From Rhodobacter sp. 24-YEA-8 (GTDB lineage Bacteria > Pseudomonadota > Alphaproteobacteria > Rhodobacterales > Rhodobacteraceae): a DNA stretch of 64,000 bases. Positions 1 to 64,000 of the stretch are shown in pieces. Each line of letters starts with the position of its first letter. Positions within the stretch are counted from its first letter, which is position 1. A program made the translations under genes and the position numbers. The stretch lies in contig NZ_FNSK01000003.1 in NCBI RefSeq assembly GCF_900105075.1, positions 216,982-280,981 on the forward strand, read 5' to 3'. Below the pieces are notes generated by a model. It searched no databases and was not told where the DNA came from. It was given only the letters and a program-made list of their open reading frames with translations.

Positions 1-2
1 TT

Positions 3-3000
3 GCGGTGCCCGACAGCCCAAGCGCGCTGGATATGCAGCGCATGGCGCTGATCGAAGGCGCCCCACAAGGTCCGCCGGTCAGCCACATCCTGTCGAACGG
101 CAATTATGCGGTCATGCTGACCGCAACAGGTGGCGGCTACAGCCGCTGGGGCGACATCGCCCTGACGCGCTGGCAGGCCGATCCCACCCGCGATACCGGC
201 GCCACTCAGATCTGGCTGCGCGACTTGTCGGATGGCCGCCTTTCCCCGGTCGGCGCGCCTGCGGGCGCGGATAAGCGCGAGGTGCATTTCTTTGAAGACC
301 GCGCCGCGATCACCCACCGCAAAGGCACACTGTCCACGGCGATGGATGTGCTGGTCTCTGGCGAGGATGACGCGGAGGTGCGCCTTGTTTCGATCAGTTC
401 CACGTCTCGCCGTCCGCGCGAGGTGGAACTGACGTCCTATGCCGAACTGGCCCTGACCACACCGGCGGCGGATGCGGCGCATCCAGCCTTTGCCCGGATG
501 TTCGTGCAGACCGAATACCTGCCAGAATTCGGTGCAGTCATCGCAACGCGCAGACCGCGTTCCCCCGATGAACCGGCGGTCTGGGCGGCGCATTTTCTGG
601 TGGTGGAGGGTGAACTCTCCGCTGCGATGGAATTCGAAACCGACCGCGCGGCCTTTATCGGGCGCGACAACGACCTGTCCTCGGCGCAGGCGCTGGCGGC
701 AGGGAACAGGCTGGAGGGCGGGGTCGGAACCGTGCTTGATCCGGTTTTCGCCCTGCGCCAGCGCGTCACGATACCAGCAGGCGGCACTGTGAAGCTGGCG
801 TTCTGGATGGTCGTTGCGCAGACGCGTTCCGAACTGCTTGATCTGATCGATCGTCATCATGACCGCAACGCCTTTGATCGGGCAAAAACGCTCGCTTGGA
901 CTCAGGCACAGGTCCAGTTACGCCACCTCGCGGTCAAGCCAGCACAGGCGGCCGGTTTCCAGCGCCTCATCGCGCCGATCCTTTATTCTGACAGGCGTTT
1001 CCGCGCCCGGCCCGACCAGATTGCTCAAGGGGCTGGCAAGCAGTCGGCACTTTGGCCCATGGGGATTTCGGGCGACCTGCCCATCGTGCTTTTGCGCATC
1101 GATGATATGGCAGACATGGCGCAGGTCCATGAGATGCTGCTGGCCCAGGAATACTGGCGCGGCAAACGGCTGGCGGTGGATCTTGTGATCCTGAACGAGC
1201 ATCCGGCATCTTATGTCCAAGGCCTTCAATCTGGGATCGAGTCCGCGCTGCGCGGCAGCCACACCCCCGATTCAAACAACGGGCAAGGGAAAACCTATGC
1301 ACTGCGCGCAGATATCATCCCGGCAGAGGCGCGGGCACTCCTGATGGCCGTAGCGCGCGTCGTGCTGGTCGCACGGCGCGGTACGCTGGCGGAGCAGATC
1401 GCTCTGCTCTTGCGCGATGAGGCGGCATCAGACACACGATCGACGCCAGAATCAGCACCCCTTACAAGGGCGATACCTGTAGACGCTTACCCGACGCAGG
1501 ATCTGGAGTTCTTCAACGGCATTGGCGGCTTTGCCAAAGGTGGACGCGAATATGTGACCATCCTTGAAAAGGGCAAACCCACACCCGCTCCATGGATCAA
1601 TGTCATCGCCAATGATGATTTCGGTTTCCATGTCTCGTCCACCGGCAGCAGCAGCACCTGGGCAGAGAACAGCCGGGAGAACCGGCTGACGCCCTGGTCG
1701 AACGATCCGGTGTCCGATCCGACCGGGGAGGCCTTCTATATCCGCGACGATGAGACGGGCGAAGTGTTCGCACCGACAGCCCGCCCCCTGCACCGCCCCG
1801 GGCCGCATATTGCGCGACATGGCTTCGGCTACAGCCGGTTCGCGCACAAGGCGGACGGGATTGAGTCTGAATTGTTGCAATTCGTGCCGCTGGTCGATCC
1901 GGTCAAGATCTCGCGGCTGAGCCTGCACAATCTCTCGGGTCGCCCCCGGCGCCTGACGGTAGTCAGCTATACCGAGCCGGTGATGGGTATATCACGCGCC
2001 GCCGCCTCGCCTTTCCTTATCACCGAATGCGATGCCGAAACCGGTGCCCTCTTCGCGCGCAACCCTTGGAACATGGCATTTCCTGACCGCGTCGCATTTG
2101 CCGATCTTGCCGGCACGCAGACCAGGTGCACCACCGACAGGACCAGGTTTGTGGGCTGGGGCGGTAATCTGGCCGCACCAGCAGCAGTGGCGCGGGGAGT
2201 AGCACTGTCGGGAACAACCTGCACCGGACATGACCCCTGCCTGGCCTTGTCGCGGAAGATCGATCTGGCACCCGGGGCAAGTATCACCATTGATCACTTC
2301 CTCGGCCAGACCGACTCGTCCGAAACCGCGCGAACCCTGATCGCCAGACTCCGCACTGCTGACCTCGACGCAGTGCTGGCCGAGGTCGAAGCCCATTGGG
2401 AGACGGTGCTCGGAACGGTTCAGGTGGAGACGCCGGACCGGTCGATGGATATCATGGTCAATGGCTGGCTGCAGTACCAGACACTGGCCTGCCGCGTTCA
2501 GGCGCGTGCCGGCTTCTATCAGGCAAGCGGGGCTTATGGATTCCGTGACCAGTTGCAGGACGGCATGGCGCTGACACTGCCGCAGCCCCACCGCATTCGC
2601 AGCCATTTGTTGCGCGCCGCCGGGCGGCAATTCCCCGAGGGCGACGTGCAGCACTGGTGGTTGCCGCATTCGGGCCAGGGCGTGCGCACCCGGATATCGG
2701 ACGATTGCGTCTGGCTGGCCTATTCCGTCGCTGACTATGTTTCGGTGACCGGCGACATTGCGGTTCTCGAAGAGCGGGTGCCCTTCATCGAGGGGCCGTT
2801 GCTGGCACAGGGCCAGCATGATGCATTCTTTCTGCCCCAGCCATCGGGGGGCGATGCGACGCTCTGGCAGCATTGCATATATGGCCTCGACCGGGTCATC
2901 GCTCTGACCGGCACATTGGGGCTGCCGCTGATCGGAACCGGCGACTGGAACGACGGCATGAATCGGGTTGGTGAGGCGGGGCGCGGCGAAAGCGTCTGGC

Positions 3001-3905
3001 TGGGCTGGTTTCTGCTTGACACGCTGAACCGCTTCATCCCCCTGGCCGAAGTCCGCGATCCGGCGCATGCCCTGCGCTGGCAGGCCCATGCTGACGGCCT
3101 GCGCAAGGCACTGGAGGGCGAAGCCTGGGACGGCGAATGGTATCGTCGCGCCACCTTCGACGATGGAACCTGGCTAGGCTCGGCCGCTGGAACCGCGTGC
3201 CGGATCGACTCCATCGCGCAAAGCTGGGCAGTCTTGTCAGGTCAGGCTGATCCGGCCCGCGCCGCCACGGCCCTGGCCTCGGTCGAACGGCATCTGATCC
3301 GCCCCGATCCGGGTATTGCTCTGCTGTTCACCCCGCCTTTTGACAATGCGGCCGTCGGCTTCGGCCCCGATCCCGGATATATCGCCGGCTACCCCCCTGG
3401 TCTGCGTGAAAATGGTGGGCAATACAGCCATGCCGCGATGTGGGCGGTACTGGCACGGGCGAAGCTTGGCGACGGTGACGGCGCAGTGCGCCTGTTCGCG
3501 ATGCTGAATCCGATCAATCATGCGCTGACAGCGGAAGACGCCGGACGATACAAGGTCGAGCCTTATGTCGTGGCGGCGGATGTCTATTCAGTCGGCCCGC
3601 ATGAGGGACGGGGCGGCTGGACATGGTATACCGGGTCTGCGGGATGGATGTATCGCGCTGCGGTCGAGGGCATTCTGGGTATCCGGCGCGAGGGTGACCA
3701 CCTGCGGATCGCGCCGTGCTTGCCTGCACATTGGCCTGGCTTCTCCGCAAAGGTGCAGGTGGCTGGCACCGCCATCGATATCCGGGTGAAGCAGGGCGAC
3801 ATTGCGCCAGACGGTTTCATAAATGTGGAGGATAACGACACAAGGGTGCTGCTGGACGGGGCAAGGCAGCTGGTTCGTTTGCACATTCCGCTTCACTCCG
3901 TGTGA
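3..3905 (+). CDS. ndvB: Cyclic beta-1,2-glucan synthase, C-terminal part (5' end outside window)
   Basis: The reading frame is open from the window edge and the visible 1300 residues are only the C-terminal part of a very long protein. Members of this family build cyclic beta-1,2-glucan at the inner membrane; the C-terminal half is a glycoside-phosphorylase-like (GH94) module that controls chain length. Visible support: two carbohydrate-binding/GH94-type halves in tandem, GTGDWNDGMNRVG near residue 980, a PGYIAGYPPGLRENGGQYSH stretch near 1120, and GGWTWYTGSAGWMYR near 1203, the standard GH94 signatures including the catalytic acidic residue of GDWNDG. The glycosyltransferase and membrane part would lie upstream. 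The next gene is convergent. The symbol is by family only. Confidence 0.85.
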   Translation, partial: AVPDSPSALDMQRMALIEGAPQGPPVSHILSNGNYAVMLTATGGGYSRWGDIALTRWQADPTRDTGATQIWLRDLSDGRLSPVGAPAGADKREVHFFEDRAAITHRKGTLSTAMDVLVSGEDDAEVRLVSISSTSRRPREVELTSYAELALTTPAADAAHPAFARMFVQTEYLPEFGAVIATRRPRSPDEPAVWAAHFLVVEGELSAAMEFETDRAAFIGRDNDLSSAQALAAGNRLEGGVGTVLDPVFALRQRVTIPAGGTVKLAFWMVVAQTRSELLDLIDRHHDRNAFDRAKTLAWTQAQVQLRHLAVKPAQAAGFQRLIAPILYSDRRFRARPDQIAQGAGKQSALWPMGISGDLPIVLLRIDDMADMAQVHEMLLAQEYWRGKRLAVDLVILNEHPASYVQGLQSGIESALRGSHTPDSNNGQGKTYALRADIIPAEARALLMAVARVVLVARRGTLAEQIALLLRDEAASDTRSTPESAPLTRAIPVDAYPTQDLEFFNGIGGFAKGGREYVTILEKGKPTPAPWINVIANDDFGFHVSSTGSSSTWAENSRENRLTPWSNDPVSDPTGEAFYIRDDETGEVFAPTARPLHRPGPHIARHGFGYSRFAHKADGIESELLQFVPLVDPVKISRLSLHNLSGRPRRLTVVSYTEPVMGISRAAASPFLITECDAETGALFARNPWNMAFPDRVAFADLAGTQTRCTTDRTRFVGWGGNLAAPAAVARGVALSGTTCTGHDPCLALSRKIDLAPGASITIDHFLGQTDSSETARTLIARLRTADLDAVLAEVEAHWETVLGTVQVETPDRSMDIMVNGWLQYQTLACRVQARAGFYQASGAYGFRDQLQDGMALTLPQPHRIRSHLLRAAGRQFPEGDVQHWWLPHSGQGVRTRISDDCVWLAYSVADYVSVTGDIAVLEERVPFIEGPLLAQGQHDAFFLPQPSGGDATLWQHCIYGLDRVIALTGTLGLPLIGTGDWNDGMNRVGEAGRGESVWLGWFLLDTLNRFIPLAEVRDPAHALRWQAHADGLRKALEGEAWDGEWYRRATFDDGTWLGSAAGTACRIDSIAQSWAVLSGQADPARAATALASVERHLIRPDPGIALLFTPPFDNAAVGFGPDPGYIAGYPPGLRENGGQYSHAAMWAVLARAKLGDGDGAVRLFAMLNPINHALTAEDAGRYKVEPYVVAADVYSVGPHEGRGGWTWYTGSAGWMYRAAVEGILGIRREGDHLRIAPCLPAHWPGFSAKVQVAGTAIDIRVKQGDIAPDGFINVEDNDTRVLLDGARQLVRLHIPLHSV

Positions 3906-3944
3906 TGGTCGACAACTCGGTCCGGGCAGTCGCGCAGAGTCTCT

Positions 3945-4832
3945 TTACGATGATGCCTGCTGGAAGTTTCCTGCAGTCACGGTGACACTGACGGCCATCT
4001 CGACGAGGGCATCACTGTTGCCGATGAAACTGCCCGAAACCGGGGCGATCTGGCGCACATCCCGAGCCACGGCCACCGGAATCAGATTCCTTGCGCCCAC
4101 ACTTCGATTGGTCGGATCGAACGTAATCCAGCCCGCGCCGGGGACATAGATTTCGGTCCAAGCATGGGTCGAACCCGGTCCGGTGGACCCGACAAGATTA
4201 TCGCGAGGATCGAACAGATACCCGGATACGATACGGGCGCCGAACTTGAGTATCCTCGCGGCTTCCGCCAGCATGACTGCGAAATCCCTGCATGAACCCC
4301 AGCCACGGTGGAGGGTTTCGAGCGGCGATTGTGTGCCTTCGGTCTCCCGGCTCTGATAGGAAACACGATCAGATATTCCGTCACTTATATCCATGAGCAG
4401 GGATAGCGTATCCGTGCGCCAGCCGTAGACAAAGCCCTCCACCCAGCGAGAGAAGTGGCCTTCCGGGTCCGGGTATTGCGGCATGGCCAGAGCGCCGAGA
4501 TCAGTCCAGTCGTCACCGGAGTAGAGGAAGGGCCATCGCATGGCAGACGGCGCAATGGAAAACCCTGGTGAAGGCGATGCCGTTAACTCGATCCGTGCAC
4601 GGCTCTCGATCTGCAAGCAGGCTGTCGGCTGCAGGAATATGGCCGTGGTAATCACATTGCCCGAAACATCATTCGCCCATGACAGTTCCGCCGCCGGAGA
4701 CAGGGAGACGTCATGGGAGAGAAGGCGCAAGTCTCGCGACTCGCGCGGTCGAAGCATCATGCGGTGCGGTCCGAGGGATACCTCGCTTCGATATCGGTAT
4801 TTGGTCGTGTGAACCGTTTCCAGAACAAACAC
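3945..4832 (-). CDS. Transglutaminase-like cysteine protease family protein
   Basis: A protein of about 295 residues with the bacterial transglutaminase-like N-terminal domain ([20 protein letters not shown]) followed by a transglutaminase core. The catalytic Cys is in [18 protein letters not shown], the His in [13 protein letters not shown] and the Asp in ITFDPTNR. I chose the GTG at 4832 because GCAGGA lies 4-6 bases upstream of it; the longer frame would run through the neighbouring zinc-ribbon gene. These proteins are usually cytoplasmic peptidase or amidase-like enzymes of unknown substrate. It ends convergently with the glucan synthase gene, with 39 bases between them. Confidence 0.85.
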
Positions 4833-4878
4833 ATGTATCCTGCTTTTCTCTGTAACTATACTCGCAGATAATGAGTTT

Positions 4879-5073
4879 TCAGCGCTTCCGCGACGAGCCC
4901 TGAGGAACGGGAACGGCATCCTTCCACGAATGTGAGCCCTTGCAGCGTTTGCATATGCGCTCGCCGAACCCCTCGCTCCAGAACATCGTCTGGCAGCGCA
5001 GGCAGGTTCGTTCCTTCGGCGCATCCGCCCGGGCTGGTTGCACAAAGGTATCTTCTGGCGGGAAATTATTCAT
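4879..5073 (-). CDS. Small zinc-ribbon protein
   Basis: A 64-residue protein with two CxxC knuckles 14 residues apart (CLRCQTMFW and ICKRCKGSH), which should bind one zinc ion. The C-terminus is basic (GSSRKR). Its start overlaps the end of the upstream gene by 8 bases, so it is the third gene of a translationally coupled trio. Small single zinc ribbons of this type are common in alphaproteobacteria without known function; a nucleic-acid or protein-binding adaptor role is inference. Confidence 0.7.
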
Positions 5074-5380
5074 GTTTTTTGGGCTCGCCCTCGATCAACC
5101 GCGCAAGATCTCCAAGGGCGCGTTGGATCAGTTTCTGCTTCCGGGCGTCCCGTGCTTCGGTGGTCTCTGCGTAGCGGCGGATCAGGTATTGGGCCTTCAC
5201 GGCTGCCGCGAGCCAGGTCACCGATGGCTCGGCGAGAAGTTGCGCTTCAAGTTCATCCTGACGTTTGCGCAAGGCCTGCTGATCGGCTTCGAACTCCCTC
5301 AGGGCATGACGGCGGAAATCTGTGGCCATCTGGCCCTCGGTGCTGCGCCGGTCATCAAGGTTCACCGGATCTTCGCTCAC
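5066..5380 (-). CDS. Conserved hypothetical protein, helical
   Basis: A 104-residue, charged, mostly helical protein with a probable coiled-coil section around residues 25-50 ([19 protein letters not shown]) and a basic helix near the C-terminus. I do not recognise a named domain. It begins in an ATGA overlap with the upstream gene and overlaps the zinc-ribbon gene downstream, so the three are one operon and probably act together. Confidence 0.6.
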
Positions 5381-5652
5381 TCTGCGGCCCCCCTCAGAGG
5401 GGGTGCTGCAAGGTCGCGTCCTATAATGGCGTCGAGATCCTTCTGCGTAATCGGACGCATCTCGACCCGACCGGCCTGTCCGGTGATCATCATACAGGTC
5501 GAGGTCCTGCGGTAAGCCTCAAAGCTCAAACCTTGCAGAAGTTCTTCCTCGACAAGGACATCATAGCTCCCCGCGGGCAGCAGGTCGGCATAGCCGGGCA
5601 AGGTGAAGGGATGGGTGAAAGTTACCTTCTTCGTGGATGACCGAATGTTCAT
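5377..5652 (-). CDS. Conserved hypothetical protein, first gene of small operon
   Basis: A 91-residue protein that looks like a small beta-rich fold (VTFTHPFTLPGYADLLPAG, then a stretch ending SCMMITGQ-like) followed by a helical tail ending LDAIIGRDL. No named domain is recognised. It is first in a trio in which each gene overlaps the next by a few bases. Proteins with this size and order are seen as small operons in alphaproteobacteria, but I cannot assign a function. Confidence 0.6.
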   Translation of the reverse strand: MNIRSSTKKVTFTHPFTLPGYADLLPAGSYDVLVEEELLQGLSFEAYRRTSTCMMITGQAGRVEMRPITQKDLDAIIGRDLAAPPLRGAAE

Positions 5653-6063
5653 CTGTAGCTCCCGATCAGGTCTGAAAACCTCGTCCGTGCGTCACGCCTT
5701 CCCTTCGGGTACGGTGCCACACGGAACGTTCCGACTATACGGCCATCTGCCGACACAGAGGCTGATCGGTGTTAGCATCTGATCTGAATCAGGCCAGTAA
5801 CAAAGCGGCCGGCCATAGTCGGACCTCCCTGCGCCGCAGAAGCGGATGTCTCCGTGTATATCGAGCCCACGCAAACCTGGATCAGTCCGGTCCCCCACTT
5901 CACCGATATACTGCAAGACGCTGTCGGTGCATTCCATCGGCAGGTTTTAACAAGTTCCAGCGAGGCTGCGGAGCTCACAACCGGCAGATTCCGGTGTGCG
6001 GGCTGCGTAGCCTCGCTTGTCGGGTCGACCGCGCACCCGCAATCGGTCTTTGCAGGCAGGCCA
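5653..6063. other. Intergenic region, no convincing gene
   Basis: About 410 bases between the small operon (transcribed leftward) and the end of the Crp/Fnr gene. Open frames exist on both strands but none has a recognisable product or a good ribosome binding site. A GGAACGTTCC palindrome lies near 5730 but has no matching -10 for an EcfG-type promoter on either strand. The region should contain the promoter of the small operon. Confidence 0.4.
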
Positions 6064-6798
6064 TCAGCGCAGCAGCGGACCCTCATGGTCCATATAGGCG
6101 GTATCGAAGCCTGCGAGGCTCTGCAGCCGATCGAAGTCGCCGAAGGCAACCCTGCCCTTTTGGAACGTGACCAGCCCGTCCTCTCGCAGTTGCCGCAGCA
6201 CCCGGTTGACGTGAATGGCGCTCAGGCCAAGCGCATCAGCCAGATGATACTGGGTCAGAGGACAGGAGTATCCAGTCCTGTCGCCAGCACCCACGAGGTT
6301 TAGCCGTGCTCCGAGTTCCATGAGAAGATGCGCCATCCGCTCCACCGCCGAGCGCCGGCCGAGATTGACCAGATGCTCGACCATCATCGCCTCGTCCCGG
6401 GATGAGGCCCAAAGGACAGCAGTGGCAAGTCGGGGCGCGTGGGCAAAGGCGCCAAGGATATCCGGCGCGAAGACCTCGGAGGCTTCTATACTCGTCAGAG
6501 CCTCGAGACTCAGGTCCGAGGTTCGGAACAGGATGCCGCGCAAGCCCAGAAAATCGCCGGGAATCTGGAAGTTGACGACCTGTCGCCCGCCGTCGGGCAG
6601 CATCTTGTAGGAACAGGCCCAGCCTTCGGCCAGAATGTAGGCAGAGGCGTTCGACTGGCCCTCGTGCATCATCTCATGACCTGCGAGGAAAGTTCTGCGC
6701 CGCCGGTGAAAACCCGCAAGAGTCTCCAGATCGACATCGGACAAGGCGACGAAGGCCGATAGTTTCCGGGTCAACGGACTGCTTGCGATAGGGGTCAA
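6064..6798 (-). CDS. Crp/Fnr family transcriptional regulator
   Basis: A 244-residue regulator with an N-terminal cyclic-nucleotide-binding-type beta barrel (about residues 20-120, including LAEGWACSYKMLPDGGRQV and FQIPGDFLGLRG) and a C-terminal Crp-type winged helix (about 165-230, LADALGLSAIHVNRVLRQLR as recognition region). No Fnr-type cysteine cluster is visible, so oxygen sensing through an iron-sulfur cluster is unlikely. The frame opens at a TTG preceded by GGGAG. It is divergent from the small gene and groEL to its right, which it might control; that is inference. Confidence 0.88.
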   Translation of the reverse strand: MTPIASSPLTRKLSAFVALSDVDLETLAGFHRRRRTFLAGHEMMHEGQSNASAYILAEGWACSYKMLPDGGRQVVNFQIPGDFLGLRGILFRTSDLSLEALTSIEASEVFAPDILGAFAHAPRLATAVLWASSRDEAMMVEHLVNLGRRSAVERMAHLLMELGARLNLVGAGDRTGYSCPLTQYHLADALGLSAIHVNRVLRQLREDGLVTFQKGRVAFGDFDRLQSLAGFDTAYMDHEGPLLR

Positions 6799-6949
6799 CG
6801 GCGTCTCCCGGTTAATGCGGAATTCACGACAGGGATGCGGGCAGACTGCTCTGGATCAGTCCAGCCGACAGAACTTCCTGTCAGGATGAGGCAGTTCATC
6901 GGGATTCTGTCGTGTCCTGATCCCTTCTACACCAAAAGGACGTTGCGCG

Positions 6950-7186
6950 ATGCCCGGTCAGACAGATCACGCAGGAATGGCTGCTCTTTCCATTTGCGAG
7001 GCGCTCCTGCTTGCCATGAACGACCACAACCTCTTGCCTGAGCGCGAGATCACCGGGGTGCTCCGCGATGCGGCCGCTGCGCATGAGAATGCCATGGGCG
7101 ATGCCGGAGAGATCGCAATGCATCAAAGCGTTGCCGGCCTGATCAACGTGATCAGGGCTGGGATAAGCCGATCTGGAAGGCCTTAG
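6950..7186 (+). CDS. Hypothetical small protein
   Basis: A 78-residue, mostly helical protein (ALSICEALLLAMNDHNLLP then a repeat of Ala-rich helices). An AGGA sits about nine bases before the ATG. It shares the strand with groEL, 133 bases upstream of that gene, and is divergent from the Crp/Fnr regulator. I recall similar short proteins in Rhodobacterales but no function is known. Confidence 0.55.
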   Translation: MPGQTDHAGMAALSICEALLLAMNDHNLLPEREITGVLRDAAAAHENAMGDAGEIAMHQSVAGLINVIRAGISRSGRP

Positions 7187-7319
7187 CGCTGTGTTCATTC
7201 AGGCGGGCAAGATCCGCAGGTAGCACTTTCCCCAGAGGTAAGCACCCGAGGGGCGTCATGCATACTTTCGCAGGGCTATTGTTCTTCTTCCACATTTCCA
7301 ACTTTCAGGAGCGACCGAC

Positions 7320-8900
7320 ATGTCTGCGAAAGACGTTATCTTCGGCACCGAGGCCCGCGGTCGGATGGTGAAAGGCATCGATATCCTCGCCAATACTGTC
7401 AGGGTTACCCTCGGCCCGCGGGGACGCAATGTCATCCTGGCCCGGGACTATGGTGTTCCACGGATCACCAAGGACGGCGTGACCGTTGCGCAAGAGGTAG
7501 AGCTTTCGGACAGGTTCGAAAATATGGGTGCCCGACTGGTTCGGGAAGTCGCAACCCGCACCAATGACGAGGCCGGAGACGGTACGACGACTGCCACGGT
7601 CCTTGCGCAGGCAATTGTCAGGGAAGGCATGAAGGCGGTGGCAGCCGGCTTGAACCCGATGGATCTGAAACGCGGCATCGACAGCGCTGTCAGAGCTGCG
7701 GTCAAAACTATCACAGGCATGTCGCGGCCGGTTCGTGACAGTGACGAGATCGCACGGGTCGGAACAATCTCGGCCAATGGTGATGCTGCCATCGGTCGAC
7801 AGATCGCAGATGCGATGGAGCGGGTTGGCAAAGATGGCATCATCACCGTCGAAGACGCCAAAGGCATGGAGACGACGACCGAACTGGTTGAAGGTATGCA
7901 ATTCGATCGCGGCTATCTGAGCCCCCATTTCATCACCGATCCTCAGAAAATGGCTGTGGAACTCGAAGACTGTGTCGTCCTGCTGCTCGACAGCAAGCTT
8001 TCAGCCCTCAAACCGATGCTGTCGCTGCTCGAGGAGGTTCTGGAGGCTGACAAAGGGCTTCTGATCGTTACCGAAGACATCGAGAGCGAGGCGCTTGCGA
8101 TGCTCGTGGTCAACAAACTTCGCGCCAGACTGAAAGTTGTCGCGGTGAAGACCCCGGGCTTTGGAGAGAGCCGAAAGGCTATGCTGGAAGATCTCGCCAT
8201 TCTGACGGGGGGCGAGGTGATCTCGGCCGATCTGGGAACGCGACTAGAAGATGTCACGATGACACGCCTGGGCACCGCAACGAAAATCCTCGTCGGCAAG
8301 GTCACCACGACCTTGATCGGCGGACAGGGTGACAAGCTGGCAATCGCTTCCCGTGTCGACCATATCCGGGCACTGATCGAAGATGAAACCTCTGACTATG
8401 AAAAAGAAAAGCTTCAGCAGAGGCTGGCGCGTCTTGCCGGAGGCGTTGCCGTGATCCGCGTCGGTGGTGCTACCAAAACCGAGGTGGCCGAACGCAAGGA
8501 CAGGATTGACGACGCGCTTCATGCGACACGCGCAGCCGTCGAAGAGGGCGTAGTCCCGGGCGGAGGGGTCGCGCACCTCCTCGCGGGGAAGCTGTTGAAT
8601 GATTTGAAAAGCGACAATGCCGATCAGGAGGCCGGGATCAGGATCATCCGCAGGGCGCTACAGGCACCGTTGCGGCAGATCGCCGAAAACGCCGGACTCG
8701 ACGGCGCCGTCATCGCGGGAAAAATCTCCGACTCCGCGAGTCGCAGCTTCGGATTCGATGCGCAGACATTAAGCTTCGTAGACATGTTCGAGGCCGGTGT
8801 CGTGGATCCGACAAAGGTAGTGCGTATCGCGCTCGAAGATGCCGCATCGATTGCGGGCCTTCTGATCACGACCGAGGTCATGATCGCCGAACTCCGGTGA
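7320..8900 (+). CDS. groEL: Chaperonin GroEL (60 kDa), solitary and tail-less
   Basis: A 526-residue ATP-driven protein-folding chaperonin subunit that assembles in double heptameric rings. Family signatures are complete: TLGPRGRNV near the start, [12 protein letters not shown] (nucleotide-binding loop with the catalytic Asp nearby), [23 protein letters not shown] split across the apical hinge, and [13 protein letters not shown] near residue 410. It starts at an ATG eight bases after AGGAG. Two oddities: no groES is next to it, and the protein ends at EVMIAELR, without the Gly-Gly-Met repeat tail of housekeeping GroEL. It is probably a secondary paralog. Only 102 bases separate its stop from the IS21 end. 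Confidence 0.95.
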
Positions 8901-9110
8901 GACGTAGGAGAAAAAATAGCGTGAGCGGTCTCGTCATAGCCGTCGGTCTCGCACTGCGTAGCACCGAAAGCCGGGAATTCCCGAGGAAATCCGGAACCTG
9001 GGTGTTGATTTGCACTCGGAACTGACCCGGGCATGGAGTGAACCCCATCGGCTGGACCACGGGAGCCTGAAGAACTGATACGCTGAGCTGGCCTTAATGG
9101 GAGAAGGCTC

Positions 9111-9476
9111 ATGTCATCACGCGGTCCCTACCGGCGACATTCGGCGCCGTTCAAGCTGCAGCTGTGCCAGGATATCCGCGCCGGGGTGATCGGTCGGCGC
9201 GACGCGCAGCGCACGCATCATATCTCGGCCAACCTCATCCACATGTGGCTGACGCAGTTCGACCGGGGAGAGCTGACCAGCGAAGAGGCCGAGGCGAGCG
9301 TCATTGCCGAATACGAGGCGAAGATCGCGGCGCTGGAGCGCAAGGTCGGACAACTGACGATGGAGCTGGATCTTGTCAAAAAAACACCGCGCCCGCCACA
9401 CGGTGCCAGCAGCGGGAGATCCTCCATCGTCACCGGCCCGGGGGGTGCTCTGTCAGACTGGGGTGCAAAGCTATGA
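9111..9476 (+). CDS. IS3-family transposase OrfA
   Basis: A 121-residue protein with an N-terminal helix-turn-helix (FKLQLCQDIRAG ... HHISANLIHMWLTQF) that binds the element ends, followed by a leucine-rich coiled coil (ALERKVGQLTMELDLVKK). Right after this zipper comes a run of seven A at 9378-9384 where -1 ribosomal slippage would move translation into the orfB frame and make the full OrfAB transposase. The rest of the unshifted frame is filler ending at a TGA that overlaps the orfB ATG. Confidence 0.88.
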   Translation: MSSRGPYRRHSAPFKLQLCQDIRAGVIGRRDAQRTHHISANLIHMWLTQFDRGELTSEEAEASVIAEYEAKIAALERKVGQLTMELDLVKKTPRPPHGASSGRSSIVTGPGGALSDWGAKL

Positions 9477-10267
9477 ACCTGCCGCGGAGCACGCTCTACT
9501 ACCGCCCGACGACTTCGGAAGCTGGGCTCACCGATGCCGAGATCACCGCTATCGTCGAAGACATCCAGGACGAGTTCCCCGTCTACGGCTACAGGCGGGT
9601 GACGCATGAGCTGCGTCGCCGCGGACTTGTGGTGAACCACAAGAAAGTGGCGCGGATCATGCGGTTGGCGGGGCTCGGGATCAGACCGCGAAAGCGCTAC
9701 GTGCGCACCACGGACAGTCGGCATGACAACCCGATCTACCCGAACCTCTATCGCAACACTATCCCACGCTGCCTCGATCAGGTTTGGGTCGCGGACTTCA
9801 CCTACATTCGCGTCACGCAGGGCTTTTGCTACCTCGCGGTCATCCTCGATGCCTGCAGCCGGAAGGTTGTGGGTTACGCCCTGTCGCAGCGCCTGGACAC
9901 GCCGCTCGCCCTGGCGGCGCTGGAATCCGCTGTCGCAAGCAGGCGGCCGCCGCCCGGCTGCATTCACCATACGGACCGCGGCGCCCAATACGCGTCTCAA
10001 CTGTATCGCGAAGCGCTGGAGGCTGCCGGTCTGCGCGGATCAATGAGCAGCGTCGGCAATCCCTACCACAATGCTCAGGCGGAGAGCTTCATGAAGACGC
10101 TGAAGGTCGAGGAGGTCTATCGCGCAGGTTACGAGACCTTCACCGACGTCGCCCAGCGATTGCCGATCTTCATCGAACAAATATACAATACCCGAAGACT
10201 GCACTCTGCCCTCGGCTACCGTCCGCCAGAGGAATTCGAAACGCTAATCGCCCAGCAGGCGGCTTAG
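9473..10267 (+). CDS. IS3-family transposase OrfB (DDE integrase domain)
   Basis: About 264 residues from the ATG at 9473, which overlaps the orfA stop as ATGA. It has the HTH_21 segment (YGYRRVTHELRRRGL) and the rve integrase core with the DDE residues in VWVADFTYI, HHTDRGAQYAS and NAQAESFMKTLK, ending NTRRLHSALGYRPPEEF. It is intact and is normally expressed as the OrfAB fusion after frameshifting at 9378-9384. Confidence 0.9.
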   Translation: MNLPRSTLYYRPTTSEAGLTDAEITAIVEDIQDEFPVYGYRRVTHELRRRGLVVNHKKVARIMRLAGLGIRPRKRYVRTTDSRHDNPIYPNLYRNTIPRCLDQVWVADFTYIRVTQGFCYLAVILDACSRKVVGYALSQRLDTPLALAALESAVASRRPPPGCIHHTDRGAQYASQLYREALEAAGLRGSMSSVGNPYHNAQAESFMKTLKVEEVYRAGYETFTDVAQRLPIFIEQIYNTRRLHSALGYRPPEEFETLIAQQAA

Positions 10268-10385
10268 TTGGAAGGACCTTCGTGGTCCAGCCGATGGGGT
10301 TCACTCCAGCAGGCGTATAACTTCCACCGTGATTTGACCCATGTGACCCTTCCCCTGAGCACTGTGAGCGACGGGGGGCATTGGA

Positions 10386-11915
10386 GTGATCCACATGGGA
10401 CTTTTGAACGTCATTCGTCGTCTTGCGCTGCGAGAGAAGCTGCCGATCCGTGAGATCGCGCGGCGGACTGGGCTCTCTCGGAACACGATCAAGAAGTATC
10501 TGAAGTCGGGCGCGATCGAGCCGAAGTTCTCGGTGCCAGAGCGACCGAGCAAGCTCGATCCATTCGCGGACAAGCTGTCGGCCTGGCTGAAGACCGACAG
10601 CACGAAGTCGCGCAAGCAGCGCCGGCCGCTGACGCGATTGCATACCGATCTTGTCGCACTGGGGTTTACAGGCTCCTACAACCGGGTCGCGGCCTTCGCG
10701 CGGGAATGGCGCACGGCGCGGCAAACGGCTGATCGGGGCACCTTCGTGCCTCTGGCCTTCCGCCCCGGCGAGGCCTTCCAGTTCGATTGGAGCGAAGACT
10801 TTGCCGTGCTTGGCGGTGAGCGGACCAAGCTGCAGGTGGCGCATACGAAGCTGTCGCACAGCCGCGCTTTCGTGGTGCGCGCGTATCTGCTCCAGACCCA
10901 TGAGATGCTGTTCGACGCCCACTGGCATGCCTTCCGCGTCTTTGGCGGCGTGCCTGAGCGGGGGATCTACGACAACATGAAGACTGCGGTCGGTCAGATT
11001 GGCCGTGGCAAGGAACGGCAGGTCAATCTGCGCTTCCTCGCCATGGCCAACCACTACGTCTTCGAACCTGACTTCTGCAATCCGGCTGCGGGTTGGGAGA
11101 AGGGTCAGGTCGAGAAGAACGTGCAGGATGCCCGGCCACGGTTCTGGCAACCGATACCGAACTTCCCCGATCTGGCCGCCCTCAACGCCTGGCTGGAGCA
11201 GCGATGTGTCGAGCAATGGCGCGAGATCCCGCACGGCCATCTGGTCGGCAGCGTCGCCGATGTCTGGAGCGACGAGCAGCACGCGCTGATGCCCGTGCCG
11301 GCTCCCTTCGATGGCTTCGTCGAACAGAGCAATAGGGTCTCCCCGACCTGCCTGATCAACTTCGAGCGCAACCGCTACAGCGTCCCTGCATCTTTTGCGA
11401 ACCGTCGGGTGAGCCTGCGCGTCTATCCGGAGCGGCTCGTGGTCGTCGCCGAGGGGCAGATCCTGTGCGAACATGTGCGGCGGATTGATCGGTCCCATCA
11501 TCTGCCGCCGCGCACGATCTATGACTGGCGCCACTACCTGACGGTGATCCAGCGCAAACCCGGGGCGCTGCGCAACGGCGCACCATTCGTCGAGCTGCCG
11601 CCCGCCTTCCGGCAGTTGCAGGAGCAGATGCTGAAGCGCCCCGGCGGGGACCGGGAGATGGTCGATATCCTCGCCCTCGTCCTGCATCACGATGAGCAGG
11701 TGGTGCTGACCGCAGTCGAGCTTGCTTTGTCGGAGGGCATCGCCACCAAGACCCATGTTCTCAACACCCTGCACCGGCTGATCGATGGCAAGGCGATCAA
11801 CGGCCCGACCGTCGACGCCCCGCAGGCGCTGCTCCTGCGCCACGAACCCAAGGCCGATGTCGGACGCTATGACAATCTGCGCGCCCGCAGCACCGGAGGC
11901 CGCCATGCGTCATGA
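10386..11915 (+). CDS. istA: IS21-family transposase IstA
   Basis: A 509-residue transposase. An N-terminal helix-turn-helix ([20 protein letters not shown], residues about 18-40) is followed by the integrase core: first Asp in [12 protein letters not shown], second in [10 protein letters not shown], Glu in [12 protein letters not shown]-terminal beta-barrel region follows. It overlaps istB by 11 bases. The IS3 insertion separates it from the left IS21 end, so its native promoter has probably been displaced. Confidence 0.93.
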
Positions 11916-12699
11916 TCCCGCCAGTGGGGCCATCGTCATCATGCTGCGAAGCCTCAAGATGTATGGCATGGCCCAGGCCGTGACGGACCTGATCGAACAG
12001 GGCGCGCCCGCCTTCGATGCAGCTGTGCCGATCCTGACCCAGCTGCTGAAGGCAGAGGTTGCGGAGCGAGAGGTGCGCTCCATCGCCTATCATATGAAGT
12101 CGGCACGCTTCCCGGCCTATAAGGATCTGACGGGCTTCGACTTCGCGGCCAGCGAGATGAACGAAGCCACCGTGCGCCAGCTGCATCGCTGCGAGTTCAT
12201 CGATGGTGCGCAGAATGTCGTGATGATCGGCGGGCCGGGCACTGGCAAGACCCATGTCGCGACCGCCATCGGCACACAGGCCGTCGAGCATCATCGCCGC
12301 AAGGTCCGCTTCTTCTCCACCATCGAACTCGTCAATACGCTCGAACAGGAGAAAGCCAAGGGCAAGGCCGGGCAGACGGCCGAAAACCTCGCACGCCTCG
12401 ACCTCGTGATACTGGACGAGTTGGGCTACCTGCCGTTCAGCTCTTCAGGCGGTGCGCTGCTCTTCCATCTGCTGAGTAAGCTCTACGAACGCACCAGCGT
12501 TGTGATCACCACCAACCTCAGCTTCAGCGAATGGGCCAGCGTCTTCGGTGATGCCAAGATGACCACTGCGCTGCTCGATCGCCTTACCCACCGATGCCAC
12601 ATTCTGGAGACCGGAAACGATAGCTTCCGCTTCAAAGCCAGCACCGCTGCCGCAACCCGAAAGAAGAAGGAAATCGCACATGCCTTGACCCAGCAATAA
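11905..12699 (+). CDS. istB: IS21-family helper ATPase IstB
   Basis: A 264-residue AAA+ ATPase of the DnaA/DnaC type that helps IstA select and engage target DNA. The Walker A is [15 protein letters not shown] (about residue 108) and the Walker B is [11 protein letters not shown] (about 170); an arginine-finger region near [12 protein letters not shown] follows. The ATG at 11905 lies 7 bases after GGAGG and overlaps the istA end, indicating coupled translation. It appears intact. Confidence 0.93.
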
Positions 12700-12803
12700 C
12701 CTGGTTCGCATAACTGAGAGGTGGGTCACTTCTCGATGGAAAACCCGGGTCAGTTCCGAGTGCAAATCAACACCTGCAGTCGCTGACGCTTCTGCACGGG
12801 CTG

Positions 12804-14462
12804 ATGGCGCGGCACAAACTGCCCGATGAGGCGGCGCGGCTTACGACCCTGCTTGACCGCACCCTGGGGTCGATGACCGAGATGCTGGACTCTCTGCTCG
12901 ATGTGAACCGGATCGAATCCGGGATCATCCGGCCCGCCATCCGCCCGGTGCCGGTCGCGCCTCTGCTCGAGCGCATGGCGGAAGAATTCGGCCCGCTCTG
13001 CGATCACAAAGGCCTCAGGCTGCGAATGGTCCAAAGCTCCGCCTGGATCCGCACCGACCCGCAACTTCTGGTGCAGATGCTGCGCAACCTGCTGTCGAAC
13101 GCGCTGAAATATACGCTTCGGGGGGGCATTCTGATCGGATGCCGGCCGAGGGACGGCGCGCTGCAACTCGTGGTTTGCGACAGCGGTATCGGCGTGGCGG
13201 AATCCGAACGCGATGCGGTATTCGACCCCTATTATCAGGCGGGCAAGTCCATCTTGCAGCCCGGGCACGGGCTGGGCCTTGGCCTGTCCATTGTGCGACG
13301 ACTCGGGAATTTGCTGGGGCATAGGGTTTCCCTCCGCTCGGCCCCGGGCAAGGGATCGGTATTCGCGATCACCTTGCAACGCGCGGAAGCCGTTCAAAAC
13401 ACTGCGCCTCCGGAGCCACAATCCATCGGGGAAACGCCCTCCCGACAGGCCGGGACGATCCTTCTCGTCGAAGACGACGAGCCGCTCCGCGCACTGCTTT
13501 GCGAACTGCTTGAAACAGAGGGGCATACCGTCATCGCCCTGCAGGATGCGCGGCTTGCCCTGCTATGGGCGAGCGAAGGCAAAGTGAGCCCCGATCTGCT
13601 CCTGACAGATATGGACCTGCGCGGCGGGATGAATGGGCAGCAGCTTGCCAGCGAACTCAGTCGCCAGACCGGCCGCGAAATTCCCACGATCATTCTGACC
13701 GGCGACATTGCCGTTGCGCCCATGCGAAGTATCGCCACGACGCCCTTTCACCAGGTCTCCAAACCCGCCGCGCCGCAAGCCCTGCTGAGCCGCATTTCGG
13801 ATATCTTGCGCAGCACCCGTTCCAATTCGATCAGTCAGCCTGCGGTGGCAGACGCATCGACGATCCATATCGTGGATGACGACCCGATGATCCTGGAAAC
13901 GTTGCGCAGGCTCTTCGAATCCGAAGGCTGGATCGCAGCCACCTGGCTGTCAGCCGAGGCATTTCTGGCGGCTCCGCGCCCCTCCCGGGGCGATTGCCTC
14001 ATCGTGGACGGCCTGCTCCCCGGGCAGGGAGGCGTGGCACTGCTGGAAACCCTGCGTCGCCTGAACGTCGACATTCCCGCGATCGTCCTGACCGCTCACG
14101 GCGACGCGGCTATGGCTGTTGCAGCGATGAAGGCAGGGGCCTCCGACCTTATCGAGAAGCCGGCCAGCGCGAAAGATCTGCTCGCGAGTGTTGCGCTCGC
14201 AATCGCCGGTTCCACCAGCGACCAATCGAAGAGCGAGGGCCGCCGGTCGGCACAGGAAAGTTTCGCTTCCCTCACGCCGCGCGAGCACGATGTGCTGGTG
14301 CAGGTCCTCGCAGGCACCGCGAACAAGATCATCGCGCTCAGGCTCGCGATCAATCAGCGCACGGTGGAAAACCATCGCGCTGCCGTCATGCGGAAAACCG
14401 GCGCGGCATCGCTGCCGGCACTGGTCCGGCTGGCGCTTGCCGCAGGCGTATCAGGCAGCTGA
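12804..14462 (+). CDS. 5'-truncated hybrid histidine kinase / response regulator with LuxR output
   Basis: The frame is already open at the IS21 end and codon 12774 (CTG) corresponds to the residue right after the DLRQP of the H-box in this kinase class. So the sensor part and the phospho-accepting His are gone and the first ATG is 12804. What remains, in order: the rest of the dimerisation helix (DSLLDVNRIESG), a full ATPase domain (NLLSNALKY N-box, GIGVAESERD, GLGLGLSIV), receiver 1 (LVEDDEPLRAL, phospho-Asp in LLTDMDL), receiver 2 (HIVDDDPMIL, conserved Asp in LIVDGLLPG, with a glycine-leucine where D-x is usual), and a LuxR/FixJ-type helix-turn-helix (LTPREHDVLVQVL to VENHRAAVM). It is probably non-functional as a kinase, but an internal start could still yield a response regulator. 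Confidence 0.85.
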   Translation: MARHKLPDEAARLTTLLDRTLGSMTEMLDSLLDVNRIESGIIRPAIRPVPVAPLLERMAEEFGPLCDHKGLRLRMVQSSAWIRTDPQLLVQMLRNLLSNALKYTLRGGILIGCRPRDGALQLVVCDSGIGVAESERDAVFDPYYQAGKSILQPGHGLGLGLSIVRRLGNLLGHRVSLRSAPGKGSVFAITLQRAEAVQNTAPPEPQSIGETPSRQAGTILLVEDDEPLRALLCELLETEGHTVIALQDARLALLWASEGKVSPDLLLTDMDLRGGMNGQQLASELSRQTGREIPTIILTGDIAVAPMRSIATTPFHQVSKPAAPQALLSRISDILRSTRSNSISQPAVADASTIHIVDDDPMILETLRRLFESEGWIAATWLSAEAFLAAPRPSRGDCLIVDGLLPGQGGVALLETLRRLNVDIPAIVLTAHGDAAMAVAAMKAGASDLIEKPASAKDLLASVALAIAGSTSDQSKSEGRRSAQESFASLTPREHDVLVQVLAGTANKIIALRLAINQRTVENHRAAVMRKTGAASLPALVRLALAAGVSGS

Positions 14463-14593
14463 ACTCCGGATGTGGCCGGTGTCCCACGCCGCGCCTTTCC
14501 TTTGTGACCGTTTGTGCCAGAGGGAGGCGGCTGGCACAGACCGGCGTCGCCCCGTCTGTCAGCATTCGGCAGAGTCCTTCCCCGGCCCGGCGC

Positions 14594-15964
14594 CTACTCT
14601 TCGCGAAAACTGCGTCTGAAGGTCGCGAGGATCGGCTCGAACAGATAGGCGGCCATTGTGCGGGTCGAGGTGACCAGCAAAACATCTGCGGGCATACCGG
14701 GAACGAGTTCGCTGTCTCCGATCAGAGCAAGGCTTTCGTCGGACACCTCGACCCGGGCGAGGAAATAGGCCTGGCCGGTGGCCGGATCGGTCATCCGATC
14801 ACCCGAGACCGAGATCACCTTGCCCTTGATCTGCGGCAGCCGGAACGAGGCCAGCGCGGTCAGGTGAACCACTGTCTCCATGCCGCTATGCACGGAATCA
14901 ATGTCCATGACGGAAATCCGCGCATCGATCAGCAGACGCTCCTGATCGGGCACGATCTCCATGATCGGCTCGGCCGGACGGATCACCCCGCCCGCCGACA
15001 TGAAGCGCGAATTCACCACCTTGCCACTGACCGGCGCGGTCAGGATGGTTCGGTCGAGGATGTCGGAGCTGACATTCAGCTGTTCGCTCACGGTGGCGAG
15101 TTTGGCGCGGGCCGTATCTGTCTCGCTGGCCAGCTCATCCGCGCGCGCCGCTTCAAGCGACAAAAGCTGCAGCGCGACTTCGGCGCGTTTGTCTCCCACT
15201 TCGGACATCAGCGCGCTCAGCCGACCGCTTTCCCCGCTCAGGGCCGTCTCCTGCCGCCGCAGTTCCAGCAGCTGCGGCATCGTCGCCAGCCCTGTATCAA
15301 ACAGCGCCTGTTTCGATGCCATCTCTTCGGCATTCAGGGCCAGCTGGCGTTCAATGCTTTTGCCCTGAGCTTCCAGCGCGGCAACCTGGGCCACAAGCTG
15401 TTCATCACGCGACTGCAGAATGCTCTTCTGCGCTGCGAGATAATCACGCTGCCGTTCAAAAATCGCGTTCTGGTCATGGATGACCGCCTGCGCGCCCGGC
15501 ATATCCGTCACCAGCTCCGCCGGATAGGTGACGGTTTCGGCATGCAGGGTCTCGGCGCGAAGCCGCGCGACAATTGCAAGGGCGGTCTGGTACTCCGCCA
15601 GCACCGCATCATGGCTGGCCTTCGCCTGACGCCCCTCAAGCGCGATGACCGGCTGCCCCTGCGCGACCTCATCGCCATCGCGCACCAGGATCTCGGCAAT
15701 GATGCCACCCTCATAATGCTGGATGATGCGGCGATTGCCGTCCGGGCTGATGACGCCTGAGGCAACGGCGCCCGAGGCGATCGGCACCAGCGCGGCCCAG
15801 GCCGAAAAGCCACCAAGGAAAATCACGATCAGAAGAAAGCCCGTCAGCGCCGGCCCGACGATGATCCGCCCGACCCCCGGCGAAGGTTGCACGGGCGCCG
15901 TCAAAACCAGCGGCGGGCGCCGAAAGTTCCCCGCGGGCAACCGGGACACATTGCTGGTGGTCAT
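14594..15964 (-). CDS. Type I secretion membrane-fusion protein, HlyD/PrtE family
   Basis: A 456-residue periplasmic adaptor linking the inner-membrane ABC exporter to a TolC-like channel. It has one N-terminal membrane segment (TGFLLIVIFLGGFSAWAAL, about residues 40-60), a lipoyl half-motif (GGIIAEILVRDGDEVAQGQP), a long coiled-coil hairpin (about 110-290) and the second lipoyl half and beta barrel (TILTAPVSGKVVNSR to the C-terminus). Its ATG overlaps the stop of the ABC gene, so the two are one operon. No outer-membrane partner gene is in the window; a chromosomal TolC probably serves. Confidence 0.93.
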   Translation of the reverse strand: MTTSNVSRLPAGNFRRPPLVLTAPVQPSPGVGRIIVGPALTGFLLIVIFLGGFSAWAALVPIASGAVASGVISPDGNRRIIQHYEGGIIAEILVRDGDEVAQGQPVIALEGRQAKASHDAVLAEYQTALAIVARLRAETLHAETVTYPAELVTDMPGAQAVIHDQNAIFERQRDYLAAQKSILQSRDEQLVAQVAALEAQGKSIERQLALNAEEMASKQALFDTGLATMPQLLELRRQETALSGESGRLSALMSEVGDKRAEVALQLLSLEAARADELASETDTARAKLATVSEQLNVSSDILDRTILTAPVSGKVVNSRFMSAGGVIRPAEPIMEIVPDQERLLIDARISVMDIDSVHSGMETVVHLTALASFRLPQIKGKVISVSGDRMTDPATGQAYFLARVEVSDESLALIGDSELVPGMPADVLLVTSTRTMAAYLFEPILATFRRSFREE

Positions 15965-17769
15965 GACTGGAGCTCCCGTTCACTTCCCTGCGCGGCAGAG
16001 CGGTTCACGACCGTGCCGCCCTCGGCTGTGGCCTCCGTCGCGCGTGGCACGCTGGCCATCCCACCCGCCGCCGCAGAGCCGATGCGCAGCCGCGCCAGAA
16101 TTTCGTCACGCGGGCCCTGCATCTCGATGCGCCCGTCGCGCAAAAAGACCAGATGATCGGCACAGGCCAGCGTCGAAGGCCGGTGCCCCACGATCACCAT
16201 CGCCGACCCCGCGCTGCGCATGTCACGGATCGCCGCTGACAAAGCCGCCTCACCCGCCTGATCCAGATTGGCATTCGGCTCATCGAGCACCACGAGGCAG
16301 GGCGTGCCGTAAAGCGCGCGGGCCAGGCCGATGCGCTGGCGCTGGCCGCCCGAGAGCCGGGCACCGCCCTCGCCGATCTGGGTATTGTAGCCATGCGGCA
16401 GTGACTGGATCAGTTCATGCGCATGGGCGAGCTGTGCCGCCTTGAGGACCGCCTCGTCGTCGATCCGGCCCATGCGGGCGATGTTCTCGCTGATGGTGCC
16501 CGAAAACAGCTCCACATCCTGCGGCAGGTAGCCAAAGGCGCGGCCAAGCTGCAACGGATCCCAGTGATGCAGCTCCGACCCGTCCAGCCGGATCTGGCCG
16601 CTGCCAGGCGCATTCAGGCCCAGAAGCACCCGGCACAGCGTGCTTTTGCCGCCGGCCGAGGGGCCAATCACCGCCGTCACCTCACCCGGGCGGATGGTCA
16701 GCGAGACCCCGTCCAGCACCGGCGCACGCGCGCCTTGCGGAATGAAACTGACGCGGTTCATCGTGATGCGACCGGTGGGCGAGGGCAGCAAAAAACGCTC
16801 CGGTTCGGCCGGAATGGCGCCCAGCCTGGTTTTCAGCCGCCGGAAGGCGATGCGCGCGCCCATTAAGTTGCGCCAGGTCGACATCGCCGCCTCGACGGGG
16901 CCAAGCGCGCGGCCCAGCAGGATTGACGAGGCGATCATCACCCCCCCCGAGACATTGCCCCTGATCACCAGCCAGGCGCCAAGGCCAAGTATCGCCGATT
17001 GCACGAAAAGCCGCAGGAATTTGGTCAGGCCGAGGATCAGCGCGCCACGCTCTGCCGCGCGTTGGGTGGCGGCAAGCGCGGCGTTATTGCTCTCCTCCCA
17101 ACGGGCGCTGAGGGCGGGCAGCATGGCCATGGCGCGCACCACTTCGGCATTCCTGATGGTGGCATCGGCAGAGCCCTGCGCCGCCATGCCCGCCAGCGCC
17201 GCGTTGAGTGTCGCCTTTCGGGTCAGCCATTCGTTCAACAGGCTGAGCCCCAGCAACAGCACCGCCGCAGAGACGGCAACCATCCCCATCAGCGGATGCA
17301 AAAACCAGATCAGCAGCAGGAACACCGGCGTCCAGGGGGCATCGAAGAACATGATCAGCCCCTGCGAGGACACGAAACCCTGCACCTGGGCCAGATCGCG
17401 CAGCATCTGCCCGCCCGCCGTATCGCCAACGAGCCGCGCCCGCACCCCGCTTGCCAGCAAGACCGGCCCCAGCCGCGCATTCAGCCAGCAGCCGAACCGC
17501 ACCATCATCATCGCCCGAAGCGCATCCAGCAGCCCCAGCACCAGCAGCGCCCCGGCGATCAGCAGGGTCAGCATGATCAGCGTCTCGACCCGGCCCGTCA
17601 CCAGCACCCGGTCATAGACCTGGAGCATATAGAGCGGCGAGGCCAGCATCAGCACATTGATCGCAAGGCTGAAGGCAAACATCACCCAGGCCGCAGACCG
17701 GCAGGCCCTGATGGCGCGGTCGAGTTCACCGCTCTGATTGCGTAGCGCAGCTGTCTTTTGACTGACCAT
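15961..17769 (-). CDS. Type I secretion ABC exporter, PrtD/HlyB family
   Basis: A 602-residue fused permease-ATPase. The transmembrane region covers about residues 25-300, beginning VMFAFSLAINVLMLASPLYM. The nucleotide-binding domain has Walker A GPSAGGKSTLC (about residue 375), the signature LSGGQRQRIGLARAL and Walker B CLVVLDEPNANLD, with the switch His in IVGHRPS. There is no N-terminal C39-like domain, matching exporters of RTX proteins with uncleaved C-terminal signals. It lies 68 bases downstream of the giant RTX gene, which is its most likely cargo. Confidence 0.94.
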   Translation of the reverse strand: MVSQKTAALRNQSGELDRAIRACRSAAWVMFAFSLAINVLMLASPLYMLQVYDRVLVTGRVETLIMLTLLIAGALLVLGLLDALRAMMMVRFGCWLNARLGPVLLASGVRARLVGDTAGGQMLRDLAQVQGFVSSQGLIMFFDAPWTPVFLLLIWFLHPLMGMVAVSAAVLLLGLSLLNEWLTRKATLNAALAGMAAQGSADATIRNAEVVRAMAMLPALSARWEESNNAALAATQRAAERGALILGLTKFLRLFVQSAILGLGAWLVIRGNVSGGVMIASSILLGRALGPVEAAMSTWRNLMGARIAFRRLKTRLGAIPAEPERFLLPSPTGRITMNRVSFIPQGARAPVLDGVSLTIRPGEVTAVIGPSAGGKSTLCRVLLGLNAPGSGQIRLDGSELHHWDPLQLGRAFGYLPQDVELFSGTISENIARMGRIDDEAVLKAAQLAHAHELIQSLPHGYNTQIGEGGARLSGGQRQRIGLARALYGTPCLVVLDEPNANLDQAGEAALSAAIRDMRSAGSAMVIVGHRPSTLACADHLVFLRDGRIEMQGPRDEILARLRIGSAAAGGMASVPRATEATAEGGTVVNRSAAQGSERELQS

Positions 17770-17837
17770 GATCTGCTTTCCGTTGCTTTCCCGGTGCCGT
17801 TTCCGGCCATCCCGGGCCGTGGTAGAAGGGAATGGCC

Positions 17838-20800
17838 TCAGGCGATCAGGCCCGGGTCGACGGTCAGGTCGTTCTGGATCAGAAAGTTCAGCGCCGCAGA
17901 GGCGGCGGCCACATCGGCGTTGGTGCCGAGGATGACATAGGTGGTGTGGGTTGCACCGACAAAGCGCCCGGCCAGCAGCCCCCCGGCCAGTCCGACCAGC
18001 GAGATCCCTCCGGCATCAAGGCTGTTGAGCTGCAGATCCTCACCCGCCTGATAGTCGCGGATCGTATTGGTGCCGGCCAGAATGCGGAACGTGTCCATCC
18101 CGGCCACCGTGCCCGGACCGTCGCCGAATATATTGCGGGCGCCCGCGCCGCTGGCGACCAGCAGGTCCTCGCCGCCGCCGCCATAGATCAGATCATTGCC
18201 GGCACCGCTGACGATCCGGTTGTCCACCGCGCTGCCGACCAGCTGGTCATTGAATGCCGAACCGATCAGCGCCTCGATCCCGTTCAGAATATCGCCTTCG
18301 GCGTCGCCCCCGGCCCCCAGCGTGCTGCCGGTTGCGCTGAGGCCGACATTCACCCCGGCGGCCGAGGCGGAATAATCTGCCGTATCAAGCCCGGCGCCGC
18401 CGATCAGCGTATCCGCCCCGGCAAAGCCCACCAGCTGGTCATTTCCGGCACCGCCATCGAGGCGGTTGGCCTGTTCCGATCCGTGCAGCAGATCATTGAA
18501 CGCCGAGCCGATGGCGTTTTCCATCTGCAAGAGCGCGTCACCCGCCGCGTCACCGCCCTGGCTGGCCGATCCGGTGGTGCCGGAATAGAGCCGCGCAAAG
18601 ACCGCACCCGCCGAAAGCGAATAATCCGCCGTGTCGACCCCATCGCCGCCCAGCAGGACATCGGCCCCGAGCCCTGAGCGGAAAATATCGTCGCCCGCGC
18701 CGCCCTGCAGCTGGTTCGCAGCGGAATTGCCAACCAGCAGATCGCCATATGCCGAGCCGATCAGGTTCTCGATGGTGCTGAGCTGGTCGCCCGCCGCATC
18801 GCCGCCGATCCCGGTGCCAAAGCCGCTATCCGTCAGGGTAACAAAGACACCCGAGGCGGAATTGGCATAGCTGGCGGTATCGACCCCATCGCCGCCGATC
18901 AGCACATCCGCGCCGCCATTGCCGCGCAAAAGATCGTTGCCCGCGCCGCCTTCCAGCCGGTTGGCGGCGGCCGATCCGATCAGCTGATCCGCCTGACCCG
19001 AGCCGATCAGGTTCTCGATCCCGTTCAGCAGATCGCCCGCCGCATCGCCGCCCGCTGACAGGAATCCGCCATCGGCCGCATCGCTCAGAAGCGCGATCAC
19101 CCCAAGCGCCGAGGTCGAATAATCCGCCGTATCGATGCCGTCACCGCCCAGAAGCGTATCCGCGCCCGCGCCGCCGCGCAGAAGATCATTGCCCGCGCCG
19201 CCGGTCAGACGGTTGGCGCCCTCGTTTCCGGCGAGGAAATCGGCATGGGCAGATCCGATCAGGTTTTCGATGCCGTTCAGCACATCGCCTGCAGCATCGC
19301 CCCCGGCAGTGAGCGCACCGCCGCCGGTGGTCAGCTGCACCGAAACGCCCGCAGCCGAGGTTGAATATTCCGCCGTATCAATGCCGGCACCGCCCGTCAG
19401 CAGGTCTGCCCCGGCCCCGCCCATCAGGGTATCGTTCAGCTCTCCGCCGGTCAGCGTGTCATCGAAGGCGGATCCGATCAGCCGCTCAATCAGTTGCAGC
19501 CGGTCCCCTTCGGCATCGCCGCCCAGGCCGATCCCGACCGCAAGCGGGTCCGCGACTGTGGTGTTGAGGCTGACATTCACCGCCGCCGCCGAGGCGGAAT
19601 AATCCGCCGTATCATTGCCGCCCTGGCCGATCAGCGTATCTGCCCCTGCCCCGCCGGTGAAGGTATTGGCCGAGGCGTCGCCGATCAGAATATCGCCAAA
19701 GCCCGAGCCGATCACCGATTCAATGCTGATCAGCACGGATCCCGCAGCCGCGCCGCTGCCGGTGCCGGACCCCATGTCATAGCCGACCGCGCCCCCGGCC
19801 GAGAAATCGGCGGTGTCGATGCCATCGCCGCCGTCAAGGATATTGGCGCCATTGCCGCCGACCAGCGTATCATCGCCGCTGCCGCCATAGAGGCTGTCAT
19901 TGCCCTCATTGCCCTCGATCCGGTCATTGCCGCCGCCACCCGTCAGGCTGTCATGACCACCATTGCCGATCAGCCGGTCATCGCCCTCGCCACCATCGGC
20001 CAGATCATTGCCATCCCCCGCGAGGATCTCATCCGTGCCGGCACCGCCATAAAGGCTGTCATTGCCGATCGAGCCGTTCACGAAATCATCGCCATCCCCG
20101 CCGCGCAGCAGATCATTGCCGAGGCTGCCCAGCAGCGAGTCATCTCCCGCGCCGCCATCCAGCACGTCATCTCCATCGCCGCCATTCAGCAGATCGGCAC
20201 CGAACCCGCCAAAGACGGTGTCATGGCCAAAACCACCCTGCAGCGTGTCATCCCCGCCGCCACCATAAAGCCGGTCATTGCCGAAGCCGCCATCCAGCAG
20301 ATCATCGCCGCCGGACGGATCGGAATTGGTGCCATCAGGCAGGCCATCGCCGTCAAGATCATCGGCCACCCCGTCCAGATCGGCATCAGCGATGCTGTCG
20401 CCGAACAGGATGTCATTGCCATCCATCCCGCGCAGAATGTCGTCCCCGCCATTGCCGACAAGCTGATTGTCAAGCCGGTTGCCGCTCAGCAGATCGTCAA
20501 AGGCCGAGCCGGTCAGGTTCTCGATGCCAGAAAGCACATCACCTGTCGCGTGACCGCCATTGCCGCGTGCCGTTTTCGTCGGGTCTGCCGCGAGGATCAC
20601 CGTGACCGCCGCGTCCGAAGCGGTGTAATCCGCCGTATCGACGCCCGCTCCGCCGTTCAGCACATCGCGCCCGGCACCGCCGACCAGAATATCGTCCGAC
20701 CCGGCGCCGTTCAGCGTATCGTCGCCGGCGCCACCATCCAGATAATCGCCGCCTGTGCTGTTCGGCGCGACCGTGATCACATCATTGCCGCCGAGCCCTT

Positions 20801-20987
20801 CAATCCGCAACCTGCCACTTTCCGACCGGATCAGAATGTCAGCCCCTTCGGTTCCTGTAATGACCGTATGGCCCGAGTCTGCAATAACAGCGGCCATTGC
20901 CATATCGGCAGACGGAGAGGCGATGATATGGGGATCTGAGATTTTGATCCGCGACGTCAACAGCCGTGTCGACTTGAGAGTGGTCAT
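17838..20987 (-). CDS. Giant RTX calcium-binding repeat protein, probable type I secretion substrate
   Basis: About 1049 residues from the ATG at 20987 (GGAG eight bases upstream); the frame runs further upstream without a site. After a short N-terminus the protein is almost entirely RTX nonapeptides of the GGxGxDxLx type (for example GGAGDDTLNGAGSDDILVGG and GNDSLYGGSGDDTL), folding into calcium-filled beta rolls outside the cell. Eight long repeats of roughly 80-100 residues, each opening with a D-T-A-D-Y-S-like motif and an hydrophobic AGV-strand, alternate with RTX blocks. The C-terminus (ALNFLIQNDLTVDPGLIA) resembles an uncleaved type I signal. There is no protease, lipase or toxin domain, so an adhesive or surface-layer role is the best guess. 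Confidence 0.9.
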   Translation of the reverse strand: MTTLKSTRLLTSRIKISDPHIIASPSADMAMAAVIADSGHTVITGTEGADILIRSESGRLRIEGLGGNDVITVAPNSTGGDYLDGGAGDDTLNGAGSDDILVGGAGRDVLNGGAGVDTADYTASDAAVTVILAADPTKTARGNGGHATGDVLSGIENLTGSAFDDLLSGNRLDNQLVGNGGDDILRGMDGNDILFGDSIADADLDGVADDLDGDGLPDGTNSDPSGGDDLLDGGFGNDRLYGGGGDDTLQGGFGHDTVFGGFGADLLNGGDGDDVLDGGAGDDSLLGSLGNDLLRGGDGDDFVNGSIGNDSLYGGAGTDEILAGDGNDLADGGEGDDRLIGNGGHDSLTGGGGNDRIEGNEGNDSLYGGSGDDTLVGGNGANILDGGDGIDTADFSAGGAVGYDMGSGTGSGAAAGSVLISIESVIGSGFGDILIGDASANTFTGGAGADTLIGQGGNDTADYSASAAAVNVSLNTTVADPLAVGIGLGGDAEGDRLQLIERLIGSAFDDTLTGGELNDTLMGGAGADLLTGGAGIDTAEYSTSAAGVSVQLTTGGGALTAGGDAAGDVLNGIENLIGSAHADFLAGNEGANRLTGGAGNDLLRGGAGADTLLGGDGIDTADYSTSALGVIALLSDAADGGFLSAGGDAAGDLLNGIENLIGSGQADQLIGSAAANRLEGGAGNDLLRGNGGADVLIGGDGVDTASYANSASGVFVTLTDSGFGTGIGGDAAGDQLSTIENLIGSAYGDLLVGNSAANQLQGGAGDDIFRSGLGADVLLGGDGVDTADYSLSAGAVFARLYSGTTGSASQGGDAAGDALLQMENAIGSAFNDLLHGSEQANRLDGGAGNDQLVGFAGADTLIGGAGLDTADYSASAAGVNVGLSATGSTLGAGGDAEGDILNGIEALIGSAFNDQLVGSAVDNRIVSGAGNDLIYGGGGEDLLVASGAGARNIFGDGPGTVAGMDTFRILAGTNTIRDYQAGEDLQLNSLDAGGISLVGLAGGLLAGRFVGATHTTYVILGTNADVAAASAALNFLIQNDLTVDPGLIA
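18180..20650 (-). repeat. Eight tandem long repeats inside the RTX gene
   Basis: Each unit encodes DTADYSxSAxGVxVxL, about 15-20 variable residues, GGDAxGDxLxxIENLIGSAFxDxL and then an RTX block. Eight copies of the D-T-A-D-Y-S-like start can be counted in the translation. The units differ in length and sequence, so they look like old duplications under selection and not a recent expansion. Confidence 0.8.
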
Positions 20988-21267
20988 ATCGCATCTCCGA
21001 ATATCAGGGTTGAAATCGGATCTTTCTCCGACGGGCAGACAGCAATCGCATTTCCGTCTGATCAAGATCCAGCTGAGCAGATCGATAATCTGGTGGGAAT
21101 TTGAAAACACCCTGCTGTCTCAAATCATGATGTATCGGATTCGCGTCAGGACTGATTCATCTTTGATTGCGATCGCAACAAGGGTTCTCTCTGCGGGAAT
21201 GAGGGTCTCGCGGATGCGAGACCCTTCTCGTTATACTCCGGTTGTCCCGAAGAAACGAAATCGCCGA

Positions 21268-21543
21268 TCAGGCAACGGCGGCCCAGCCGGTTGCCGTGAT
21301 GGTCGAGTAGTCATCATTGACGAAGACGACAAGGTTCAGCTCGGTGGCGCTGTCATCGCCATAAGCCTGAATATCGATCGAGAACACAGCTTCGTTTCCG
21401 TCGATGCAGACATCGACATTGTAGTCATGATTCACCGAGATGTCGCTGGTGAAATCGACGACAGTGCTGTAGTCGATGTCGACCGTTGCGGTGTAATCGT
21501 AGCTGGCGTCGAAGTTGACGTCCGAATTGTTCCAGTTGGTCAT
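21268..21543 (-). CDS. Small acidic Asp/Tyr-rich protein between two RTX genes
   Basis: A 91-residue protein, extremely acidic (about twenty Asp or Glu, essentially no Lys or Arg) and rich in Tyr, Val and Thr in alternating pattern (DYTATVDIDYSTVVDFTSDI), which predicts a beta-sheet. It starts at an ATG seven bases after AGGAG, so it is clearly translated. No signal peptide is seen. It lies between two RTX genes on the same strand. I do not recognise the family; a type I secreted or calcium-linked structural protein is a plausible inference from context and composition. Confidence 0.65.
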   Translation of the reverse strand: MTNWNNSDVNFDASYDYTATVDIDYSTVVDFTSDISVNHDYNVDVCIDGNEAVFSIDIQAYGDDSATELNLVVFVNDDYSTITATGWAAVA

Positions 21544-21741
21544 TTCGCTCTCCTGTTGAATTTACAGACCCGGCAGATCCCGGTTATCGGGTATTAATTC
21601 ATAGGACCGGATATTTCAAAGACGCGAAGGTTGCATAGTACTAAGGGCGTAGTCAGGGCTCAGAGTCCCGGATAATAAAAATGCCATATACGCCGGCGAC
21701 CGGGTCACCGACGTATTGAAACTTCATTTCTTTATGTGGAA

Positions 21742-23208
21742 TTAACCGAGATCGCTGATCTGATTCCCGATCATCAGCAGATAAGACGGTGAATCGGCGT
21801 ACACATCCAGGTCATCGCCAAATATATTCCGCATTAGCATTTCCGCTTGTGAGTCGCTGGCCACGCCCCTGATGGGAATTGCGGATCCGTAGCCTGGATT
21901 CAGCGTGAAGAATTCATCAAGTGTAAGAACCGAAGTTCGCCCGTCAAATCGGAAGGTGATTTCCAGATCGTCCCGGTCACAGGCGCTCCGACTGAAGGAC
22001 AGCATGGTGCCATTTCGAAGCCCCATTATGGCCGGGTCGTCCCATCCCCCGCCGGGTCCCAGCAGCCGGTCGCCCTCGGCGATGCGGAAATCCTGGATCA
22101 GGTCATCATCGAAACGGCCGGTGATCAGCCACAGATCCGCGCCACTGCCGCCGCGGTAAATATCGTCGTCGTCACCCGCCCTGGTGCCCATGCGGAAGAT
22201 ATCATTGCCTGCACCGCCGAAGATCATGTCCCGGCCTGTTCCACCCTCGATCAGGTCATTCCCTGCGCCCCCGTCGATGCGGTCGCTCCCCGCACCGCCC
22301 AGCAGCAAATCCTCACCGGAACCGCCAAAGAGGCTGTCATCACCGCGCCCGCCGAAAAGCCAGTCGTCGCCATCCTCGCCCCAAAGACCATCTTCGCCCA
22401 CACCGCCAAAGGCCGCATCATTCCCCGCCCCCGCGAAGACGCTGTCTTTGCCGTCTTCTGCAAACAGCCAGTCATCGCCGGCACCCGCGCGGATCGTATC
22501 CTTTCCCGCCGCCGCCCAAACCAGAGTGTCGCCAGTGACGGCATTGATCACATCGGCGCCGCGCGTCCCGGTCATCGTAATGAATTCAGTTGTTTCATAG
22601 GTTGCGGCCTGACCTGACAACACGACCGAGGACATTTGCTCCTCTGCGGCAAAGGCCTCTGCCTGTAGCTCTGCAGAGCTGTTCGCGCCCTCTGCCGTGA
22701 TGCTTGCCGTGAACGTGGCCAGGTTGCCGCTCAACTGATCGCCGTAAGATACCGACCCGGCAGATGCCTGCCCTGACGAGGTGAAAATGTTCATTTCAGG
22801 AAGTGCAAGAGTGACCGAGAGAAAGGTCACCCCGGCCGACATGCCCGCCGCGTCACCCTGGGCTGAGACCTGCATGTCCATCTGACTCAGGCCAGCAAGA
22901 TCAATGCCGATATACCCTGAAACATAACCATTTTCACCATCGGGCCCGGTGGCCGCGCCCAGGATGCTGACCTGACCCCAGGCAAAACTCAGCAGCCCAC
23001 GACTGACGACGTCGATATTGATGACGGCATTAGCGAGTGTCGCAGTGCCGTAGGCGTCTGCTGCCGCTGCTACCGAAACTGAAATTGCCGTGACAACCGT
23101 TTGACTGCCTGTTGTCACGGATTCTCGCGGCACAATGCAGGAAATCGCTCGAGGCGGCAGCCTTTCGCTACAATGATCCCGACCTGAATAGCCTGTTCGA
23201 AAGCCCAT
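21742..23208 (-). CDS. RTX repeat protein, second putative type I secretion substrate
   Basis: 488 residues. The N-terminal half (about 30-205) has no RTX motif and is rich in Ala, Ser and Val in a beta-like pattern. Residues about 215-345 hold a block of about a dozen RTX nonapeptides (GAGDDWLFAEDGKDSVFAG and following). The C-terminal 140 residues are a non-repeat domain with DLEITFRFDG and LMRNIFGDDLDV, similar to the unit that follows RTX blocks in many alphaproteobacterial hemolysin-type proteins. An AGGAG precedes the ATG by six bases. Same strand and likely same exporter as the giant RTX protein. Confidence 0.85.
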   Translation of the reverse strand: MGFRTGYSGRDHCSERLPPRAISCIVPRESVTTGSQTVVTAISVSVAAAADAYGTATLANAVINIDVVSRGLLSFAWGQVSILGAATGPDGENGYVSGYIGIDLAGLSQMDMQVSAQGDAAGMSAGVTFLSVTLALPEMNIFTSSGQASAGSVSYGDQLSGNLATFTASITAEGANSSAELQAEAFAAEEQMSSVVLSGQAATYETTEFITMTGTRGADVINAVTGDTLVWAAAGKDTIRAGAGDDWLFAEDGKDSVFAGAGNDAAFGGVGEDGLWGEDGDDWLFGGRGDDSLFGGSGEDLLLGGAGSDRIDGGAGNDLIEGGTGRDMIFGGAGNDIFRMGTRAGDDDDIYRGGSGADLWLITGRFDDDLIQDFRIAEGDRLLGPGGGWDDPAIMGLRNGTMLSFSRSACDRDDLEITFRFDGRTSVLTLDEFFTLNPGYGSAIPIRGVASDSQAEMLMRNIFGDDLDVYADSPSYLLMIGNQISDLG

Positions 23209-23400
23209 GGCGTTCTCCTCTTACGCTAAAGGAATAACGGGCTGTGAGTGGTCCAGCCATTGCAATTCCGTATATACTCCTTCAGAGGTATGCCCCTCAG
23301 CGGAACCAGGGCATTCCTGGACCAGCGTTACAGACAGATCCGACATGAGCAGGTATCGGGCCCGGCGAGAGGGCAGCACCCCTATGAGCGCCAACGGATT

Positions 23401-24090
23401 CTATTCCAGGGTCGTGTGGCCATTGACACTTCGCTCTGCGAGCAGCGCCAACTGCGTGCGGTTCACAGCACCGAATTTTCGCATGATCTGCCGTACATGC
23501 ACCTTGACTGTGGATTCCTGCAGATCCAAATATCGTCCTATCAACTTGTTTGATCTGCCCTTGCAGAGGCACTCGAGCACCTCCTGCTGTCGCGGTGTCA
23601 AACCAGTCAAAGATCCCGGGATATCCTCCGTACAGCTCAGATCTGGTTGAATCCTGATCTTGTCCTCCACGATCGCTTCACGCGGGAAAGAAATTCCGTT
23701 CCCCAAAATGAATGTCAAAGTCCTGAATGCCAGTTCCGGATCCATGTCTGTCGAGATGAACCCTCTGAATCCGGCCTTTGCGGCAGCAGTCATCTCAACC
23801 GGATCATTCAAATCTGAGATAACCAGACAAGGAACATTGGAAATCGCAAACTCTCCCAGGTCCGCAATACCCAACGCATTGCACTTCTGAAGCGCCATCC
23901 CTCCGACACTCAACACAGTCAACCCTGATTTGATCGCGTGAAGACAGCCTCCATCTGATGGATCTTCGTCGATCAGCTTCAACTTCAAGCTTTCTGCCCA
24001 TGGGAGGAGAAAAGACACCAGGGCCGCGCGTCGCAGCTTTCTGGTATCCAGAACACGGACGACATCTCGGATCACACAACCACCCACCAT
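23401..24090 (-). CDS. LuxR-type transcriptional regulator with degenerate receiver domain
   Basis: About 229 residues. The N-terminal 140 residues have the size and strand/helix pattern of a receiver domain (LTVLSVGGMALQ, CLVISDLND, GFRGFISTDMDPE), but the phospho-accepting Asp and the acidic pair are not where expected, so it may be a pseudo-receiver. The C-terminus is a LuxR/GerE helix-turn-helix (LTPRQQEVLECLCKG to STVKVHVRQIMRKFG). I chose the second ATG at 24090 because GGAG lies seven bases before it. It is the most upstream gene of the leftward RTX/secretion locus and is its probable regulator. Confidence 0.82.
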   Translation of the reverse strand: MVGGCVIRDVVRVLDTRKLRRAALVSFLLPWAESLKLKLIDEDPSDGGCLHAIKSGLTVLSVGGMALQKCNALGIADLGEFAISNVPCLVISDLNDPVEMTAAAKAGFRGFISTDMDPELAFRTLTFILGNGISFPREAIVEDKIRIQPDLSCTEDIPGSLTGLTPRQQEVLECLCKGRSNKLIGRYLDLQESTVKVHVRQIMRKFGAVNRTQLALLAERSVNGHTTLE

Positions 24091-24738
24091 TGACAATCTC
24101 CGCTGCATTACAAGAACAGTGGTGCTTCAAGGCAGATCGCCCTGCTGGTTCACGACTTATCCAGTCAGGAGCACCTCATACCCGATCAGCAGTATATTCT
24201 CCCGTTGGACCGTCAAAGCCCACGGAAAAATTCAAGTCGGCTGCCTCATATCGATTGCCAGGTTTTCTTTCAGATCGAGCCCTGGAATAGCCTGGGCTTG
24301 GCTCGCATATGAACCTGCCCACCAAAAGCACTGCACGCATTCTTCATGCCTTCAGCTTCAGCGGAATTTCGGCCCTCCCGAGCGTCGTATATCGAACAGC
24401 CTGTACCAGGTGTCAGCACATGAGAGTATTCCTGATATCTGCGGACGAACAGGATCGGATTCTACCTAGCAACTTCTGTGGTTGCCGCCCGTTGTGCAAG
24501 GCCTCTTCTCCTGGGGCTGGTGATCGAGTGCGGTCTTCTGTCAGGCCTGTATGTGCGGCAATTTTCAGAAGCCGCTGGCCGGGATGGTGATCAGCGAAGC
24601 GGGTCCACATCTGTGTCTCGAGCTCGATTGCTCGCAGTTGCTATCTGGTTTTCCCGATCCGGATCATTTCGATCTTTTGCCCATGGGGTCGTCGGCTTCT
24701 TACACCTCTTCGCCCTGTGCGGAATGCGTGCGCTACGT
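24091..24738. other. Intergenic region with no recognised gene
   Basis: About 650 bases between the LuxR-type regulator and the IS110 transposase. Short frames on both strands show no recognisable domain. The part next to 24091 must hold the promoter of the regulator and possibly of the RTX locus; the part next to 24738 probably holds one end of the IS110 element, which lacks obvious inverted repeats. Confidence 0.4.
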
Positions 24739-25770
24739 TCAGACCGTAGCGGCAGCAGGCACGGGGATCCTGTAATCCTGTTGTTTTGTCATCATGGCCC
24801 AGATGGCGCGCGCCATTTTGTTAGCCAGAGCGATCGCTACCAGCATGCGCGGCTTTCTTGCCAGCATTCGCTCCAGCCAGGAACCTTCCGGGATACGTGA
24901 TCGTCCCAGCCAGTTAAGCCGCGACATCGCACCGATGATTAGGAGACGCCTGATATCCGCCTGACCTGCTTTTGTGATCCGTCCCAATCGCTCCTTCCCT
25001 CCGGAAGAGTGCTGACGCGGAACAAGTCCCAGCCAGGCGGCGAAGTCGCGACCCCGCCTGAAGGTTTTCATGTCTGGTGCGAAAGCGTCAAATGCCAGTG
25101 CTGTGATTGGGCCGACCCCCGGCAAGGTCTGCAGGCGCCTCGCCGTTTCGGCGCCATCCGCCAGCTGGTGTGCCTTCCGAGTTCTCTCGTCGATACGAGC
25201 CGTTTGCTCTGCGATCTGTTCCAGCAGGTCCCTGCATTCCTCGCGCACGAGCCGAGGGATAGCTCCTTCATCTGAGTCGAGAATAGCCTGCACGCGACCG
25301 ATCTGCCTGAGGCCTGCCGGGAGGACGTAGCCGAACTCATAAAGAACAGCACGCAGCGCATTTACGAGCTCGGTTCTTTGGTGAACAAGGCGCTCTCTGG
25401 CTCGGAACAGCACAGCACGGGCCTGCTGTTGGTCAGTTTTCGGAGGCACAAAGCGCATCCCGGGCTGGCGGGCCGCAGTGACAATTGCCTCGGCATCGGT
25501 GGCGTCATTTTTCTGGCGCTTAACGAATGGGCGCACATACTGCGGAGGGACCATCAGAACCTGATGGTTGCGGCTGATCAACTCCCGCGCCCAAAAATGA
25601 GCGCTGCCGCAAGCTTCCATGGCGATGATCGCCCCAGGATATGCAGCCAAAAAACGCAGAAACTGCTGGCGGGGCACTTTCTTGCGGAAAGCTGGCCTTC
25701 CATCGGCTGTGGCACCGTGAAGCTGGAACACACTTTTGGCCAGATCGACGCCGACTATCATATCATTCAT
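24739..25770 (-). CDS. IS110-family transposase
   Basis: A 343-residue DEDD-type transposase related to Holliday-junction resolvases. The N-terminal catalytic domain begins MIVGVDLAKSVFQLH (first Asp) and continues with IAMEACGSAHFWARE and KNDATDAEAI. The C-terminal transposase_20 domain has LQTLPGVGPITALAF and WLGLVPRQHSSGGKERLG with the conserved Ser. It looks intact at both ends. The EACGSAHFWARE sequence is of the IS1111 subgroup type. Confidence 0.92.
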   Translation of the reverse strand: MNDMIVGVDLAKSVFQLHGATADGRPAFRKKVPRQQFLRFLAAYPGAIIAMEACGSAHFWARELISRNHQVLMVPPQYVRPFVKRQKNDATDAEAIVTAARQPGMRFVPPKTDQQQARAVLFRARERLVHQRTELVNALRAVLYEFGYVLPAGLRQIGRVQAILDSDEGAIPRLVREECRDLLEQIAEQTARIDERTRKAHQLADGAETARRLQTLPGVGPITALAFDAFAPDMKTFRRGRDFAAWLGLVPRQHSSGGKERLGRITKAGQADIRRLLIIGAMSRLNWLGRSRIPEGSWLERMLARKPRMLVAIALANKMARAIWAMMTKQQDYRIPVPAAATV

Positions 25771-25863
25771 CTTACCGTCCTTTCCGTTCCGTGGAGGTCT
25801 GTGCTTCTAACGCTCGCACATTGCGATGCCGGTTGGGGAGGGCGGCAACCATCCCATCTGTGT

Positions 25864-26454
25864 TCATCTACTTGGCAGGGTCTGCCACGGGACGCCTGTT
25901 TTGAGGATGGCGTTTGCGATTGTGACCAGCCTGCGGGCGATAGCGACGATGACCAGCTTGTGGGGTTTGCCGCGTATTTTGAGGGCCTGTGCGACTGGCT
26001 TCAAGACGGGGTTGTGACAGGCTGCAGCCAGTGCTGCCTGGAACAGGACATGTCTCAGTGCGCGCCGACCTCCGGCGATTGCCCGCTTGCCCCGCATTGC
26101 GCCACTGTCGTGCGGGATGGGAGCAAGGCCCGTCATCGCCGCAGCTTCACCGGATGTCATCCGCCCGAGTTCCGGCATTTCCGCGATCAGCATGGCCGCA
26201 GAGACGGGGCCAATCCCGGGGATGGACAGCAGAAGCCTTGCCGTTGCCGCCGACGTTTTCTCCTGCCCGATGACGCCTTTGATCCGCTGCTCAAGGTCAC
26301 CGACCTGAGCGTCCAGCATTGCCAGGAGGTTGGCATCCATACCCTCGAGATCGGCGGGGACTTGTTGTTTCCTGCGCGCCGCGATCTGTGCAGAAAGCCG
26401 TTTGCGCATCTCTACCACCTGCGCCCTGCGTGTTGTTAATGGTCTGCGGCGCAA
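25864..26454 (-). pseudogene. IS110-family transposase, C-terminal remnant
   Basis: Only the C-terminal half of a second, different IS110-type transposase remains: the linker (RRAQVVEMRKRLSAQIAARR), LLLSIPGIGPVSAAMLIAEM and LTGLAPIPHDSGAMRGKRAI, then the end TGVPWQTLPSR. The N-terminal DEDD catalytic half is missing; homology stops at about 26440, exactly where the EF-hand gene ends. It cannot be active alone. Confidence 0.85.
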
Positions 26455-26756
26455 ACCGCAAGGAACTGGTCGCGTGTCAGCCCCTTAGCACCGATCGTCA
26501 CGCGGTCAATCCCGGCGCGGGCGAAGTCACGTTCAGATTCCGACTGGCTGATAAAGCCATCGCCGTTGGTGTCGAACAAGCGGTGCTGCTCTTCGCAGTC
26601 GGGCACAGCGAGACCATCCGCCGTCTCGGCCTGCAGCTCCGGCGAGGTCTGTTCGGGCATGGTCTTAGGCGAGGCTGGAACATCCTCCTGGGCGAGTATG
26701 GCGGACGGGGCCGCCAGCGCGGCGATCATAATAAATGCAAATCCCTGGCGTTTCAT
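26436..26756 (-). CDS. Exported EF-hand domain protein
   Basis: A 106-residue protein with a signal peptide (GFAFIMIAALAAPSAILAQ, cleavage after AQ) and one canonical EF-hand loop (DTNGDGFISQSE), so it should bind calcium in the periplasm. AGGAGG precedes the ATG by six bases. Its last codons overlap the IS110 remnant, so the natural C-terminus may have been altered by that junction. The upstream region is shared with the divergent BON gene; a weak GGAAC-N17-CGGT can be read toward this gene at 26881-26906. Confidence 0.75.
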   Translation of the reverse strand: MKRQGFAFIMIAALAAPSAILAQEDVPASPKTMPEQTSPELQAETADGLAVPDCEEQHRLFDTNGDGFISQSESERDFARAGIDRVTIGAKGLTRDQFLAVCAADH

Positions 26757-26885
26757 GTCGTCCTCCTGGATATGCGGTCACTTCAGGTGATCCGGATCTG
26801 TCGGACCCGCAGGGACCAGGTGGATGCATGAACCAGCTGTTGCGCAGATTGTTCCCCATGTTGGCCAGAACGCCGCCCGTACCGC

Positions 26886-26911
26886 GGAACAATCCATAGA
26901 TGTTCCCGGTT
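26886..26911 (+). promoter_or_regulatory. EcfG-type promoter of the first BON gene
   Basis: GGAAC at 26886-26890, a 17-base spacer and GGTT at 26908-26911, about 60 bases upstream of the BON-domain start. This matches the alphaproteobacterial general-stress consensus GGAAC-N16/17-sGTT except C to G at the first -10 position. An inverted GTTCC inside the spacer could act as the -35 of a divergent promoter toward the EF-hand gene. Confidence 0.65.
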
Positions 26912-26972
26912 TGAACAAACTACAATGATCGGCGGATGCGCAGCCTGCCCTGTGACAAAAGGAGAAAATGAC

Positions 26973-27497
26973 ATGGAAAATAACTGGAAAGCGGTGCGAT
27001 ATCTCCGGCCCGGATTTTTCGGAGGGAGGCGATCAAACGATTTTCCGCCGACCTCCCTCGGCCACGAAGATCGTGCCGGCAATGGTGCTGCATCTATACC
27101 TGGCTTGCGGGAGTGGGATCCTGACCAACGCCACCTTGGGCGCAGAGAATGGGATCCGGGAAATTATGGGGGACTTGACCGCGAGCGCGGGCCGGAAGGC
27201 CATTCCGAAGACGTTCCGGTTTCTCGGCGCGGGCCGTTCCGGGGCATGGGGCCGAAGAATTACGTCCGCTCGGATGGCCGCATCTGCGAAGATGTCTGTG
27301 AAAGACTGACCGAAGCGGATGATATTGATGCCAGGGGTATCACGGTCAAAGCTCGATCCGGCGAGATCACGCTTGAGGGTTGCGTTGCCACGCTGAGTTC
27401 GAGATGCGCTGCAGAACATCAGGCCCTGTCCTGCAGGGGGGTAACTGATGTCCGAAACAGGCTGGAGGTCAGGTCGGGGCACAAGACCACACGCTGA
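26973..27497 (+). CDS. BON-domain stress protein (paralog 1)
   Basis: About 174 residues from the ATG at 26973, eight bases after GGAG. The N-terminal half is hydrophilic, Arg/Gly/Asp-rich and likely disordered; the C-terminal BON domain (about 105-170) includes RICEDVCERLTEADDIDARG, EITLEGCVATL and GVTDVRNRLEV. BON domains bind phospholipid or envelope surfaces and are typical of osmotic-stress proteins (OsmY). A close paralog sits at 38491-39252. A GGAAC-N17-GGTT promoter lies upstream, supporting control by the sigma factor encoded next door. Confidence 0.82.
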   Translation: MENNWKAVRYLRPGFFGGRRSNDFPPTSLGHEDRAGNGAASIPGLREWDPDQRHLGRREWDPGNYGGLDRERGPEGHSEDVPVSRRGPFRGMGPKNYVRSDGRICEDVCERLTEADDIDARGITVKARSGEITLEGCVATLSSRCAAEHQALSCRGVTDVRNRLEVRSGHKTTR

Positions 27498-27644
27498 AAT
27501 GGGCAGCTCCGCCGCTCGCACAAGAGATACGGGGCAGTATAGCAACGGTTCCACACTGTTTCGGGAAATGGGAAATTCCGGCTGTTGTCAGAGGGGGGAA
27601 CCCGGTAAACTTGCTTTCAGGGACTGGCATCATGGGTATTGACG

Positions 27645-27866
27645 ATGAGTAATTCCGTAATCCCTTTCCCCGGTCCTGATCTGGGACGGGCTTCTGACGA
27701 AGACGATCTGGTGGAGACTGCAGGTCAGGAGCTGCTCTCGGCAGTGATGGCCCAGCCTGTTCCTGACCGGCTGCATGCGCTTGCCGCCGAACTGGGAAAG
27801 GCGCTTGATCGGCGTATGGCTGACTTTTCAACGGGCCAGAGCGAAGGATCAACCGATCCGGACTGA
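27645..27866 (+). CDS. nepR: NepR-type anti-sigma factor
   Basis: A 73-residue acidic protein whose core, ELLSAVMAQPVPDRLHALAA, matches the NepR helix pair (typical form: residues ending in EPVPDRFLDLL). NepR binds EcfG and keeps it from RNA polymerase until phosphorylated PhyR captures it. Position supports this: it is directly upstream of the ecfG-like gene with 96 bases between. An ATG at 27645 is chosen over the TTG at 27639. GGAAC at 27598 has no matching -10. Confidence 0.78.
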   Translation: MSNSVIPFPGPDLGRASDEDDLVETAGQELLSAVMAQPVPDRLHALAAELGKALDRRMADFSTGQSEGSTDPD

Positions 27867-27904
27867 GCATGGCGGCGGATTACCGCCACTGTCACAGGCA
27901 CTGC

Positions 27905-27929
27905 GGAACTTAATACCCCCCGATCCGTT
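27905..27929 (+). promoter_or_regulatory. Perfect EcfG promoter in front of the sigma factor gene
   Basis: GGAAC at 27905-27909, exactly 16 bases, then CGTT at 27926-27929, an exact match to the general-stress sigma consensus. It lies between nepR and the sigma gene, 34 bases before its ATG, so the sigma factor probably amplifies its own expression independently of nepR. Confidence 0.82.
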
Positions 27930-27962
27930 TCCCTTACAATCAGAAGTGGAGGGAGACACATT

Positions 27963-28517
27963 ATGGCCACCTCGAAGCAAATCATACCGCAGGACCCAAA
28001 GCCTCAGGACGGATCAGCTTCGGGCAAAGTGGTCGAAATGATCCCGTTCCTGCGTATCTATGCCCGAAATCTGACACGCGGCGGAACTGAGGCGGATGAC
28101 CTCGTCCAGGAAACGCTCGTCAAGGCAATTGCGAATATAGACCGCTTCCAGCCGGGCACCAATCTGAGGGCCTGGCTTTTTACGATCATGCGCAACAGCT
28201 TCCTGACCGGGATCATGAAAAGATCGCGTGAGCCGGTTGGAAATCAGGATTGTGTTTCTGCTCAGGTGATCAGCTTTCCCGTCCATGACTCGCATATGGC
28301 ATGCAATCGGGTGATGCAGGCGATCAGGCGACTGCCGGCCCAGTACAGAGAAGCGCTGGTGCTCGTATTCCTGGTGGGAGAGAGCTATCAGGATGTAGCG
28401 CGGATCTGCGATTGTGCCATCGGAACAGTGAAAAGCCGGATCAGCCGTGGGCGGCAAATGCTGATGGATGATCTGCAGGTTACCACTGTGCGCGACCTGA
28501 TTGCCGTCAATTACTGA
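27963..28517 (+). CDS. ecfG: ECF sigma factor, EcfG-type (general stress response)
   Basis: A 184-residue ECF sigma factor. Region 2 covers about residues 24-90 (IPFLRIYARNLTRGGTEADD, LVQETLVKAI, NLRAWLFTIMRNSFL) and region 4 about 115-175 (LPAQYREALVLVFLVGESYQ, ICDCAIGTVKSRISRG). The neighbouring nepR and the autoregulatory GGAAC-N16-CGTT promoter place it in the EcfG group, which drives the general stress response of alphaproteobacteria. A GGAGG lies 9-10 bases upstream of the ATG. A full PhyR is not seen in the window; other candidates for the partner role are at 32340-32903 and the broken gene at 33108. Confidence 0.88.
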   Translation: MATSKQIIPQDPKPQDGSASGKVVEMIPFLRIYARNLTRGGTEADDLVQETLVKAIANIDRFQPGTNLRAWLFTIMRNSFLTGIMKRSREPVGNQDCVSAQVISFPVHDSHMACNRVMQAIRRLPAQYREALVLVFLVGESYQDVARICDCAIGTVKSRISRGRQMLMDDLQVTTVRDLIAVNY

Positions 28518-28692
28518 GACAATGCCCCCGCGCGCCCCGCGGGCTGTCCCGATTTGAACATCTGCGCGGCCCGGCTGCTTCTCTCAGAGTTTCGGCTCGG
28601 GATGCCGGTTTTGTGCTCCTCCTTATTGAGCTGATCTTCAGCCCTCTTTTTCTATTGGGCTGCTCGTCCGGCGCGCCGTTTTCAGAAACCAT
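28507..28692 (-). CDS. Possible small basic protein, maybe frameshifted
   Basis: An ATG at 28692 with GGAG six to seven bases upstream opens a 61-codon frame that runs into the end of the sigma gene. The first 18 codons (MVSENGAPDEQPNRK) look protein-like. After the five-A run the -1 frame gives a more natural low-complexity hydrophilic sequence (KKRAEDQLNKEEHKTG, ending GRAGALSQ with its own stop at about 28518). This suggests either a one-base deletion in the A run or no gene at all. Confidence 0.25.
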   Translation of the reverse strand: MVSENGAPDEQPNRKRGLKISSIRRSTKPASRAETLREAAGPRRCSNRDSPRGARGHCLSN

Positions 28693-28744
28693 ATCCCACT
28701 CCCCACCCCATCGCGCAGCCAAATCCGTTGCAGGCCAGCGAAGG

Positions 28745-31700
28745 TCAGATCGGAAGTGAGATCGTGCAGAAGACCCCATCCGATTCAACGCGGAAGGAAG
28801 TCGCTGCGTCCAGCTGGTAGGGCAATGCGCGCTCGATCAGCTCGCGCCCCTGCCCCCAGCCAGGTTCAGCCTCGGGCATGACGACACCTGTTTCACGCCA
28901 GGTAATATGGAGGCGGCGCCTGTCCTCGCCCTCAATCCGCCAACCAATATGCAGATGCCCGGTCGCACCGTTCAACGCGCCATGTTTCACCGCGTTGGTG
29001 GCCAGTTCATGCAAAGCCATGGCCAGGAGCTGCACGGTTAAAGGCCCAAGAGGAACATCTGAGGGACCATCAAGTATCAGGCGTTCCCCGGGATCGGTCC
29101 CGACGGCAGAAAGCGCGGTCCTGACGAGCGCGTCGAAGCTGAGCCTTGAGTTTTCGTCGAGACCCGAGAGCAGTCCCTGAACCCGCGCCAGCATTTCAAG
29201 CCGGTCGCGGAATCGTTGACCGAAATCCGTCATATCCCGTGCGGATTGCAGGGTGCGCTGTGCGACCTGACGCACCACCGACAAGAGATTGCGTGTCCGG
29301 TGCTGAAGCTCTCCCACCAGCACGCGCTGCCGTTCCTGCAGGCTTAACAATTCGTCCATATCTGTCGAGGCACACAGCCATTCGATGATCCGCCCTCCTG
29401 CGTTGCGCACCGGAGTGGCACGGGTCTGAAACCAGCGCCACTGGCCTGTCGATACATCCATCAATCGGAAATCGGCTTCGAACCCTGCGGTTTCCACGAC
29501 CGCCCATGCACTCTGTGCCGTTTCGCGATCATCGGGATGAACCTGTTCCAGCCAGCCCGCCCCCTGCGCCTTTTCTACCGACTGGCCGGTATAAGTGGCC
29601 CATTGCGGGCTGGCCCAGGTCCAGGATCCGCCAGGATCGGCACGCCATATCAACTGTGGCAGACCATCGATCAGAACATGCAGCCGCTTTTCGCTGTCTT
29701 GCAATGCCCGCTCGGCATGGTGCGTCGCGGTCATATCGGTGAAAGTCAGAACGGTGCCGCCGATGAAATTGTCGATGCTTCGATAGGGCAGCACCCGCAC
29801 GGCATAGTCGCGGTCCCGGGTTCTGTCGCTAACCATGCGGTCAATCGGGATCAGGCTTTGCAGCACCTGCCGCACATCCTCATGGATCTCGGGATAGCTG
29901 ATCCGTGCCACTATATGATCAAGCGGGCGACCGACATCGGTTTCGAGCAGGTGGAACACCTCGGTCGCCGAGGCGGTGAAATTGCGGAGCCTGAAATCAT
30001 TGTCGAGGAAGATGGTCGCAATCTGGCTGGCTTCCAGCAGGTTCTTGATGTCCGAATTGCTGCGCCCCAGTTCATGGATCTGATGGCCAAGCTCCAGATT
30101 GACGGTCTGAAGCTCTTCGTTCAGCGATTGCAGTTCCTCTTTTGAGGTTTCCAGCTCTTCGTTGGTGGATTGCAGCTCTTCATTGATCGACTGGTATTCC
30201 TCATTCGAGGATCGCAATTCCTCATTGGTGGATTCCAGCTCTTCAATGGTCGCCTGAAGACGCCCGCGCGTCAGCCGCAGCTCGTTTTCAATGCGCTGCA
30301 CATGATCGTCGGCGCCCGAAGGTGCTGGCCTTTCAGCTTCGTCGCTGGCGGGGCCGACATGCTGAAAGACAACCACGAGCGAAGTTATATGTTCACGGCT
30401 GAGCGGTTCGATGATGATATTCACACAAGAGGCCTGTTCCTCGTGTTTGATCACCTGGCGCAGCAGTTCGACTTTCTTCGCCTCGGCAAGGGCGCGATAG
30501 AGTGCGGCCCTAAGCTCGCCGCGCAGATCGGGATGAACGAGGCTGATCAGGCTTAGGGAGGCAGCCCCTGCCAGCGGTTCCAGAAACCGCCCGATCCTTC
30601 CAGAAAAATGCAGCACCTCGAATTGCGTGTCGATCACAACATAGCCGGGGGCAAAGCGTTCCGCGACGGCGTCCGCCTGGCGGCCGATGCTGTCCGACAG
30701 TCGTGGCAGTTGCACCGCCAGAGGATCCGGCGATGCTATGGTCACGGATGGGCCGGATTGAACGCGCAGGGATGGCGGGAAATCCGGGATGACCCGGGTG
30801 GCTGTATCCAGACGGCGGAACAGGCGGTTCTTGCGGTCAACGGGCGCGAAAAGTGTCTGATGGCGGGTGACGTTTTCTGACGAGCCCAGCATCAGAATCC
30901 AACGCCCCCGCAGCGCGAAATGGAACAGGGGAATGGTGCGATCCTGCACCTCTATATTCAGATATATCAGCAAATTCCGGCAAGAGAGCAGGTCAATCCG
31001 AGAGAAAGGTGCGTCCCGGACCAGATTATGGGGGGAGAAGATACAGATCTCGCGCAATTCTTTGACGACGTTGTAGGTATCGCCTTCGCGTGTGAACCAG
31101 CGCTCCAGACGATCCGGGCGGATATGATCCGCGATGGTCGGCGCATATCGCGCGGCACGCGCCAGCCCGAGGGCCCGCGCATCAAGGTCGGTGGCGAAAA
31201 TCTGGATGCGCGGCGGAACCTCCAGCGTGGCGGCATATTCTTTCAGCAGCATCGCGATGGAATAGGCCTCTTCGCCCGTGGCACAGCCCAGCACCCAGAC
31301 GCGGACCATATCCCCTTCGCGCTTGCCTTCAAAAAGCGACGGAATTTCGCGCTCCAGCAGGTCGAACTCCAGAGGATCCCGAAAGAACTGTGTGACGCCG
31401 ATCAGAAGATCCTGGAAAAGGCGCTGCACCTCTTCACGATTTTCACGCAACAGTTCTACATAGGCGGCAATGTCTGGCATTTGCAGCACCTTAAGACGCC
31501 GCTGCACCCGGCGCACGAAGGTGCCACGCTTATAGCCGTGGAAATCATTGCCCGTTACCTTCCGAAGCGCGCTGACGATCCCGGCGATTTTCGTTTCCAC
31601 CTCTTCGGCGGTGATGCGGATGCTCTCTTCGTGAAGCACCGCGATATTGCCAATGTAGAGATCAATTTCCGCAGCGATGCGGCTTGGCGTGCCCCGGATG

Positions 31701-32254
31701 TCAAGAACGCCGGATGGCCCGGCCCTCTCTGATCCGTCGGCATCGCCCGGATCCCATTCCCCTATCGTCAGGCCCCCGCACTCCTTCGCGGCGCGCAATC
31801 CAACCGCACCTTCCGCATGCAGCCCGTTCAGAATGACGGCAACGGAATGGCGCCCGGCATTACGCGCGATGGAGTCCAGCATCGTATCGACAGCGCCGGC
31901 TCTCTCGCCGGCAGGCTGGTCGCGCACAGAAATGCGGCCAGCGTCCAAGGTCAGCAGCCGATCGGCGCCGGCAATATAGACATGTTCCGGCAGGAGCGGC
32001 GCACCATCCTCGGCCATCATCACTGTAAATGATGAGACTGCCGTCGCTTCAGACAGTAAGTCTTCCTCCGACGGGCGATCTTTGCCGCCAATTGCGACCA
32101 GATATGCGCCGCCAAGACCCGGTTCTGTCGAGGACAGAATTTCGAGAAATGAGCCCAGCGATTTTGCAGAGACGCCAATGCCGATAACCGCCGCAACATC
32201 AGGAGGAAGATTTTCCGGATCTTTCACCGGATCTGTCTCATGGGTGTCATTCAT
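28745..32254 (-). CDS. Giant CheB/CheR-PAS-HWE histidine kinase
   Basis: About 1169 residues from the ATG at 32254 (AGGA six bases before). In order: a CheB methylesterase-like domain (about 18-195, VIGIGVSAKSLGSF, with the usual PDHH-type segment degenerate); a CheR methyltransferase (about 215-490, YKRGTFVRRVQRRLKV and SAM site VLGCATGEEAYSIAML); a long coiled coil of repeated STNEEL/SLNEEL units (about 650-720); two PAS domains (DFRLRNFTASATEVFH, then WTWASPQWATYTGQSVEKAQ); and an HWE kinase (H-box LQHRTRNLLSVVRQVAQ, N-box HELATNAVKHGAL, ITWRETG). Kinases of this design feed the PhyR-NepR-EcfG pathway in several alphaproteobacteria. It lies with two response regulators on the same strand. 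Confidence 0.88.
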   Translation of the reverse strand: MNDTHETDPVKDPENLPPDVAAVIGIGVSAKSLGSFLEILSSTEPGLGGAYLVAIGGKDRPSEEDLLSEATAVSSFTVMMAEDGAPLLPEHVYIAGADRLLTLDAGRISVRDQPAGERAGAVDTMLDSIARNAGRHSVAVILNGLHAEGAVGLRAAKECGGLTIGEWDPGDADGSERAGPSGVLDIRGTPSRIAAEIDLYIGNIAVLHEESIRITAEEVETKIAGIVSALRKVTGNDFHGYKRGTFVRRVQRRLKVLQMPDIAAYVELLRENREEVQRLFQDLLIGVTQFFRDPLEFDLLEREIPSLFEGKREGDMVRVWVLGCATGEEAYSIAMLLKEYAATLEVPPRIQIFATDLDARALGLARAARYAPTIADHIRPDRLERWFTREGDTYNVVKELREICIFSPHNLVRDAPFSRIDLLSCRNLLIYLNIEVQDRTIPLFHFALRGRWILMLGSSENVTRHQTLFAPVDRKNRLFRRLDTATRVIPDFPPSLRVQSGPSVTIASPDPLAVQLPRLSDSIGRQADAVAERFAPGYVVIDTQFEVLHFSGRIGRFLEPLAGAASLSLISLVHPDLRGELRAALYRALAEAKKVELLRQVIKHEEQASCVNIIIEPLSREHITSLVVVFQHVGPASDEAERPAPSGADDHVQRIENELRLTRGRLQATIEELESTNEELRSSNEEYQSINEELQSTNEELETSKEELQSLNEELQTVNLELGHQIHELGRSNSDIKNLLEASQIATIFLDNDFRLRNFTASATEVFHLLETDVGRPLDHIVARISYPEIHEDVRQVLQSLIPIDRMVSDRTRDRDYAVRVLPYRSIDNFIGGTVLTFTDMTATHHAERALQDSEKRLHVLIDGLPQLIWRADPGGSWTWASPQWATYTGQSVEKAQGAGWLEQVHPDDRETAQSAWAVVETAGFEADFRLMDVSTGQWRWFQTRATPVRNAGGRIIEWLCASTDMDELLSLQERQRVLVGELQHRTRNLLSVVRQVAQRTLQSARDMTDFGQRFRDRLEMLARVQGLLSGLDENSRLSFDALVRTALSAVGTDPGERLILDGPSDVPLGPLTVQLLAMALHELATNAVKHGALNGATGHLHIGWRIEGEDRRRLHITWRETGVVMPEAEPGWGQGRELIERALPYQLDAATSFRVESDGVFCTISLPI

Positions 32255-32339
32255 TGGGTATCCTGGGCGTCTCGGGCATGGCGTGTGAAACACATGTCTG
32301 AAGCGTCATGCAACGACAAAGGTTCCCGCTGAAAGTGGA

Positions 32340-32903
32340 TCAGTGCAGCAGATCGCGCCCACGCTCTGCCAGAGCACGTTCCATCAGGTGTTGCAGCCAT
32401 TTTTCCAGAGGTGGCAGCGTTTGCAGGCCCGACTGCTCCTCTATCGCAAGCAACAAGGTCGCTTCGACCAGCCGGTCGGCAGCTGCGGGGTCGGTCAGGA
32501 TCAGCCGGGCCGACAGCCTCAGCTTTGGCAGGAGCGCCATCAGCGTTTGCGTATGGATCTGGTTACGCAGCAGCTCTACGGTCGCGCGGGCTTCATAGGG
32601 CTTCGGCAACCGGGCAACACGGGCAAACCGACGCGGTATCTTCGTGACCTCATGCGCCGAGTAAAAAACGAAAGGGACAGCGGCCCCCATCAGTAGATCG
32701 GCCAGCAGATAGACCTCCTGGTCCCTCAGATTTACATCGAGCACCGCAAGGTCTGCATCCTCGACATAATCAGTTGCCTCAACAACCGAAGGAAAAGGCC
32801 CGAGCACTTTGGCCTTTGCCGCGCGGAAATGATCCGCCAGTTCGCAGGCAAGGTAGTAGTCATCCTCGACTATCATGATCGTGCGACCGGAAAGGGTTTG
32901 CAT
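32340..32903 (-). CDS. Response regulator: receiver followed by sigma-region-2-like domain (inverted PhyR-like)
   Basis: 187 residues. Residues 8-118 are a receiver domain: acidic pair in IVEDDYYLA, phospho-Asp56 in LAVLDVNLRD, Ser82 and Lys101 in the usual places. Residues 124-179 (LLPKLRLSARLILTDPAAAD, RLVEATLLLAIEEQ, LEKWLQHLMERA) align without a single gap to region 2 of the EcfG-like sigma of this window (IPFLRIYAR, DLVQETLVKAI, LRAWLFTIMRN), 18 of 56 residues identical by eye. PhyR has a sigma-like part before its receiver; here the order is reversed and region 4 is absent. It is 85 bases upstream of the giant kinase gene on the same strand, so the two may be co-transcribed. Anti-anti-sigma action on NepR is inference. 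Confidence 0.78.
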   Translation of the reverse strand: MQTLSGRTIMIVEDDYYLACELADHFRAAKAKVLGPFPSVVEATDYVEDADLAVLDVNLRDQEVYLLADLLMGAAVPFVFYSAHEVTKIPRRFARVARLPKPYEARATVELLRNQIHTQTLMALLPKLRLSARLILTDPAAADRLVEATLLLAIEEQSGLQTLPPLEKWLQHLMERALAERGRDLLH

Positions 32904-33107
32904 CTTTAATCCGTCTCGCGGCTGGTTCGGTTGTTCCGATGCAGCGGGCCCGGCGCGGATCGGACTATGCTTGTATCACTATGAAGCAAGTTGAGATTGA
33001 AGCAACCTCTGCGGTGAATCTCAATACATCATATTTATCAAAGGCTTGACTTACATTCATTCCGAATCTGCGGATATCCGCCTGCCGGAATCTCCTCTTC
33101 AGGCCAC

Positions 33108-33444
33108 TCAAAGGTTGATAGGCTTCTCCAGACGCGGGATTGCAGCATATGCCTGGGGCAACAAAGCCGTGTCGTAACCTGTGATAAAAATGAAGGGGAT
33201 CGCCGCCGCGACGAGGTGATCGGCCAGGGGAAAGACCATCTCCCCCCGGAGATTTACGTCAAGCATCGCAAAATCCGGGGTGACACCGGTCCGCAGACCT
33301 TCAAGGGCCTCGCGGACTGTCGGGAACGGGCCGATCACCCTGGCGCCCGCACGCTGCAGAAATTTTGTAAGATCGGCCGCCAGAAGATATTCATCTTCAG
33401 CAACCAGCACCGCTTTTCCGAGCAGGGTCGTCAGGAGTGAACTA
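33108..33444 (-). pseudogene. Single-domain response regulator, disrupted by IS5
   Basis: A receiver domain (VLVAEDEYLLAADLTKFL, phospho-Asp in FAMLDVNLRGE, Thr in FIFITGYD, Lys in RLEKPINL) with no output domain. The native start is missing: the frame runs into the IS5 end at 33444. Joining across the IS (one copy of the TA duplication removed) restores an uninterrupted reading frame from an ATG at 34314 (MRNADLSSLLTTLLGKAVLV) preceded by GGGAGG. The gene was therefore about 120 codons long before insertion. A GTG at about 33395 could still start a shortened receiver. It is related to the receiver of the regulator at 32340. Confidence 0.85.
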
Positions 33445-34295
33445 GGTCATGTTGACAAATGGCGGATCCATAGCCTGATGCAGGCAATGTCTATGACACC
33501 TAGGAAGCTGTCTGCGGTCTTGTCGTAGCGGGTTGCCAGCCTGCGACTGTTCTTAAGCTTGTTGAAGCACCGCTCGACCATGTTGCGTAGCGTGTAGATC
33601 GTCATGTCGACCGCCTTGCGCAGCTTGCGGTTCTTTCGCATCGGTATCATCGGAAGAGCATTGCGGCTCTCGATGTCTTCCCGAATTTTATCAGAGTCAT
33701 AGCCCCTGTCCGCGACAAGAACGGCGGGCTGTGGCAGATTGTCAGCCATCACCAGATCGTAGCCGGTGTAGTCTGAATCCTGTCCGGGCGTGATTTCGGT
33801 TCTCATGGGGAGGCCAGCGCCGTTGACGCGGAGGTGGATCTTGGTCGAGAACCCACCTCTTGAACGGCCAAAAGCCTCTTTCGGAGTCCCCCTTTTGCGC
33901 CCGCCGCATGATGATGGGCACGGATCACGGTGCTGTCGACCATCTGCAGTTTGTCTGGCGCAATCCCCGCGTGGTTCAGCGCGTCCAGGATATCCTCCCA
34001 CAGTCCGGCCAGAGTCCAGCGCCGGAACTGGCGATAGACCGAGGACCACTTGCCGAACTCTTCAGGCAGATCCCGCCACGGCGCGCCTGTTCGCGCTATC
34101 CAGAAAATTCCATTCAGAACAATACGATGATTGGATGGCTTGCGCCCATTCGGGTGTCGGACGGCACAAATGAACCCCTCGAAGAAGGCCCACTCATCAT
34201 CGGATATCAGGTTGCGTGCCAAGTTCATCTCCCACGTAGAGATGAGCTTGAATCACAGGGCATCGATCAGTGGAATCCCTTTTGTCAACACGTCC
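33445..34295 (-). mobile_element. IS5-family insertion sequence (IS427-like)
   Basis: 851 bases bounded by imperfect inverted repeats (GGTCATGTTGACAAATGG at the left, complement of CCTTTTGTCAACACGTCC at the right) and flanked by TA at 33443-33444 and 34296-34297, the target duplication typical of the IS427 group. It contains one transposase split over two frames. Removing it repairs the response regulator gene. Confidence 0.9.
33447..34228 (-). CDS. IS5-family transposase (two frames, programmed frameshift)
   Basis: The first frame starts at 34228 (MNLARNLISDDEWAFFEGFI) with the DUF4096-type N-terminal domain and the first catalytic Asp in LQMVDSTVIRAHHHAAGAKG. Translation then has to change frame at the AAAAGGGGG run near 33893 to continue as PKEAFGRSRGGFSTKIHLRV, with the second Asp in VLVADRGYDSDKIRE and the Glu region ending MVERCFNKLKNSRRLATRYD. 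Such a frame change is normal for IS427-group elements. The frames together give a complete transposase. Confidence 0.88.
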
Positions 34296-34529
34296 TAAGG
34301 TCTGCATTCCGCATTTGTGACTATCCTCCCGGGGACCAGGATCAACTACATCAGGCGCTGCTGCCATAGCCGAATGCAGCAATCGCGCGAGGCCTCCGAA
34401 TTTGCAACGGGCCGGTCCCTGAAGGGACTGGTCTTGGCAGGAACTCCCCACGGGTGTCCCCTCCGCCAGACAAAACGGGCGAAAGCCATGCATGTTCCTG
34501 ACCCCAAGGCGGTCCGGCGTATGCGCGCT

Positions 34530-34554
34530 GGAACAACGGCCCGCGATCCTTGTT
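34530..34554 (+). promoter_or_regulatory. Possible EcfG-type promoter of the SDR gene
   Basis: GGAAC at 34530-34534, 16 bases, TGTT at 34551-34554, 33 bases before the SDR start. The -35 is exact, the -10 deviates at the first base, so this is weaker than the other sites in the island. Confidence 0.4.
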
Positions 34555-34586
34555 CAGCAGAGCATCAGCATAGCGGAGGCCGTGAC

Positions 34587-35546
34587 ATGAGCCATTCATC
34601 TGACGAAAACGAGACCCCCACAATAATCGCCAATGCGCCCGGGCATGACAAAATCAACGTCGGAAACGATGTCAGGCAAGCGGGCAATGGGTTTGACTAC
34701 CCCAGACCGCCCTTCCCCGAACAAACCCAGGACCTGCCCGGGAGTTTTCGCAAGATGCAACCTCGACCTGATCATGGTGAGGAAAGCTGGGTCGGTGCGG
34801 GACGGCTTGCAGGGAAGGTTGCGGTCATCACCGGCGCAGACAGCGGCATCGGCCGGGCCGTTGCTATTGCCTACGCACGGGAAGGCGCTGATGTGGTCCT
34901 GGCCTATCTGAGCGAGACCGGGGATGCGGAAGACACCGCACAACTGATCCGCAACAGCGGGCAGCGTTGTGTGACAATCGCTGGCGACATCGCCGACGCT
35001 GCGCATTGTCGTGCGATTGTCGGAAAGGCGGTCGCGGAATTTGGTCGGATCGACATCCTTGTGAACAACGCGGCGCATCAGGACACTTTCGATGCGCTTT
35101 CTGAAATAACAGATGAGGAATGGGAGCGAACCTTCGCCGTCAACATCCATGCGATCTTCCGGCTGACAAAGGCCGCAGTGCCGCATATGGGACGCGGCAG
35201 TGCCATCATCAACACAGCCTCCATCAATGCCGACATGCCGAACCCGACGCTTCTCGCCTATGCGACCACCAAGGGTGCGATCCAGAATTTTACCGGCGGT
35301 CTGGCGCAGCTTCTTGCCGAACAGGGGATTAGGGTAAACTGCGTGGCGCCCGGCCCGGTATGGACTCCCCTGATACCGGCCAGCATGTCCGGTGACAAAG
35401 TGGCCAGATTTGGAGCGAATTACCCGATGAAGCGCCCCGCACAGCCGGTTGAACTGGCTTCGGCCTTTGTCATGCTGGCTGAGCCGATGTCGAGCTATAT
35501 CTCGGGCGCGACAGTGGCGGTGACCGGAGGAAAGCCGCTGATCTGA
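34587..35546 (+). CDS. SDR-family oxidoreductase, YghA/stress-type
   Basis: 319 residues from the ATG at 34587, seven bases after GCGGAGG. After a hydrophilic 60-residue extension (FPEQTQDLPGSFRKMQPRPDH-like, typical of the YghA/GSP39 group) comes a Rossmann short-chain dehydrogenase: cofactor loop ITGADSGIGRAVAIAYAREG, NNAAHQ, catalytic Ser in IINTASINAD, Tyr-Ala-Thr-Thr-Lys (YATTKGAIQNF), and GGKPLI at the end. Substrate unknown, probably NAD(P)-dependent reduction of a small aldehyde or ketone. Members are common in stress regulons; a weak GGAAC promoter lies upstream. Its last 52 bases overlap the convergent kinase gene. Confidence 0.85.
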   Translation: MSHSSDENETPTIIANAPGHDKINVGNDVRQAGNGFDYPRPPFPEQTQDLPGSFRKMQPRPDHGEESWVGAGRLAGKVAVITGADSGIGRAVAIAYAREGADVVLAYLSETGDAEDTAQLIRNSGQRCVTIAGDIADAAHCRAIVGKAVAEFGRIDILVNNAAHQDTFDALSEITDEEWERTFAVNIHAIFRLTKAAVPHMGRGSAIINTASINADMPNPTLLAYATTKGAIQNFTGGLAQLLAEQGIRVNCVAPGPVWTPLIPASMSGDKVARFGANYPMKRPAQPVELASAFVMLAEPMSSYISGATVAVTGGKPLI

Positions 35547-36589
35547 TCCGGCGGCGGCGCGAGGCCAGAGGATCGGAGCGTGAAAACGACCCCATCGGGC
35601 TCGAATTTCAGAACCGCTTCGCCTCTGAATTCATGCCGCAGAGCCTCCTCGATCAGCTCACGTCCAAAGCCGCTGGTTTCAGGCTCGGTCACCGGCGGAC
35701 CGCCCTCTTCCCGCCAGGTCAGTTCGAACTGGCCACGCCGCTGGGTCCATTCAATCTGAACCCGCCCATCGTCATTCGACCAGGCCCCGTATTTTTGCGC
35801 ATTTGTTGCGAGCTCACCGAGTGCAAGGCTCAGCGCAAAAACCTGATCAGCCTCGATCATGACCGGGCGGCCCCGCATGATCAGACGGTTTTCCGGCAGG
35901 CTGCCCGCAAGCGCATCGGCGATCAGCGTGCGGATATCGAGAGTACCATCGATATCCGCGAGAAGCGCGCGCTGTGCCTGATCAAGCTGGCAAAGGCGTC
36001 TGACCACTGCCTCCTGTGCCACTTCGGCCGAGTTGGCCTGGCGAAAAGTCAGCCGCACGATTGCGATGGCTTTCGCATAGGCATTCTTGATCCTGTGTTG
36101 CAACTCGCCGTTCAGGATACTGCTGCGACGGGCGGTTATCACCTCACCCGTGGTCTCTATCACAGTGTTCAGGAAACCGGCGATGCTGCCGTTCTCATCG
36201 ATTATCGGGCTGTAGCAGAAGGTGAACCAGCCATATTCGGGGCCATTGCCCCTCTCGATCTGCAGTTCAAAATTACGGATAAAGGTCGAGTCCCCCTGCA
36301 GGGCCTTCCTGGCTATCGGACCGATCTCATGCCAGGCTTCGGCCCAGATCTGACTGAAGGATTGCCCGAGACATGGTGTCTTCTGACCGAGGATCGGCAC
36401 GAAGGCGTCATTGTAGATCGTGATCATCTCTGGCCCCCAGCACAGACATTTGGGGAAATCTGACCGCAAAATCAGGTCAGAGGTGATGCGCAGAGCGACA
36501 GGCCAGCCTGAGCGGGGGCCAAGTGGTGTCTGGCCCCAGTCAAAATCACGAACCTGCCCGCTCATGGCCAGATTGATTCTGCGATCCAT
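35495..36589 (-). CDS. PAS-HWE histidine kinase
   Basis: About 364 residues. An N-terminal PAS-like sensor domain (FDWGQTPLGPRSGWPVALRI, ILRSDFPKCLCWGPEMITIY) is followed by an HWE kinase: H-box GELQHRIKNAYAKAIAIV, N-box LGELATNAQKYGAW, ELTWREEGGP. It is cytoplasmic, with no membrane segment. The start at 36589 is chosen because homologs begin just before the PAS domain; no strong ribosome site is seen. It is a good candidate for a second input into the local NepR/EcfG system. The final 20 codons overlap the SDR gene convergently. Confidence 0.82.
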   Translation of the reverse strand: MDRRINLAMSGQVRDFDWGQTPLGPRSGWPVALRITSDLILRSDFPKCLCWGPEMITIYNDAFVPILGQKTPCLGQSFSQIWAEAWHEIGPIARKALQGDSTFIRNFELQIERGNGPEYGWFTFCYSPIIDENGSIAGFLNTVIETTGEVITARRSSILNGELQHRIKNAYAKAIAIVRLTFRQANSAEVAQEAVVRRLCQLDQAQRALLADIDGTLDIRTLIADALAGSLPENRLIMRGRPVMIEADQVFALSLALGELATNAQKYGAWSNDDGRVQIEWTQRRGQFELTWREEGGPPVTEPETSGFGRELIEEALRHEFRGEAVLKFEPDGVVFTLRSSGLAPPPDQISGFPPVTATVAPEI

Positions 36590-36790
36590 AGAGGTGAACC
36601 CGCGCTTGAAGTCAGCCTTAAATGTCGTTTGTGTCGAAATAATTGTTCCCTTGCGCAGATGAATCAAGATTAAAAATCGGGTCACGGTGCGGCGCTGAAA
36701 AGGCTCGCGCTGACGATTGTTCAGCGCCGCACTGCACGGGGTGGGAACTGCGGCCCGGCACGTCGTAAGCCGGACCCCGGAACGCATCTG

Positions 36791-36967
36791 TTAATCCTCG
36801 GGGGTCGGTATCGGCTTTGGATTCCTGGGCCCGGGCTTTGCTTCGCCCATGTCGTCGGGCTCTGAGCGTGCGTCTTCCATATCGGCGGGATAAGTCTCGT
36901 CATCATCGATCGATGGTTTGGCTTCACGGCGTGACAACACGCCCTTGTTGCGGGTTTTGACAGGCAT
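36791..36967 (-). CDS. Small hydrophilic protein of 58 residues
   Basis: Sequence begins MPVKTRNKGVLSRREAKPSI and ends GPRNPKPIPTPED. It is highly charged and proline-rich at the C-terminus, with no hydrophobic core, so probably disordered. GAGAGGA lies about seven bases upstream of the ATG. It is in the middle of the stress island; an upstream GGAAC (plus-strand complement at 37088-37092) has only a partial -10. Function unknown. Confidence 0.5.
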   Translation of the reverse strand: MPVKTRNKGVLSRREAKPSIDDDETYPADMEDARSEPDDMGEAKPGPRNPKPIPTPED

Positions 36968-37203
36968 GGACGATCCTCTCTCCGATGATCTGTTGTATTC
37001 GTGCCCGTAGCCGCTCCACAGTTTCCGTTAATAGGCACGCCGGATGCACTGAACTCTGTGACCCCAAAGCCGTGTGGCGCCAGAGCGGTTCCCACGCCCG
37101 GTTGCAGCGAGGATCGGCTACGGCTTTTCGTGGGCCGGTCTCCGCACCCGGCGGAGGCCAGCGCTACTTTTCCTGCAGCCGTCAGGGAGCGGCGACGGCG
37201 GTC

Positions 37204-37701
37204 TCAGGCGGCGGCAAGCGCGGCCTTGTTGACATAACCATCGGCAAGCTCCGTCAGGGTGCTGTCGGTGGCCTCTTCTTCGGTCAGCGTGTTTTGCAGG
37301 ATCTTTGCAATCTCATCCTGTCCGAGCAGTTCGGCCCAGTTCCGCAATGTGCCGTAGCGGGCCATTTCATAATGCTCGACCGCCTGCGCCGCAGCGATCA
37401 ATCCCGCATCAAGCGCCGGCGAGCCTTTAAAGCTTTCGATCACCTCTTCGCCTTCATCAAGGATCCCTTCGATTGCCGGACAGGTCTTGCCACGGGCGGG
37501 CTTACCCAGAATTTCGAACACCTGCTGGAGCCGCTCGACATGGATCTGGGTTTCGTCATGGTGCTTTTCAAATGCGGTTCCTAGCTCTGCCGACTGCGCC
37601 GCCCGCGCCATTTTAGGCAAGGCTTTCAGCACCTTGCGCTCGGCGTAGTAGACGTCTTTAAGAAGATCGAGGAACAGATCATCTAGTGTCTTCGCTTTCA
37701 T
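37204..37701 (-). CDS. DUF892 ferritin-like protein (YciE/YciF family)
   Basis: 165 residues, all-helical, with the DUF892 pattern LDDLFLDLLKDVYYAERKVL, EKHHDETQIHVERLQQVFEI and AVEHYEMARYGTL, giving the Glu/His positions of a ferritin-like di-metal four-helix bundle. The ATG at 37701 has GGAG eight bases upstream. YciE/YciF-type proteins are induced by osmotic and general stress and are frequent EcfG targets. It follows a small gene whose stop overlaps its ribosome site. Confidence 0.88.
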   Translation of the reverse strand: MKAKTLDDLFLDLLKDVYYAERKVLKALPKMARAAQSAELGTAFEKHHDETQIHVERLQQVFEILGKPARGKTCPAIEGILDEGEEVIESFKGSPALDAGLIAAAQAVEHYEMARYGTLRNWAELLGQDEIAKILQNTLTEEEATDSTLTELADGYVNKAALAAA

Positions 37702-37706
37702 CGGTC

Positions 37707-37910
37707 TCACTCCTGTTCAGTTTGATCGGGATCAACCTCAGGAACAGATGGCGAGACAGATTGTTCCGGCGCTTCCCCATCATCCGCAACTGGTGGCGGA
37801 GGATTGCCGTTCAGATGGATCACCGTACTTTCGCCGCTGCGCAGATTTATCCTCATGGCGCCGCCGTGAGGTTCGCGCGGCAGTATCCCGCAAGGCGAGT
37901 TACGGCCCAT
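37707..37910 (-). CDS. Hypothetical small protein upstream of DUF892 gene
   Basis: About 67 residues from an ATG at 37910 with AAGGA four bases before. The middle (RINLRSGESTVIHLNGNPPP) looks like a short beta hairpin, followed by a Pro/Glu/Ser-rich acidic tail ending DPDQTEQE. The stop lies within the ribosome-binding region of the DUF892 gene, suggesting coupled translation. No family recognised; the exact start is uncertain. Confidence 0.4.
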   Translation of the reverse strand: MGRNSPCGILPREPHGGAMRINLRSGESTVIHLNGNPPPPVADDGEAPEQSVSPSVPEVDPDQTEQE

Positions 37911-37984
37911 GCTGTCCTTTATGGGAACATTGCGGCCTCTGTTCCGATTGTAACGCCAGAGATCTGAACAGGAAGGAGAAGGCC

Positions 37985-38299
37985 ATGTCCGCGCCACATA
38001 CCAATCTCGAGAAGCAAAGAAAGCGTCACTGGGCTCCGCTGCTGGGGATCGCTGCCGCCACTCTGTTTGGTGTCCTGCTTATCGTATACTGGATCGCCGA
38101 AGAGGTTGTCGAAGCCGATCCGGAAACCCCTGCCGGAATCGAGTCCGGAACGGTAAACGAGCCAGCGCAGTCGGCTATACCTGCCGAGGCCATCGAGCCA
38201 GGCGCTCAGCCGGGGGAGACCGGAAGCACGGTGAACCCGCCGACCACCCGCGAAAGCCCGCCCCTGCCCAATGCACCCGAAGAGCTGACAACCGAATAG
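37985..38299 (+). CDS. Small membrane-anchored hypothetical protein
   Basis: 104 residues starting six bases after AAGGAG. A basic N-terminus (EKQRKRHW) is followed by one membrane helix (LLGIAAATLFGVLLIVYWIA, about residues 18-38) and an acidic Pro/Glu-rich tail of 65 residues, expected in the periplasm. GGAAC-N17-GATT at 37924-37949 is a degenerate candidate stress promoter. Function unknown. Confidence 0.6.
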   Translation: MSAPHTNLEKQRKRHWAPLLGIAAATLFGVLLIVYWIAEEVVEADPETPAGIESGTVNEPAQSAIPAEAIEPGAQPGETGSTVNPPTTRESPPLPNAPEELTTE

Positions 38300-38490
38300 T
38301 CATCGCCCGGGCCTGTGGGAAGGTGCTGCATCATGTCGGCCAGAGATTTTCGGCGGAATCTTCGATCCCTAAGGGCACCCGGCTGAAGCTGACACACCCG
38401 TGTATCGAAGTCTGCGGCCTGCTTCTCAGCGGGCCGCAGTGCAAAGCAGTGAAGAGCAGATGGGCGTCAGGCGCCTTTTATGCGTGTCGT

Positions 38491-39252
38491 TCAGCTATCA
38501 ACCCCACTGGCGCTCGTCGCGCCTGTTTCATCACCGGTGTCACGAATACGAAGGTTGTTCTGGACATGCCTTATCCCTGAACATTGCTCGACGGTGTCTT
38601 CTGCGGCGCGTTTCGCATATCGCGAGGATACCTGCCCGCTGAGGGTGACTTCTCCATTCGCAACATCAACGGAAATGCCACGCGCATCCACGGCATCCGC
38701 GTCGGCCAGCCGATCGCAGACATCATCCCGGATCCGCTCATCGCTGCGCTTGTAATCCTTGGGGCCATGACCGCGAAATCCCCTCTCTGCCGGCTCATCC
38801 CGGCCCTGCCCCTGGAACGCAGAATAGATTCCGGGATCATAGCTTCGGGGAGGAAAGCCGGCGACATAGGGGGGATAACCGGCGCTTTCCCGGAAGCTGC
38901 CCGCAGCCTCCCGATCACGGCGTGCCTCATCACGCCAGTTCCGGCCATCCTCATCGTATCTGCGTTCGTGACGGGCGAAGCCGAAGGCGTGGCCGTAATC
39001 CTGCTGACCGTAATCCTGGCTCCCGTAGTCATCATGCGCCCTGCCGGGCGCCCGAACATAATCACGCCGGTCCTGATCCCATTGCGAACCGGCGCGAAAA
39101 CGGGTCTCGGCCGCATCTTCACGTACATGTGGCTGATCATATGCGCGGGGCCGCCAGGGCGTCGTGTGCTCATCGCGGCCGCCACCGTCTCTCTCATAGC
39201 GGGCCCGGTTGCGCTGATCGTCCTGGCTCTCATCATAGCGCCGATTTGCCAT
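38491..39252 (-). CDS. BON-domain stress protein (paralog 2)
   Basis: 253 residues. The first 165 are extremely hydrophilic (Arg, Asp, Tyr, Gly; DYGSQDYGQQDYGHAFGFAR), likely disordered. A BON domain follows: RIRDDVCDRLADADAVDARG, EVTLSGQVSSRYA, GIRHVQNNLRIR. It is clearly related to the BON protein at 26973-27497, sharing the GPKxYxRSDxRIxxDVC block. AGGAGG lies seven bases before the start. The promoter is a GGAAC-N16-GGTT site at 39335-39359. Confidence 0.85.
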   Translation of the reverse strand: MANRRYDESQDDQRNRARYERDGGGRDEHTTPWRPRAYDQPHVREDAAETRFRAGSQWDQDRRDYVRAPGRAHDDYGSQDYGQQDYGHAFGFARHERRYDEDGRNWRDEARRDREAAGSFRESAGYPPYVAGFPPRSYDPGIYSAFQGQGRDEPAERGFRGHGPKDYKRSDERIRDDVCDRLADADAVDARGISVDVANGEVTLSGQVSSRYAKRAAEDTVEQCSGIRHVQNNLRIRDTGDETGATSASGVDS

Positions 39253-39334
39253 TCGTCATTCCTCCTGTGTTGTGCGGCACTGGGCCGGTTTCTGAGGCCT
39301 TTGCGCAGATGGCGATCTCTGCGCGCATCCGATG

Positions 39335-39359
39335 AACCTCAGGGCTTGCGATTTGTTCC
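39335..39359 (-). promoter_or_regulatory. EcfG-type promoter of the second BON gene
   Basis: Read on the minus strand: GGAAC (39359-39355), 16 bases, GGTT (39338-39335). It lies 83 bases before the BON start and just after the sodC stop, giving the BON gene its own stress promoter. Confidence 0.65.
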
Positions 39360-39374
39360 TGTCCGGAGCGCGGC

Positions 39375-39905
39375 CTATTCGATAACCGCACAGGCCAGGC
39401 GGTCGCCTGCATTTCCACTGGGTTGACTGCGGTGATCATCGGCGCCGGCATGCACCATGAGCGCCCGCCCCCTGATCGAGTTTTCACCAGCGCCAAGAGA
39501 CACATACGGGTTGAAAACCTGCACCCGGGCGACGCCGTCTGCATCGGTATGGATATTCGGCATATCCCCCGCATGAGGGCCTGTTTCCGACAACACACCA
39601 TGCGCCAGATTGGTGGGATTGAAATGGCCGCCGGCGGATTCATGGGCGCTGTGGGGATCGCATGTGCCGGTCTCATGCACATGAAACCCCAGCCAGGCAT
39701 TGGCGGGAAGGCCGCCAAGGTCGAGGTCGATCAGAACGCCGCCCCTGGTGCCGGTGAGGGTCGCAGTGCCGGTCTCTGTGCCCTCGGTGTTGATAAATGC
39801 CGCACGGCTTTCTTCGGCCTTCGTTTGCGGGGCTTCTGTCTGAGCGAATACTGCCAGCGGCAGAGCAAAAGCCGTGCAAAGCAGAGTGAGGGCAATGGGT
39901 TTCAT
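39375..39905 (-). CDS. sodC: Periplasmic Cu/Zn superoxide dismutase SodC
   Basis: 176 residues with a signal peptide (LTLLCTAFALPLAVFAQ). The metal-binding pattern is complete: GFHVHETGTC (Cu ligands and the disulfide Cys), AGGHFNPT (bridging His), AGDMPNIH, MVHAGADDH, and the second Cys near the end (GDRLACAVIE). It dismutates superoxide in the periplasm. The ATG at 39905 follows GGAGG by eight bases. A clean GGAAC-N16-GGTT promoter ends 28 bases upstream, so it is likely a member of the local stress regulon. Confidence 0.94.
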   Translation of the reverse strand: MKPIALTLLCTAFALPLAVFAQTEAPQTKAEESRAAFINTEGTETGTATLTGTRGGVLIDLDLGGLPANAWLGFHVHETGTCDPHSAHESAGGHFNPTNLAHGVLSETGPHAGDMPNIHTDADGVARVQVFNPYVSLGAGENSIRGRALMVHAGADDHRSQPSGNAGDRLACAVIE

Positions 39906-39933
39906 AGGACGTTCCTCCATGTGACAGAGAAGC

Positions 39934-39958
39934 AACCTGCCGCCAGTGAGGTTGTTCC
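39934..39958 (-). promoter_or_regulatory. EcfG-type promoter of sodC
   Basis: Minus strand GGAAC (39958-39954), 16-base spacer, GGTT (39937-39934), at a normal distance from the sodC start. The -35 element directly abuts the end of the cytochrome gene. Confidence 0.7.
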
Positions 39959-39966
39959 CTCACCGG

Positions 39967-41352
39967 TCAGTCTGAGATGGCTGCATCCTCCTGAGGCGCG
40001 GCGGGCCGCTCATTTGCGCGGATATCCGCAACCTCGGCGGCAGTTACCGGTCCGGCCTCGTTGCCCCATGCCTGCCTCAGAAAGCTGGTCAGGGCGGCGA
40101 TGTCGTCATCACTCAACCGCGCGTCATAGCCCTGCATCACCAAAGGCATCGGTCGCTGCGCCGTTCCCTCCATCGTGGCACCCCAGAGGATGATCGAGAC
40201 CAGAGGGGTGATCTCATCGGACAGCACCAGCGTATTGCCCTGAAGCGCGGGGAAGATTTCCGGCGAGCCGCGCCCGGTGACAAAATGGCATTGGGCGCAA
40301 TTGTCCATGAAGACCCTCGCGCCGAGAGGCATATCGGGGGTGGCTTCGGTGAGCATCAGCGCTGTGGCCTCGCCGCGCGTGTCTGCCTCAGGGGCCGGTA
40401 AGGAAAGTGGCCCCTGAGGCACTGCCATCTCGGGCGGGTCATGCGGCTGGCCGTCCAGCGCTTTCAGAAAGCGCGCCATGGCGATGATATCCTCATCCGT
40501 CAGATATTGCAGGGAATGCTCAACCACGAGGCCCATCTCGCCATTCGCGGCAGAGGCGAAATTGCGCCCGGTGGCAAGGAAGGCTGTCAGCTCGTCCATC
40601 GGCCAGTCGCGGATCACACTTCCCGGACCGCGCAAGGCGGGGGCTTCCTGCCCATCGATATAGCCGCCAGTCAGGAAGGCTGGCTCATCCGCCGTGATCC
40701 CGTCCTGTCCCATATAGACCGTGCGGGGGCTGTGGCAGGCCGCGCAGTGCCCAGGTCCTTCGACCAGATACTGGCCACGGTCCAGTTCCGGCGCACCCAT
40801 CATGCCGGTGAAACCGCTCTCATGGTTCAGGGTCAGCCAGTTCAGCGCGCGGATACCCCAACGCTGGTTGAAGGGGAATGGCAGCTCTGGCTCGGGCACG
40901 TCGTTGCGGACCGGCTCCACCTCTTCCATGAAATAGCTGTAGAGCGCGCGGATGTCGTGTTCCGTCAGAAGCCTGTAATTCTCATTGGGCATGGCGGGGT
41001 AAAGATGGCTGCCATCGGCGCTCAGCCCATCGACCAGCGCGCCCCGGAACTGATCGAGCGTCCAGCCGCCAATCCCGGTTTCAGGATCCGGTGTGATGTT
41101 CGCAGTGTAGATCGTGCCAAGCGGGCTGTGGATCGGCCGCCCGCCCGCGAAATCCGCACCATCCTCAGTCGTATGGCAGGCCATGCAATCGCCCGCCCGC
41201 ATGGCGTATTCGCCCTCCCCCGGTTCAGGAGCCCAATCTTCAGGCAAAGCCTCGGAGGCGGGTGAGCGGCTGACGGGGATCCATATGATCGCCGCGACGC
41301 CAAGCATGCCGACCACTGCGAAGGCCACGAATAGGCGAAGGACGGTTTTCAT
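39967..41352 (-). CDS. Triheme cytochrome c subunit of a membrane-bound dehydrogenase
   Basis: About 461 residues with an N-terminal anchor or signal (LRLFVAFAVVGMLGVAAIIW) and three c-type heme motifs, CMACH, CAACH and CAQCH, each with a C-terminal Met ligand candidate. This is the arrangement of the cytochrome subunit of gluconate 2-dehydrogenase and related alcohol/sorbitol dehydrogenases, which pass electrons from the flavoprotein to ubiquinone. It is the last gene of the operon; the ATG lies within 11 bases of the GMC stop. It should be periplasmic. Confidence 0.9.
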   Translation of the reverse strand: MKTVLRLFVAFAVVGMLGVAAIIWIPVSRSPASEALPEDWAPEPGEGEYAMRAGDCMACHTTEDGADFAGGRPIHSPLGTIYTANITPDPETGIGGWTLDQFRGALVDGLSADGSHLYPAMPNENYRLLTEHDIRALYSYFMEEVEPVRNDVPEPELPFPFNQRWGIRALNWLTLNHESGFTGMMGAPELDRGQYLVEGPGHCAACHSPRTVYMGQDGITADEPAFLTGGYIDGQEAPALRGPGSVIRDWPMDELTAFLATGRNFASAANGEMGLVVEHSLQYLTDEDIIAMARFLKALDGQPHDPPEMAVPQGPLSLPAPEADTRGEATALMLTEATPDMPLGARVFMDNCAQCHFVTGRGSPEIFPALQGNTLVLSDEITPLVSIILWGATMEGTAQRPMPLVMQGYDARLSDDDIAALTSFLRQAWGNEAGPVTAAEVADIRANERPAAPQEDAAISD

Positions 41353-41363
41353 CTCATCCCCCC

Positions 41364-43133
41364 TCAGACCAGCGGACCGGGATTGCGCAGATAATGGCGC
41401 CGGATCGCATCCGCCGCCCAATAGGCAAGCCCGCCGACCAGACCGGTCGGGTTGTATTGGGTGTTCTGCACGAAAGCCCCCGCCCCGGTCACAAAGACAT
41501 TGTGCTTGTCCCAGGCCTGGAGATAGCGGTTCAGCGGACCGCTCTCGGGCGTGTCCGACAGGATCGCCCCGCCGGTGTTATGTGTGGTCTGATAGGGCCG
41601 CACGTCATAACGGCTGTCGAAATCCTTGTAGCTGGATTTCATCAGGTCGGGCTGCATCGAGCGCGCCAGATCCTCGATCTTCTGCTGCAAAAAGGCATTC
41701 AGCCGCAGCTCATTCGGGTGCCAGTCAAAGGTGATCCGCATCAGGGGGCGGCCATGGCGATCCTTATAGGTCGGGTCCAAATCGCAATAATGCCCGCGGT
41801 AAGACATCACCGAGGCATGATGCGAGATGCTCATCTCATGCCCATACCATTCAGCGATGGCCGATTTCCAACCGCCCCCCCATTCCGGCGTATCCTCGGG
41901 CAGTGGCATCGAGCGGATCGGCTGGCCATTGGTCTGGGCGGAAGAGATATAGGCGCCGCCGATGAACCCTTCGACCCCGAAATCAATCGCATTCATGCCG
42001 AAATCATCAATGCACATGCCATTGATGCCGGCACCGACAAAGGGGTTGAAATGCTCGTCTTTGAAGAACATCGAGGTCGAGCCGGTGATCTGATAGCCGT
42101 AATTCCTGCCCGTCACGCCTTCGCCCGTGGCCGGGTCATAGGGCTGGCCGATGCCCGAGATCAGCATCAGCCTGACATTTTCGATCTGATATGCGGCGAG
42201 GATGACGATATCGGCGGGCTGGAACACCTCTTCGCCGCTGTCCTCGTCAAAGTATGTCACGCCGGTTGCGGTCTGGCCGTCAGGAGCCATCTCGACGCGC
42301 AAGACCTCGGCCCCGGTGCGGTAGCTGAAATTCGGTTTGCGGAAGAGCGCGGCGAGGATCGTCGTCTGAGGTGATGATTTCGAGTATTGGTAACAGCCGT
42401 AGCGCTCACAAAAGCCGCAAAAATTGCAGGCCCCCATCTGCATCCCGTATTCGTTGACATATGAGGTGGAGGCATTGCCGCCGGGGCGCGGAAACGGGTG
42501 ATAGCCCATGGCACGCGCGGCCTCGGCGAATTTCGCGCCATTATATGTCTCGGGCAAAGCCGGCATCGGATAGTCGCGCGACCGCCAGCCCTCGAACGGA
42601 TTGCCGCCTTCGCGGATCTCGCCATTCACATTGCCGGCGTTCCCGGAAATACCTGCCACATATTCGAAACGATCAAAAAACGGCTCCAGCTCGTCATAGG
42701 TGACGGGGTAGTCGCCAACGGTCATATCCTCGGGGATGATGCCGTCGCCCCAGCGATCAGCGATATAGCTGCGAAGTCCCATTTCGACCGGCTGCGGCCG
42801 CCAGTTCTGACCGTTCCAATGCACGCCCGAGCCGCCGACACCATTCCCGAGCAGAAACGAGCCCCATTTGCGCATTGGCAGCGCGGTTTCATTCAGGTCG
42901 CGGCGGATGGTGATCGTGGATTGCGAGGGGCGCTGCATCATCTTGTGACGCTCGCCCTGCGCCAGTTCGTCGATCATCCCGGGATATTTCATTTCCGGCA
43001 CGGTGCGGCGGTCGGGGCCGCGCTCCAGCGCCACAATCTCCAACCCCTCCTGGACCAGTTCCATCCCCATGATTGCGCCCGTCCACCCAAGGCCGACAAT
43101 CACCACATCCTTTTTCGGGTCCTGCCTCGCCAT
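41364..43133 (-). CDS. GMC-family FAD oxidoreductase (gluconate 2-dehydrogenase large-subunit type)
   Basis: 589 residues. FAD-binding loop VGLGWTGAIMGMEL at the N-terminus with ERGPD as the end of the first fold, GNGVGGSGVHWNGQNWR (GMC signature 1), and the C-terminal GMC_C domain with the catalytic His region HNTGGAILSDTPESG and NPTGLVGGLAYWAADAIRR. It contains a Cys-rich stretch CNFCGFCERYGCYQYS, as in the flavoprotein subunits that bind a 3Fe-4S cluster in this group. No signal peptide of its own; it would be co-exported with the Tat-signal small subunit. Substrate is a sugar, sugar acid or polyol, not determinable here. Confidence 0.9.
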   Translation of the reverse strand: MARQDPKKDVVIVGLGWTGAIMGMELVQEGLEIVALERGPDRRTVPEMKYPGMIDELAQGERHKMMQRPSQSTITIRRDLNETALPMRKWGSFLLGNGVGGSGVHWNGQNWRPQPVEMGLRSYIADRWGDGIIPEDMTVGDYPVTYDELEPFFDRFEYVAGISGNAGNVNGEIREGGNPFEGWRSRDYPMPALPETYNGAKFAEAARAMGYHPFPRPGGNASTSYVNEYGMQMGACNFCGFCERYGCYQYSKSSPQTTILAALFRKPNFSYRTGAEVLRVEMAPDGQTATGVTYFDEDSGEEVFQPADIVILAAYQIENVRLMLISGIGQPYDPATGEGVTGRNYGYQITGSTSMFFKDEHFNPFVGAGINGMCIDDFGMNAIDFGVEGFIGGAYISSAQTNGQPIRSMPLPEDTPEWGGGWKSAIAEWYGHEMSISHHASVMSYRGHYCDLDPTYKDRHGRPLMRITFDWHPNELRLNAFLQQKIEDLARSMQPDLMKSSYKDFDSRYDVRPYQTTHNTGGAILSDTPESGPLNRYLQAWDKHNVFVTGAGAFVQNTQYNPTGLVGGLAYWAADAIRRHYLRNPGPLV

Positions 43134-43136
43134 AAC

Positions 43137-43886
43137 TCAGGCCCTCTCGCCCGAGATCGACACCGGGCCGAGCGGATAAGGGATATTGTGCCGCTCGACC
43201 CATTCCCTGAAATGCGCCCGCGCACCGGGAAAGCCGATATGGACCCAGGCCGCCATGCCGTGATTGCCGCCATGGATGGGGTCGGAAAAATAACCCTCTT
43301 TGGTATTAGCGAGCAGGATGTCAAAGAAATCGCGCAGTTCCGGCGGCAGCGGCACATCGCCGTCTTCAAGCGCGGCAAGGGCTTCGTCCTGCGCCTCTGC
43401 GGTGAGATCCGCGAAACCCGCGCCCTGACTGCTGACACACCATTCATCGAAGAGCGGAATGCCAGCGCGATAGATTTCGGCTGGCGACATGGGAGACTGC
43501 CAGCCGAGTTCGGGCGGTGCATCAGGCTGATGCGGTCCCTCCATATACCAATCCTTGGCGGTGCCAAAATCCCCGGCCAGTTCGCGATCAATAAAGACCG
43601 GCACCCGCGCCTCGATCGCACCAGGTCCATCACCGTCGGATGGGATCAGCCGCGCGACCGCCGAAAGGACGAACGCCCATTCGGTTTCATTGAAATAAAC
43701 GCGGGGGTGTTCTGCGAGGGGCGGAAGGGCTTGCGCTTTTGCCGCATTGGAGCGCCAGAGCCCTGCTGCCGCCAGGCTGGCGGCGGAAACTCTCAGAAAC
43801 TGGCGGCGTCCCGGATGACTGAGCGGGTAGCTGGTCGGATCATTGGCGATACGGTCTGGCGGTGAACCTTGTGGTGGGGCGGTCAT
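43137..43886 (-). CDS. Gluconate 2-dehydrogenase subunit 3 family protein, Tat-exported
   Basis: 249 residues with a twin-arginine signal (GRRQFLRVSAASLAAAGLW) and the subunit-3 domain (YFNETEWAFVLSAVARLIPS, VPVFIDRELAGDFG, GGNHGMAAWVHIGFPGA). The small subunit carries the folded flavoprotein across the membrane through the Tat system. First gene of a three-gene operon with the GMC flavoprotein (3 bases between) and the triheme cytochrome. Upstream is a GGAAC-N16-GGTT promoter shared back-to-back with exoD. Confidence 0.9.
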   Translation of the reverse strand: MTAPPQGSPPDRIANDPTSYPLSHPGRRQFLRVSAASLAAAGLWRSNAAKAQALPPLAEHPRVYFNETEWAFVLSAVARLIPSDGDGPGAIEARVPVFIDRELAGDFGTAKDWYMEGPHQPDAPPELGWQSPMSPAEIYRAGIPLFDEWCVSSQGAGFADLTAEAQDEALAALEDGDVPLPPELRDFFDILLANTKEGYFSDPIHGGNHGMAAWVHIGFPGARAHFREWVERHNIPYPLGPVSISGERA

Positions 43887-43946
43887 GTCGTTTCCCTGGC
43901 TGTGAACTGGGCTGGAAGCGGCATCCGGGATGCTCTGGGAACCCTG

Positions 43947-43971
43947 AACCGGGGATAGTGCAGATTGTTCC
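43947..43971 (-). promoter_or_regulatory. EcfG-type promoter of the GMC dehydrogenase operon
   Basis: Minus strand GGAAC (43971-43967), 16 bases, GGTT (43950-43947), about 60 bases before the subunit 3 start. It is nine bases from the equivalent element pointing to exoD. Confidence 0.68.
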
Positions 43972-43980
43972 GGGAATTCC

Positions 43981-44005
43981 GGAACAGTCTTGTCGTGAAC
44001 GGGTT
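43981..44005 (+). promoter_or_regulatory. EcfG-type promoter of exoD
   Basis: GGAAC 43981-43985, 16 bases, GGTT 44002-44005, 36 bases before the exoD start. Together with the site at 43947-43971 it makes a symmetric divergent pair of stress promoters. Confidence 0.68.
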
Positions 44006-44041
44006 TCCCCTCACTTGAACAGGAAGGGGACCGGCCAGGCT

Positions 44042-44632
44042 ATGTCAGAAAACGATGATGTTCTGAGCGCAGTTCTGGATCAGCTCGATACGGCGGCCGA
44101 GGCGGAGACTGTGAGCGTCGGCACGGTGGTCGAGGCCTCGGGCACGCGCTCCTTCGCAACCCTCATGCTGGTTTTCGCACTGATCGCGGTCTCTCCGGCC
44201 AGCATCGTGCCCGGCGTGACAACCGTGGTTGCACTGCTGGAATTCCTGCTCGTGACGCAGATGATTGCCGGTCGGCGTCACCTCTGGTTGCCGGTCATCA
44301 TTTCAGAGCGCGCCATCACCGGCGAGCGCCTGAGGTCAGCGGTTTCATGGCTGCGCAAGCCCATTGCCGTTATAGACCACATCCTGCAACCACGGCTGAG
44401 TTTCCTCACCGAAAAGCCTTACCTCTACCTATGGCTTTTTCTGATCCTCGGCCTCACCCTCGTCATGCCATTCATGGAACTGGTACGCGGCACCGGAACC
44501 GTTGCATCCTGTTTCATTGCCCTCGTGGCGGCGGCAGTTCTGACGAGGGATGGAGCGCTGCTTCTTCTGGCGGGCCTTTGTCTTGCTGCGTTGGTATGGG
44601 TGGCTCAATGGCTCGGAGGGGCGCTGCTTTGA
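44042..44632 (+). CDS. exoD: ExoD-family membrane protein
   Basis: 196 residues with about four hydrophobic segments, including LMLVFALIAVSPASIVPGVT, YLWLFLILGLTLVMPFMELV and a C-terminal pair. The ExoD family was named for exopolysaccharide and alkaline-tolerance defects in rhizobia; its biochemical role is unknown. The start at 44042 is chosen over upstream in-frame codons because homologs begin with a short acidic Ser/Asp-rich N-terminus. The EcfG-type promoter upstream fits an envelope-stress role. Confidence 0.85.
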   Translation: MSENDDVLSAVLDQLDTAAEAETVSVGTVVEASGTRSFATLMLVFALIAVSPASIVPGVTTVVALLEFLLVTQMIAGRRHLWLPVIISERAITGERLRSAVSWLRKPIAVIDHILQPRLSFLTEKPYLYLWLFLILGLTLVMPFMELVRGTGTVASCFIALVAAAVLTRDGALLLLAGLCLAALVWVAQWLGGALL

Positions 44633-44768
44633 GACGCCTGACCTGAGTCCAAATACAGGTGGAAGCCACTTTCTCCGTGAGCCATATCCGGTTTCCGGGT
44701 CTTTTGCGGCGTCCCTGGTCGGGGTATCTACGATATCGAGCCATGAGCCGCCACTGATTCAAGGCCAT

Positions 44769-44931
44769 GGCGAGGGAAAACGGCGGTGGATCGTATTGGT
44801 CGCGGCAATGAGCGGCAGATCAGCATTCGCTTCCTGGCGATGACGAGGCATTTCGTCTATCAACCCGAGTTCTGCAATCCAGCGGCCGGGTGGGAGAAGG
44901 GGCAAGTCGAGAAGAACTGTCGGGATTCCCG
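44769..44931 (+). pseudogene. IS21-family istA remnant
   Basis: A stretch of about 54 codons aligns with the middle of IstA: KTAVDRIGRGNERQISIRFL then [20 protein letters not shown], matching the corresponding part of the complete IstA in this window ([34 protein letters not shown]). Both ends are missing. It comes from a different IS21-type element since the sequence has diverged. Confidence 0.8.
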
Positions 44932-45078
44932 CCACCAGATGTTGCAGGCCAGCGCTTCGACAGCATCCAGCACGCAAGCCGGGCAATCGGTGACTGGAGC
45001 AGCTTCTACAACAACCGCCGCCCTCATCAGGCGCTTGCAATGCGCTCGCCGGCAGAGGCATTCAGAATAGCGGCTTAA
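44932..45078 (+). pseudogene. IS3-family transposase C-terminal remnant
   Basis: About 45 codons in a different frame from the preceding istA remnant: QRFDSIQHASRAIGDWSSFY, NNRRPHQALAMRSPAEAF and a stop. This is the C-terminal end of an IS3-type OrfB (compare NTRRLHSALGYRPPEEF of the complete copy). The direct junction of two unrelated transposase pieces shows repeated insertion and deletion at this site. Confidence 0.75.
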
Positions 45079-45164
45079 CCTGAGCAGATTCAGCTGGGTC
45101 GATACAGGACTGCACTTTCCCGAATCCTCATCCAGGCGCAGGCTGATGGAAGGAGGAATGTATC

Positions 45165-45353
45165 GTGATACACTATATGAAAGCGCCACGTGAGAAGGCA
45201 GCACGCGCACTGTGCAATCTCGATGGCCACCCACCTGACATTCAATTCGAAGGGTATCCGATGTGGAAGAGCTACCTTCCGCAGGTGGACGCAGTGCTGC
45301 GCGTTGCACTCGGGTCGGAGGCGTGGCAGGCGATGGTCGAAGCGGAGCGCTGA
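45165..45353 (+). CDS. Small hypothetical protein of 62 residues
   Basis: A GTG start with AGGAGG eight bases upstream makes translation likely. The sequence (KAPREKAARALCNLDGHPPD, YPMWKSYLPQVDAVLRVALG) is a compact mixed-charge small protein without recognised domain. It sits between transposase remnants and could be cargo of an old mobile element. Confidence 0.5.
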   Translation: MIHYMKAPREKAARALCNLDGHPPDIQFEGYPMWKSYLPQVDAVLRVALGSEAWQAMVEAER

Positions 45354-45391
45354 CTTTTGGGCAATCAGACCACCCCCACCTGCGGGCTTCT

Positions 45392-45604
45392 TCATTCACC
45401 GCGTTCGGTCACCGGCTTCAAAAGCACAATGCGCTCAATCTCCTGAATCAACTCTCTATAGCCTGCCTGAGGAAACTCACGGTTCAGTCGCCGAAACAGG
45501 GCCTGCACAACACGGGCGGAACTGATGTGATACCATCGCGCCCACCCTGGGCCACCCATCAGAAAGCGGTTTTCGCCGACCGTGTAGGCAACCCGGATTG
45601 ACAA
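45392..45604 (-). CDS. Doubtful small hypothetical protein
   Basis: A 70-codon frame opening at TTG without a clear ribosome site (FRRLNREFPQAGYRELIQEI is the most protein-like part). It is in an IS-rich area, so it could be a fragment of a longer decayed gene. Low confidence. Confidence 0.25.
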   Translation of the reverse strand: MSIRVAYTVGENRFLMGGPGWARWYHISSARVVQALFRRLNREFPQAGYRELIQEIERIVLLKPVTERGE

Positions 45605-45847
45605 GGGCTGTGTCTAAGATGGGGTAACGGGTGACTGGTACACAGGAGGCATGATCAACTTATACCCCTATGTACGGGGCAATGCCAGATACCGGGGCCT
45701 CCGGTCTCCCACCCCTGCCGACAGATACCGGGATAGCCGTCAGCTGCTCCAGTTGGTCGCCACAAACCAAGCAGCGAAATCTCACAATGGCCAGTCACGA
45801 GATCAGCCTGACATCCGACGAATGCGCTCAATCGTGCCGTTCCGCCG

Positions 45848-46051
45848 TTACATAGAATCCTTGTGCGCGGCTTCGAGCGCGGCCGGTGCCTCTTGGGCTT
45901 CCGCATCAGCTTCCGAAATCCCCTTTTTGAATGCCGAGATCCCCTTGCCGACTTCTCCCATCAGCGAGGAAACCTTGCCCTTGCCAAAAAGGACAAGCGC
46001 CACGACTGCAATGACCAGGATGTGGGGGAGCGTTAGAGCGTTAGAGAGCAT
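45848..46051 (-). CDS. tatA: Twin-arginine translocase subunit TatA (solitary)
   Basis: A 67-residue TatA/E protein: a short N-terminus, one membrane helix (LPHILVIAVVALVLFGKGKV) with the FGKGK hinge, an amphipathic helix (LMGEVGKGISAFKKGISE) and an acidic tail. TatA forms the pore of the Tat export system. TatB and TatC are not adjacent, so this is an extra copy; a Tat substrate (the dehydrogenase subunit 3) is encoded about 2 kb away, which may explain its presence. Confidence 0.9.
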   Translation of the reverse strand: MLSNALTLPHILVIAVVALVLFGKGKVSSLMGEVGKGISAFKKGISEADAEAQEAPAALEAAHKDSM

Positions 46052-46117
46052 GATGGCGTCCTCAGATATGCCAGTGTTGCGGCAACTTCGATCTGCCTGA
46101 GCGACAGATTCCGCAAA

Positions 46118-46334
46118 TCACGATTTCGAGCGGAGCCAGAGGCGCCGGAATTCCTCATCTGCTAGCCGGCAAACCCCGCATCGATCAGCGCGATCAGCCG
46201 CGCACCGCTCACGCCAGGCATAAATCTGCTGGCGCGTCACCTCATGGCGCTACGCCGACTGCCAGAACGATCCCGAGCTTCTCCTCGTCATCCCAACGCC
46301 GTCGCCGTTCCACCCAAAGGACATCGCCACGCAT
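46118..46334 (-). pseudogene. IS66-type TnpA (OrfA) remnant
   Basis: From an ATG at 46334 the minus strand reads VERRRRWDDEEKLGIVLAVG, then after a deletion and frame change TRQQIYAWRERCAADR and LADEEFRRLWLRSKS before a stop. The first and second pieces match the start and the helix-turn-helix end of IS66 OrfA proteins (RRRWSDEEKLAIV ... VSRQQIYQWR). It is broken by an internal deletion. Confidence 0.6.
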
Positions 46335-46371
46335 CCACAACCCCGCATAAGACACGTCGCTAACGACGTCG

Positions 46372-46572
46372 TTATGCACGTCCCATAACGGATCGGCCCA
46401 AACTCAGGCAGGTGTTGGCAATCGGCCGGTCACGACGTTTTCGCCATTTCGCAACGGTCTTGGGGTTAATACCCAGTTCACGGCTCAGCGCCGCGGTCGA
46501 AGCCTCCGATCGCTGTATTGCTGCTCGGATCGCGTGCGTGGTCGTGGCGCTTCCGTGACGAACTTGTCCCAT
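46372..46572 (-). pseudogene. IS481-family transposase N-terminal remnant
   Basis: MGQVRHGSATTTHAIRAAIQ followed by ALSRELGINPKTVAKWRKR is the N-terminal helix-turn-helix of IS481-type transposases. After about residue 48 the homology stops and the frame ends soon after, so the integrase core is gone. Confidence 0.8.
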
Positions 46573-46841
46573 AGGGCATCCTTCCATTCCAAAGAAATGA
46601 TCGCACCAGCAAACCGTGGAATCAAACACCAAGCACCCGCATACTTGAAGAGAACAAAAATTCTGCAGATGTATATGTGAATGACCAAAGCAGCGCGTCC
46701 GAGCACCACTCCCACCCGGGGACGCAATGCAGCATGCGCATATCCAAGGCAAACGGGCCGGTTTGCGAGAATCTCTCTACATGGCACTGCGGCTTCCGGC
46801 CTGATATGATACGCAGAGGAAACGATCGCCAAATGTAGCGC

Positions 46842-47807
46842 ATGCCGAAAAAATCTCTTCATGATTTCGCATCCGGCTGCCTGGAGGCAGCCATTGATGG
46901 TGGCATTCTTCCGGCCGGTACTGTGATGATCGAGGGACCGATCGCGCAGCATTTCGGCATAAGCCGTGTGCCTGTGCGTCAGGCCATCGCCCGACTGGAG
47001 AGGAAGGGCAAGGCGTATCGCTTCAACGGCAGGGGTCTGGTGGTCGGGCCACCCGGAACGCCGCCAAGACGCGAGCTATTGGAAAAAGTCCTGCCCAGCC
47101 TGATCCTTGAAGAGCGGCCGCCCCCCCTGGCCTGGCAGACATTTGGCAACGAACTGGAAGCGATTATCGTCCATCAGGCTTTCTTCGGGGCTGTGCGGCT
47201 GAGCGAGGCGGAACTGGCGCGCCACTTCAATGTCGGGCGCAGCGTTGCACGAGATGCGCTCCAGCATCTTGAACCGCTCGGGTTGATAGGCAAGGATTCC
47301 AGCCAACGCTGGCTGGTGGTCCCGCTGGACGATCAAAGGATTCATGAGCTCTATCAACTGCGCCTGCAGCTGGAGCCGCACACCCTTGCAGAGGCGACCC
47401 CCTTTATTCCCCGGGATCTGCTCTCCGACATGATCACGCGCCATGAGCACGCGCTAAGACACTATACTTCGCTCAGCGCTGAAGATCTGTATGCGCTTGA
47501 ACTTGATCTGCATGTGACCTGCCTGGGCTATTGTCCGAATGGGACTTTCGTTTCCGTGCTCCGCCGCACACAGTGCCTCCTTTTGCTCAGCCGCCAAGTC
47601 CTGGGTCGCAGGCTGGAAATGCCGCAGTCAGAACCATTCCTGGCCGAGCATCTGACCGTGCTCCGCGCTATGGCAGCAGGAGATGCGACTGCGGCCAGAG
47701 AAGCCATGGCACTTCATCTGTCGAATTCGGTAGCGAAGGTTGCAGCGCGCGCCGCCGCCATGCGCAACCGCTATCAACCGACGCCGCAGCCCTTCTTCCG
47801 GTCCTGA
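46842..47807 (+). CDS. GntR/FadR-type regulator with two winged-helix domains
   Basis: 321 residues. A first winged helix (residues about 5-70: AIDGGILPAGTVMIEGPIAQ, FGISRVPVRQAIARLERKG) and a second (about 105-165: IVHQAFFGAVRLSEAELARH, FNVGRSVARDALQHLEPLG) are followed by an FCD-like ligand-binding helical domain (about 170-300: YQLRLQLEPHTLAEA, AGDATAAREAMALHL). Ordinary members have only one DNA-binding domain. It converges on the UxaA-type gene and probably controls the minus-strand catabolic operon through a small metabolite. Confidence 0.82.
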   Translation: MPKKSLHDFASGCLEAAIDGGILPAGTVMIEGPIAQHFGISRVPVRQAIARLERKGKAYRFNGRGLVVGPPGTPPRRELLEKVLPSLILEERPPPLAWQTFGNELEAIIVHQAFFGAVRLSEAELARHFNVGRSVARDALQHLEPLGLIGKDSSQRWLVVPLDDQRIHELYQLRLQLEPHTLAEATPFIPRDLLSDMITRHEHALRHYTSLSAEDLYALELDLHVTCLGYCPNGTFVSVLRRTQCLLLLSRQVLGRRLEMPQSEPFLAEHLTVLRAMAAGDATAAREAMALHLSNSVAKVAARAAAMRNRYQPTPQPFFRS

Positions 47808-47850
47808 AACTCCGGGCGCCCCCGGCGAGATCCAGCGAACAGTCTCAGGA

Positions 47851-49380
47851 TCAGGTCACCGCCCCGACCTGCCAGGGCACAAATTCATTGTTGCCATAGT
47901 CGAACTGCTCAGAAAGCGTCCGCTCGCCCGAGGCGACGGCAAGGACCAGATCATAGATCCGCTTCCCGGCCGCCTCAATCGTATCAGTTCCACGGGCAAT
48001 ATCACCGCAATTGATGTCCATATCCTCCTTCATATGGTCATACATCACGGTATTGGTGGCGATCTTGATGGTCGGGCTGGGCTTCCAGCCCGAAACCGAG
48101 CCGCGCCCGGTGGTGAAGCAGACCATATTGCAGCCGCCCGCCACCTGACCGGTCACCGCCACTGGGTCATATCCGGGCGTGTCCATGAAAACGAACCCTT
48201 GCTCGGTAATCTTTTCGGCATAGTGATAGACCGCGTTCAGCGGCATCGATCCGCCCTTCGCCACCGCGCCCAGCGACTTTTCAAGAATGGTGGTCAGCCC
48301 ACCTTCCTTATTGCCATGCGAGGGGTTGTTGTTCAGTTCTGCCCCGTTGCGGCTGGTGTAGCCGCGCCACCATTCAATCCGCTCCAGCAGCCGTTCGGCC
48401 ACTTCCGGGCTGCGGGCGCGCCGGGTCAGCAAATGCTCGGCGCCGTAGATTTCCGGTGTCTCCGCCAGCACCGTCGTCGCGCCGTTGCGCACCAGAAGAT
48501 CCGAAGCGTAGCCGAGCGCTGGATTGGCGGTGATCCCGGAATAGCCATCCGATCCGCCGCATTCGAGCGCCACTTTCAGATGTGAAAGCGGCTGACGGCT
48601 GCGCTTCACCGCATTCACCCCGGGCAGCATTTCGCGGATCATCCCGCAGGCGGCTTCGATGGTTTTGCGGGTGCCGCCAAACTGCTGGATCGTCATGGTA
48701 CGGAAGCGGTTGCCCTCATCCAGCTTGTAATGCTCCAGGATCGGGCGGATCTGATTGGTCTCACAGCCCAGGCCGATCATCAGGATGCCGCCGAAATTCG
48801 GATGCGTGGCATAGCCACTGATGACGCGGGTCAGATATTCATAGCCCTCGCCATTGGTGTTGATCGCGCAACCACCGCCATGCGTCAGCGGCACGACGCC
48901 ATGTATATTGTCATAGCCATCCAGCCCGCCGGAGCGGTTGAAATGCTCGGCGATGTAATGCGATACCGTGGCCGAGCAGTTCACCGTCGAGACGATGCCG
49001 ATATAGTTGCGGGTGCCGACGCCGCCATAGCCACGATCATAGCCCATGAAGGTCGCGCGCTCAGCCTCGGGCAGCAGCCCCGGCCATTGCGTCTCGGTGG
49101 AGAACTGATGACGCACCGCGCTGTCGGTCATCGAAAGATTGTGCAGATGGACATGCTGACCGGCCGCAATGCCGGTGCTGGCAATGCCGATGACCTGGCC
49201 GAATTTGCGCACCTCTGTCCCGGCCGGAATGTCCTGAAGCGCGACCTTATGGCCGCGCGGCAGCAGATCCGTGGCGCTCATGCCGGCAATCCCGAGCGGT
49301 TCACCGATCTTCAGCATCCGGCGCAGCACACCGACACTGTCGGCCGGGTTAAGCTGGATAACAGGGGCCTGCTGCATCAT
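47851..49380 (-). CDS. UxaA-family (altronate/galactarate-type) dehydratase
   Basis: About 509 residues. An N-terminal SAF domain (VIQLNPADSVGVLRRML to HVHLHNLSM) is followed by the UxaA/GarD catalytic domain with the metal-binding motifs GYGGVGTRNYIGIVSTVNCS, LTHGGGCAINTNG, GLGCETNQ and ECGGSDGYSGITANPALG. These Fe-dependent enzymes dehydrate sugar acids such as altronate or galactarate. The second in-frame ATG is chosen since GGAG lies just upstream (GGAGCGAATGATG). It heads leftward from the flavoprotein gene after a terminator, so it has its own promoter. Confidence 0.85.
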   Translation of the reverse strand: MMQQAPVIQLNPADSVGVLRRMLKIGEPLGIAGMSATDLLPRGHKVALQDIPAGTEVRKFGQVIGIASTGIAAGQHVHLHNLSMTDSAVRHQFSTETQWPGLLPEAERATFMGYDRGYGGVGTRNYIGIVSTVNCSATVSHYIAEHFNRSGGLDGYDNIHGVVPLTHGGGCAINTNGEGYEYLTRVISGYATHPNFGGILMIGLGCETNQIRPILEHYKLDEGNRFRTMTIQQFGGTRKTIEAACGMIREMLPGVNAVKRSRQPLSHLKVALECGGSDGYSGITANPALGYASDLLVRNGATTVLAETPEIYGAEHLLTRRARSPEVAERLLERIEWWRGYTSRNGAELNNNPSHGNKEGGLTTILEKSLGAVAKGGSMPLNAVYHYAEKITEQGFVFMDTPGYDPVAVTGQVAGGCNMVCFTTGRGSVSGWKPSPTIKIATNTVMYDHMKEDMDINCGDIARGTDTIEAAGKRIYDLVLAVASGERTLSEQFDYGNNEFVPWQVGAVT

Positions 49381-49385
49381 TCGCT

Positions 49386-49419
49386 CCATTAATGGCTAAT
49401 GCTGGCAATATACATTAAT
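49386..49419 (-). promoter_or_regulatory. Possible GntR-type operator before the UxaA-type gene
   Basis: The palindrome CCATTAATGG at 49386-49395 is followed 18 bases on by a second ATTAAT (49414-49419) in CATTAATA. AT-rich inverted repeats stand out in this GC-rich DNA and would overlap the start region of the dehydratase gene. Binding by the regulator at 46842 is inference. Confidence 0.35.
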
Positions 49420-49456
49420 AGGGCAGTGCAGGGTCAAGAGGCAGAATGCACCCGAT

Positions 49457-49494
49457 AAGAAAAAGCCGGCCACCCGGAAACGGGGGCCGGCTTT
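49457..49494 (-). terminator. Rho-independent terminator after the flavoprotein gene
   Basis: A ten-base-pair stem (AAAGCCGGCC with GGCCGGCTTT, 49462-49471 and 49485-49494) is followed in the minus direction by TTTTT. It lies 20 bases beyond the flavoprotein stop and separates the TRAP/CoA-transferase operon from the UxaA-type gene. Confidence 0.8.
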
Positions 49495-49513
49495 GCCGCT
49501 CTGCGTTGTCAGA

Positions 49514-51253
49514 TCAGAGCGAAGAGAGCGTGGCGCGGAAAAAACCTTCCGGGCGATTGCGGTCAAAGATGATGCTGGTTTCCTGGCCCGGATCTGCGGC
49601 AGGAAAATCCTCACGGTAATGACCGCCGCGGCTTTCGGCGCGCTCTTGCGCCGCGCGCGCCATCAGGCAGCCGGTTTCCAGCAGATTCTCAGTTTCCAGC
49701 ACGAAGCGCAGCGCCGCCGGGCTGTCGGCCGGCACCCGCGCCAGCCTGTCGCGCAGCGCCTCTGCCCCCGACAGGAAGGCCGCAAGCCCCGCACCATCGC
49801 GCACGACCAGCAAATGCCGCGTCGCCAATGCCTGCAGATCAAGCCGGATCGCCCCGGCGCTTTCCTCACCCTTGCGGGCCATGACCGCGCTGAGCTTCGC
49901 CTGTTCCGCTGCGCAGCGATCCGGCAGAGGGCGCCGCCCCTCGGCCAGCGCAAGTGCTGCCGCGGCGCGCCCTGCCCTTGCGCCGAACACCTGACAAGTC
50001 ATCGCCATATTGCCGCCAAGCCGGTCGGCGCCATGCGGGCCGGCGGCAGTCTCTCCGGCGGCAAAAAGCCCGCGGATATTCGAGCCGGCATCGGCATTGA
50101 TGCGCAGGCCACCGTTGATCGCATGGCCGGAACAGGTGATCTGCACCCGGTCCTTGTAGAGATCGACGCCCTTCGACAAATACCAGTCATAGGTCAGCGG
50201 CCACATATGCGCGATAGAGCGGCTGCTGTCGCCCAGCACCTTGTCGAAATTGGTATCGCGGAAATCCATCCAGACCCCGCCCTCGGGCGTGCCTTTGCCG
50301 CTGTTGATGGTCTTCTGGATCGAAATCTCGACATAGCGCGAGACGCCGCGCGCGCTGAAGGGGAAGTGGTTCTCCTTGGCATCCAGCACCGCATCACGGG
50401 TCACACCTTCCGGCAGGAAGGGCTGGATCACCGGCTGACCCTCGGCATCGGTAAGGTTGGGACGCGCATCCCAGAGGTAATTGCCAAAGAGATTCACGAA
50501 AGGCGACAGGATGCTGACCCCGGCCTGCATGAATTCCATATTGGTCAGATGCGCTCCGGCCCGCCAGGCCATGGCATAGCCATCACCGGTGATATCGGCC
50601 GGATAGAGGTTTTTCGAGAAGAGCTGGCTTGCACCGCCCGTCGTCATGATCGTCGCACCGGCACGCAACAGGATCGGCGCGCCCTCGCGGTCAATCGCAA
50701 GCGCGCCAAGACAGATACCGTCGCGCACGACCAGATCGACCACCATCAGCTGATCGAGCCCCCGGATGCCTTTCGCCGTCACCTCACTGCCAAGGGCGCG
50801 CATGATCGGCTTGAAATGGTCGCGGATCACATGCGAGCGCGGCCGGCTGGAAAAGCAGGCCCGAAAGGTCAGATAGCCGCCCTGTTCGGTCTTCTCGAAC
50901 GGCACGCCCTTGCCTTCCAGGTAATGAAGCGCCTCTTCCGCCTCTTCGGTCAGGATCTCAACCAGCCGCGGGTCGGCCATGCCCTGGGCGGCATGCAGAA
51001 TATCGCCGGCATGGACGCCCGGATTGTCGGAACTGTCCCCTGCCCCGTCCGGCACGTTGAAGGCGCCGACTTCGGCGACGCTGTAGAAGGTGGCGCCGCT
51101 GCCGCGCAGATCGCCTTTGACGGCGATCAGCACATCGGCTCCGGCCTCGCGGGCCTCGAGCGCGGCGCGCAAGGCCGCACCGCCGCCGCCGATCACCAGG
51201 ACATCGGTTTCCACCTCGCGCAGAGGTTTTTCATTCCAGTCGCGCTCCATCAC
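49514..51253 (-). CDS. Fumarate reductase/succinate dehydrogenase-type flavoprotein
   Basis: 579 residues. FAD-binding loop VLVIGGGGAALRAALEAREAG at the N-terminus, an SVAEVGAFNVPDGAGDSSDN segment near the family's FAD-attachment region, HAGDILHAAQGMADPRLV, and a second FAD-contact GLFAAGETAAGPHGADRLGG. The fumarate-reductase C-terminal helical domain follows. No iron-sulfur or membrane subunits are adjacent, so it probably acts alone on a small unsaturated or saturated acid. Its ATG overlaps the CoA-transferase stop (ATGA), implying coupled synthesis and perhaps consecutive steps. Confidence 0.85.
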   Translation of the reverse strand: MMERDWNEKPLREVETDVLVIGGGGAALRAALEAREAGADVLIAVKGDLRGSGATFYSVAEVGAFNVPDGAGDSSDNPGVHAGDILHAAQGMADPRLVEILTEEAEEALHYLEGKGVPFEKTEQGGYLTFRACFSSRPRSHVIRDHFKPIMRALGSEVTAKGIRGLDQLMVVDLVVRDGICLGALAIDREGAPILLRAGATIMTTGGASQLFSKNLYPADITGDGYAMAWRAGAHLTNMEFMQAGVSILSPFVNLFGNYLWDARPNLTDAEGQPVIQPFLPEGVTRDAVLDAKENHFPFSARGVSRYVEISIQKTINSGKGTPEGGVWMDFRDTNFDKVLGDSSRSIAHMWPLTYDWYLSKGVDLYKDRVQITCSGHAINGGLRINADAGSNIRGLFAAGETAAGPHGADRLGGNMAMTCQVFGARAGRAAAALALAEGRRPLPDRCAAEQAKLSAVMARKGEESAGAIRLDLQALATRHLLVVRDGAGLAAFLSGAEALRDRLARVPADSPAALRFVLETENLLETGCLMARAAQERAESRGGHYREDFPAADPGQETSIIFDRNRPEGFFRATLSSL

Positions 51254-52782
51254 TGATCTCCGAAATGGCGGGCATCCATCGGCTTCAGCGCCGGGCTGAC
51301 CTCGATGGCAAAGGGAACCAGATCGAGGATCTGGCTTTTCACGTCGATCCCCGGGGCGACCTCATCAAGGCGCAGCCCGTTTTCCTGCAAGGAGAAGACG
51401 GCACGTTCGGTGACATAAAGCACCTGCTGCCCCTTGCGCCGTGCCGAGGCCGCATTGAAGGTGACCTGCTCGACTGCCGGGATGAGTTTCGAGAACCGCC
51501 CCTCTGACGCCACGACCAGCCGCCCGTCCTGCCAGCGAATATCGACGCCGCCGGCATTGAAAGAGCCGCAGAACACCACCCGTTTCGTCTGATGGGTGAT
51601 GTCGACAAAGCCGCCGCAGCCGGGCACGATGCCGTTGAAACGGCTGACATTCACATTGCCCTGCGCATCCAGCTGGCCAAAGCCAAGGAAGGTGATGTCG
51701 AGCCCGCCGCCAAGGAAAAAGTCAAAAACATTGGTGGAATCGATGATCGCATCGGGGTTCACATTGGTGCCGAAGATCGCACGATCCCCCGGCACACCCC
51801 CGATGGAACCATGTTCTGGGAAGAAAGTGGTGCCGCCGCTTTCGCCGCGCTCATTCAGGATGCGCGGGATCTCGATCGGCATGCCGACGCCCAGATTGAC
51901 CACCTCTCCGTCGCGGATTTCCTGGGCGGCGCGGCTCGCGATGATGCGCGAGGGCCCGGGCTCGACGCGGCTCTGGCCCTGGTAGGGAATGCGCACCTCG
52001 CCCGTCAGGGCCGGGTTCAGCGCGCCGCCCGAGACCGATTGCTCCGGCGCGACCACCACCGCATCAACGAAAATACCGGGGATCTCGACCATGCGCGGAT
52101 GCAGCGAGCCGCCTTTCACCAGACGGCGCACCTGCACGATGACCTTGCCACCCGAATTCTTCGCGGCCATGGCCATGGTGCGGATGCCCAGCGAGACCGG
52201 CTCATCCTCAAGCGAGATATTACCGAACTCATCAGCCGAGGTGCCGCGCAGGAAGGCAATATCAATGCGCGGATTATCATAGACGAGGCGTGCTTTGCCA
52301 TCGGCCATCTCTTTGCGCACAATCGGCTCTTTCGCGGCGGCATTCATCCGGCCGCCGCCAAGATCCGGGTCGACAAAGGTGTCGAGACCCACGTCGGTCA
52401 CGGTCTTTTCCTGCTTCGCCGCAATGCCGCGCAGCATCTGGAAGACGGTGCCCATCGGCAGGCAATGCGCCTCGAACGCATTGGCATTAAGCAGTGACGT
52501 GTAACGCGATTCCTTGAGGAAAGAGTAGCCGCTGCCAATGGCGCACGCGACCATGCCGGGGCGGGCGAGGTTTTCCAGCCCGCGCCCCGCGCCCATACCG
52601 ACGATAATGGGGTGGATCTCGGTCAGTCTCTTCGGCGCGCCGGTCTCATCATGGCGGCGGCCAAGCGCGCCCAGCAATGCATCGGGCGTCAGCACATTCT
52701 CGCAGCCGCAGATCACCAGCGTATCGCCATCCTTGACAAGGCCTGCGGCCTCGTCGGCGGTCATCACAGAGATAGTCTTCAT
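51250..52782 (-). CDS. Acyl-CoA:acetate/3-ketoacid CoA-transferase (fused alpha-beta)
   Basis: 510 residues, a family I CoA-transferase with both halves in one chain, as in YdiF and propionate CoA-transferase. N-terminal half: MTADEAAGLVKDGDTLVICG, VGMGAGRGLENLA, LRGTSADEFGN. C-terminal half: NLGVGMPIEIPRIL, and the catalytic Glu in FPEHGSIGGVPG. It activates a carboxylic acid by CoA exchange without ATP. AGGA lies about ten bases before the ATG. Position between IclR and the flavoprotein places it in the same degradation route. Confidence 0.9.
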   Translation of the reverse strand: MKTISVMTADEAAGLVKDGDTLVICGCENVLTPDALLGALGRRHDETGAPKRLTEIHPIIVGMGAGRGLENLARPGMVACAIGSGYSFLKESRYTSLLNANAFEAHCLPMGTVFQMLRGIAAKQEKTVTDVGLDTFVDPDLGGGRMNAAAKEPIVRKEMADGKARLVYDNPRIDIAFLRGTSADEFGNISLEDEPVSLGIRTMAMAAKNSGGKVIVQVRRLVKGGSLHPRMVEIPGIFVDAVVVAPEQSVSGGALNPALTGEVRIPYQGQSRVEPGPSRIIASRAAQEIRDGEVVNLGVGMPIEIPRILNERGESGGTTFFPEHGSIGGVPGDRAIFGTNVNPDAIIDSTNVFDFFLGGGLDITFLGFGQLDAQGNVNVSRFNGIVPGCGGFVDITHQTKRVVFCGSFNAGGVDIRWQDGRLVVASEGRFSKLIPAVEQVTFNAASARRKGQQVLYVTERAVFSLQENGLRLDEVAPGIDVKSQILDLVPFAIEVSPALKPMDARHFGDQ

Positions 52783-52794
52783 GGGTTTTTCCTG

Positions 52795-53574
52795 TCAGGC
52801 CCCCAGCCCGCGCGTGATAAGCGCGGCGGTTTCACGCAACCTGCCCAACAGTCGGGGGATCGACTCCTCGGGCATCCGAACGGAAGGGATGGCGAAATTG
52901 ATCGCAGCGACCAGAGTGCCGCCGCCGCTGTACAAGGGCACGCCGATCGACGACACGCCCTCTTCGAACTCACCGATATTGAAAGAGCACTCCTCGCGCA
53001 GGATCTGGCTGCGCTCGGCTTCCAGCGCCACCGGATCGGTGATCGTGCGCTCGGTAAAGCACTCACGCGGTTCCTTGAGGAAGGCGGAAAAGTCCTCATC
53101 GCTCAGATGCGCCATGAAGATCTTGCCCATGCTGGTGCAATGCAGCGGCGACGGTGCGCCCACCCGCGAATGCAGGTTCAGCATATGGCTGACGCGCCGG
53201 CTGCTGGCCCTGAGCAGATAGAAGGCATAAAATCCCTCGCGCCGGCCAAGGTGGGTCACCTCGCCGACCTCGTCGGTCAGCGCCTGAAGATGCGGTCGCG
53301 CCAGCTCGACGATATCAAGCCCGGCAAGCCGGTCAGCCCCGAGCCGCAGCAAATTTCCGCCAAGCCGGTAAGCCTGGGTCTGCGGGTCCTGGCTGAGGAA
53401 ATTGCGCGATTCCAGGGTGCGGACGATATCATAGACCGTCCCCTTGGAGACCGAGAGGTCCTTGGCGATCTCGCTGATGCCCTTGCCATGCGAACCGATG
53501 CTTTCCAGCACATCAACAGCCCGCAACAACGAGCGCAACAACTTGCGGTCAGTGCCTTCCGGCGCGTTTGTCAT
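52795..53574 (-). CDS. IclR-family transcriptional regulator
   Basis: 259 residues. An IclR-type winged helix (LLRAVDVLESIGSHGKGISE, SVSKGTVYDIVRTLESRNFL) is followed by the IclR effector domain (ETTHLGRREG-like strand, SPLHCTSMGKIFMAHLSDED, FNIGEFEEGVSSIGVPLYSG). It lies inside the operon, overlapping the MaoC stop, and probably senses the pathway substrate. The CGTACGAT repeats before the TRAP receptor gene are a candidate operator. Confidence 0.92.
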   Translation of the reverse strand: MTNAPEGTDRKLLRSLLRAVDVLESIGSHGKGISEIAKDLSVSKGTVYDIVRTLESRNFLSQDPQTQAYRLGGNLLRLGADRLAGLDIVELARPHLQALTDEVGEVTHLGRREGFYAFYLLRASSRRVSHMLNLHSRVGAPSPLHCTSMGKIFMAHLSDEDFSAFLKEPRECFTERTITDPVALEAERSQILREECSFNIGEFEEGVSSIGVPLYSGGGTLVAAINFAIPSVRMPEESIPRLLGRLRETAALITRGLGA

Positions 53575-54026
53575 GGGCTGGGCTCCTTGCTGTCGGGACG
53601 CGGACGCAAAACCTTGACCACTTTTTCACCGGTTGCGCAAAGCTCGCCACGCTGGTTGCGCACCTCTGCCGCGAAGAATATCTTGCGCCGGTCAACGTCA
53701 ACCGCATCGACCGTGACCGTGCACTGCACGGTGTCGCCGATCATCACCGGCGCAAGGCATTTCACCGAAAAGATCTGCGCTGCATAGCCGACCGGCTCAA
53801 GCCGCTCGTCCAGCAGGTTCACCGCACAGGCCGAGATATAGCCCGGCAGCAAAGCGCCATGCACGACGCGCCCGCCAAAGCGCCCCTCGGCATATTCGCG
53901 GTTCACATGGTTCGGATGCATATCGCCGCTGATGCCCGCAAAGAGATAGACATCCGATTCCGAGACCGTTCGACGCAGCGTCGCGCTCTCTCCTATGCTG
54001 ATTTCATGGATCGGATTCATGGTCAT
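53571..54026 (-). CDS. MaoC-family dehydratase (enoyl-CoA hydratase type)
   Basis: 151 residues, single hot-dog domain. The hydratase catalytic pair is in FAGISGDMHPNHVNREYAEG (Asp and His) with RFGGRVVHGALLPGYISA after it. Such proteins hydrate enoyl-CoA thioesters to (R)-3-hydroxyacyl-CoA. It overlaps the IclR gene by four bases and follows the TRAP genes directly. A second MaoC protein with similar layout is encoded at 63429. Confidence 0.88.
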   Translation of the reverse strand: MTMNPIHEISIGESATLRRTVSESDVYLFAGISGDMHPNHVNREYAEGRFGGRVVHGALLPGYISACAVNLLDERLEPVGYAAQIFSVKCLAPVMIGDTVQCTVTVDAVDVDRRKIFFAAEVRNQRGELCATGEKVVKVLRPRPDSKEPSP

Positions 54027-54027
54027 A

Positions 54028-55320
54028 TCAGGCGGCTCCCATGATAAGGTCGGGCAGGAAGAGAACGATTTGCGGGAAGAGGATCAGCGCCAGGATCAGC
54101 AGGAGCATGGCGAGGACGAAAGGCATGGTCTCGCGGATCACCACCGGCATCGGCACCTTGGCGATAGAGCCCGCGATCAGGATGCAAAGGCCAAATGGCG
54201 GCGTGATCAGGCCAAGGGCTGCTGTCATCACGATCACCATCGCCATTTGCAGCGGGTCGATCCCGACCGAGGCCGCAATCTGCTGCGCAATCGGCAGGAA
54301 GATGATCATCGCGGGAACCCCGTCGATGAAGAGGCCGACCGTGAAGAAGATCGCCACGATCAGCAAAAGGCCGGCGGTCGGGCCGATGTCACGCCCCCCG
54401 ATGAGGCCGGCGACCATTTCCGGCACCTGGAGATAGGCCACCATCCAGCCGAAAGCCACGGCAGCGGCAATGGCGAAAGTTGGCAAAGACACCATAAGCG
54501 CAGCATCCCTTGCGATCTGCGGCAGCTGGTTCAGCCGGATGCTGCGCAGCAGCACGATCACCACCAATGTATAGGCAACCGCGATAACGCCGGCCTCGGT
54601 CGGGGTGAAAACCGCCGAGAGAATGCCGCCAAAAATAATGACCGGCACCCCAAGCGGCAAAAGGCAGCGGCGGAAGGCCTGGAGGACTTCAGGTGCCCGG
54701 GCGCGCGGCGTCGGCTCGACCCCCATTCGCTTTGCCATGAACCAGGCCATTGCCATCTGAGAGATTCCGACCAGGGCGCCGGGGATGAAGCCGGCCAGGA
54801 AAAGCCGCGACATCGAGATATTGGTCAGCGAGCCATAGACGATCATCAGCACGCTGGGAGGGATGATCGCGCCCATGGTCGAGGAGGCCGCCGTGATCGC
54901 CGCCGAAAAGCCCGGCGAATAGCCACGCCTGACCATGGCCGGGATCATCATCGATCCCATCCCTGCCGTATCGGCGGTGGCAGTGCCGGAAACGGTGGCG
55001 AACATCATCGAGCAGAACACATTGACCTGGGCAATGCCGCCCCGGATATGGCCGACCAGAACCTGAGCAAGGTCAATGAAGCGGTCGGTGATATTGCCCT
55101 GGTTCATCAGGTATCCGGCCAGGATGAAGAAGGGAATCGCCAGCAGCGGAAAGTAATTCAGCGCCGCATACATCCGCTCGACCAGCAGCATCGGCGGCAT
55201 ACCGGTGCACATAATGGTCAGCATGGTTGCGGTGGCGAGGCCAACGGCCAGCGGAACCCGCAAGAAGAGCAATGTGCAAAGGCTGCCAAAGAGCAGCACG
55301 ACAAGCCAGGCCTCACTCAT
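54028..55320 (-). CDS. dctM: TRAP transporter large permease, DctM type
   Basis: 430 residues with about 12 hydrophobic segments and the DctM signatures VPLAVGLATATMLT near the start, ALNYFPLLAIPFFILAGYLM, and SSTMGAIIPPSVLMIVYGSL. It is the sodium-coupled permease of a TRAP system that imports carboxylates or sugar acids. ATG-stop overlap with the small permease gene upstream. Confidence 0.95.
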   Translation of the reverse strand: MSEAWLVVLLFGSLCTLLFLRVPLAVGLATATMLTIMCTGMPPMLLVERMYAALNYFPLLAIPFFILAGYLMNQGNITDRFIDLAQVLVGHIRGGIAQVNVFCSMMFATVSGTATADTAGMGSMMIPAMVRRGYSPGFSAAITAASSTMGAIIPPSVLMIVYGSLTNISMSRLFLAGFIPGALVGISQMAMAWFMAKRMGVEPTPRARAPEVLQAFRRCLLPLGVPVIIFGGILSAVFTPTEAGVIAVAYTLVVIVLLRSIRLNQLPQIARDAALMVSLPTFAIAAAVAFGWMVAYLQVPEMVAGLIGGRDIGPTAGLLLIVAIFFTVGLFIDGVPAMIIFLPIAQQIAASVGIDPLQMAMVIVMTAALGLITPPFGLCILIAGSIAKVPMPVVIRETMPFVLAMLLLILALILFPQIVLFLPDLIMGAA

Positions 55321-55823
55321 GCATTTTCTCCCCGCTCGCCGAACACCACGCCGAAAAGATTCCAGAGCCCTGAAATCGTGAACAAAGCCCCGCTGAGCGG
55401 CATGATCAGCATTGTGTAGCCTTGTGGGATTCCCAGCGAGAAGGAGTGCCGCATCATGCCTGCCATCGCGAATTTCCAGCCATAGACCAGGAAAAGAAGA
55501 CCAAGACCGGTGAAGAGGGCATGGCCAAGGATCTCCAGCCCGCGCGCAACCGGACTGCCGGGCGCCACGACGCCGGAAAGGAGGTCAACCGCGAAATGCT
55601 CTTTGCGCAGCGCCGCCACCGAACCGCCAAGAAAAGCGATCCAGACAAAGCAGATCGTCGCCGTCTCCATCGACCAGATGAAGGAATGGCGAAACAGATT
55701 TCGTGCTACCAGCTCCAACAGAAGCGCGCCGCACATCACCACCAGCAGGATGGCGCAGAAATTGAGGATCAGGCTGTCGGCCGCAGCAAAAAGCCGCGCC
55801 ACCCGCCCGGGACGATGGGTCAT
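55317..55823 (-). CDS. dctQ: TRAP transporter small permease, DctQ type
   Basis: About 168 residues with four membrane helices (LILNFCAILLVVMCGALLLE, ETATICFVWIAFLGGSVAAL, HALFTGLGLLFLVYGWKFAM, GYTMLIMPLSGALFTISGLW). The Arg-His-Ser-Phe-Ile-Trp sequence and KEHFAVDLL are typical of DctQ. The ATG at 55823 is chosen because AAGGA lies eight bases before. It pairs with DctM and the DctP receptor. Confidence 0.92.
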   Translation of the reverse strand: MTHRPGRVARLFAAADSLILNFCAILLVVMCGALLLELVARNLFRHSFIWSMETATICFVWIAFLGGSVAALRKEHFAVDLLSGVVAPGSPVARGLEILGHALFTGLGLLFLVYGWKFAMAGMMRHSFSLGIPQGYTMLIMPLSGALFTISGLWNLFGVVFGERGENA

Positions 55824-55885
55824 CGGAACTGTCCTTGAGGAGCCCGATCGCCGCAACATGGGCGCCCGGGTCGGGTTGTCTGCGT

Positions 55886-56872
55886 TCAGAGACCGCGAAT
55901 CGCGGTGAGAAGATCAATCGCGTCGGCTTCGGTTGCCACCCGCTCGTAAAACGCGGCCAGCGGCGCGCGGAAAGCCGGAATATCGACTTCTGAGATCACC
56001 GCACCGCCCTTAATCAGGCCCTCGATCGCTCGCTCCTGGAATTTCAGCGACAGATCAAGCAGGCGCTGACCGGCCGCATCGAAAGCCGCCTCGACCTCGT
56101 CGCGCAGATCTTCCGGTATCTTAGCCAGCGACGTATCCGACGCGATCACAAGCGCAACATAGAAGGAGTGATCGGTCTTGGAGATGTAATTGGCCACTTC
56201 GTGAAGCTTGTAGGTGAAAAGCACGTCAGGTGCGTTTTCCACCGCCTGGACCACGCCCTGGCGCATTGCTGCAACCACTTCAGGCATCGGCAGATTCACC
56301 GGGCTGGCGCCATAGGTCGACCAGACTTCTGATTCGATGGGATTGGCCTGCACACGCATCCGCGGCGCAAGCTTCGCCATATCGGCGGGGCTGGAGATTT
56401 CACCCTTGCTGTTGGCGACCCAGCGGCTGCCGACGGTCGAGGGCGCCTTCAGGGAAATGCCCAGACCGGCAGCGGCGACCTGATCTTCCAGCAGGGTCCA
56501 GACCGGGCTGTCCGGCGCCATCGCGGCGCGGTAAACCTGATAATCAGCAAAGATATAGGGCACGCTGAAAAGCTGAAGCTGCGGCACATAGGTTGCGAAA
56601 TTCGCCCCGCCAACCACCGCGATGTCAAGCGACCCGCTGCGCAGCCCTTCGATCATGCTCAGTTCATCGCCAAGCTGCTGGTTCGGGTAGATACGCAGCC
56701 CGACCCGGCCCTCGGTACGGGCGCGAAGCTCTTCATCCAGCAGGGTCAGCGTTGCGTAATAGAGCCCGTCCTGGTTGCCCTCGGTGCCAGCGGAAAGCGT
56801 GATTTCCTGCGCCGTTGCAGCCCCGCCGAAGAACAGCGCGGAGACCGCGGCTGCGATGGTAGATCTGAACAT
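55886..56872 (-). CDS. dctP: TRAP transporter substrate-binding protein, DctP type
   Basis: 328 residues with a signal peptide (IAAAVSALFFGGAATAQ). The DctP fold is visible: RIYPNQQLGDELSMIEGLRS, FSVPYIFADYQVYRA, and the conserved carboxylate-binding Arg region APRMRVQANPIESEVWSTYG. It captures an organic acid in the periplasm. AGGAG lies four bases before the ATG. First gene of the leftward operon, behind the CGTACGAT operator cluster. Confidence 0.94.
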   Translation of the reverse strand: MFRSTIAAAVSALFFGGAATAQEITLSAGTEGNQDGLYYATLTLLDEELRARTEGRVGLRIYPNQQLGDELSMIEGLRSGSLDIAVVGGANFATYVPQLQLFSVPYIFADYQVYRAAMAPDSPVWTLLEDQVAAAGLGISLKAPSTVGSRWVANSKGEISSPADMAKLAPRMRVQANPIESEVWSTYGASPVNLPMPEVVAAMRQGVVQAVENAPDVLFTYKLHEVANYISKTDHSFYVALVIASDTSLAKIPEDLRDEVEAAFDAAGQRLLDLSLKFQERAIEGLIKGGAVISEVDIPAFRAPLAAFYERVATEADAIDLLTAIRGL

Positions 56873-56880
56873 TTTTCTCC

Positions 56881-56928
56881 TCCCAGAGATCGTACGATTA
56901 TACCGTACGATGTACGATAATTCTGGGA
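56881..56928 (-). promoter_or_regulatory. Operator cluster before the TRAP operon
   Basis: Three copies of a CGTACGAT-like core: ATCGTACGAT at 56889-56898, CGTACGA at 56904-56910 and GTACGAT at 56912-56918. They sit inside an outer inverted repeat TCCCAGA/TCTGGGA (56881-56887 and 56922-56928). This is immediately upstream of the dctP ribosome site. A binding site for the IclR regulator of the operon is the likely reading. Confidence 0.55.
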
Positions 56929-57042
56929 GAATATTTTTGCCGCTGTCAACTGCCCTCAGAGCGAAAGCGCGACACAGCAGGGCAGTTCGAAATTATGATA
57001 TTGATATTGCTCTTCTAATTTTTACATGCCCGGCCACAAACC

Positions 57043-57093
57043 GGTCCGGGGCGACCCTGCGGCTGGGTCGCCCTGGACCGGAGTCGCCTTTTT
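57043..57093 (+). terminator. Strong hairpin with T-run in the ABC operon leader
   Basis: A 15-base-pair stem with one mismatch (57043-57057 with 57065-57079, seven-base loop) is followed ten bases later by TTTTT at 57089-57093. It lies between the divergent TRAP and ABC operons, about 290 bases before the first permease start, so it cannot end either gene. It may be an attenuator in the leader of the ABC transcript, or a barrier between the two promoters. Confidence 0.5.
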
Positions 57094-57370
57094 CCTGCCT
57101 TCGGTCAGGGTGAGCCGCCCTTGTCGGTCGGGCCTTCTTTCCTGTGCCTCCCCTGCCCTTTTCGCGCGGCTGCCTGTCGGGGGGGGTAGTCGCAAAAGTG
57201 AACGCACTATGGAAATATTTCGTTTGCCAATCCTGCGGCGGCAGGGCTACCCCAGGATCAGGGAGCGGAGCAATCCGCGGGAGTAATCTGGAGAAATCAG
57301 TCAGAACGCTCGTGGCCTGCAGAGGCCCGCGATGCCGAATGCTGTGCGGCGGGAGGAGCTCAACACAGGT

Positions 57371-58054
57371 ATGACTTATGTTTTCGTATTCGATGCCGTC
57401 CTGAGGGCCTGGCCGAGACTGCTGGAAGGTGCGATCTATACGATCCAGCTTTCGGTGATCTCTATCGCGCTCGGCTTTGTCCTCGGAACGCTTTGCGCCA
57501 TCGTACGCCACCAGAACCTGCGCATCCTGAACCCACTGGTCTCGGTCTATGTCGATGTGATCCGCAACACGCCGTTTCTGGTCCAGGCCTTCCTGGTGTT
57601 CTTCGGCCTTTCCACCGCAGGGATCCAGCTTTCCGCCCAGACCGCCGCCATCCTCGCGATAACGCTCAATGTCGGGGCCTATAGCTGCGAGATCATGCGC
57701 GCCGGCCTCGAATCGATCCATCGCAGCCAGATCGAGGCCGCGGAATCGCTGGGCATGTCAAAAAGCGCGATCTACTGGCACGTGATCTTGCTGCCCGCGA
57801 CCGAGCGCGTCTATCCGGCACTGACCAGCCAGTTCATCCTGATGATGCTGGCCACCTCGGTCACGTCGCAGATCTCGGCCGAAGAGCTGACCGGCATTGC
57901 CAATATCATCCAATCGGAAACCTTCCGCAGCTTTGAGACCTATATCGTGGTCGGCGTGATCTATATCGGTCTGTCTTTGCTGTTCCGGCTCGGCTTCTGG
58001 CTGATCGGCCAGGTTCTCTTCCGCCGCAAGCGCCTGCTTGGCACCAGCGTGTGA
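57371..58054 (+). CDS. Polar amino-acid-type ABC transporter permease 1
   Basis: About 227 residues with five or so membrane helices and the HisMQ-family loop (SVYVDVIRNTPFLVQAFLVF near residue 55-75; QIEAAESLGMSKSAIYWHVI, the EAA loop contacting the ATPase). The start at 57371 is preceded by GGGAGGAG some 12 bases upstream; an earlier ATG at 57332 is possible. It forms the channel with the next permease. The substrate could be an amino acid or, given the neighbours, a sugar acid derivative. Confidence 0.88.
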   Translation: MTYVFVFDAVLRAWPRLLEGAIYTIQLSVISIALGFVLGTLCAIVRHQNLRILNPLVSVYVDVIRNTPFLVQAFLVFFGLSTAGIQLSAQTAAILAITLNVGAYSCEIMRAGLESIHRSQIEAAESLGMSKSAIYWHVILLPATERVYPALTSQFILMMLATSVTSQISAEELTGIANIIQSETFRSFETYIVVGVIYIGLSLLFRLGFWLIGQVLFRRKRLLGTSV

Positions 58055-58067
58055 GAGGGACCTGATC

Positions 58068-58712
58068 ATGATGACACTCACGCAATTCAACTACATTCTC
58101 ACCGGCGCAATGTGGACAGTCGGGCTGTCGCTGATCGCCTTTATCGGGGGCGGCCTGCTCGGCTTCATCATTGCCCTGATGCGGGTCTCGCCCAATCGCT
58201 GGATCAGGGGTGCAACCTGGGTCTATATCCAGCTTATCCAGGGCACGCCGCTGCTGATCCTGCTGTTCCTCAGCTATTTCGGCATGAGCCTGCTCGGCTA
58301 TCGGCCCAGCCCGTTTTTTGCGGTGGCGCTTGGCTTCTCGATCTATGCCTCTGCCTTTCTGGGCGAGATCTGGCGCGGCGCCATTGAATCGGTGAACCGC
58401 TCGCAATGGGAGGCCTCGGCCTGCCTTGGCTTCGACCGCTTTCAACAGCTGTCCCGGATCATCATTCCGCAGGCCGTTCGCATCGCCACGCCGCCGACAG
58501 TGGGCTTCATGGTGCAGGTCGTGAAACACACCTCACTAGCCTCGATTGTCGGCTTTGTCGAACTGACCCGGGCCGCGCAGGTTATCAACAACGCGATCTT
58601 CCAGCCCTTCATGATCTACCTGCTTATTGCGGCGATCTATTTCGCGATCTGCTACCCGCTTTCCCAACTTAGCAAGAAACTGGAAGGAGCCCTGAATGTC
58701 TCCGGTCGTTAG
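58068..58712 (+). CDS. Polar amino-acid-type ABC transporter permease 2
   Basis: About 214 residues, same fold as the preceding permease: helix pattern from LTQFNYILTGAMWTVGLSLI, the QLIQGTPLLILLFLSYFGM loop and the EAA loop QWEASACLGFDRFQQLSRII. The ATG at 58068 has GAGAGGG about ten bases before. It ends 17 bases inside the ATPase gene, so the two are translationally coupled. Confidence 0.9.
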   Translation: MMTLTQFNYILTGAMWTVGLSLIAFIGGGLLGFIIALMRVSPNRWIRGATWVYIQLIQGTPLLILLFLSYFGMSLLGYRPSPFFAVALGFSIYASAFLGEIWRGAIESVNRSQWEASACLGFDRFQQLSRIIIPQAVRIATPPTVGFMVQVVKHTSLASIVGFVELTRAAQVINNAIFQPFMIYLLIAAIYFAICYPLSQLSKKLEGALNVSGR

Positions 58713-59430
58713 TGTCAAGGATGTCCACAAAAGCTTTGGCGCTTTTGAGGTGCTTAAAGGGGTCTCCCTCGATGTTGCGCGCGGCCAGATGGTTGCGATC
58801 ATCGGGAAAAGCGGCTCGGGTAAAAGCACGCTCCTGCGTTGCCTCAACGGGCTTGAAAGCATCAGCTCCGGTAAAATCTCCATCTGCGACGTGCCGGTGA
58901 ATGAGATCGGGGGACAAGAGCTGCGCCGGCTGCGGATGCGGGTCGGGATCGTGTTCCAGGGCTATAACCTGTTTCCGCATCTGACCGTGCGAAGGAATAT
59001 CACCCTCGCCCTGACTACCATCAAAAAGATGGCGCGGACCGCAGCGGATGCCATCGCAGACCGTGTGCTGGATCAGGTCGGCATGACCGAAAAGGCAGAA
59101 TCCTATCCCGAGCAGCTCTCGGGCGGGCAGCAGCAGCGGGTGGCAATTGCGCGCTCACTGGCTATGGAACCCGAACTGATCCTGTTTGACGAGGTGACAT
59201 CGGCGCTGGACCCGGAACTGACGGGTGAAGTGCTGAAGGTCATGGAAAGCCTCGCCAAAGGCGGCATGACCATGGTGCTGGTCACCCATGAGATGGGTTT
59301 CGCCAAAAAGGCGGCGGATGTCGTCGTCTACATGCATGAAGGCAAGGTCTGGGAAGCAGGCCCGCCCAACGAGATTTTTGTCAATCCGAAGACCCAGGAG
59401 CTCGCCAGGTTCCTGAGCAGCGAGCTTTGA
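58696..59430 (+). CDS. Polar amino-acid-type ABC transporter ATP-binding protein
   Basis: 244 residues, complete ATPase: Walker A GKSGSGKSTLLR, Q-loop VFQGYNLFPHLT, signature LSGGQQQRVAIARSL, Walker B LILFDEVTSALD, switch His in VLVTHEMG. It closely follows the GlnQ/HisP pattern. It powers import through the two preceding permeases. Confidence 0.95.
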   Translation: MSPVVSVKDVHKSFGAFEVLKGVSLDVARGQMVAIIGKSGSGKSTLLRCLNGLESISSGKISICDVPVNEIGGQELRRLRMRVGIVFQGYNLFPHLTVRRNITLALTTIKKMARTAADAIADRVLDQVGMTEKAESYPEQLSGGQQQRVAIARSLAMEPELILFDEVTSALDPELTGEVLKVMESLAKGGMTMVLVTHEMGFAKKAADVVVYMHEGKVWEAGPPNEIFVNPKTQELARFLSSEL

Positions 59431-59462
59431 AAGAAATAAACCAACAGGAGGAGGAGAGAACC

Positions 59463-60260
59463 ATGTTGAGAAGAACACTGCTTGCCGCACTGGTCGGCGC
59501 AACCACCCTGACAGGCGCCGGCTTTGCCGCCGCCGATACGCTGGAAGACATCAGAACACGCGGCAAGATCCTTGTCGGGATAGACCTCAACTTCCCGCCC
59601 TTTGGCACGCTGGATGCAGATCTGAAGCCGGTCGGCTCTGACGTTGCGGCAGCAAAGATGTTGGCGGAACACCTGGGAGTTGACCTTGAGATCGTCGAAT
59701 TGAACGGCCCGAACCGGGTTCCCTATCTGCTGACCAGCAATGTGGATGTGGTGATTTCGAGCTTCTCGATCACGCCCGAGCGTCAGGAAGTCATCGATTT
59801 CTCCTACCCCTATTCGGCGTCGGAAAGCTCGATCATGGCACCCGCCGAAGTGAACATCTCCACCCTTGAGGATCTGGCCGGCAAGCGCATCGGCGTGGTG
59901 CGCGGCAATCTGCAGGACACGCTTCTGGTGCCGATCGTCCCCGAAGGCACGCAGCTGGTGCGCTTTGATGATGACGCCTCGAATGTGGTCGCGCTGCTTT
60001 CCGGCCAGGTCGTCGCCATCGGCGCCTCGGCCGAGCTACTGCCCTCGATCACGCAGCGCGCACCCGACAAGAATATCGAGCGCAAGCTGGCAATCAAGAT
60101 CGTCCCCCAGGGGATCGGCGTGCGCAAGGAAGAGCCGGCCCTTCTGGCAGCGGTCAATGAGTTCGTGCTGACCAATCTCGAGAACGGGCGCCTCAAAGAG
60201 ACCTATGCCGAGAATGTCGGCTTCCCGCTCGCCGACCTCAGCGAATACCTGCCGAAGTGA
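59463..60260 (+). CDS. ABC transporter substrate-binding protein, family 3
   Basis: 265 residues with a signal peptide (LLAALVGATTLTGAGFAAA) and the SBP_bac_3 fold: ILVGIDLNFPPFGTLDADLK, NRVPYLLTSNVDVVISSFSI, TPERQEVIDFSYPYSASES, LAGKRIGVVRGNLQD. The binding-site Arg (TPERQEVIDFS) is retained, so the ligand probably carries a carboxylate. The ATG at 59463 has AGGAGGAG upstream. Fourth gene of the ABC operon. Confidence 0.92.
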   Translation: MLRRTLLAALVGATTLTGAGFAAADTLEDIRTRGKILVGIDLNFPPFGTLDADLKPVGSDVAAAKMLAEHLGVDLEIVELNGPNRVPYLLTSNVDVVISSFSITPERQEVIDFSYPYSASESSIMAPAEVNISTLEDLAGKRIGVVRGNLQDTLLVPIVPEGTQLVRFDDDASNVVALLSGQVVAIGASAELLPSITQRAPDKNIERKLAIKIVPQGIGVRKEEPALLAAVNEFVLTNLENGRLKETYAENVGFPLADLSEYLPK

Positions 60261-60354
60261 CAGAGCTGCCGCAGATCACTGTCCCCGGTGGTCCGGCTTC
60301 TCGACAATCCGGCCGGCCCCCAGGGGCCGGTCGACATCAGTAACAGGATTGCAG

Positions 60355-61239
60355 ATGACTTATCCCACCCTGACACATGCCCGCATCGGTCTTATCGGCC
60401 TTGGCCTTATGGGCCATGGTATCGGTCGCAGCCTGCTGCGCAAAGGGTTTGCGCTTTCGGTGCTTGGCCATCGCAACCGCCAGCCCGTCGAAAGCCTTGT
60501 CGGGCTTGGCGCTCAGGAGGCAACCGACCCGGCGGCACTTGCCCGCGCCTCGGATGTGATCCTGATCTGCGTCACCGGCTCGCCGCAGGTCGAGGCGCTG
60601 ATCTATGGCGAGAATGGCGTGCTTTCGGCCTTGCAACCCGCTCAGGTGGTGATCGACTGCTCAACCAGCGATCCGCGCTCCAGCGCGCGGATCCTTGCGG
60701 ATATTGAAGCAAAAGGCGGCTGGTTCGTTGATGCCCCGCTTGGCCGCACCCCGGTCGAGGCCGAGGAAGGCCGGCTGAACACCATGGTGGGCGCCCCATC
60801 GGACCTGCTGGAAGCAGTTCGCCCGGTGCTGGCCGCCTATTGCGAGAATATCGTTCATGCCGGTCCGGCGCTTTCGGCCCAGAAGCTGAAGCTGATCAAC
60901 AATTTCGTCGTCGTCAGCACCACCTGCATCCTTGCCGAGGCAATCGAGGCCGGCCAGCTGAACGGTGTCGATGCCGCGGCCCTTTATGCCCTGATGAGCA
61001 AGGGCCCGCTGGGCGGTGGCCTTCTGGACATGATCCTCGGCGGCGCTGTCGAGGGGCGCTATGACGCGATGAAATTCTCGGTCGGCAATGCCGCAAAGGA
61101 CATTGGCTACTTCAACAATATGATGTCCGGCCAGGCCCGCGTGACACGCCTGTCGCAGGATGTTTCCCAGGTCATGGAGGAGGCAGTCTCACGCGGGCAG
61201 GCCGCCGCATATCTGCCCGAAATTGCCCGACGCGGCTGA
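60355..61239 (+). CDS. NAD(P)-dependent 3-hydroxyisobutyrate-dehydrogenase-family reductase
   Basis: 294 residues. Rossmann loop IGLIGLGLMGHGIGRSLLRK, VIDCSTSDPRSSARILADIE (substrate-binding DxST region), FVDAPLGRTPVEAEEGRLNT, and the catalytic Lys in AQKLKLINNFVVVSTTCILA. The usual DAPVSGG-type motif is changed to DAPLGRTP, as in tartronate-semialdehyde/sulfolactaldehyde or other less common members. It may oxidise a beta-hydroxy acid or reduce a semialdehyde. AGGA precedes the ATG. It sits between the ABC transporter and the keto-deoxy-sugar-acid dehydratase. Confidence 0.88.
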   Translation: MTYPTLTHARIGLIGLGLMGHGIGRSLLRKGFALSVLGHRNRQPVESLVGLGAQEATDPAALARASDVILICVTGSPQVEALIYGENGVLSALQPAQVVIDCSTSDPRSSARILADIEAKGGWFVDAPLGRTPVEAEEGRLNTMVGAPSDLLEAVRPVLAAYCENIVHAGPALSAQKLKLINNFVVVSTTCILAEAIEAGQLNGVDAAALYALMSKGPLGGGLLDMILGGAVEGRYDAMKFSVGNAAKDIGYFNNMMSGQARVTRLSQDVSQVMEEAVSRGQAAAYLPEIARRG

Positions 61240-61365
61240 ACAGAGCCGCCCGCCCCCTCGTCCATCACCCACCGGCCAGCCCGCTTTCTCCGCGACAGCG
61301 GCCCGGCCTCTTTATGCGAATTTCCGGCCGGCCACAGGTCGCCATACTGACCAAAGGATCCCGAC

Positions 61366-62295
61366 ATGACCCAGAGCACCGCACCACGCTACAGCGGCAT
61401 CTTCCCCGTTGTCCCCACCATCTTCGCCGAAGACGGCAGCATTGATCTGCCCGGCCAATTGCGTGCCGTCGACTTCATGATCGATTCCGGTGTCGATGGC
61501 CTGTCGATCCTGGCAAACTACTCTGAACAGTTCCTGCTCTCGGATGACGAACGCGCGATCCTGACCCGCTCCATTTTGGAACATGCCGGCGGCCGGGTGC
61601 CGGTTATCGTCACCACCAGCCATTACAGCACCCGGATCTGCATCGAGCGCAGCATGGCTGCCGAAGCGATGGGTGCGGCCATGGTGATGGTGCTGCCACC
61701 CTATCACGGCGCAACCCTGCGGGTGGCCGAGCCGCTGATCTATGAGTATTTCGCCCGGCTCTCGGATGCGATCAATATCCCGATCATGTATCAGGATGCG
61801 CCGATCAGCGGCACCAGCCTGTCTGCCGCAAGCCTTGCCAATATGGCGCGCGAGATCGAGCAGCTCAGCTATTTCAAGATCGAAGTGCCCGGCACCGCAG
61901 CCAAGCTGCGCGAACTGATCCGCCTTGGCGGGGATGCGGTCGAAGGCCCCTGGGATGGCGAAGAGGCGATTACACTGATGCCCGATCTTGATGCCGGCGC
62001 CACCGGCTCGATGACCGGCGGGGCCTATGCAGACGGGTTGCGCCCGATCATCGTAGCACATCGTGAGGGGCGCCGCGACGAGGCGCTGGACGGCTATCGC
62101 AACTGGCTTCCTCTGATCAATTATGAGAACCGGCAAAGCGGGCTTCTGGCCTGCAAAACCCTGATGGAAGAGGGTGGTGTGATCAAATGCGCCGCGCCGC
62201 GGCATCCGTTCGCACCGATGACACCGGAAACCCGCGCAGGGCTGCTGGATCTGGCCCGCCGTCTCGACCCGCTGGTTCTGCACTGGGGTCGCTGA
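61366..62295 (+). CDS. L-2-keto-3-deoxyarabonate dehydratase-type DHDPS-family enzyme
   Basis: 309 residues, a TIM-barrel Schiff-base enzyme of the DapA/NanA superfamily. N-terminus GIFPVVPTIFAEDGSIDLPG, then IVTTSHYSTRICIERSMAAE, MYQDAPISGTSLSA (Tyr), the Schiff-base Lys in LSYFKIEVPGTAAK, and the characteristic LGGDAVEGPWDGEEAITLMP and GATGSMTGGAYADGLRPIIV. The length and these stretches resemble the L-KDA dehydratase of the non-phosphorylative L-arabinose pathway (known from Azospirillum), which yields 2-oxoglutarate semialdehyde. The aldehyde dehydrogenase beginning at 63947 would complete the path to 2-oxoglutarate. Confidence 0.85.
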   Translation: MTQSTAPRYSGIFPVVPTIFAEDGSIDLPGQLRAVDFMIDSGVDGLSILANYSEQFLLSDDERAILTRSILEHAGGRVPVIVTTSHYSTRICIERSMAAEAMGAAMVMVLPPYHGATLRVAEPLIYEYFARLSDAINIPIMYQDAPISGTSLSAASLANMAREIEQLSYFKIEVPGTAAKLRELIRLGGDAVEGPWDGEEAITLMPDLDAGATGSMTGGAYADGLRPIIVAHREGRRDEALDGYRNWLPLINYENRQSGLLACKTLMEEGGVIKCAAPRHPFAPMTPETRAGLLDLARRLDPLVLHWGR

Positions 62296-62424
62296 AGCCG
62301 AACTGACGCCCCGGTGTTGCGCTCTGGCAGTGCATGTCACAGGGGCGCTTGTCCTTCCCCGCCTTCCGGGGGGATGGTTGTGCGAGGGGGGGTGTCCCCT
62401 GTCGCCGCCATGACGGAGAGAAAG

Positions 62425-63357
62425 ATGGTCGTTTCGGTAAGCAGGATCCTCAGTCGCCTGAGAATGCGTCAGTTCAGCCTGCTGGTTGCACTTGATCAGC
62501 ATCGATCACTACGCCGCGCGGCGGCAGAACTGGCGATCACCCAATCGGCCGCCAGCAAGGCGCTTGCCGAAATCGAGGACATAATCGGCTCGGTGCTGTT
62601 CGAGCGTTCTCCCTCCGGCCTCAGCCCGACCGAACTCGGGCAATGTCTGATCCGTTATGCCTGGCTGATGCGGGCCGATGTGGAATCCATGTGTATCGAG
62701 ATCGGCACCATCCAGCTTGGCCATGCCCGGCGGCTCTCGGTCGGAACCATCATGGGGGCGATCCCCGATGTTTTCGCGCAATCCATCTGCACCTTGCGTG
62801 AGGAATTCCCCGATCTGTCGCTGCAGATCATCGAGGATACCAGCGCCGGCCTTCTGGAAGCGCTGGACCAGAACCGGATCGATCTGGCCATTGGCCGCGT
62901 GATGGTCAGCCCCAATCCCGGCCTTTACAATTATGAACCGCTCTGGACCGAGCCGCTGCATATCGCCGTCGGCAGTCGCCACCCGCTGGCACATATCGAC
63001 AAGCCCGGCCTTGCCGATCTCGCCCGCTACTCCTGGATCGTCTATCCCAGTCTGATGCCGCTGCGCGCCATGCTGGAGCGAACGTTGTCGAATGCCGGAA
63101 TACAGTTGCCGACCAATGTGATCGAGACCTCATCTACCTTCGCGACCGTCGCGCTGCTGGTCCGCGATCCAGGCCTTGTCGCCCTATTGCCGGCAGCGGT
63201 CTGCCGCTTCTTCGAAGCCGAACATGCGCTCAAGATCCTGCCGCTCGACATTCAGGGGAGCAACCCCGATTACGGCATCATCACCCGATCAGGCGGCGCG
63301 CTGAGCGGACCGGCACAGTCGCTTCTCCGCATCCTGCGCGGGGCGCAGGACAGATAA
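62425..63357 (+). CDS. LysR-family transcriptional regulator
   Basis: About 310 residues. LysR winged helix at the N-terminus (MRQFSLLVALDQHRSLRRAA, LAITQSAASKALAEIEDIIG), then a periplasmic-binding-like effector domain (LSVGTIMGAIPDVFAQSI, IDLAIGRVMVSPNPG, LEPLWTEP-like region and VALLPAAVCRFFEAEHALKI). The ATG at 62425 is chosen because GGAGA is seven bases before; the frame extends upstream without a site. It is inside the plus-strand catabolic operon and probably regulates it. Confidence 0.9.
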   Translation: MVVSVSRILSRLRMRQFSLLVALDQHRSLRRAAAELAITQSAASKALAEIEDIIGSVLFERSPSGLSPTELGQCLIRYAWLMRADVESMCIEIGTIQLGHARRLSVGTIMGAIPDVFAQSICTLREEFPDLSLQIIEDTSAGLLEALDQNRIDLAIGRVMVSPNPGLYNYEPLWTEPLHIAVGSRHPLAHIDKPGLADLARYSWIVYPSLMPLRAMLERTLSNAGIQLPTNVIETSSTFATVALLVRDPGLVALLPAAVCRFFEAEHALKILPLDIQGSNPDYGIITRSGGALSGPAQSLLRILRGAQDR

Positions 63358-63428
63358 ACCGCCCTAGTGGTCAGGCTTACGGACCCCGGGTTTCCGACAC
63401 ACAGATCCGTCAAAGGAAGAGAAAAGCC

Positions 63429-63851
63429 ATGCAGGCCGAAACACTGGAAGCGTTGATTGGCACCAGCGTGACGTTCGAGAAAGAGATCTGCGAGACCGAT
63501 GTGCTGGACTTCGCCCGGATCACGCTTGACGATCACCCGAACCATACCGATGAGGCCTATGCCCTTGAAAACGGGCTCGGTGGCCGCATCGTGCAAGGCG
63601 CGCTGCTGGTCGGGCTGATGGCCGGGGCCTCCACCCGCTATCTGTTGAAGGCAGGCCATCCGGGTGTCACCTATGGTTATGAAAAGATCCGCTTTCTGCG
63701 CAGCATCCCGCTCGGAAAGACGCTGAGTGTGCTCTACACCGTGCGCAAAGCTGTTCCCGAAAAATCGAATACCGAAGCCGAGGTCAGGATCAGCCAGGGC
63801 GGGGATCTGGTATGTATCGGCACTCATATCGCCCATTTCCCCAAATTCTGA
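63429..63851 (+). CDS. MaoC-family dehydratase, second copy
   Basis: 140 residues, one hot-dog domain. Catalytic region ARITLDDHPNHTDEAYALEN (Asp, His) and GLGGRIVQGALLVGLMAGAS. It resembles in size and layout the MaoC protein at 53571 but is clearly a distant paralog. AAGGAAGAG lies upstream of the ATG. It stands between LysR and the aldehyde dehydrogenase, so a CoA-ester or a hydroxy-acid step is suspected in this operon as well. Confidence 0.85.
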   Translation: MQAETLEALIGTSVTFEKEICETDVLDFARITLDDHPNHTDEAYALENGLGGRIVQGALLVGLMAGASTRYLLKAGHPGVTYGYEKIRFLRSIPLGKTLSVLYTVRKAVPEKSNTEAEVRISQGGDLVCIGTHIAHFPKF

Positions 63852-63946
63852 CCGCAAGGCTTTGCCGCGCGTCACACATCGCCGCCGCTTCCGCAACCAG
63901 GGCCGCAGCCCCGGGCTGCTTCTCTCTGATCCGTAAGGAATATGAC

Positions 63947-64000
63947 ATGACCTTCACTCCACATGGCCGTCACCTCATCGCCGGGGACTGGGTCGAAACC
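63947..64000 (+). CDS. Aldehyde dehydrogenase, 5' end only (probably 2-oxoglutarate semialdehyde dehydrogenase)
   Basis: The first 18 codons (MTFTPHGRHLIAGDWVET) after AAGGAA; the gene runs off the window. The HLIAGDWV start is the usual N-terminus of NAD(P)-dependent aldehyde dehydrogenases of the 2-oxoglutarate-semialdehyde type, and its position after the keto-deoxyarabonate dehydratase gene agrees. The identification rests on 18 residues and context. Confidence 0.6.
   Translation, partial: MTFTPHGRHLIAGDWVET

Follow-up and report, generated by a model that had tools for sequence, protein, structure and literature searches.

What does a response regulator do when its receiver domain is followed, not preceded, by a domain resembling region 2 of a sigma factor? 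This question is raised by one gene of Rhodobacter sp. 24-YEA-8, located in the 64,000-nucleotide stretch of contig NZ_FNSK01000003.1 that was analysed here and is referred to as the window. The initial annotation likened its product, P0001, to an inside-out PhyR, PhyR being the anti-anti-sigma response regulator of the general stress response in alphaproteobacteria. Both proteins consist of a receiver and a degenerate sigma domain that has lost its polymerase contacts, and both are tied to nepR, ecfG and HWE kinases; linkage to the first two genes is present in the window. In PhyR, however, regions 2 and 4 are N-terminal and the receiver follows, whereas in the present protein and its relatives, called REC-sigma2 below, the order is reversed and region 4 is missing. 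The accessible parts of the review literature name no antagonist of NepR that works by sigma mimicry other than PhyR.

The open reading frame and its distances to the genes for EcfG (3.8 kb) and a NepR-like protein (4.5 kb) are as first annotated (Table 1). The receiver was likewise correctly recognised as intact, since E13, D14, D56, S82 and K101 of the phosphorylation pocket are all present; the aspartate at position 56 is kept in 68 of 70 sequences of the family alignment. Its nearest relatives among solved structures are the receivers 2lpm and SdrG (5ieb). SdrG and MrrA, single-domain receivers of the stress response that we take to be of the "FATGUY" type, have no sigma-2 domain, whereas P0001 extends beyond the receiver by about 70 C-terminal residues conserved across the family.

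Table 1. Features of the REC-sigma2 locus and its surroundings (positions in the window).
Feature	Position	Strand	Evidence
REC-sigma2 response regulator, 187 aa (P0001)	32340..32903	-	ORF; family of 182 proteins at E<=1e-3, itself included
Receiver domain, residues 1-112	32568..32903	-	Pfam, PDB relatives, pocket residues
Phospho-acceptor D56 codon	32736-32738	-	receiver pocket with E13/D14, S82, K101
Modelled C-terminal part, residues 113-187	32343-32567	-	structure model
Sigma region-2-like domain, residues 124-179	32367..32534	-	profiles, structure model, EcfG alignment
CheB-CheR-PAS-HWE histidine kinase, 46 nt downstream of P0001	28745..32293	-	Pfam; proposed kinase
Receiver-only (single-domain) protein; an insertion sequence has apparently deleted its native start	33108..33410	-	Pfam, relatives
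IS5-like insertion sequence, two overlapping transposase frames	33443..34297	-	20-nt inverted repeats, 85% complementary
Second HWE histidine kinase, 430 aa	35495..36787	-	Pfam
NepR-like anti-sigma factor, 75 aa (ATG start possible at 27645)	27639..27866	+	NepR model from related loci, itself seeded with this protein, E=1e-25
EcfG-type sigma factor, 184 aa	27963..28517	+	Pfam Sigma70_r2, Sigma70_r4_2, PhyR_sigma2
EcfG-type motif GGAAC-N16-CGTT just upstream of ecfG	27905..27929	+	exact match
Divergent EcfG-type motif pair beside EF-hand and BON-domain genes	26831-26855, 26886-26911	-, +	exact matches
EcfG-type promoter motif	34474..34498	-	exact match
EcfG-type motif upstream of BON-domain gene	39335..39359	-	exact match
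EcfG-type motif at start of Cu/Zn superoxide dismutase gene	39934..39958	-	exact match
Divergent EcfG-type motif pair	43947-43971, 43981-44005	-, +	exact matches

Similarity of the C-terminal domain to region 2 of the neighbouring EcfG had been proposed from a count made by eye, and this count proved exact: the ungapped alignment contains 18 identities in 56 positions, a value reached by none of 20,000 in-register composition shuffles and by none of 300 shuffles compared at any offset (best shuffle, 14). The Pfam profile PF22029 (PhyR_sigma2), named for the N-terminal domain of PhyR, finds its counterpart here at the C-terminus: it matches residues 122-170 in the whole protein with E=9.7e-4 (19.6 bits) and the isolated C-terminus with E=6.8e-5 (23.3 bits), both scores lying under the Pfam gathering cut-off of 27 bits. 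At E<=0.01 the same profile is matched by 64 of the 70 aligned family members and Response_reg by 36, while just one matches the generic Sigma70_r2. Fold searches with the whole protein were dominated by receivers and uninformative on the C-terminus, which was hence modelled separately. This model has a sigma-2 fold over the whole domain, near the Bartonella EcfG-NepR complex in comparison with solved structures. Many positions of the motif P-x-LR-x-x-AR...AADRLVE...WL are close to invariant in the family. Region 4, which together with region 2 characterises EcfG, was not found anywhere in the 187 residues. The proposed layout, receiver first, region 2 second and region 4 absent, is thus backed by profiles, by the C-terminal model and by conservation in a large family.

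EcfG sigma factors, presumably equivalent to ECF15, share with REC-sigma2 the region-2 fold and the motif P-x-LR-x-x-AR...AD-x-LV-x-x-TL, but REC-sigma2 has an attached receiver, no region 4 and replacements at the expected polymerase contacts. As contacts of region 2.2 with core polymerase we assumed D403, Q406 and E407, assigned from sigma-70. In aligned region-2 blocks (one EcfG, L024, was lost on cutting and one partial PhyR, L081, was dropped), EcfG proteins carry D in 100%, Q in 97% and E or D in 96% at these three positions, whereas REC-sigma2 proteins carry R in 97%, E in 97% and, at the third, variously A, R, L or K. Further along region 2, an R-N pair invariant in EcfG is not conserved in REC-sigma2; P0, L2, R3, A6 and D17 are common to EcfG, PhyR and REC-sigma2. 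Replaced contacts are the pattern expected of a decoy, and the alignments argue against REC-sigma2 being a sigma factor; binding to core polymerase, raised at first as a side alternative, is disfavoured by the same replacements. PhyR is likewise described as degenerate in its polymerase and promoter contacts in the accessible part of PMC8103513.

REC-sigma2 is a real and widespread family, of which we found no description in the literature searched. Query coverage was at least 91% for each of the 120 matches listed among the 182 proteins found by protein search, and a profile search, in which the best 7998 candidates were scored, gave at least 694 proteins at E<=1e-10. Many relatives carry a precomputed PF22029 label, the source naming them just "response regulator", "CheY-like" or "hypothetical". 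By name, the hosts belong to Rhodobacterales, Rhizobiales and Tistrella, and include Tabrizicola, Pseudotabrizicola, Gemmobacter, Paracoccus, Mesorhizobium, Aquibium, Shinella and Martelella; plasmid-borne members occur in Ketogulonicigenium, Ensifer and Tistrella. The genome to which the window belongs contains a second copy, 78% identical, on contig C5. When the 30 best loci from 289 genomes, sampled evenly across the class, were opened, the receiver was confirmed ahead of the sigma-2 domain in only four genomes (G000, G050, G258 and G067), and the distribution in the class is therefore patchy; the profile of the C-terminal domain matched 101 of the 289 genomes, a figure that mostly reflects its additional hits to ordinary EcfG proteins and is not a count of REC-sigma2. 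Long odd frames with sigma-2-like ends on contigs C17 and C3 of G050 (L022, 6462-8105; L023, 4953-6464) look like degraded copies and were excluded. On plasmid pRACO34Aa of Rhizobium sp. ACO-34A (L139, 7001-7590), the receiver (129 aa) and the sigma-2 domain (66 aa) are separate reading frames overlapping stop to start (TGATG), either a natural split or a recent frameshift. No receiver-first region-2 protein was found in the accessible parts of PMC12148442, PMC4598750, PMC8103513, PMC7083833 and PMC4814048, the literature searched being mostly of the non-subscription kind.

Gene neighbourhoods were compared in 35 loci, namely the window, all 26 loci from a scan of genome contigs and eight from sampled genomes (one of these being the second copy in the window's own genome); the duplicate L026 and the doubtful L022 and L023 were left out, and on one side some loci fall short of 10 kb. 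A NepR-like frame is present at up to 10 kb from REC-sigma2 in 25/35 loci, an HWE kinase in 24, EcfG in 16 (detected by region-4 search and represented in L031 by a 53-aa region-4 piece only) and a receiver-only gene in 14. The NepR-like frame lies within 1 kb in 14/35, and 10/35 loci have neither NepR-like gene nor EcfG within 10 kb. The NepR profile used was seeded from REC-sigma2 loci; it matched no reversed reading frame in the 35 loci, and it also finds NepR in 15 of 29 PhyR loci (L056-L084) with E from 8e-6 to 2e-3. By comparison, the Pfam NepR model gave E=0.09 for the NepR-like protein of the window and no match at all for nine others; since all ten proteins tested fall under its cut-off, automatic annotation can miss them. 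Among seven annotated plasmid loci, several adjoin genes for catalase, ferritin-like, SDR or general-stress proteins, and a small neighbouring frame matches the NepR profile in six, with E-values between 2e-15 and 1e-3. The exception is Rhizobium sp. ACO-34A, where no match was seen among the small frames tried beside REC-sigma2. Some divergent members, those of Tistrella among them, have putative NepR-like partners that match only towards the C-terminal part of the profile, which might suit a partner offering region 2 alone. Co-variation of the mimic with the local EcfG was not found in nine pairs.

In the window, an insertion sequence, which we take to belong to the IS5 family, extends roughly five codons into the adjacent receiver-only gene when this gene is compared with its relatives, and the gene has therefore lost its native start. 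CheB-CheR-HWE kinases beside paralogous copies elsewhere (L028, 6639-8228; L027, 8465-10497) are damaged, one being without most of its middle (529 aa) and the other split into two frames.

Is REC-sigma2, then, a rearranged PhyR? The PhyR model NF006623 scores P0001 at 29.2 bits against a cut-off of 240, and by profile score the sigma-2 domain is nearer to EcfG than to its PhyR counterpart. A receiver tree that includes 26 of the 28 PhyR receivers sets these on one side of a branch with SH-aLRT support of 99 and 35 REC-sigma2 receivers on the other, together with 15 receiver-only proteins; the tree is quick and unrooted, with 122 columns and several long branches. The group nearest to REC-sigma2 receivers consists of receiver-only genes beside HWE kinases. 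A region-2 tree (54 columns; 23 REC-sigma2, 38 EcfG and 27 PhyR sequences) puts each of the three on its own side of a branch, with support of 89, 72 and 96 respectively, resolves no sister pair and carries a long-branch warning. Because the receiver groups with single-domain regulators and not with PhyR receivers, the REC-sigma2 design probably arose independently of PhyR, as far as such short, unrooted and long-branched trees can indicate. Of the term inside-out PhyR, the layout stands and the implied ancestry probably does not.

Canonical PhyR is nevertheless present in 29 of 32 genomes having REC-sigma2, that of the window included. The remaining three (G050, G258 and G067), two of which are Tistrella, gave no PhyR match at E<=1e-30, and none over the cut-off at E<=1e-4. 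The gene order in G050 is EcfG, REC-sigma2, NepR-like, HWE kinase, which resembles a phyR-nepR-ecfG locus in which REC-sigma2 stands in the place of PhyR; in Tistrella it is REC-sigma2, NepR-like, HWE kinase, with EcfG on another contig. Against simple replacement of PhyR counts a further genome of the genus Tistrella (G177), having EcfG-like genes with neither PhyR nor detected REC-sigma2.

Promoter motifs support a link of these loci to the EcfG pathway. The consensus is GGAAC-N16/17-SGTT (PMC12148442, accessible part). Over 736 kb from 41 loci, spacing 16 between GGAAC and SGTT gave 158 occurrences and spacing 17 gave 43, versus 5-20 for each of 20 other spacings; the two Tistrella loci contained no such motif. 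Positions 26800-44010 of the window hold eight of its nine exact motifs, and the 42 kb of the window outside the locus examined contain only one. This region, coding for BON-domain proteins, a DUF892 protein, an SDR dehydrogenase and Cu/Zn superoxide dismutase, is a stress island that probably represents an EcfG regulon. It is adjoined (24739-26454) by a transposase gene, presumably of IS110 type, and a fragment of another. A site lies just upstream of the REC-sigma2 gene in nine of the 41 loci against 2.2 expected, these nine including four from Mesorhizobium and three from Shinella and so not being independent. The REC-sigma2 gene of the window has no exact site directly upstream and, because of this and of the IS5-like insertion, the copy may have altered expression even if the family works as proposed here.

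We consider it likely that REC-sigma2 works as a decoy under the control of phosphorylation, imitating region 2 of EcfG and antagonising NepR through this region alone. The neighbouring HWE kinase would phosphorylate D56 of the receiver and thereby expose or order the sigma-2 domain, which would compete with region 2 of EcfG for binding to the local NepR-like anti-sigma factor. Freed EcfG would then transcribe from the promoters enriched in the surrounding stress island, and elsewhere. With its contacts replaced and region 4 absent, REC-sigma2 would not itself act as a sigma factor. Since canonical PhyR is retained in most examined genomes, REC-sigma2 would in the usual case work for an accessory NepR-EcfG pair, sometimes one carried on a plasmid; in the three genomes without detected PhyR it may be the sole such antagonist. 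A role in the NepR-EcfG pathway, suggested by the initial annotation from gene context, is supported by the recurring neighbourhoods, the promoters and these three genomes, yet 10/35 loci lack both genes nearby.

Coexistence with PhyR in most genomes also suits a negative or buffering regulator, whose sigma-2 domain would bind NepR without releasing EcfG, or hold spare NepR and so set a threshold. Without region 4, EcfG would perhaps not be fully displaced, and the retention of the five residues common to EcfG, PhyR and REC-sigma2, in the absence of the expected polymerase contacts, is a further point in its favour. We regard this as unlikely: the three genomes without detected PhyR would be left with no other known activator, and the excess of sites upstream of REC-sigma2 fits autoregulation of the kind described for phyR (PMC8103513, accessible part), though it fits negative feedback as well.

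Less probable still is a protein serving the kinase as a phosphate sink, like SdrG and MrrA, with a C-terminal domain that either is a relic or mediates dimerisation or docking. The receiver does group with single-domain receivers, and a second receiver gene is nearby in 14/35 loci; near-invariant motif positions, however, are unexpected in a relic, and Rhizobium sp. ACO-34A keeps the domain as a reading frame of its own, even if this may be a recent frameshift. That region 2 binds core RNA polymerase or promoter DNA directly, as in a split sigma factor, is very improbable despite its fold and the existence of split sigma-2/sigma-4 proteins such as SigO-RsoA (accessible part of PMC8103513), two of three expected contacts having become R and E in about 97% of the blocks, the third being variable and the R-N pair not kept.

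Returning to REC-sigma2 as a NepR antagonist, we tentatively extend the proposal to a scenario towards which we remain slightly sceptical as a whole: sigma mimicry may have evolved a second time, when region 2 of an EcfG-type sigma factor was acquired by a single-domain receiver. The outcome would be a minimal NepR antagonist without region 4, having NepR-like partners of its own and forming a self-contained stress module, often on plasmids, that replaces PhyR in, for example, Tistrella. The idea lends itself to direct testing, given the small size of REC-sigma2 and how often the genes of its putative partners lie next to its own, and the protein could serve as a compact switchable part for controlling orthogonal sigma factors. 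If the scenario is true, region 2 alone can suffice to hijack an anti-sigma factor; accessory NepR-EcfG pairs without adjacent PhyR, such as that of the window, would be explained, and REC-sigma2 could supply stress control to genomes that lack PhyR.
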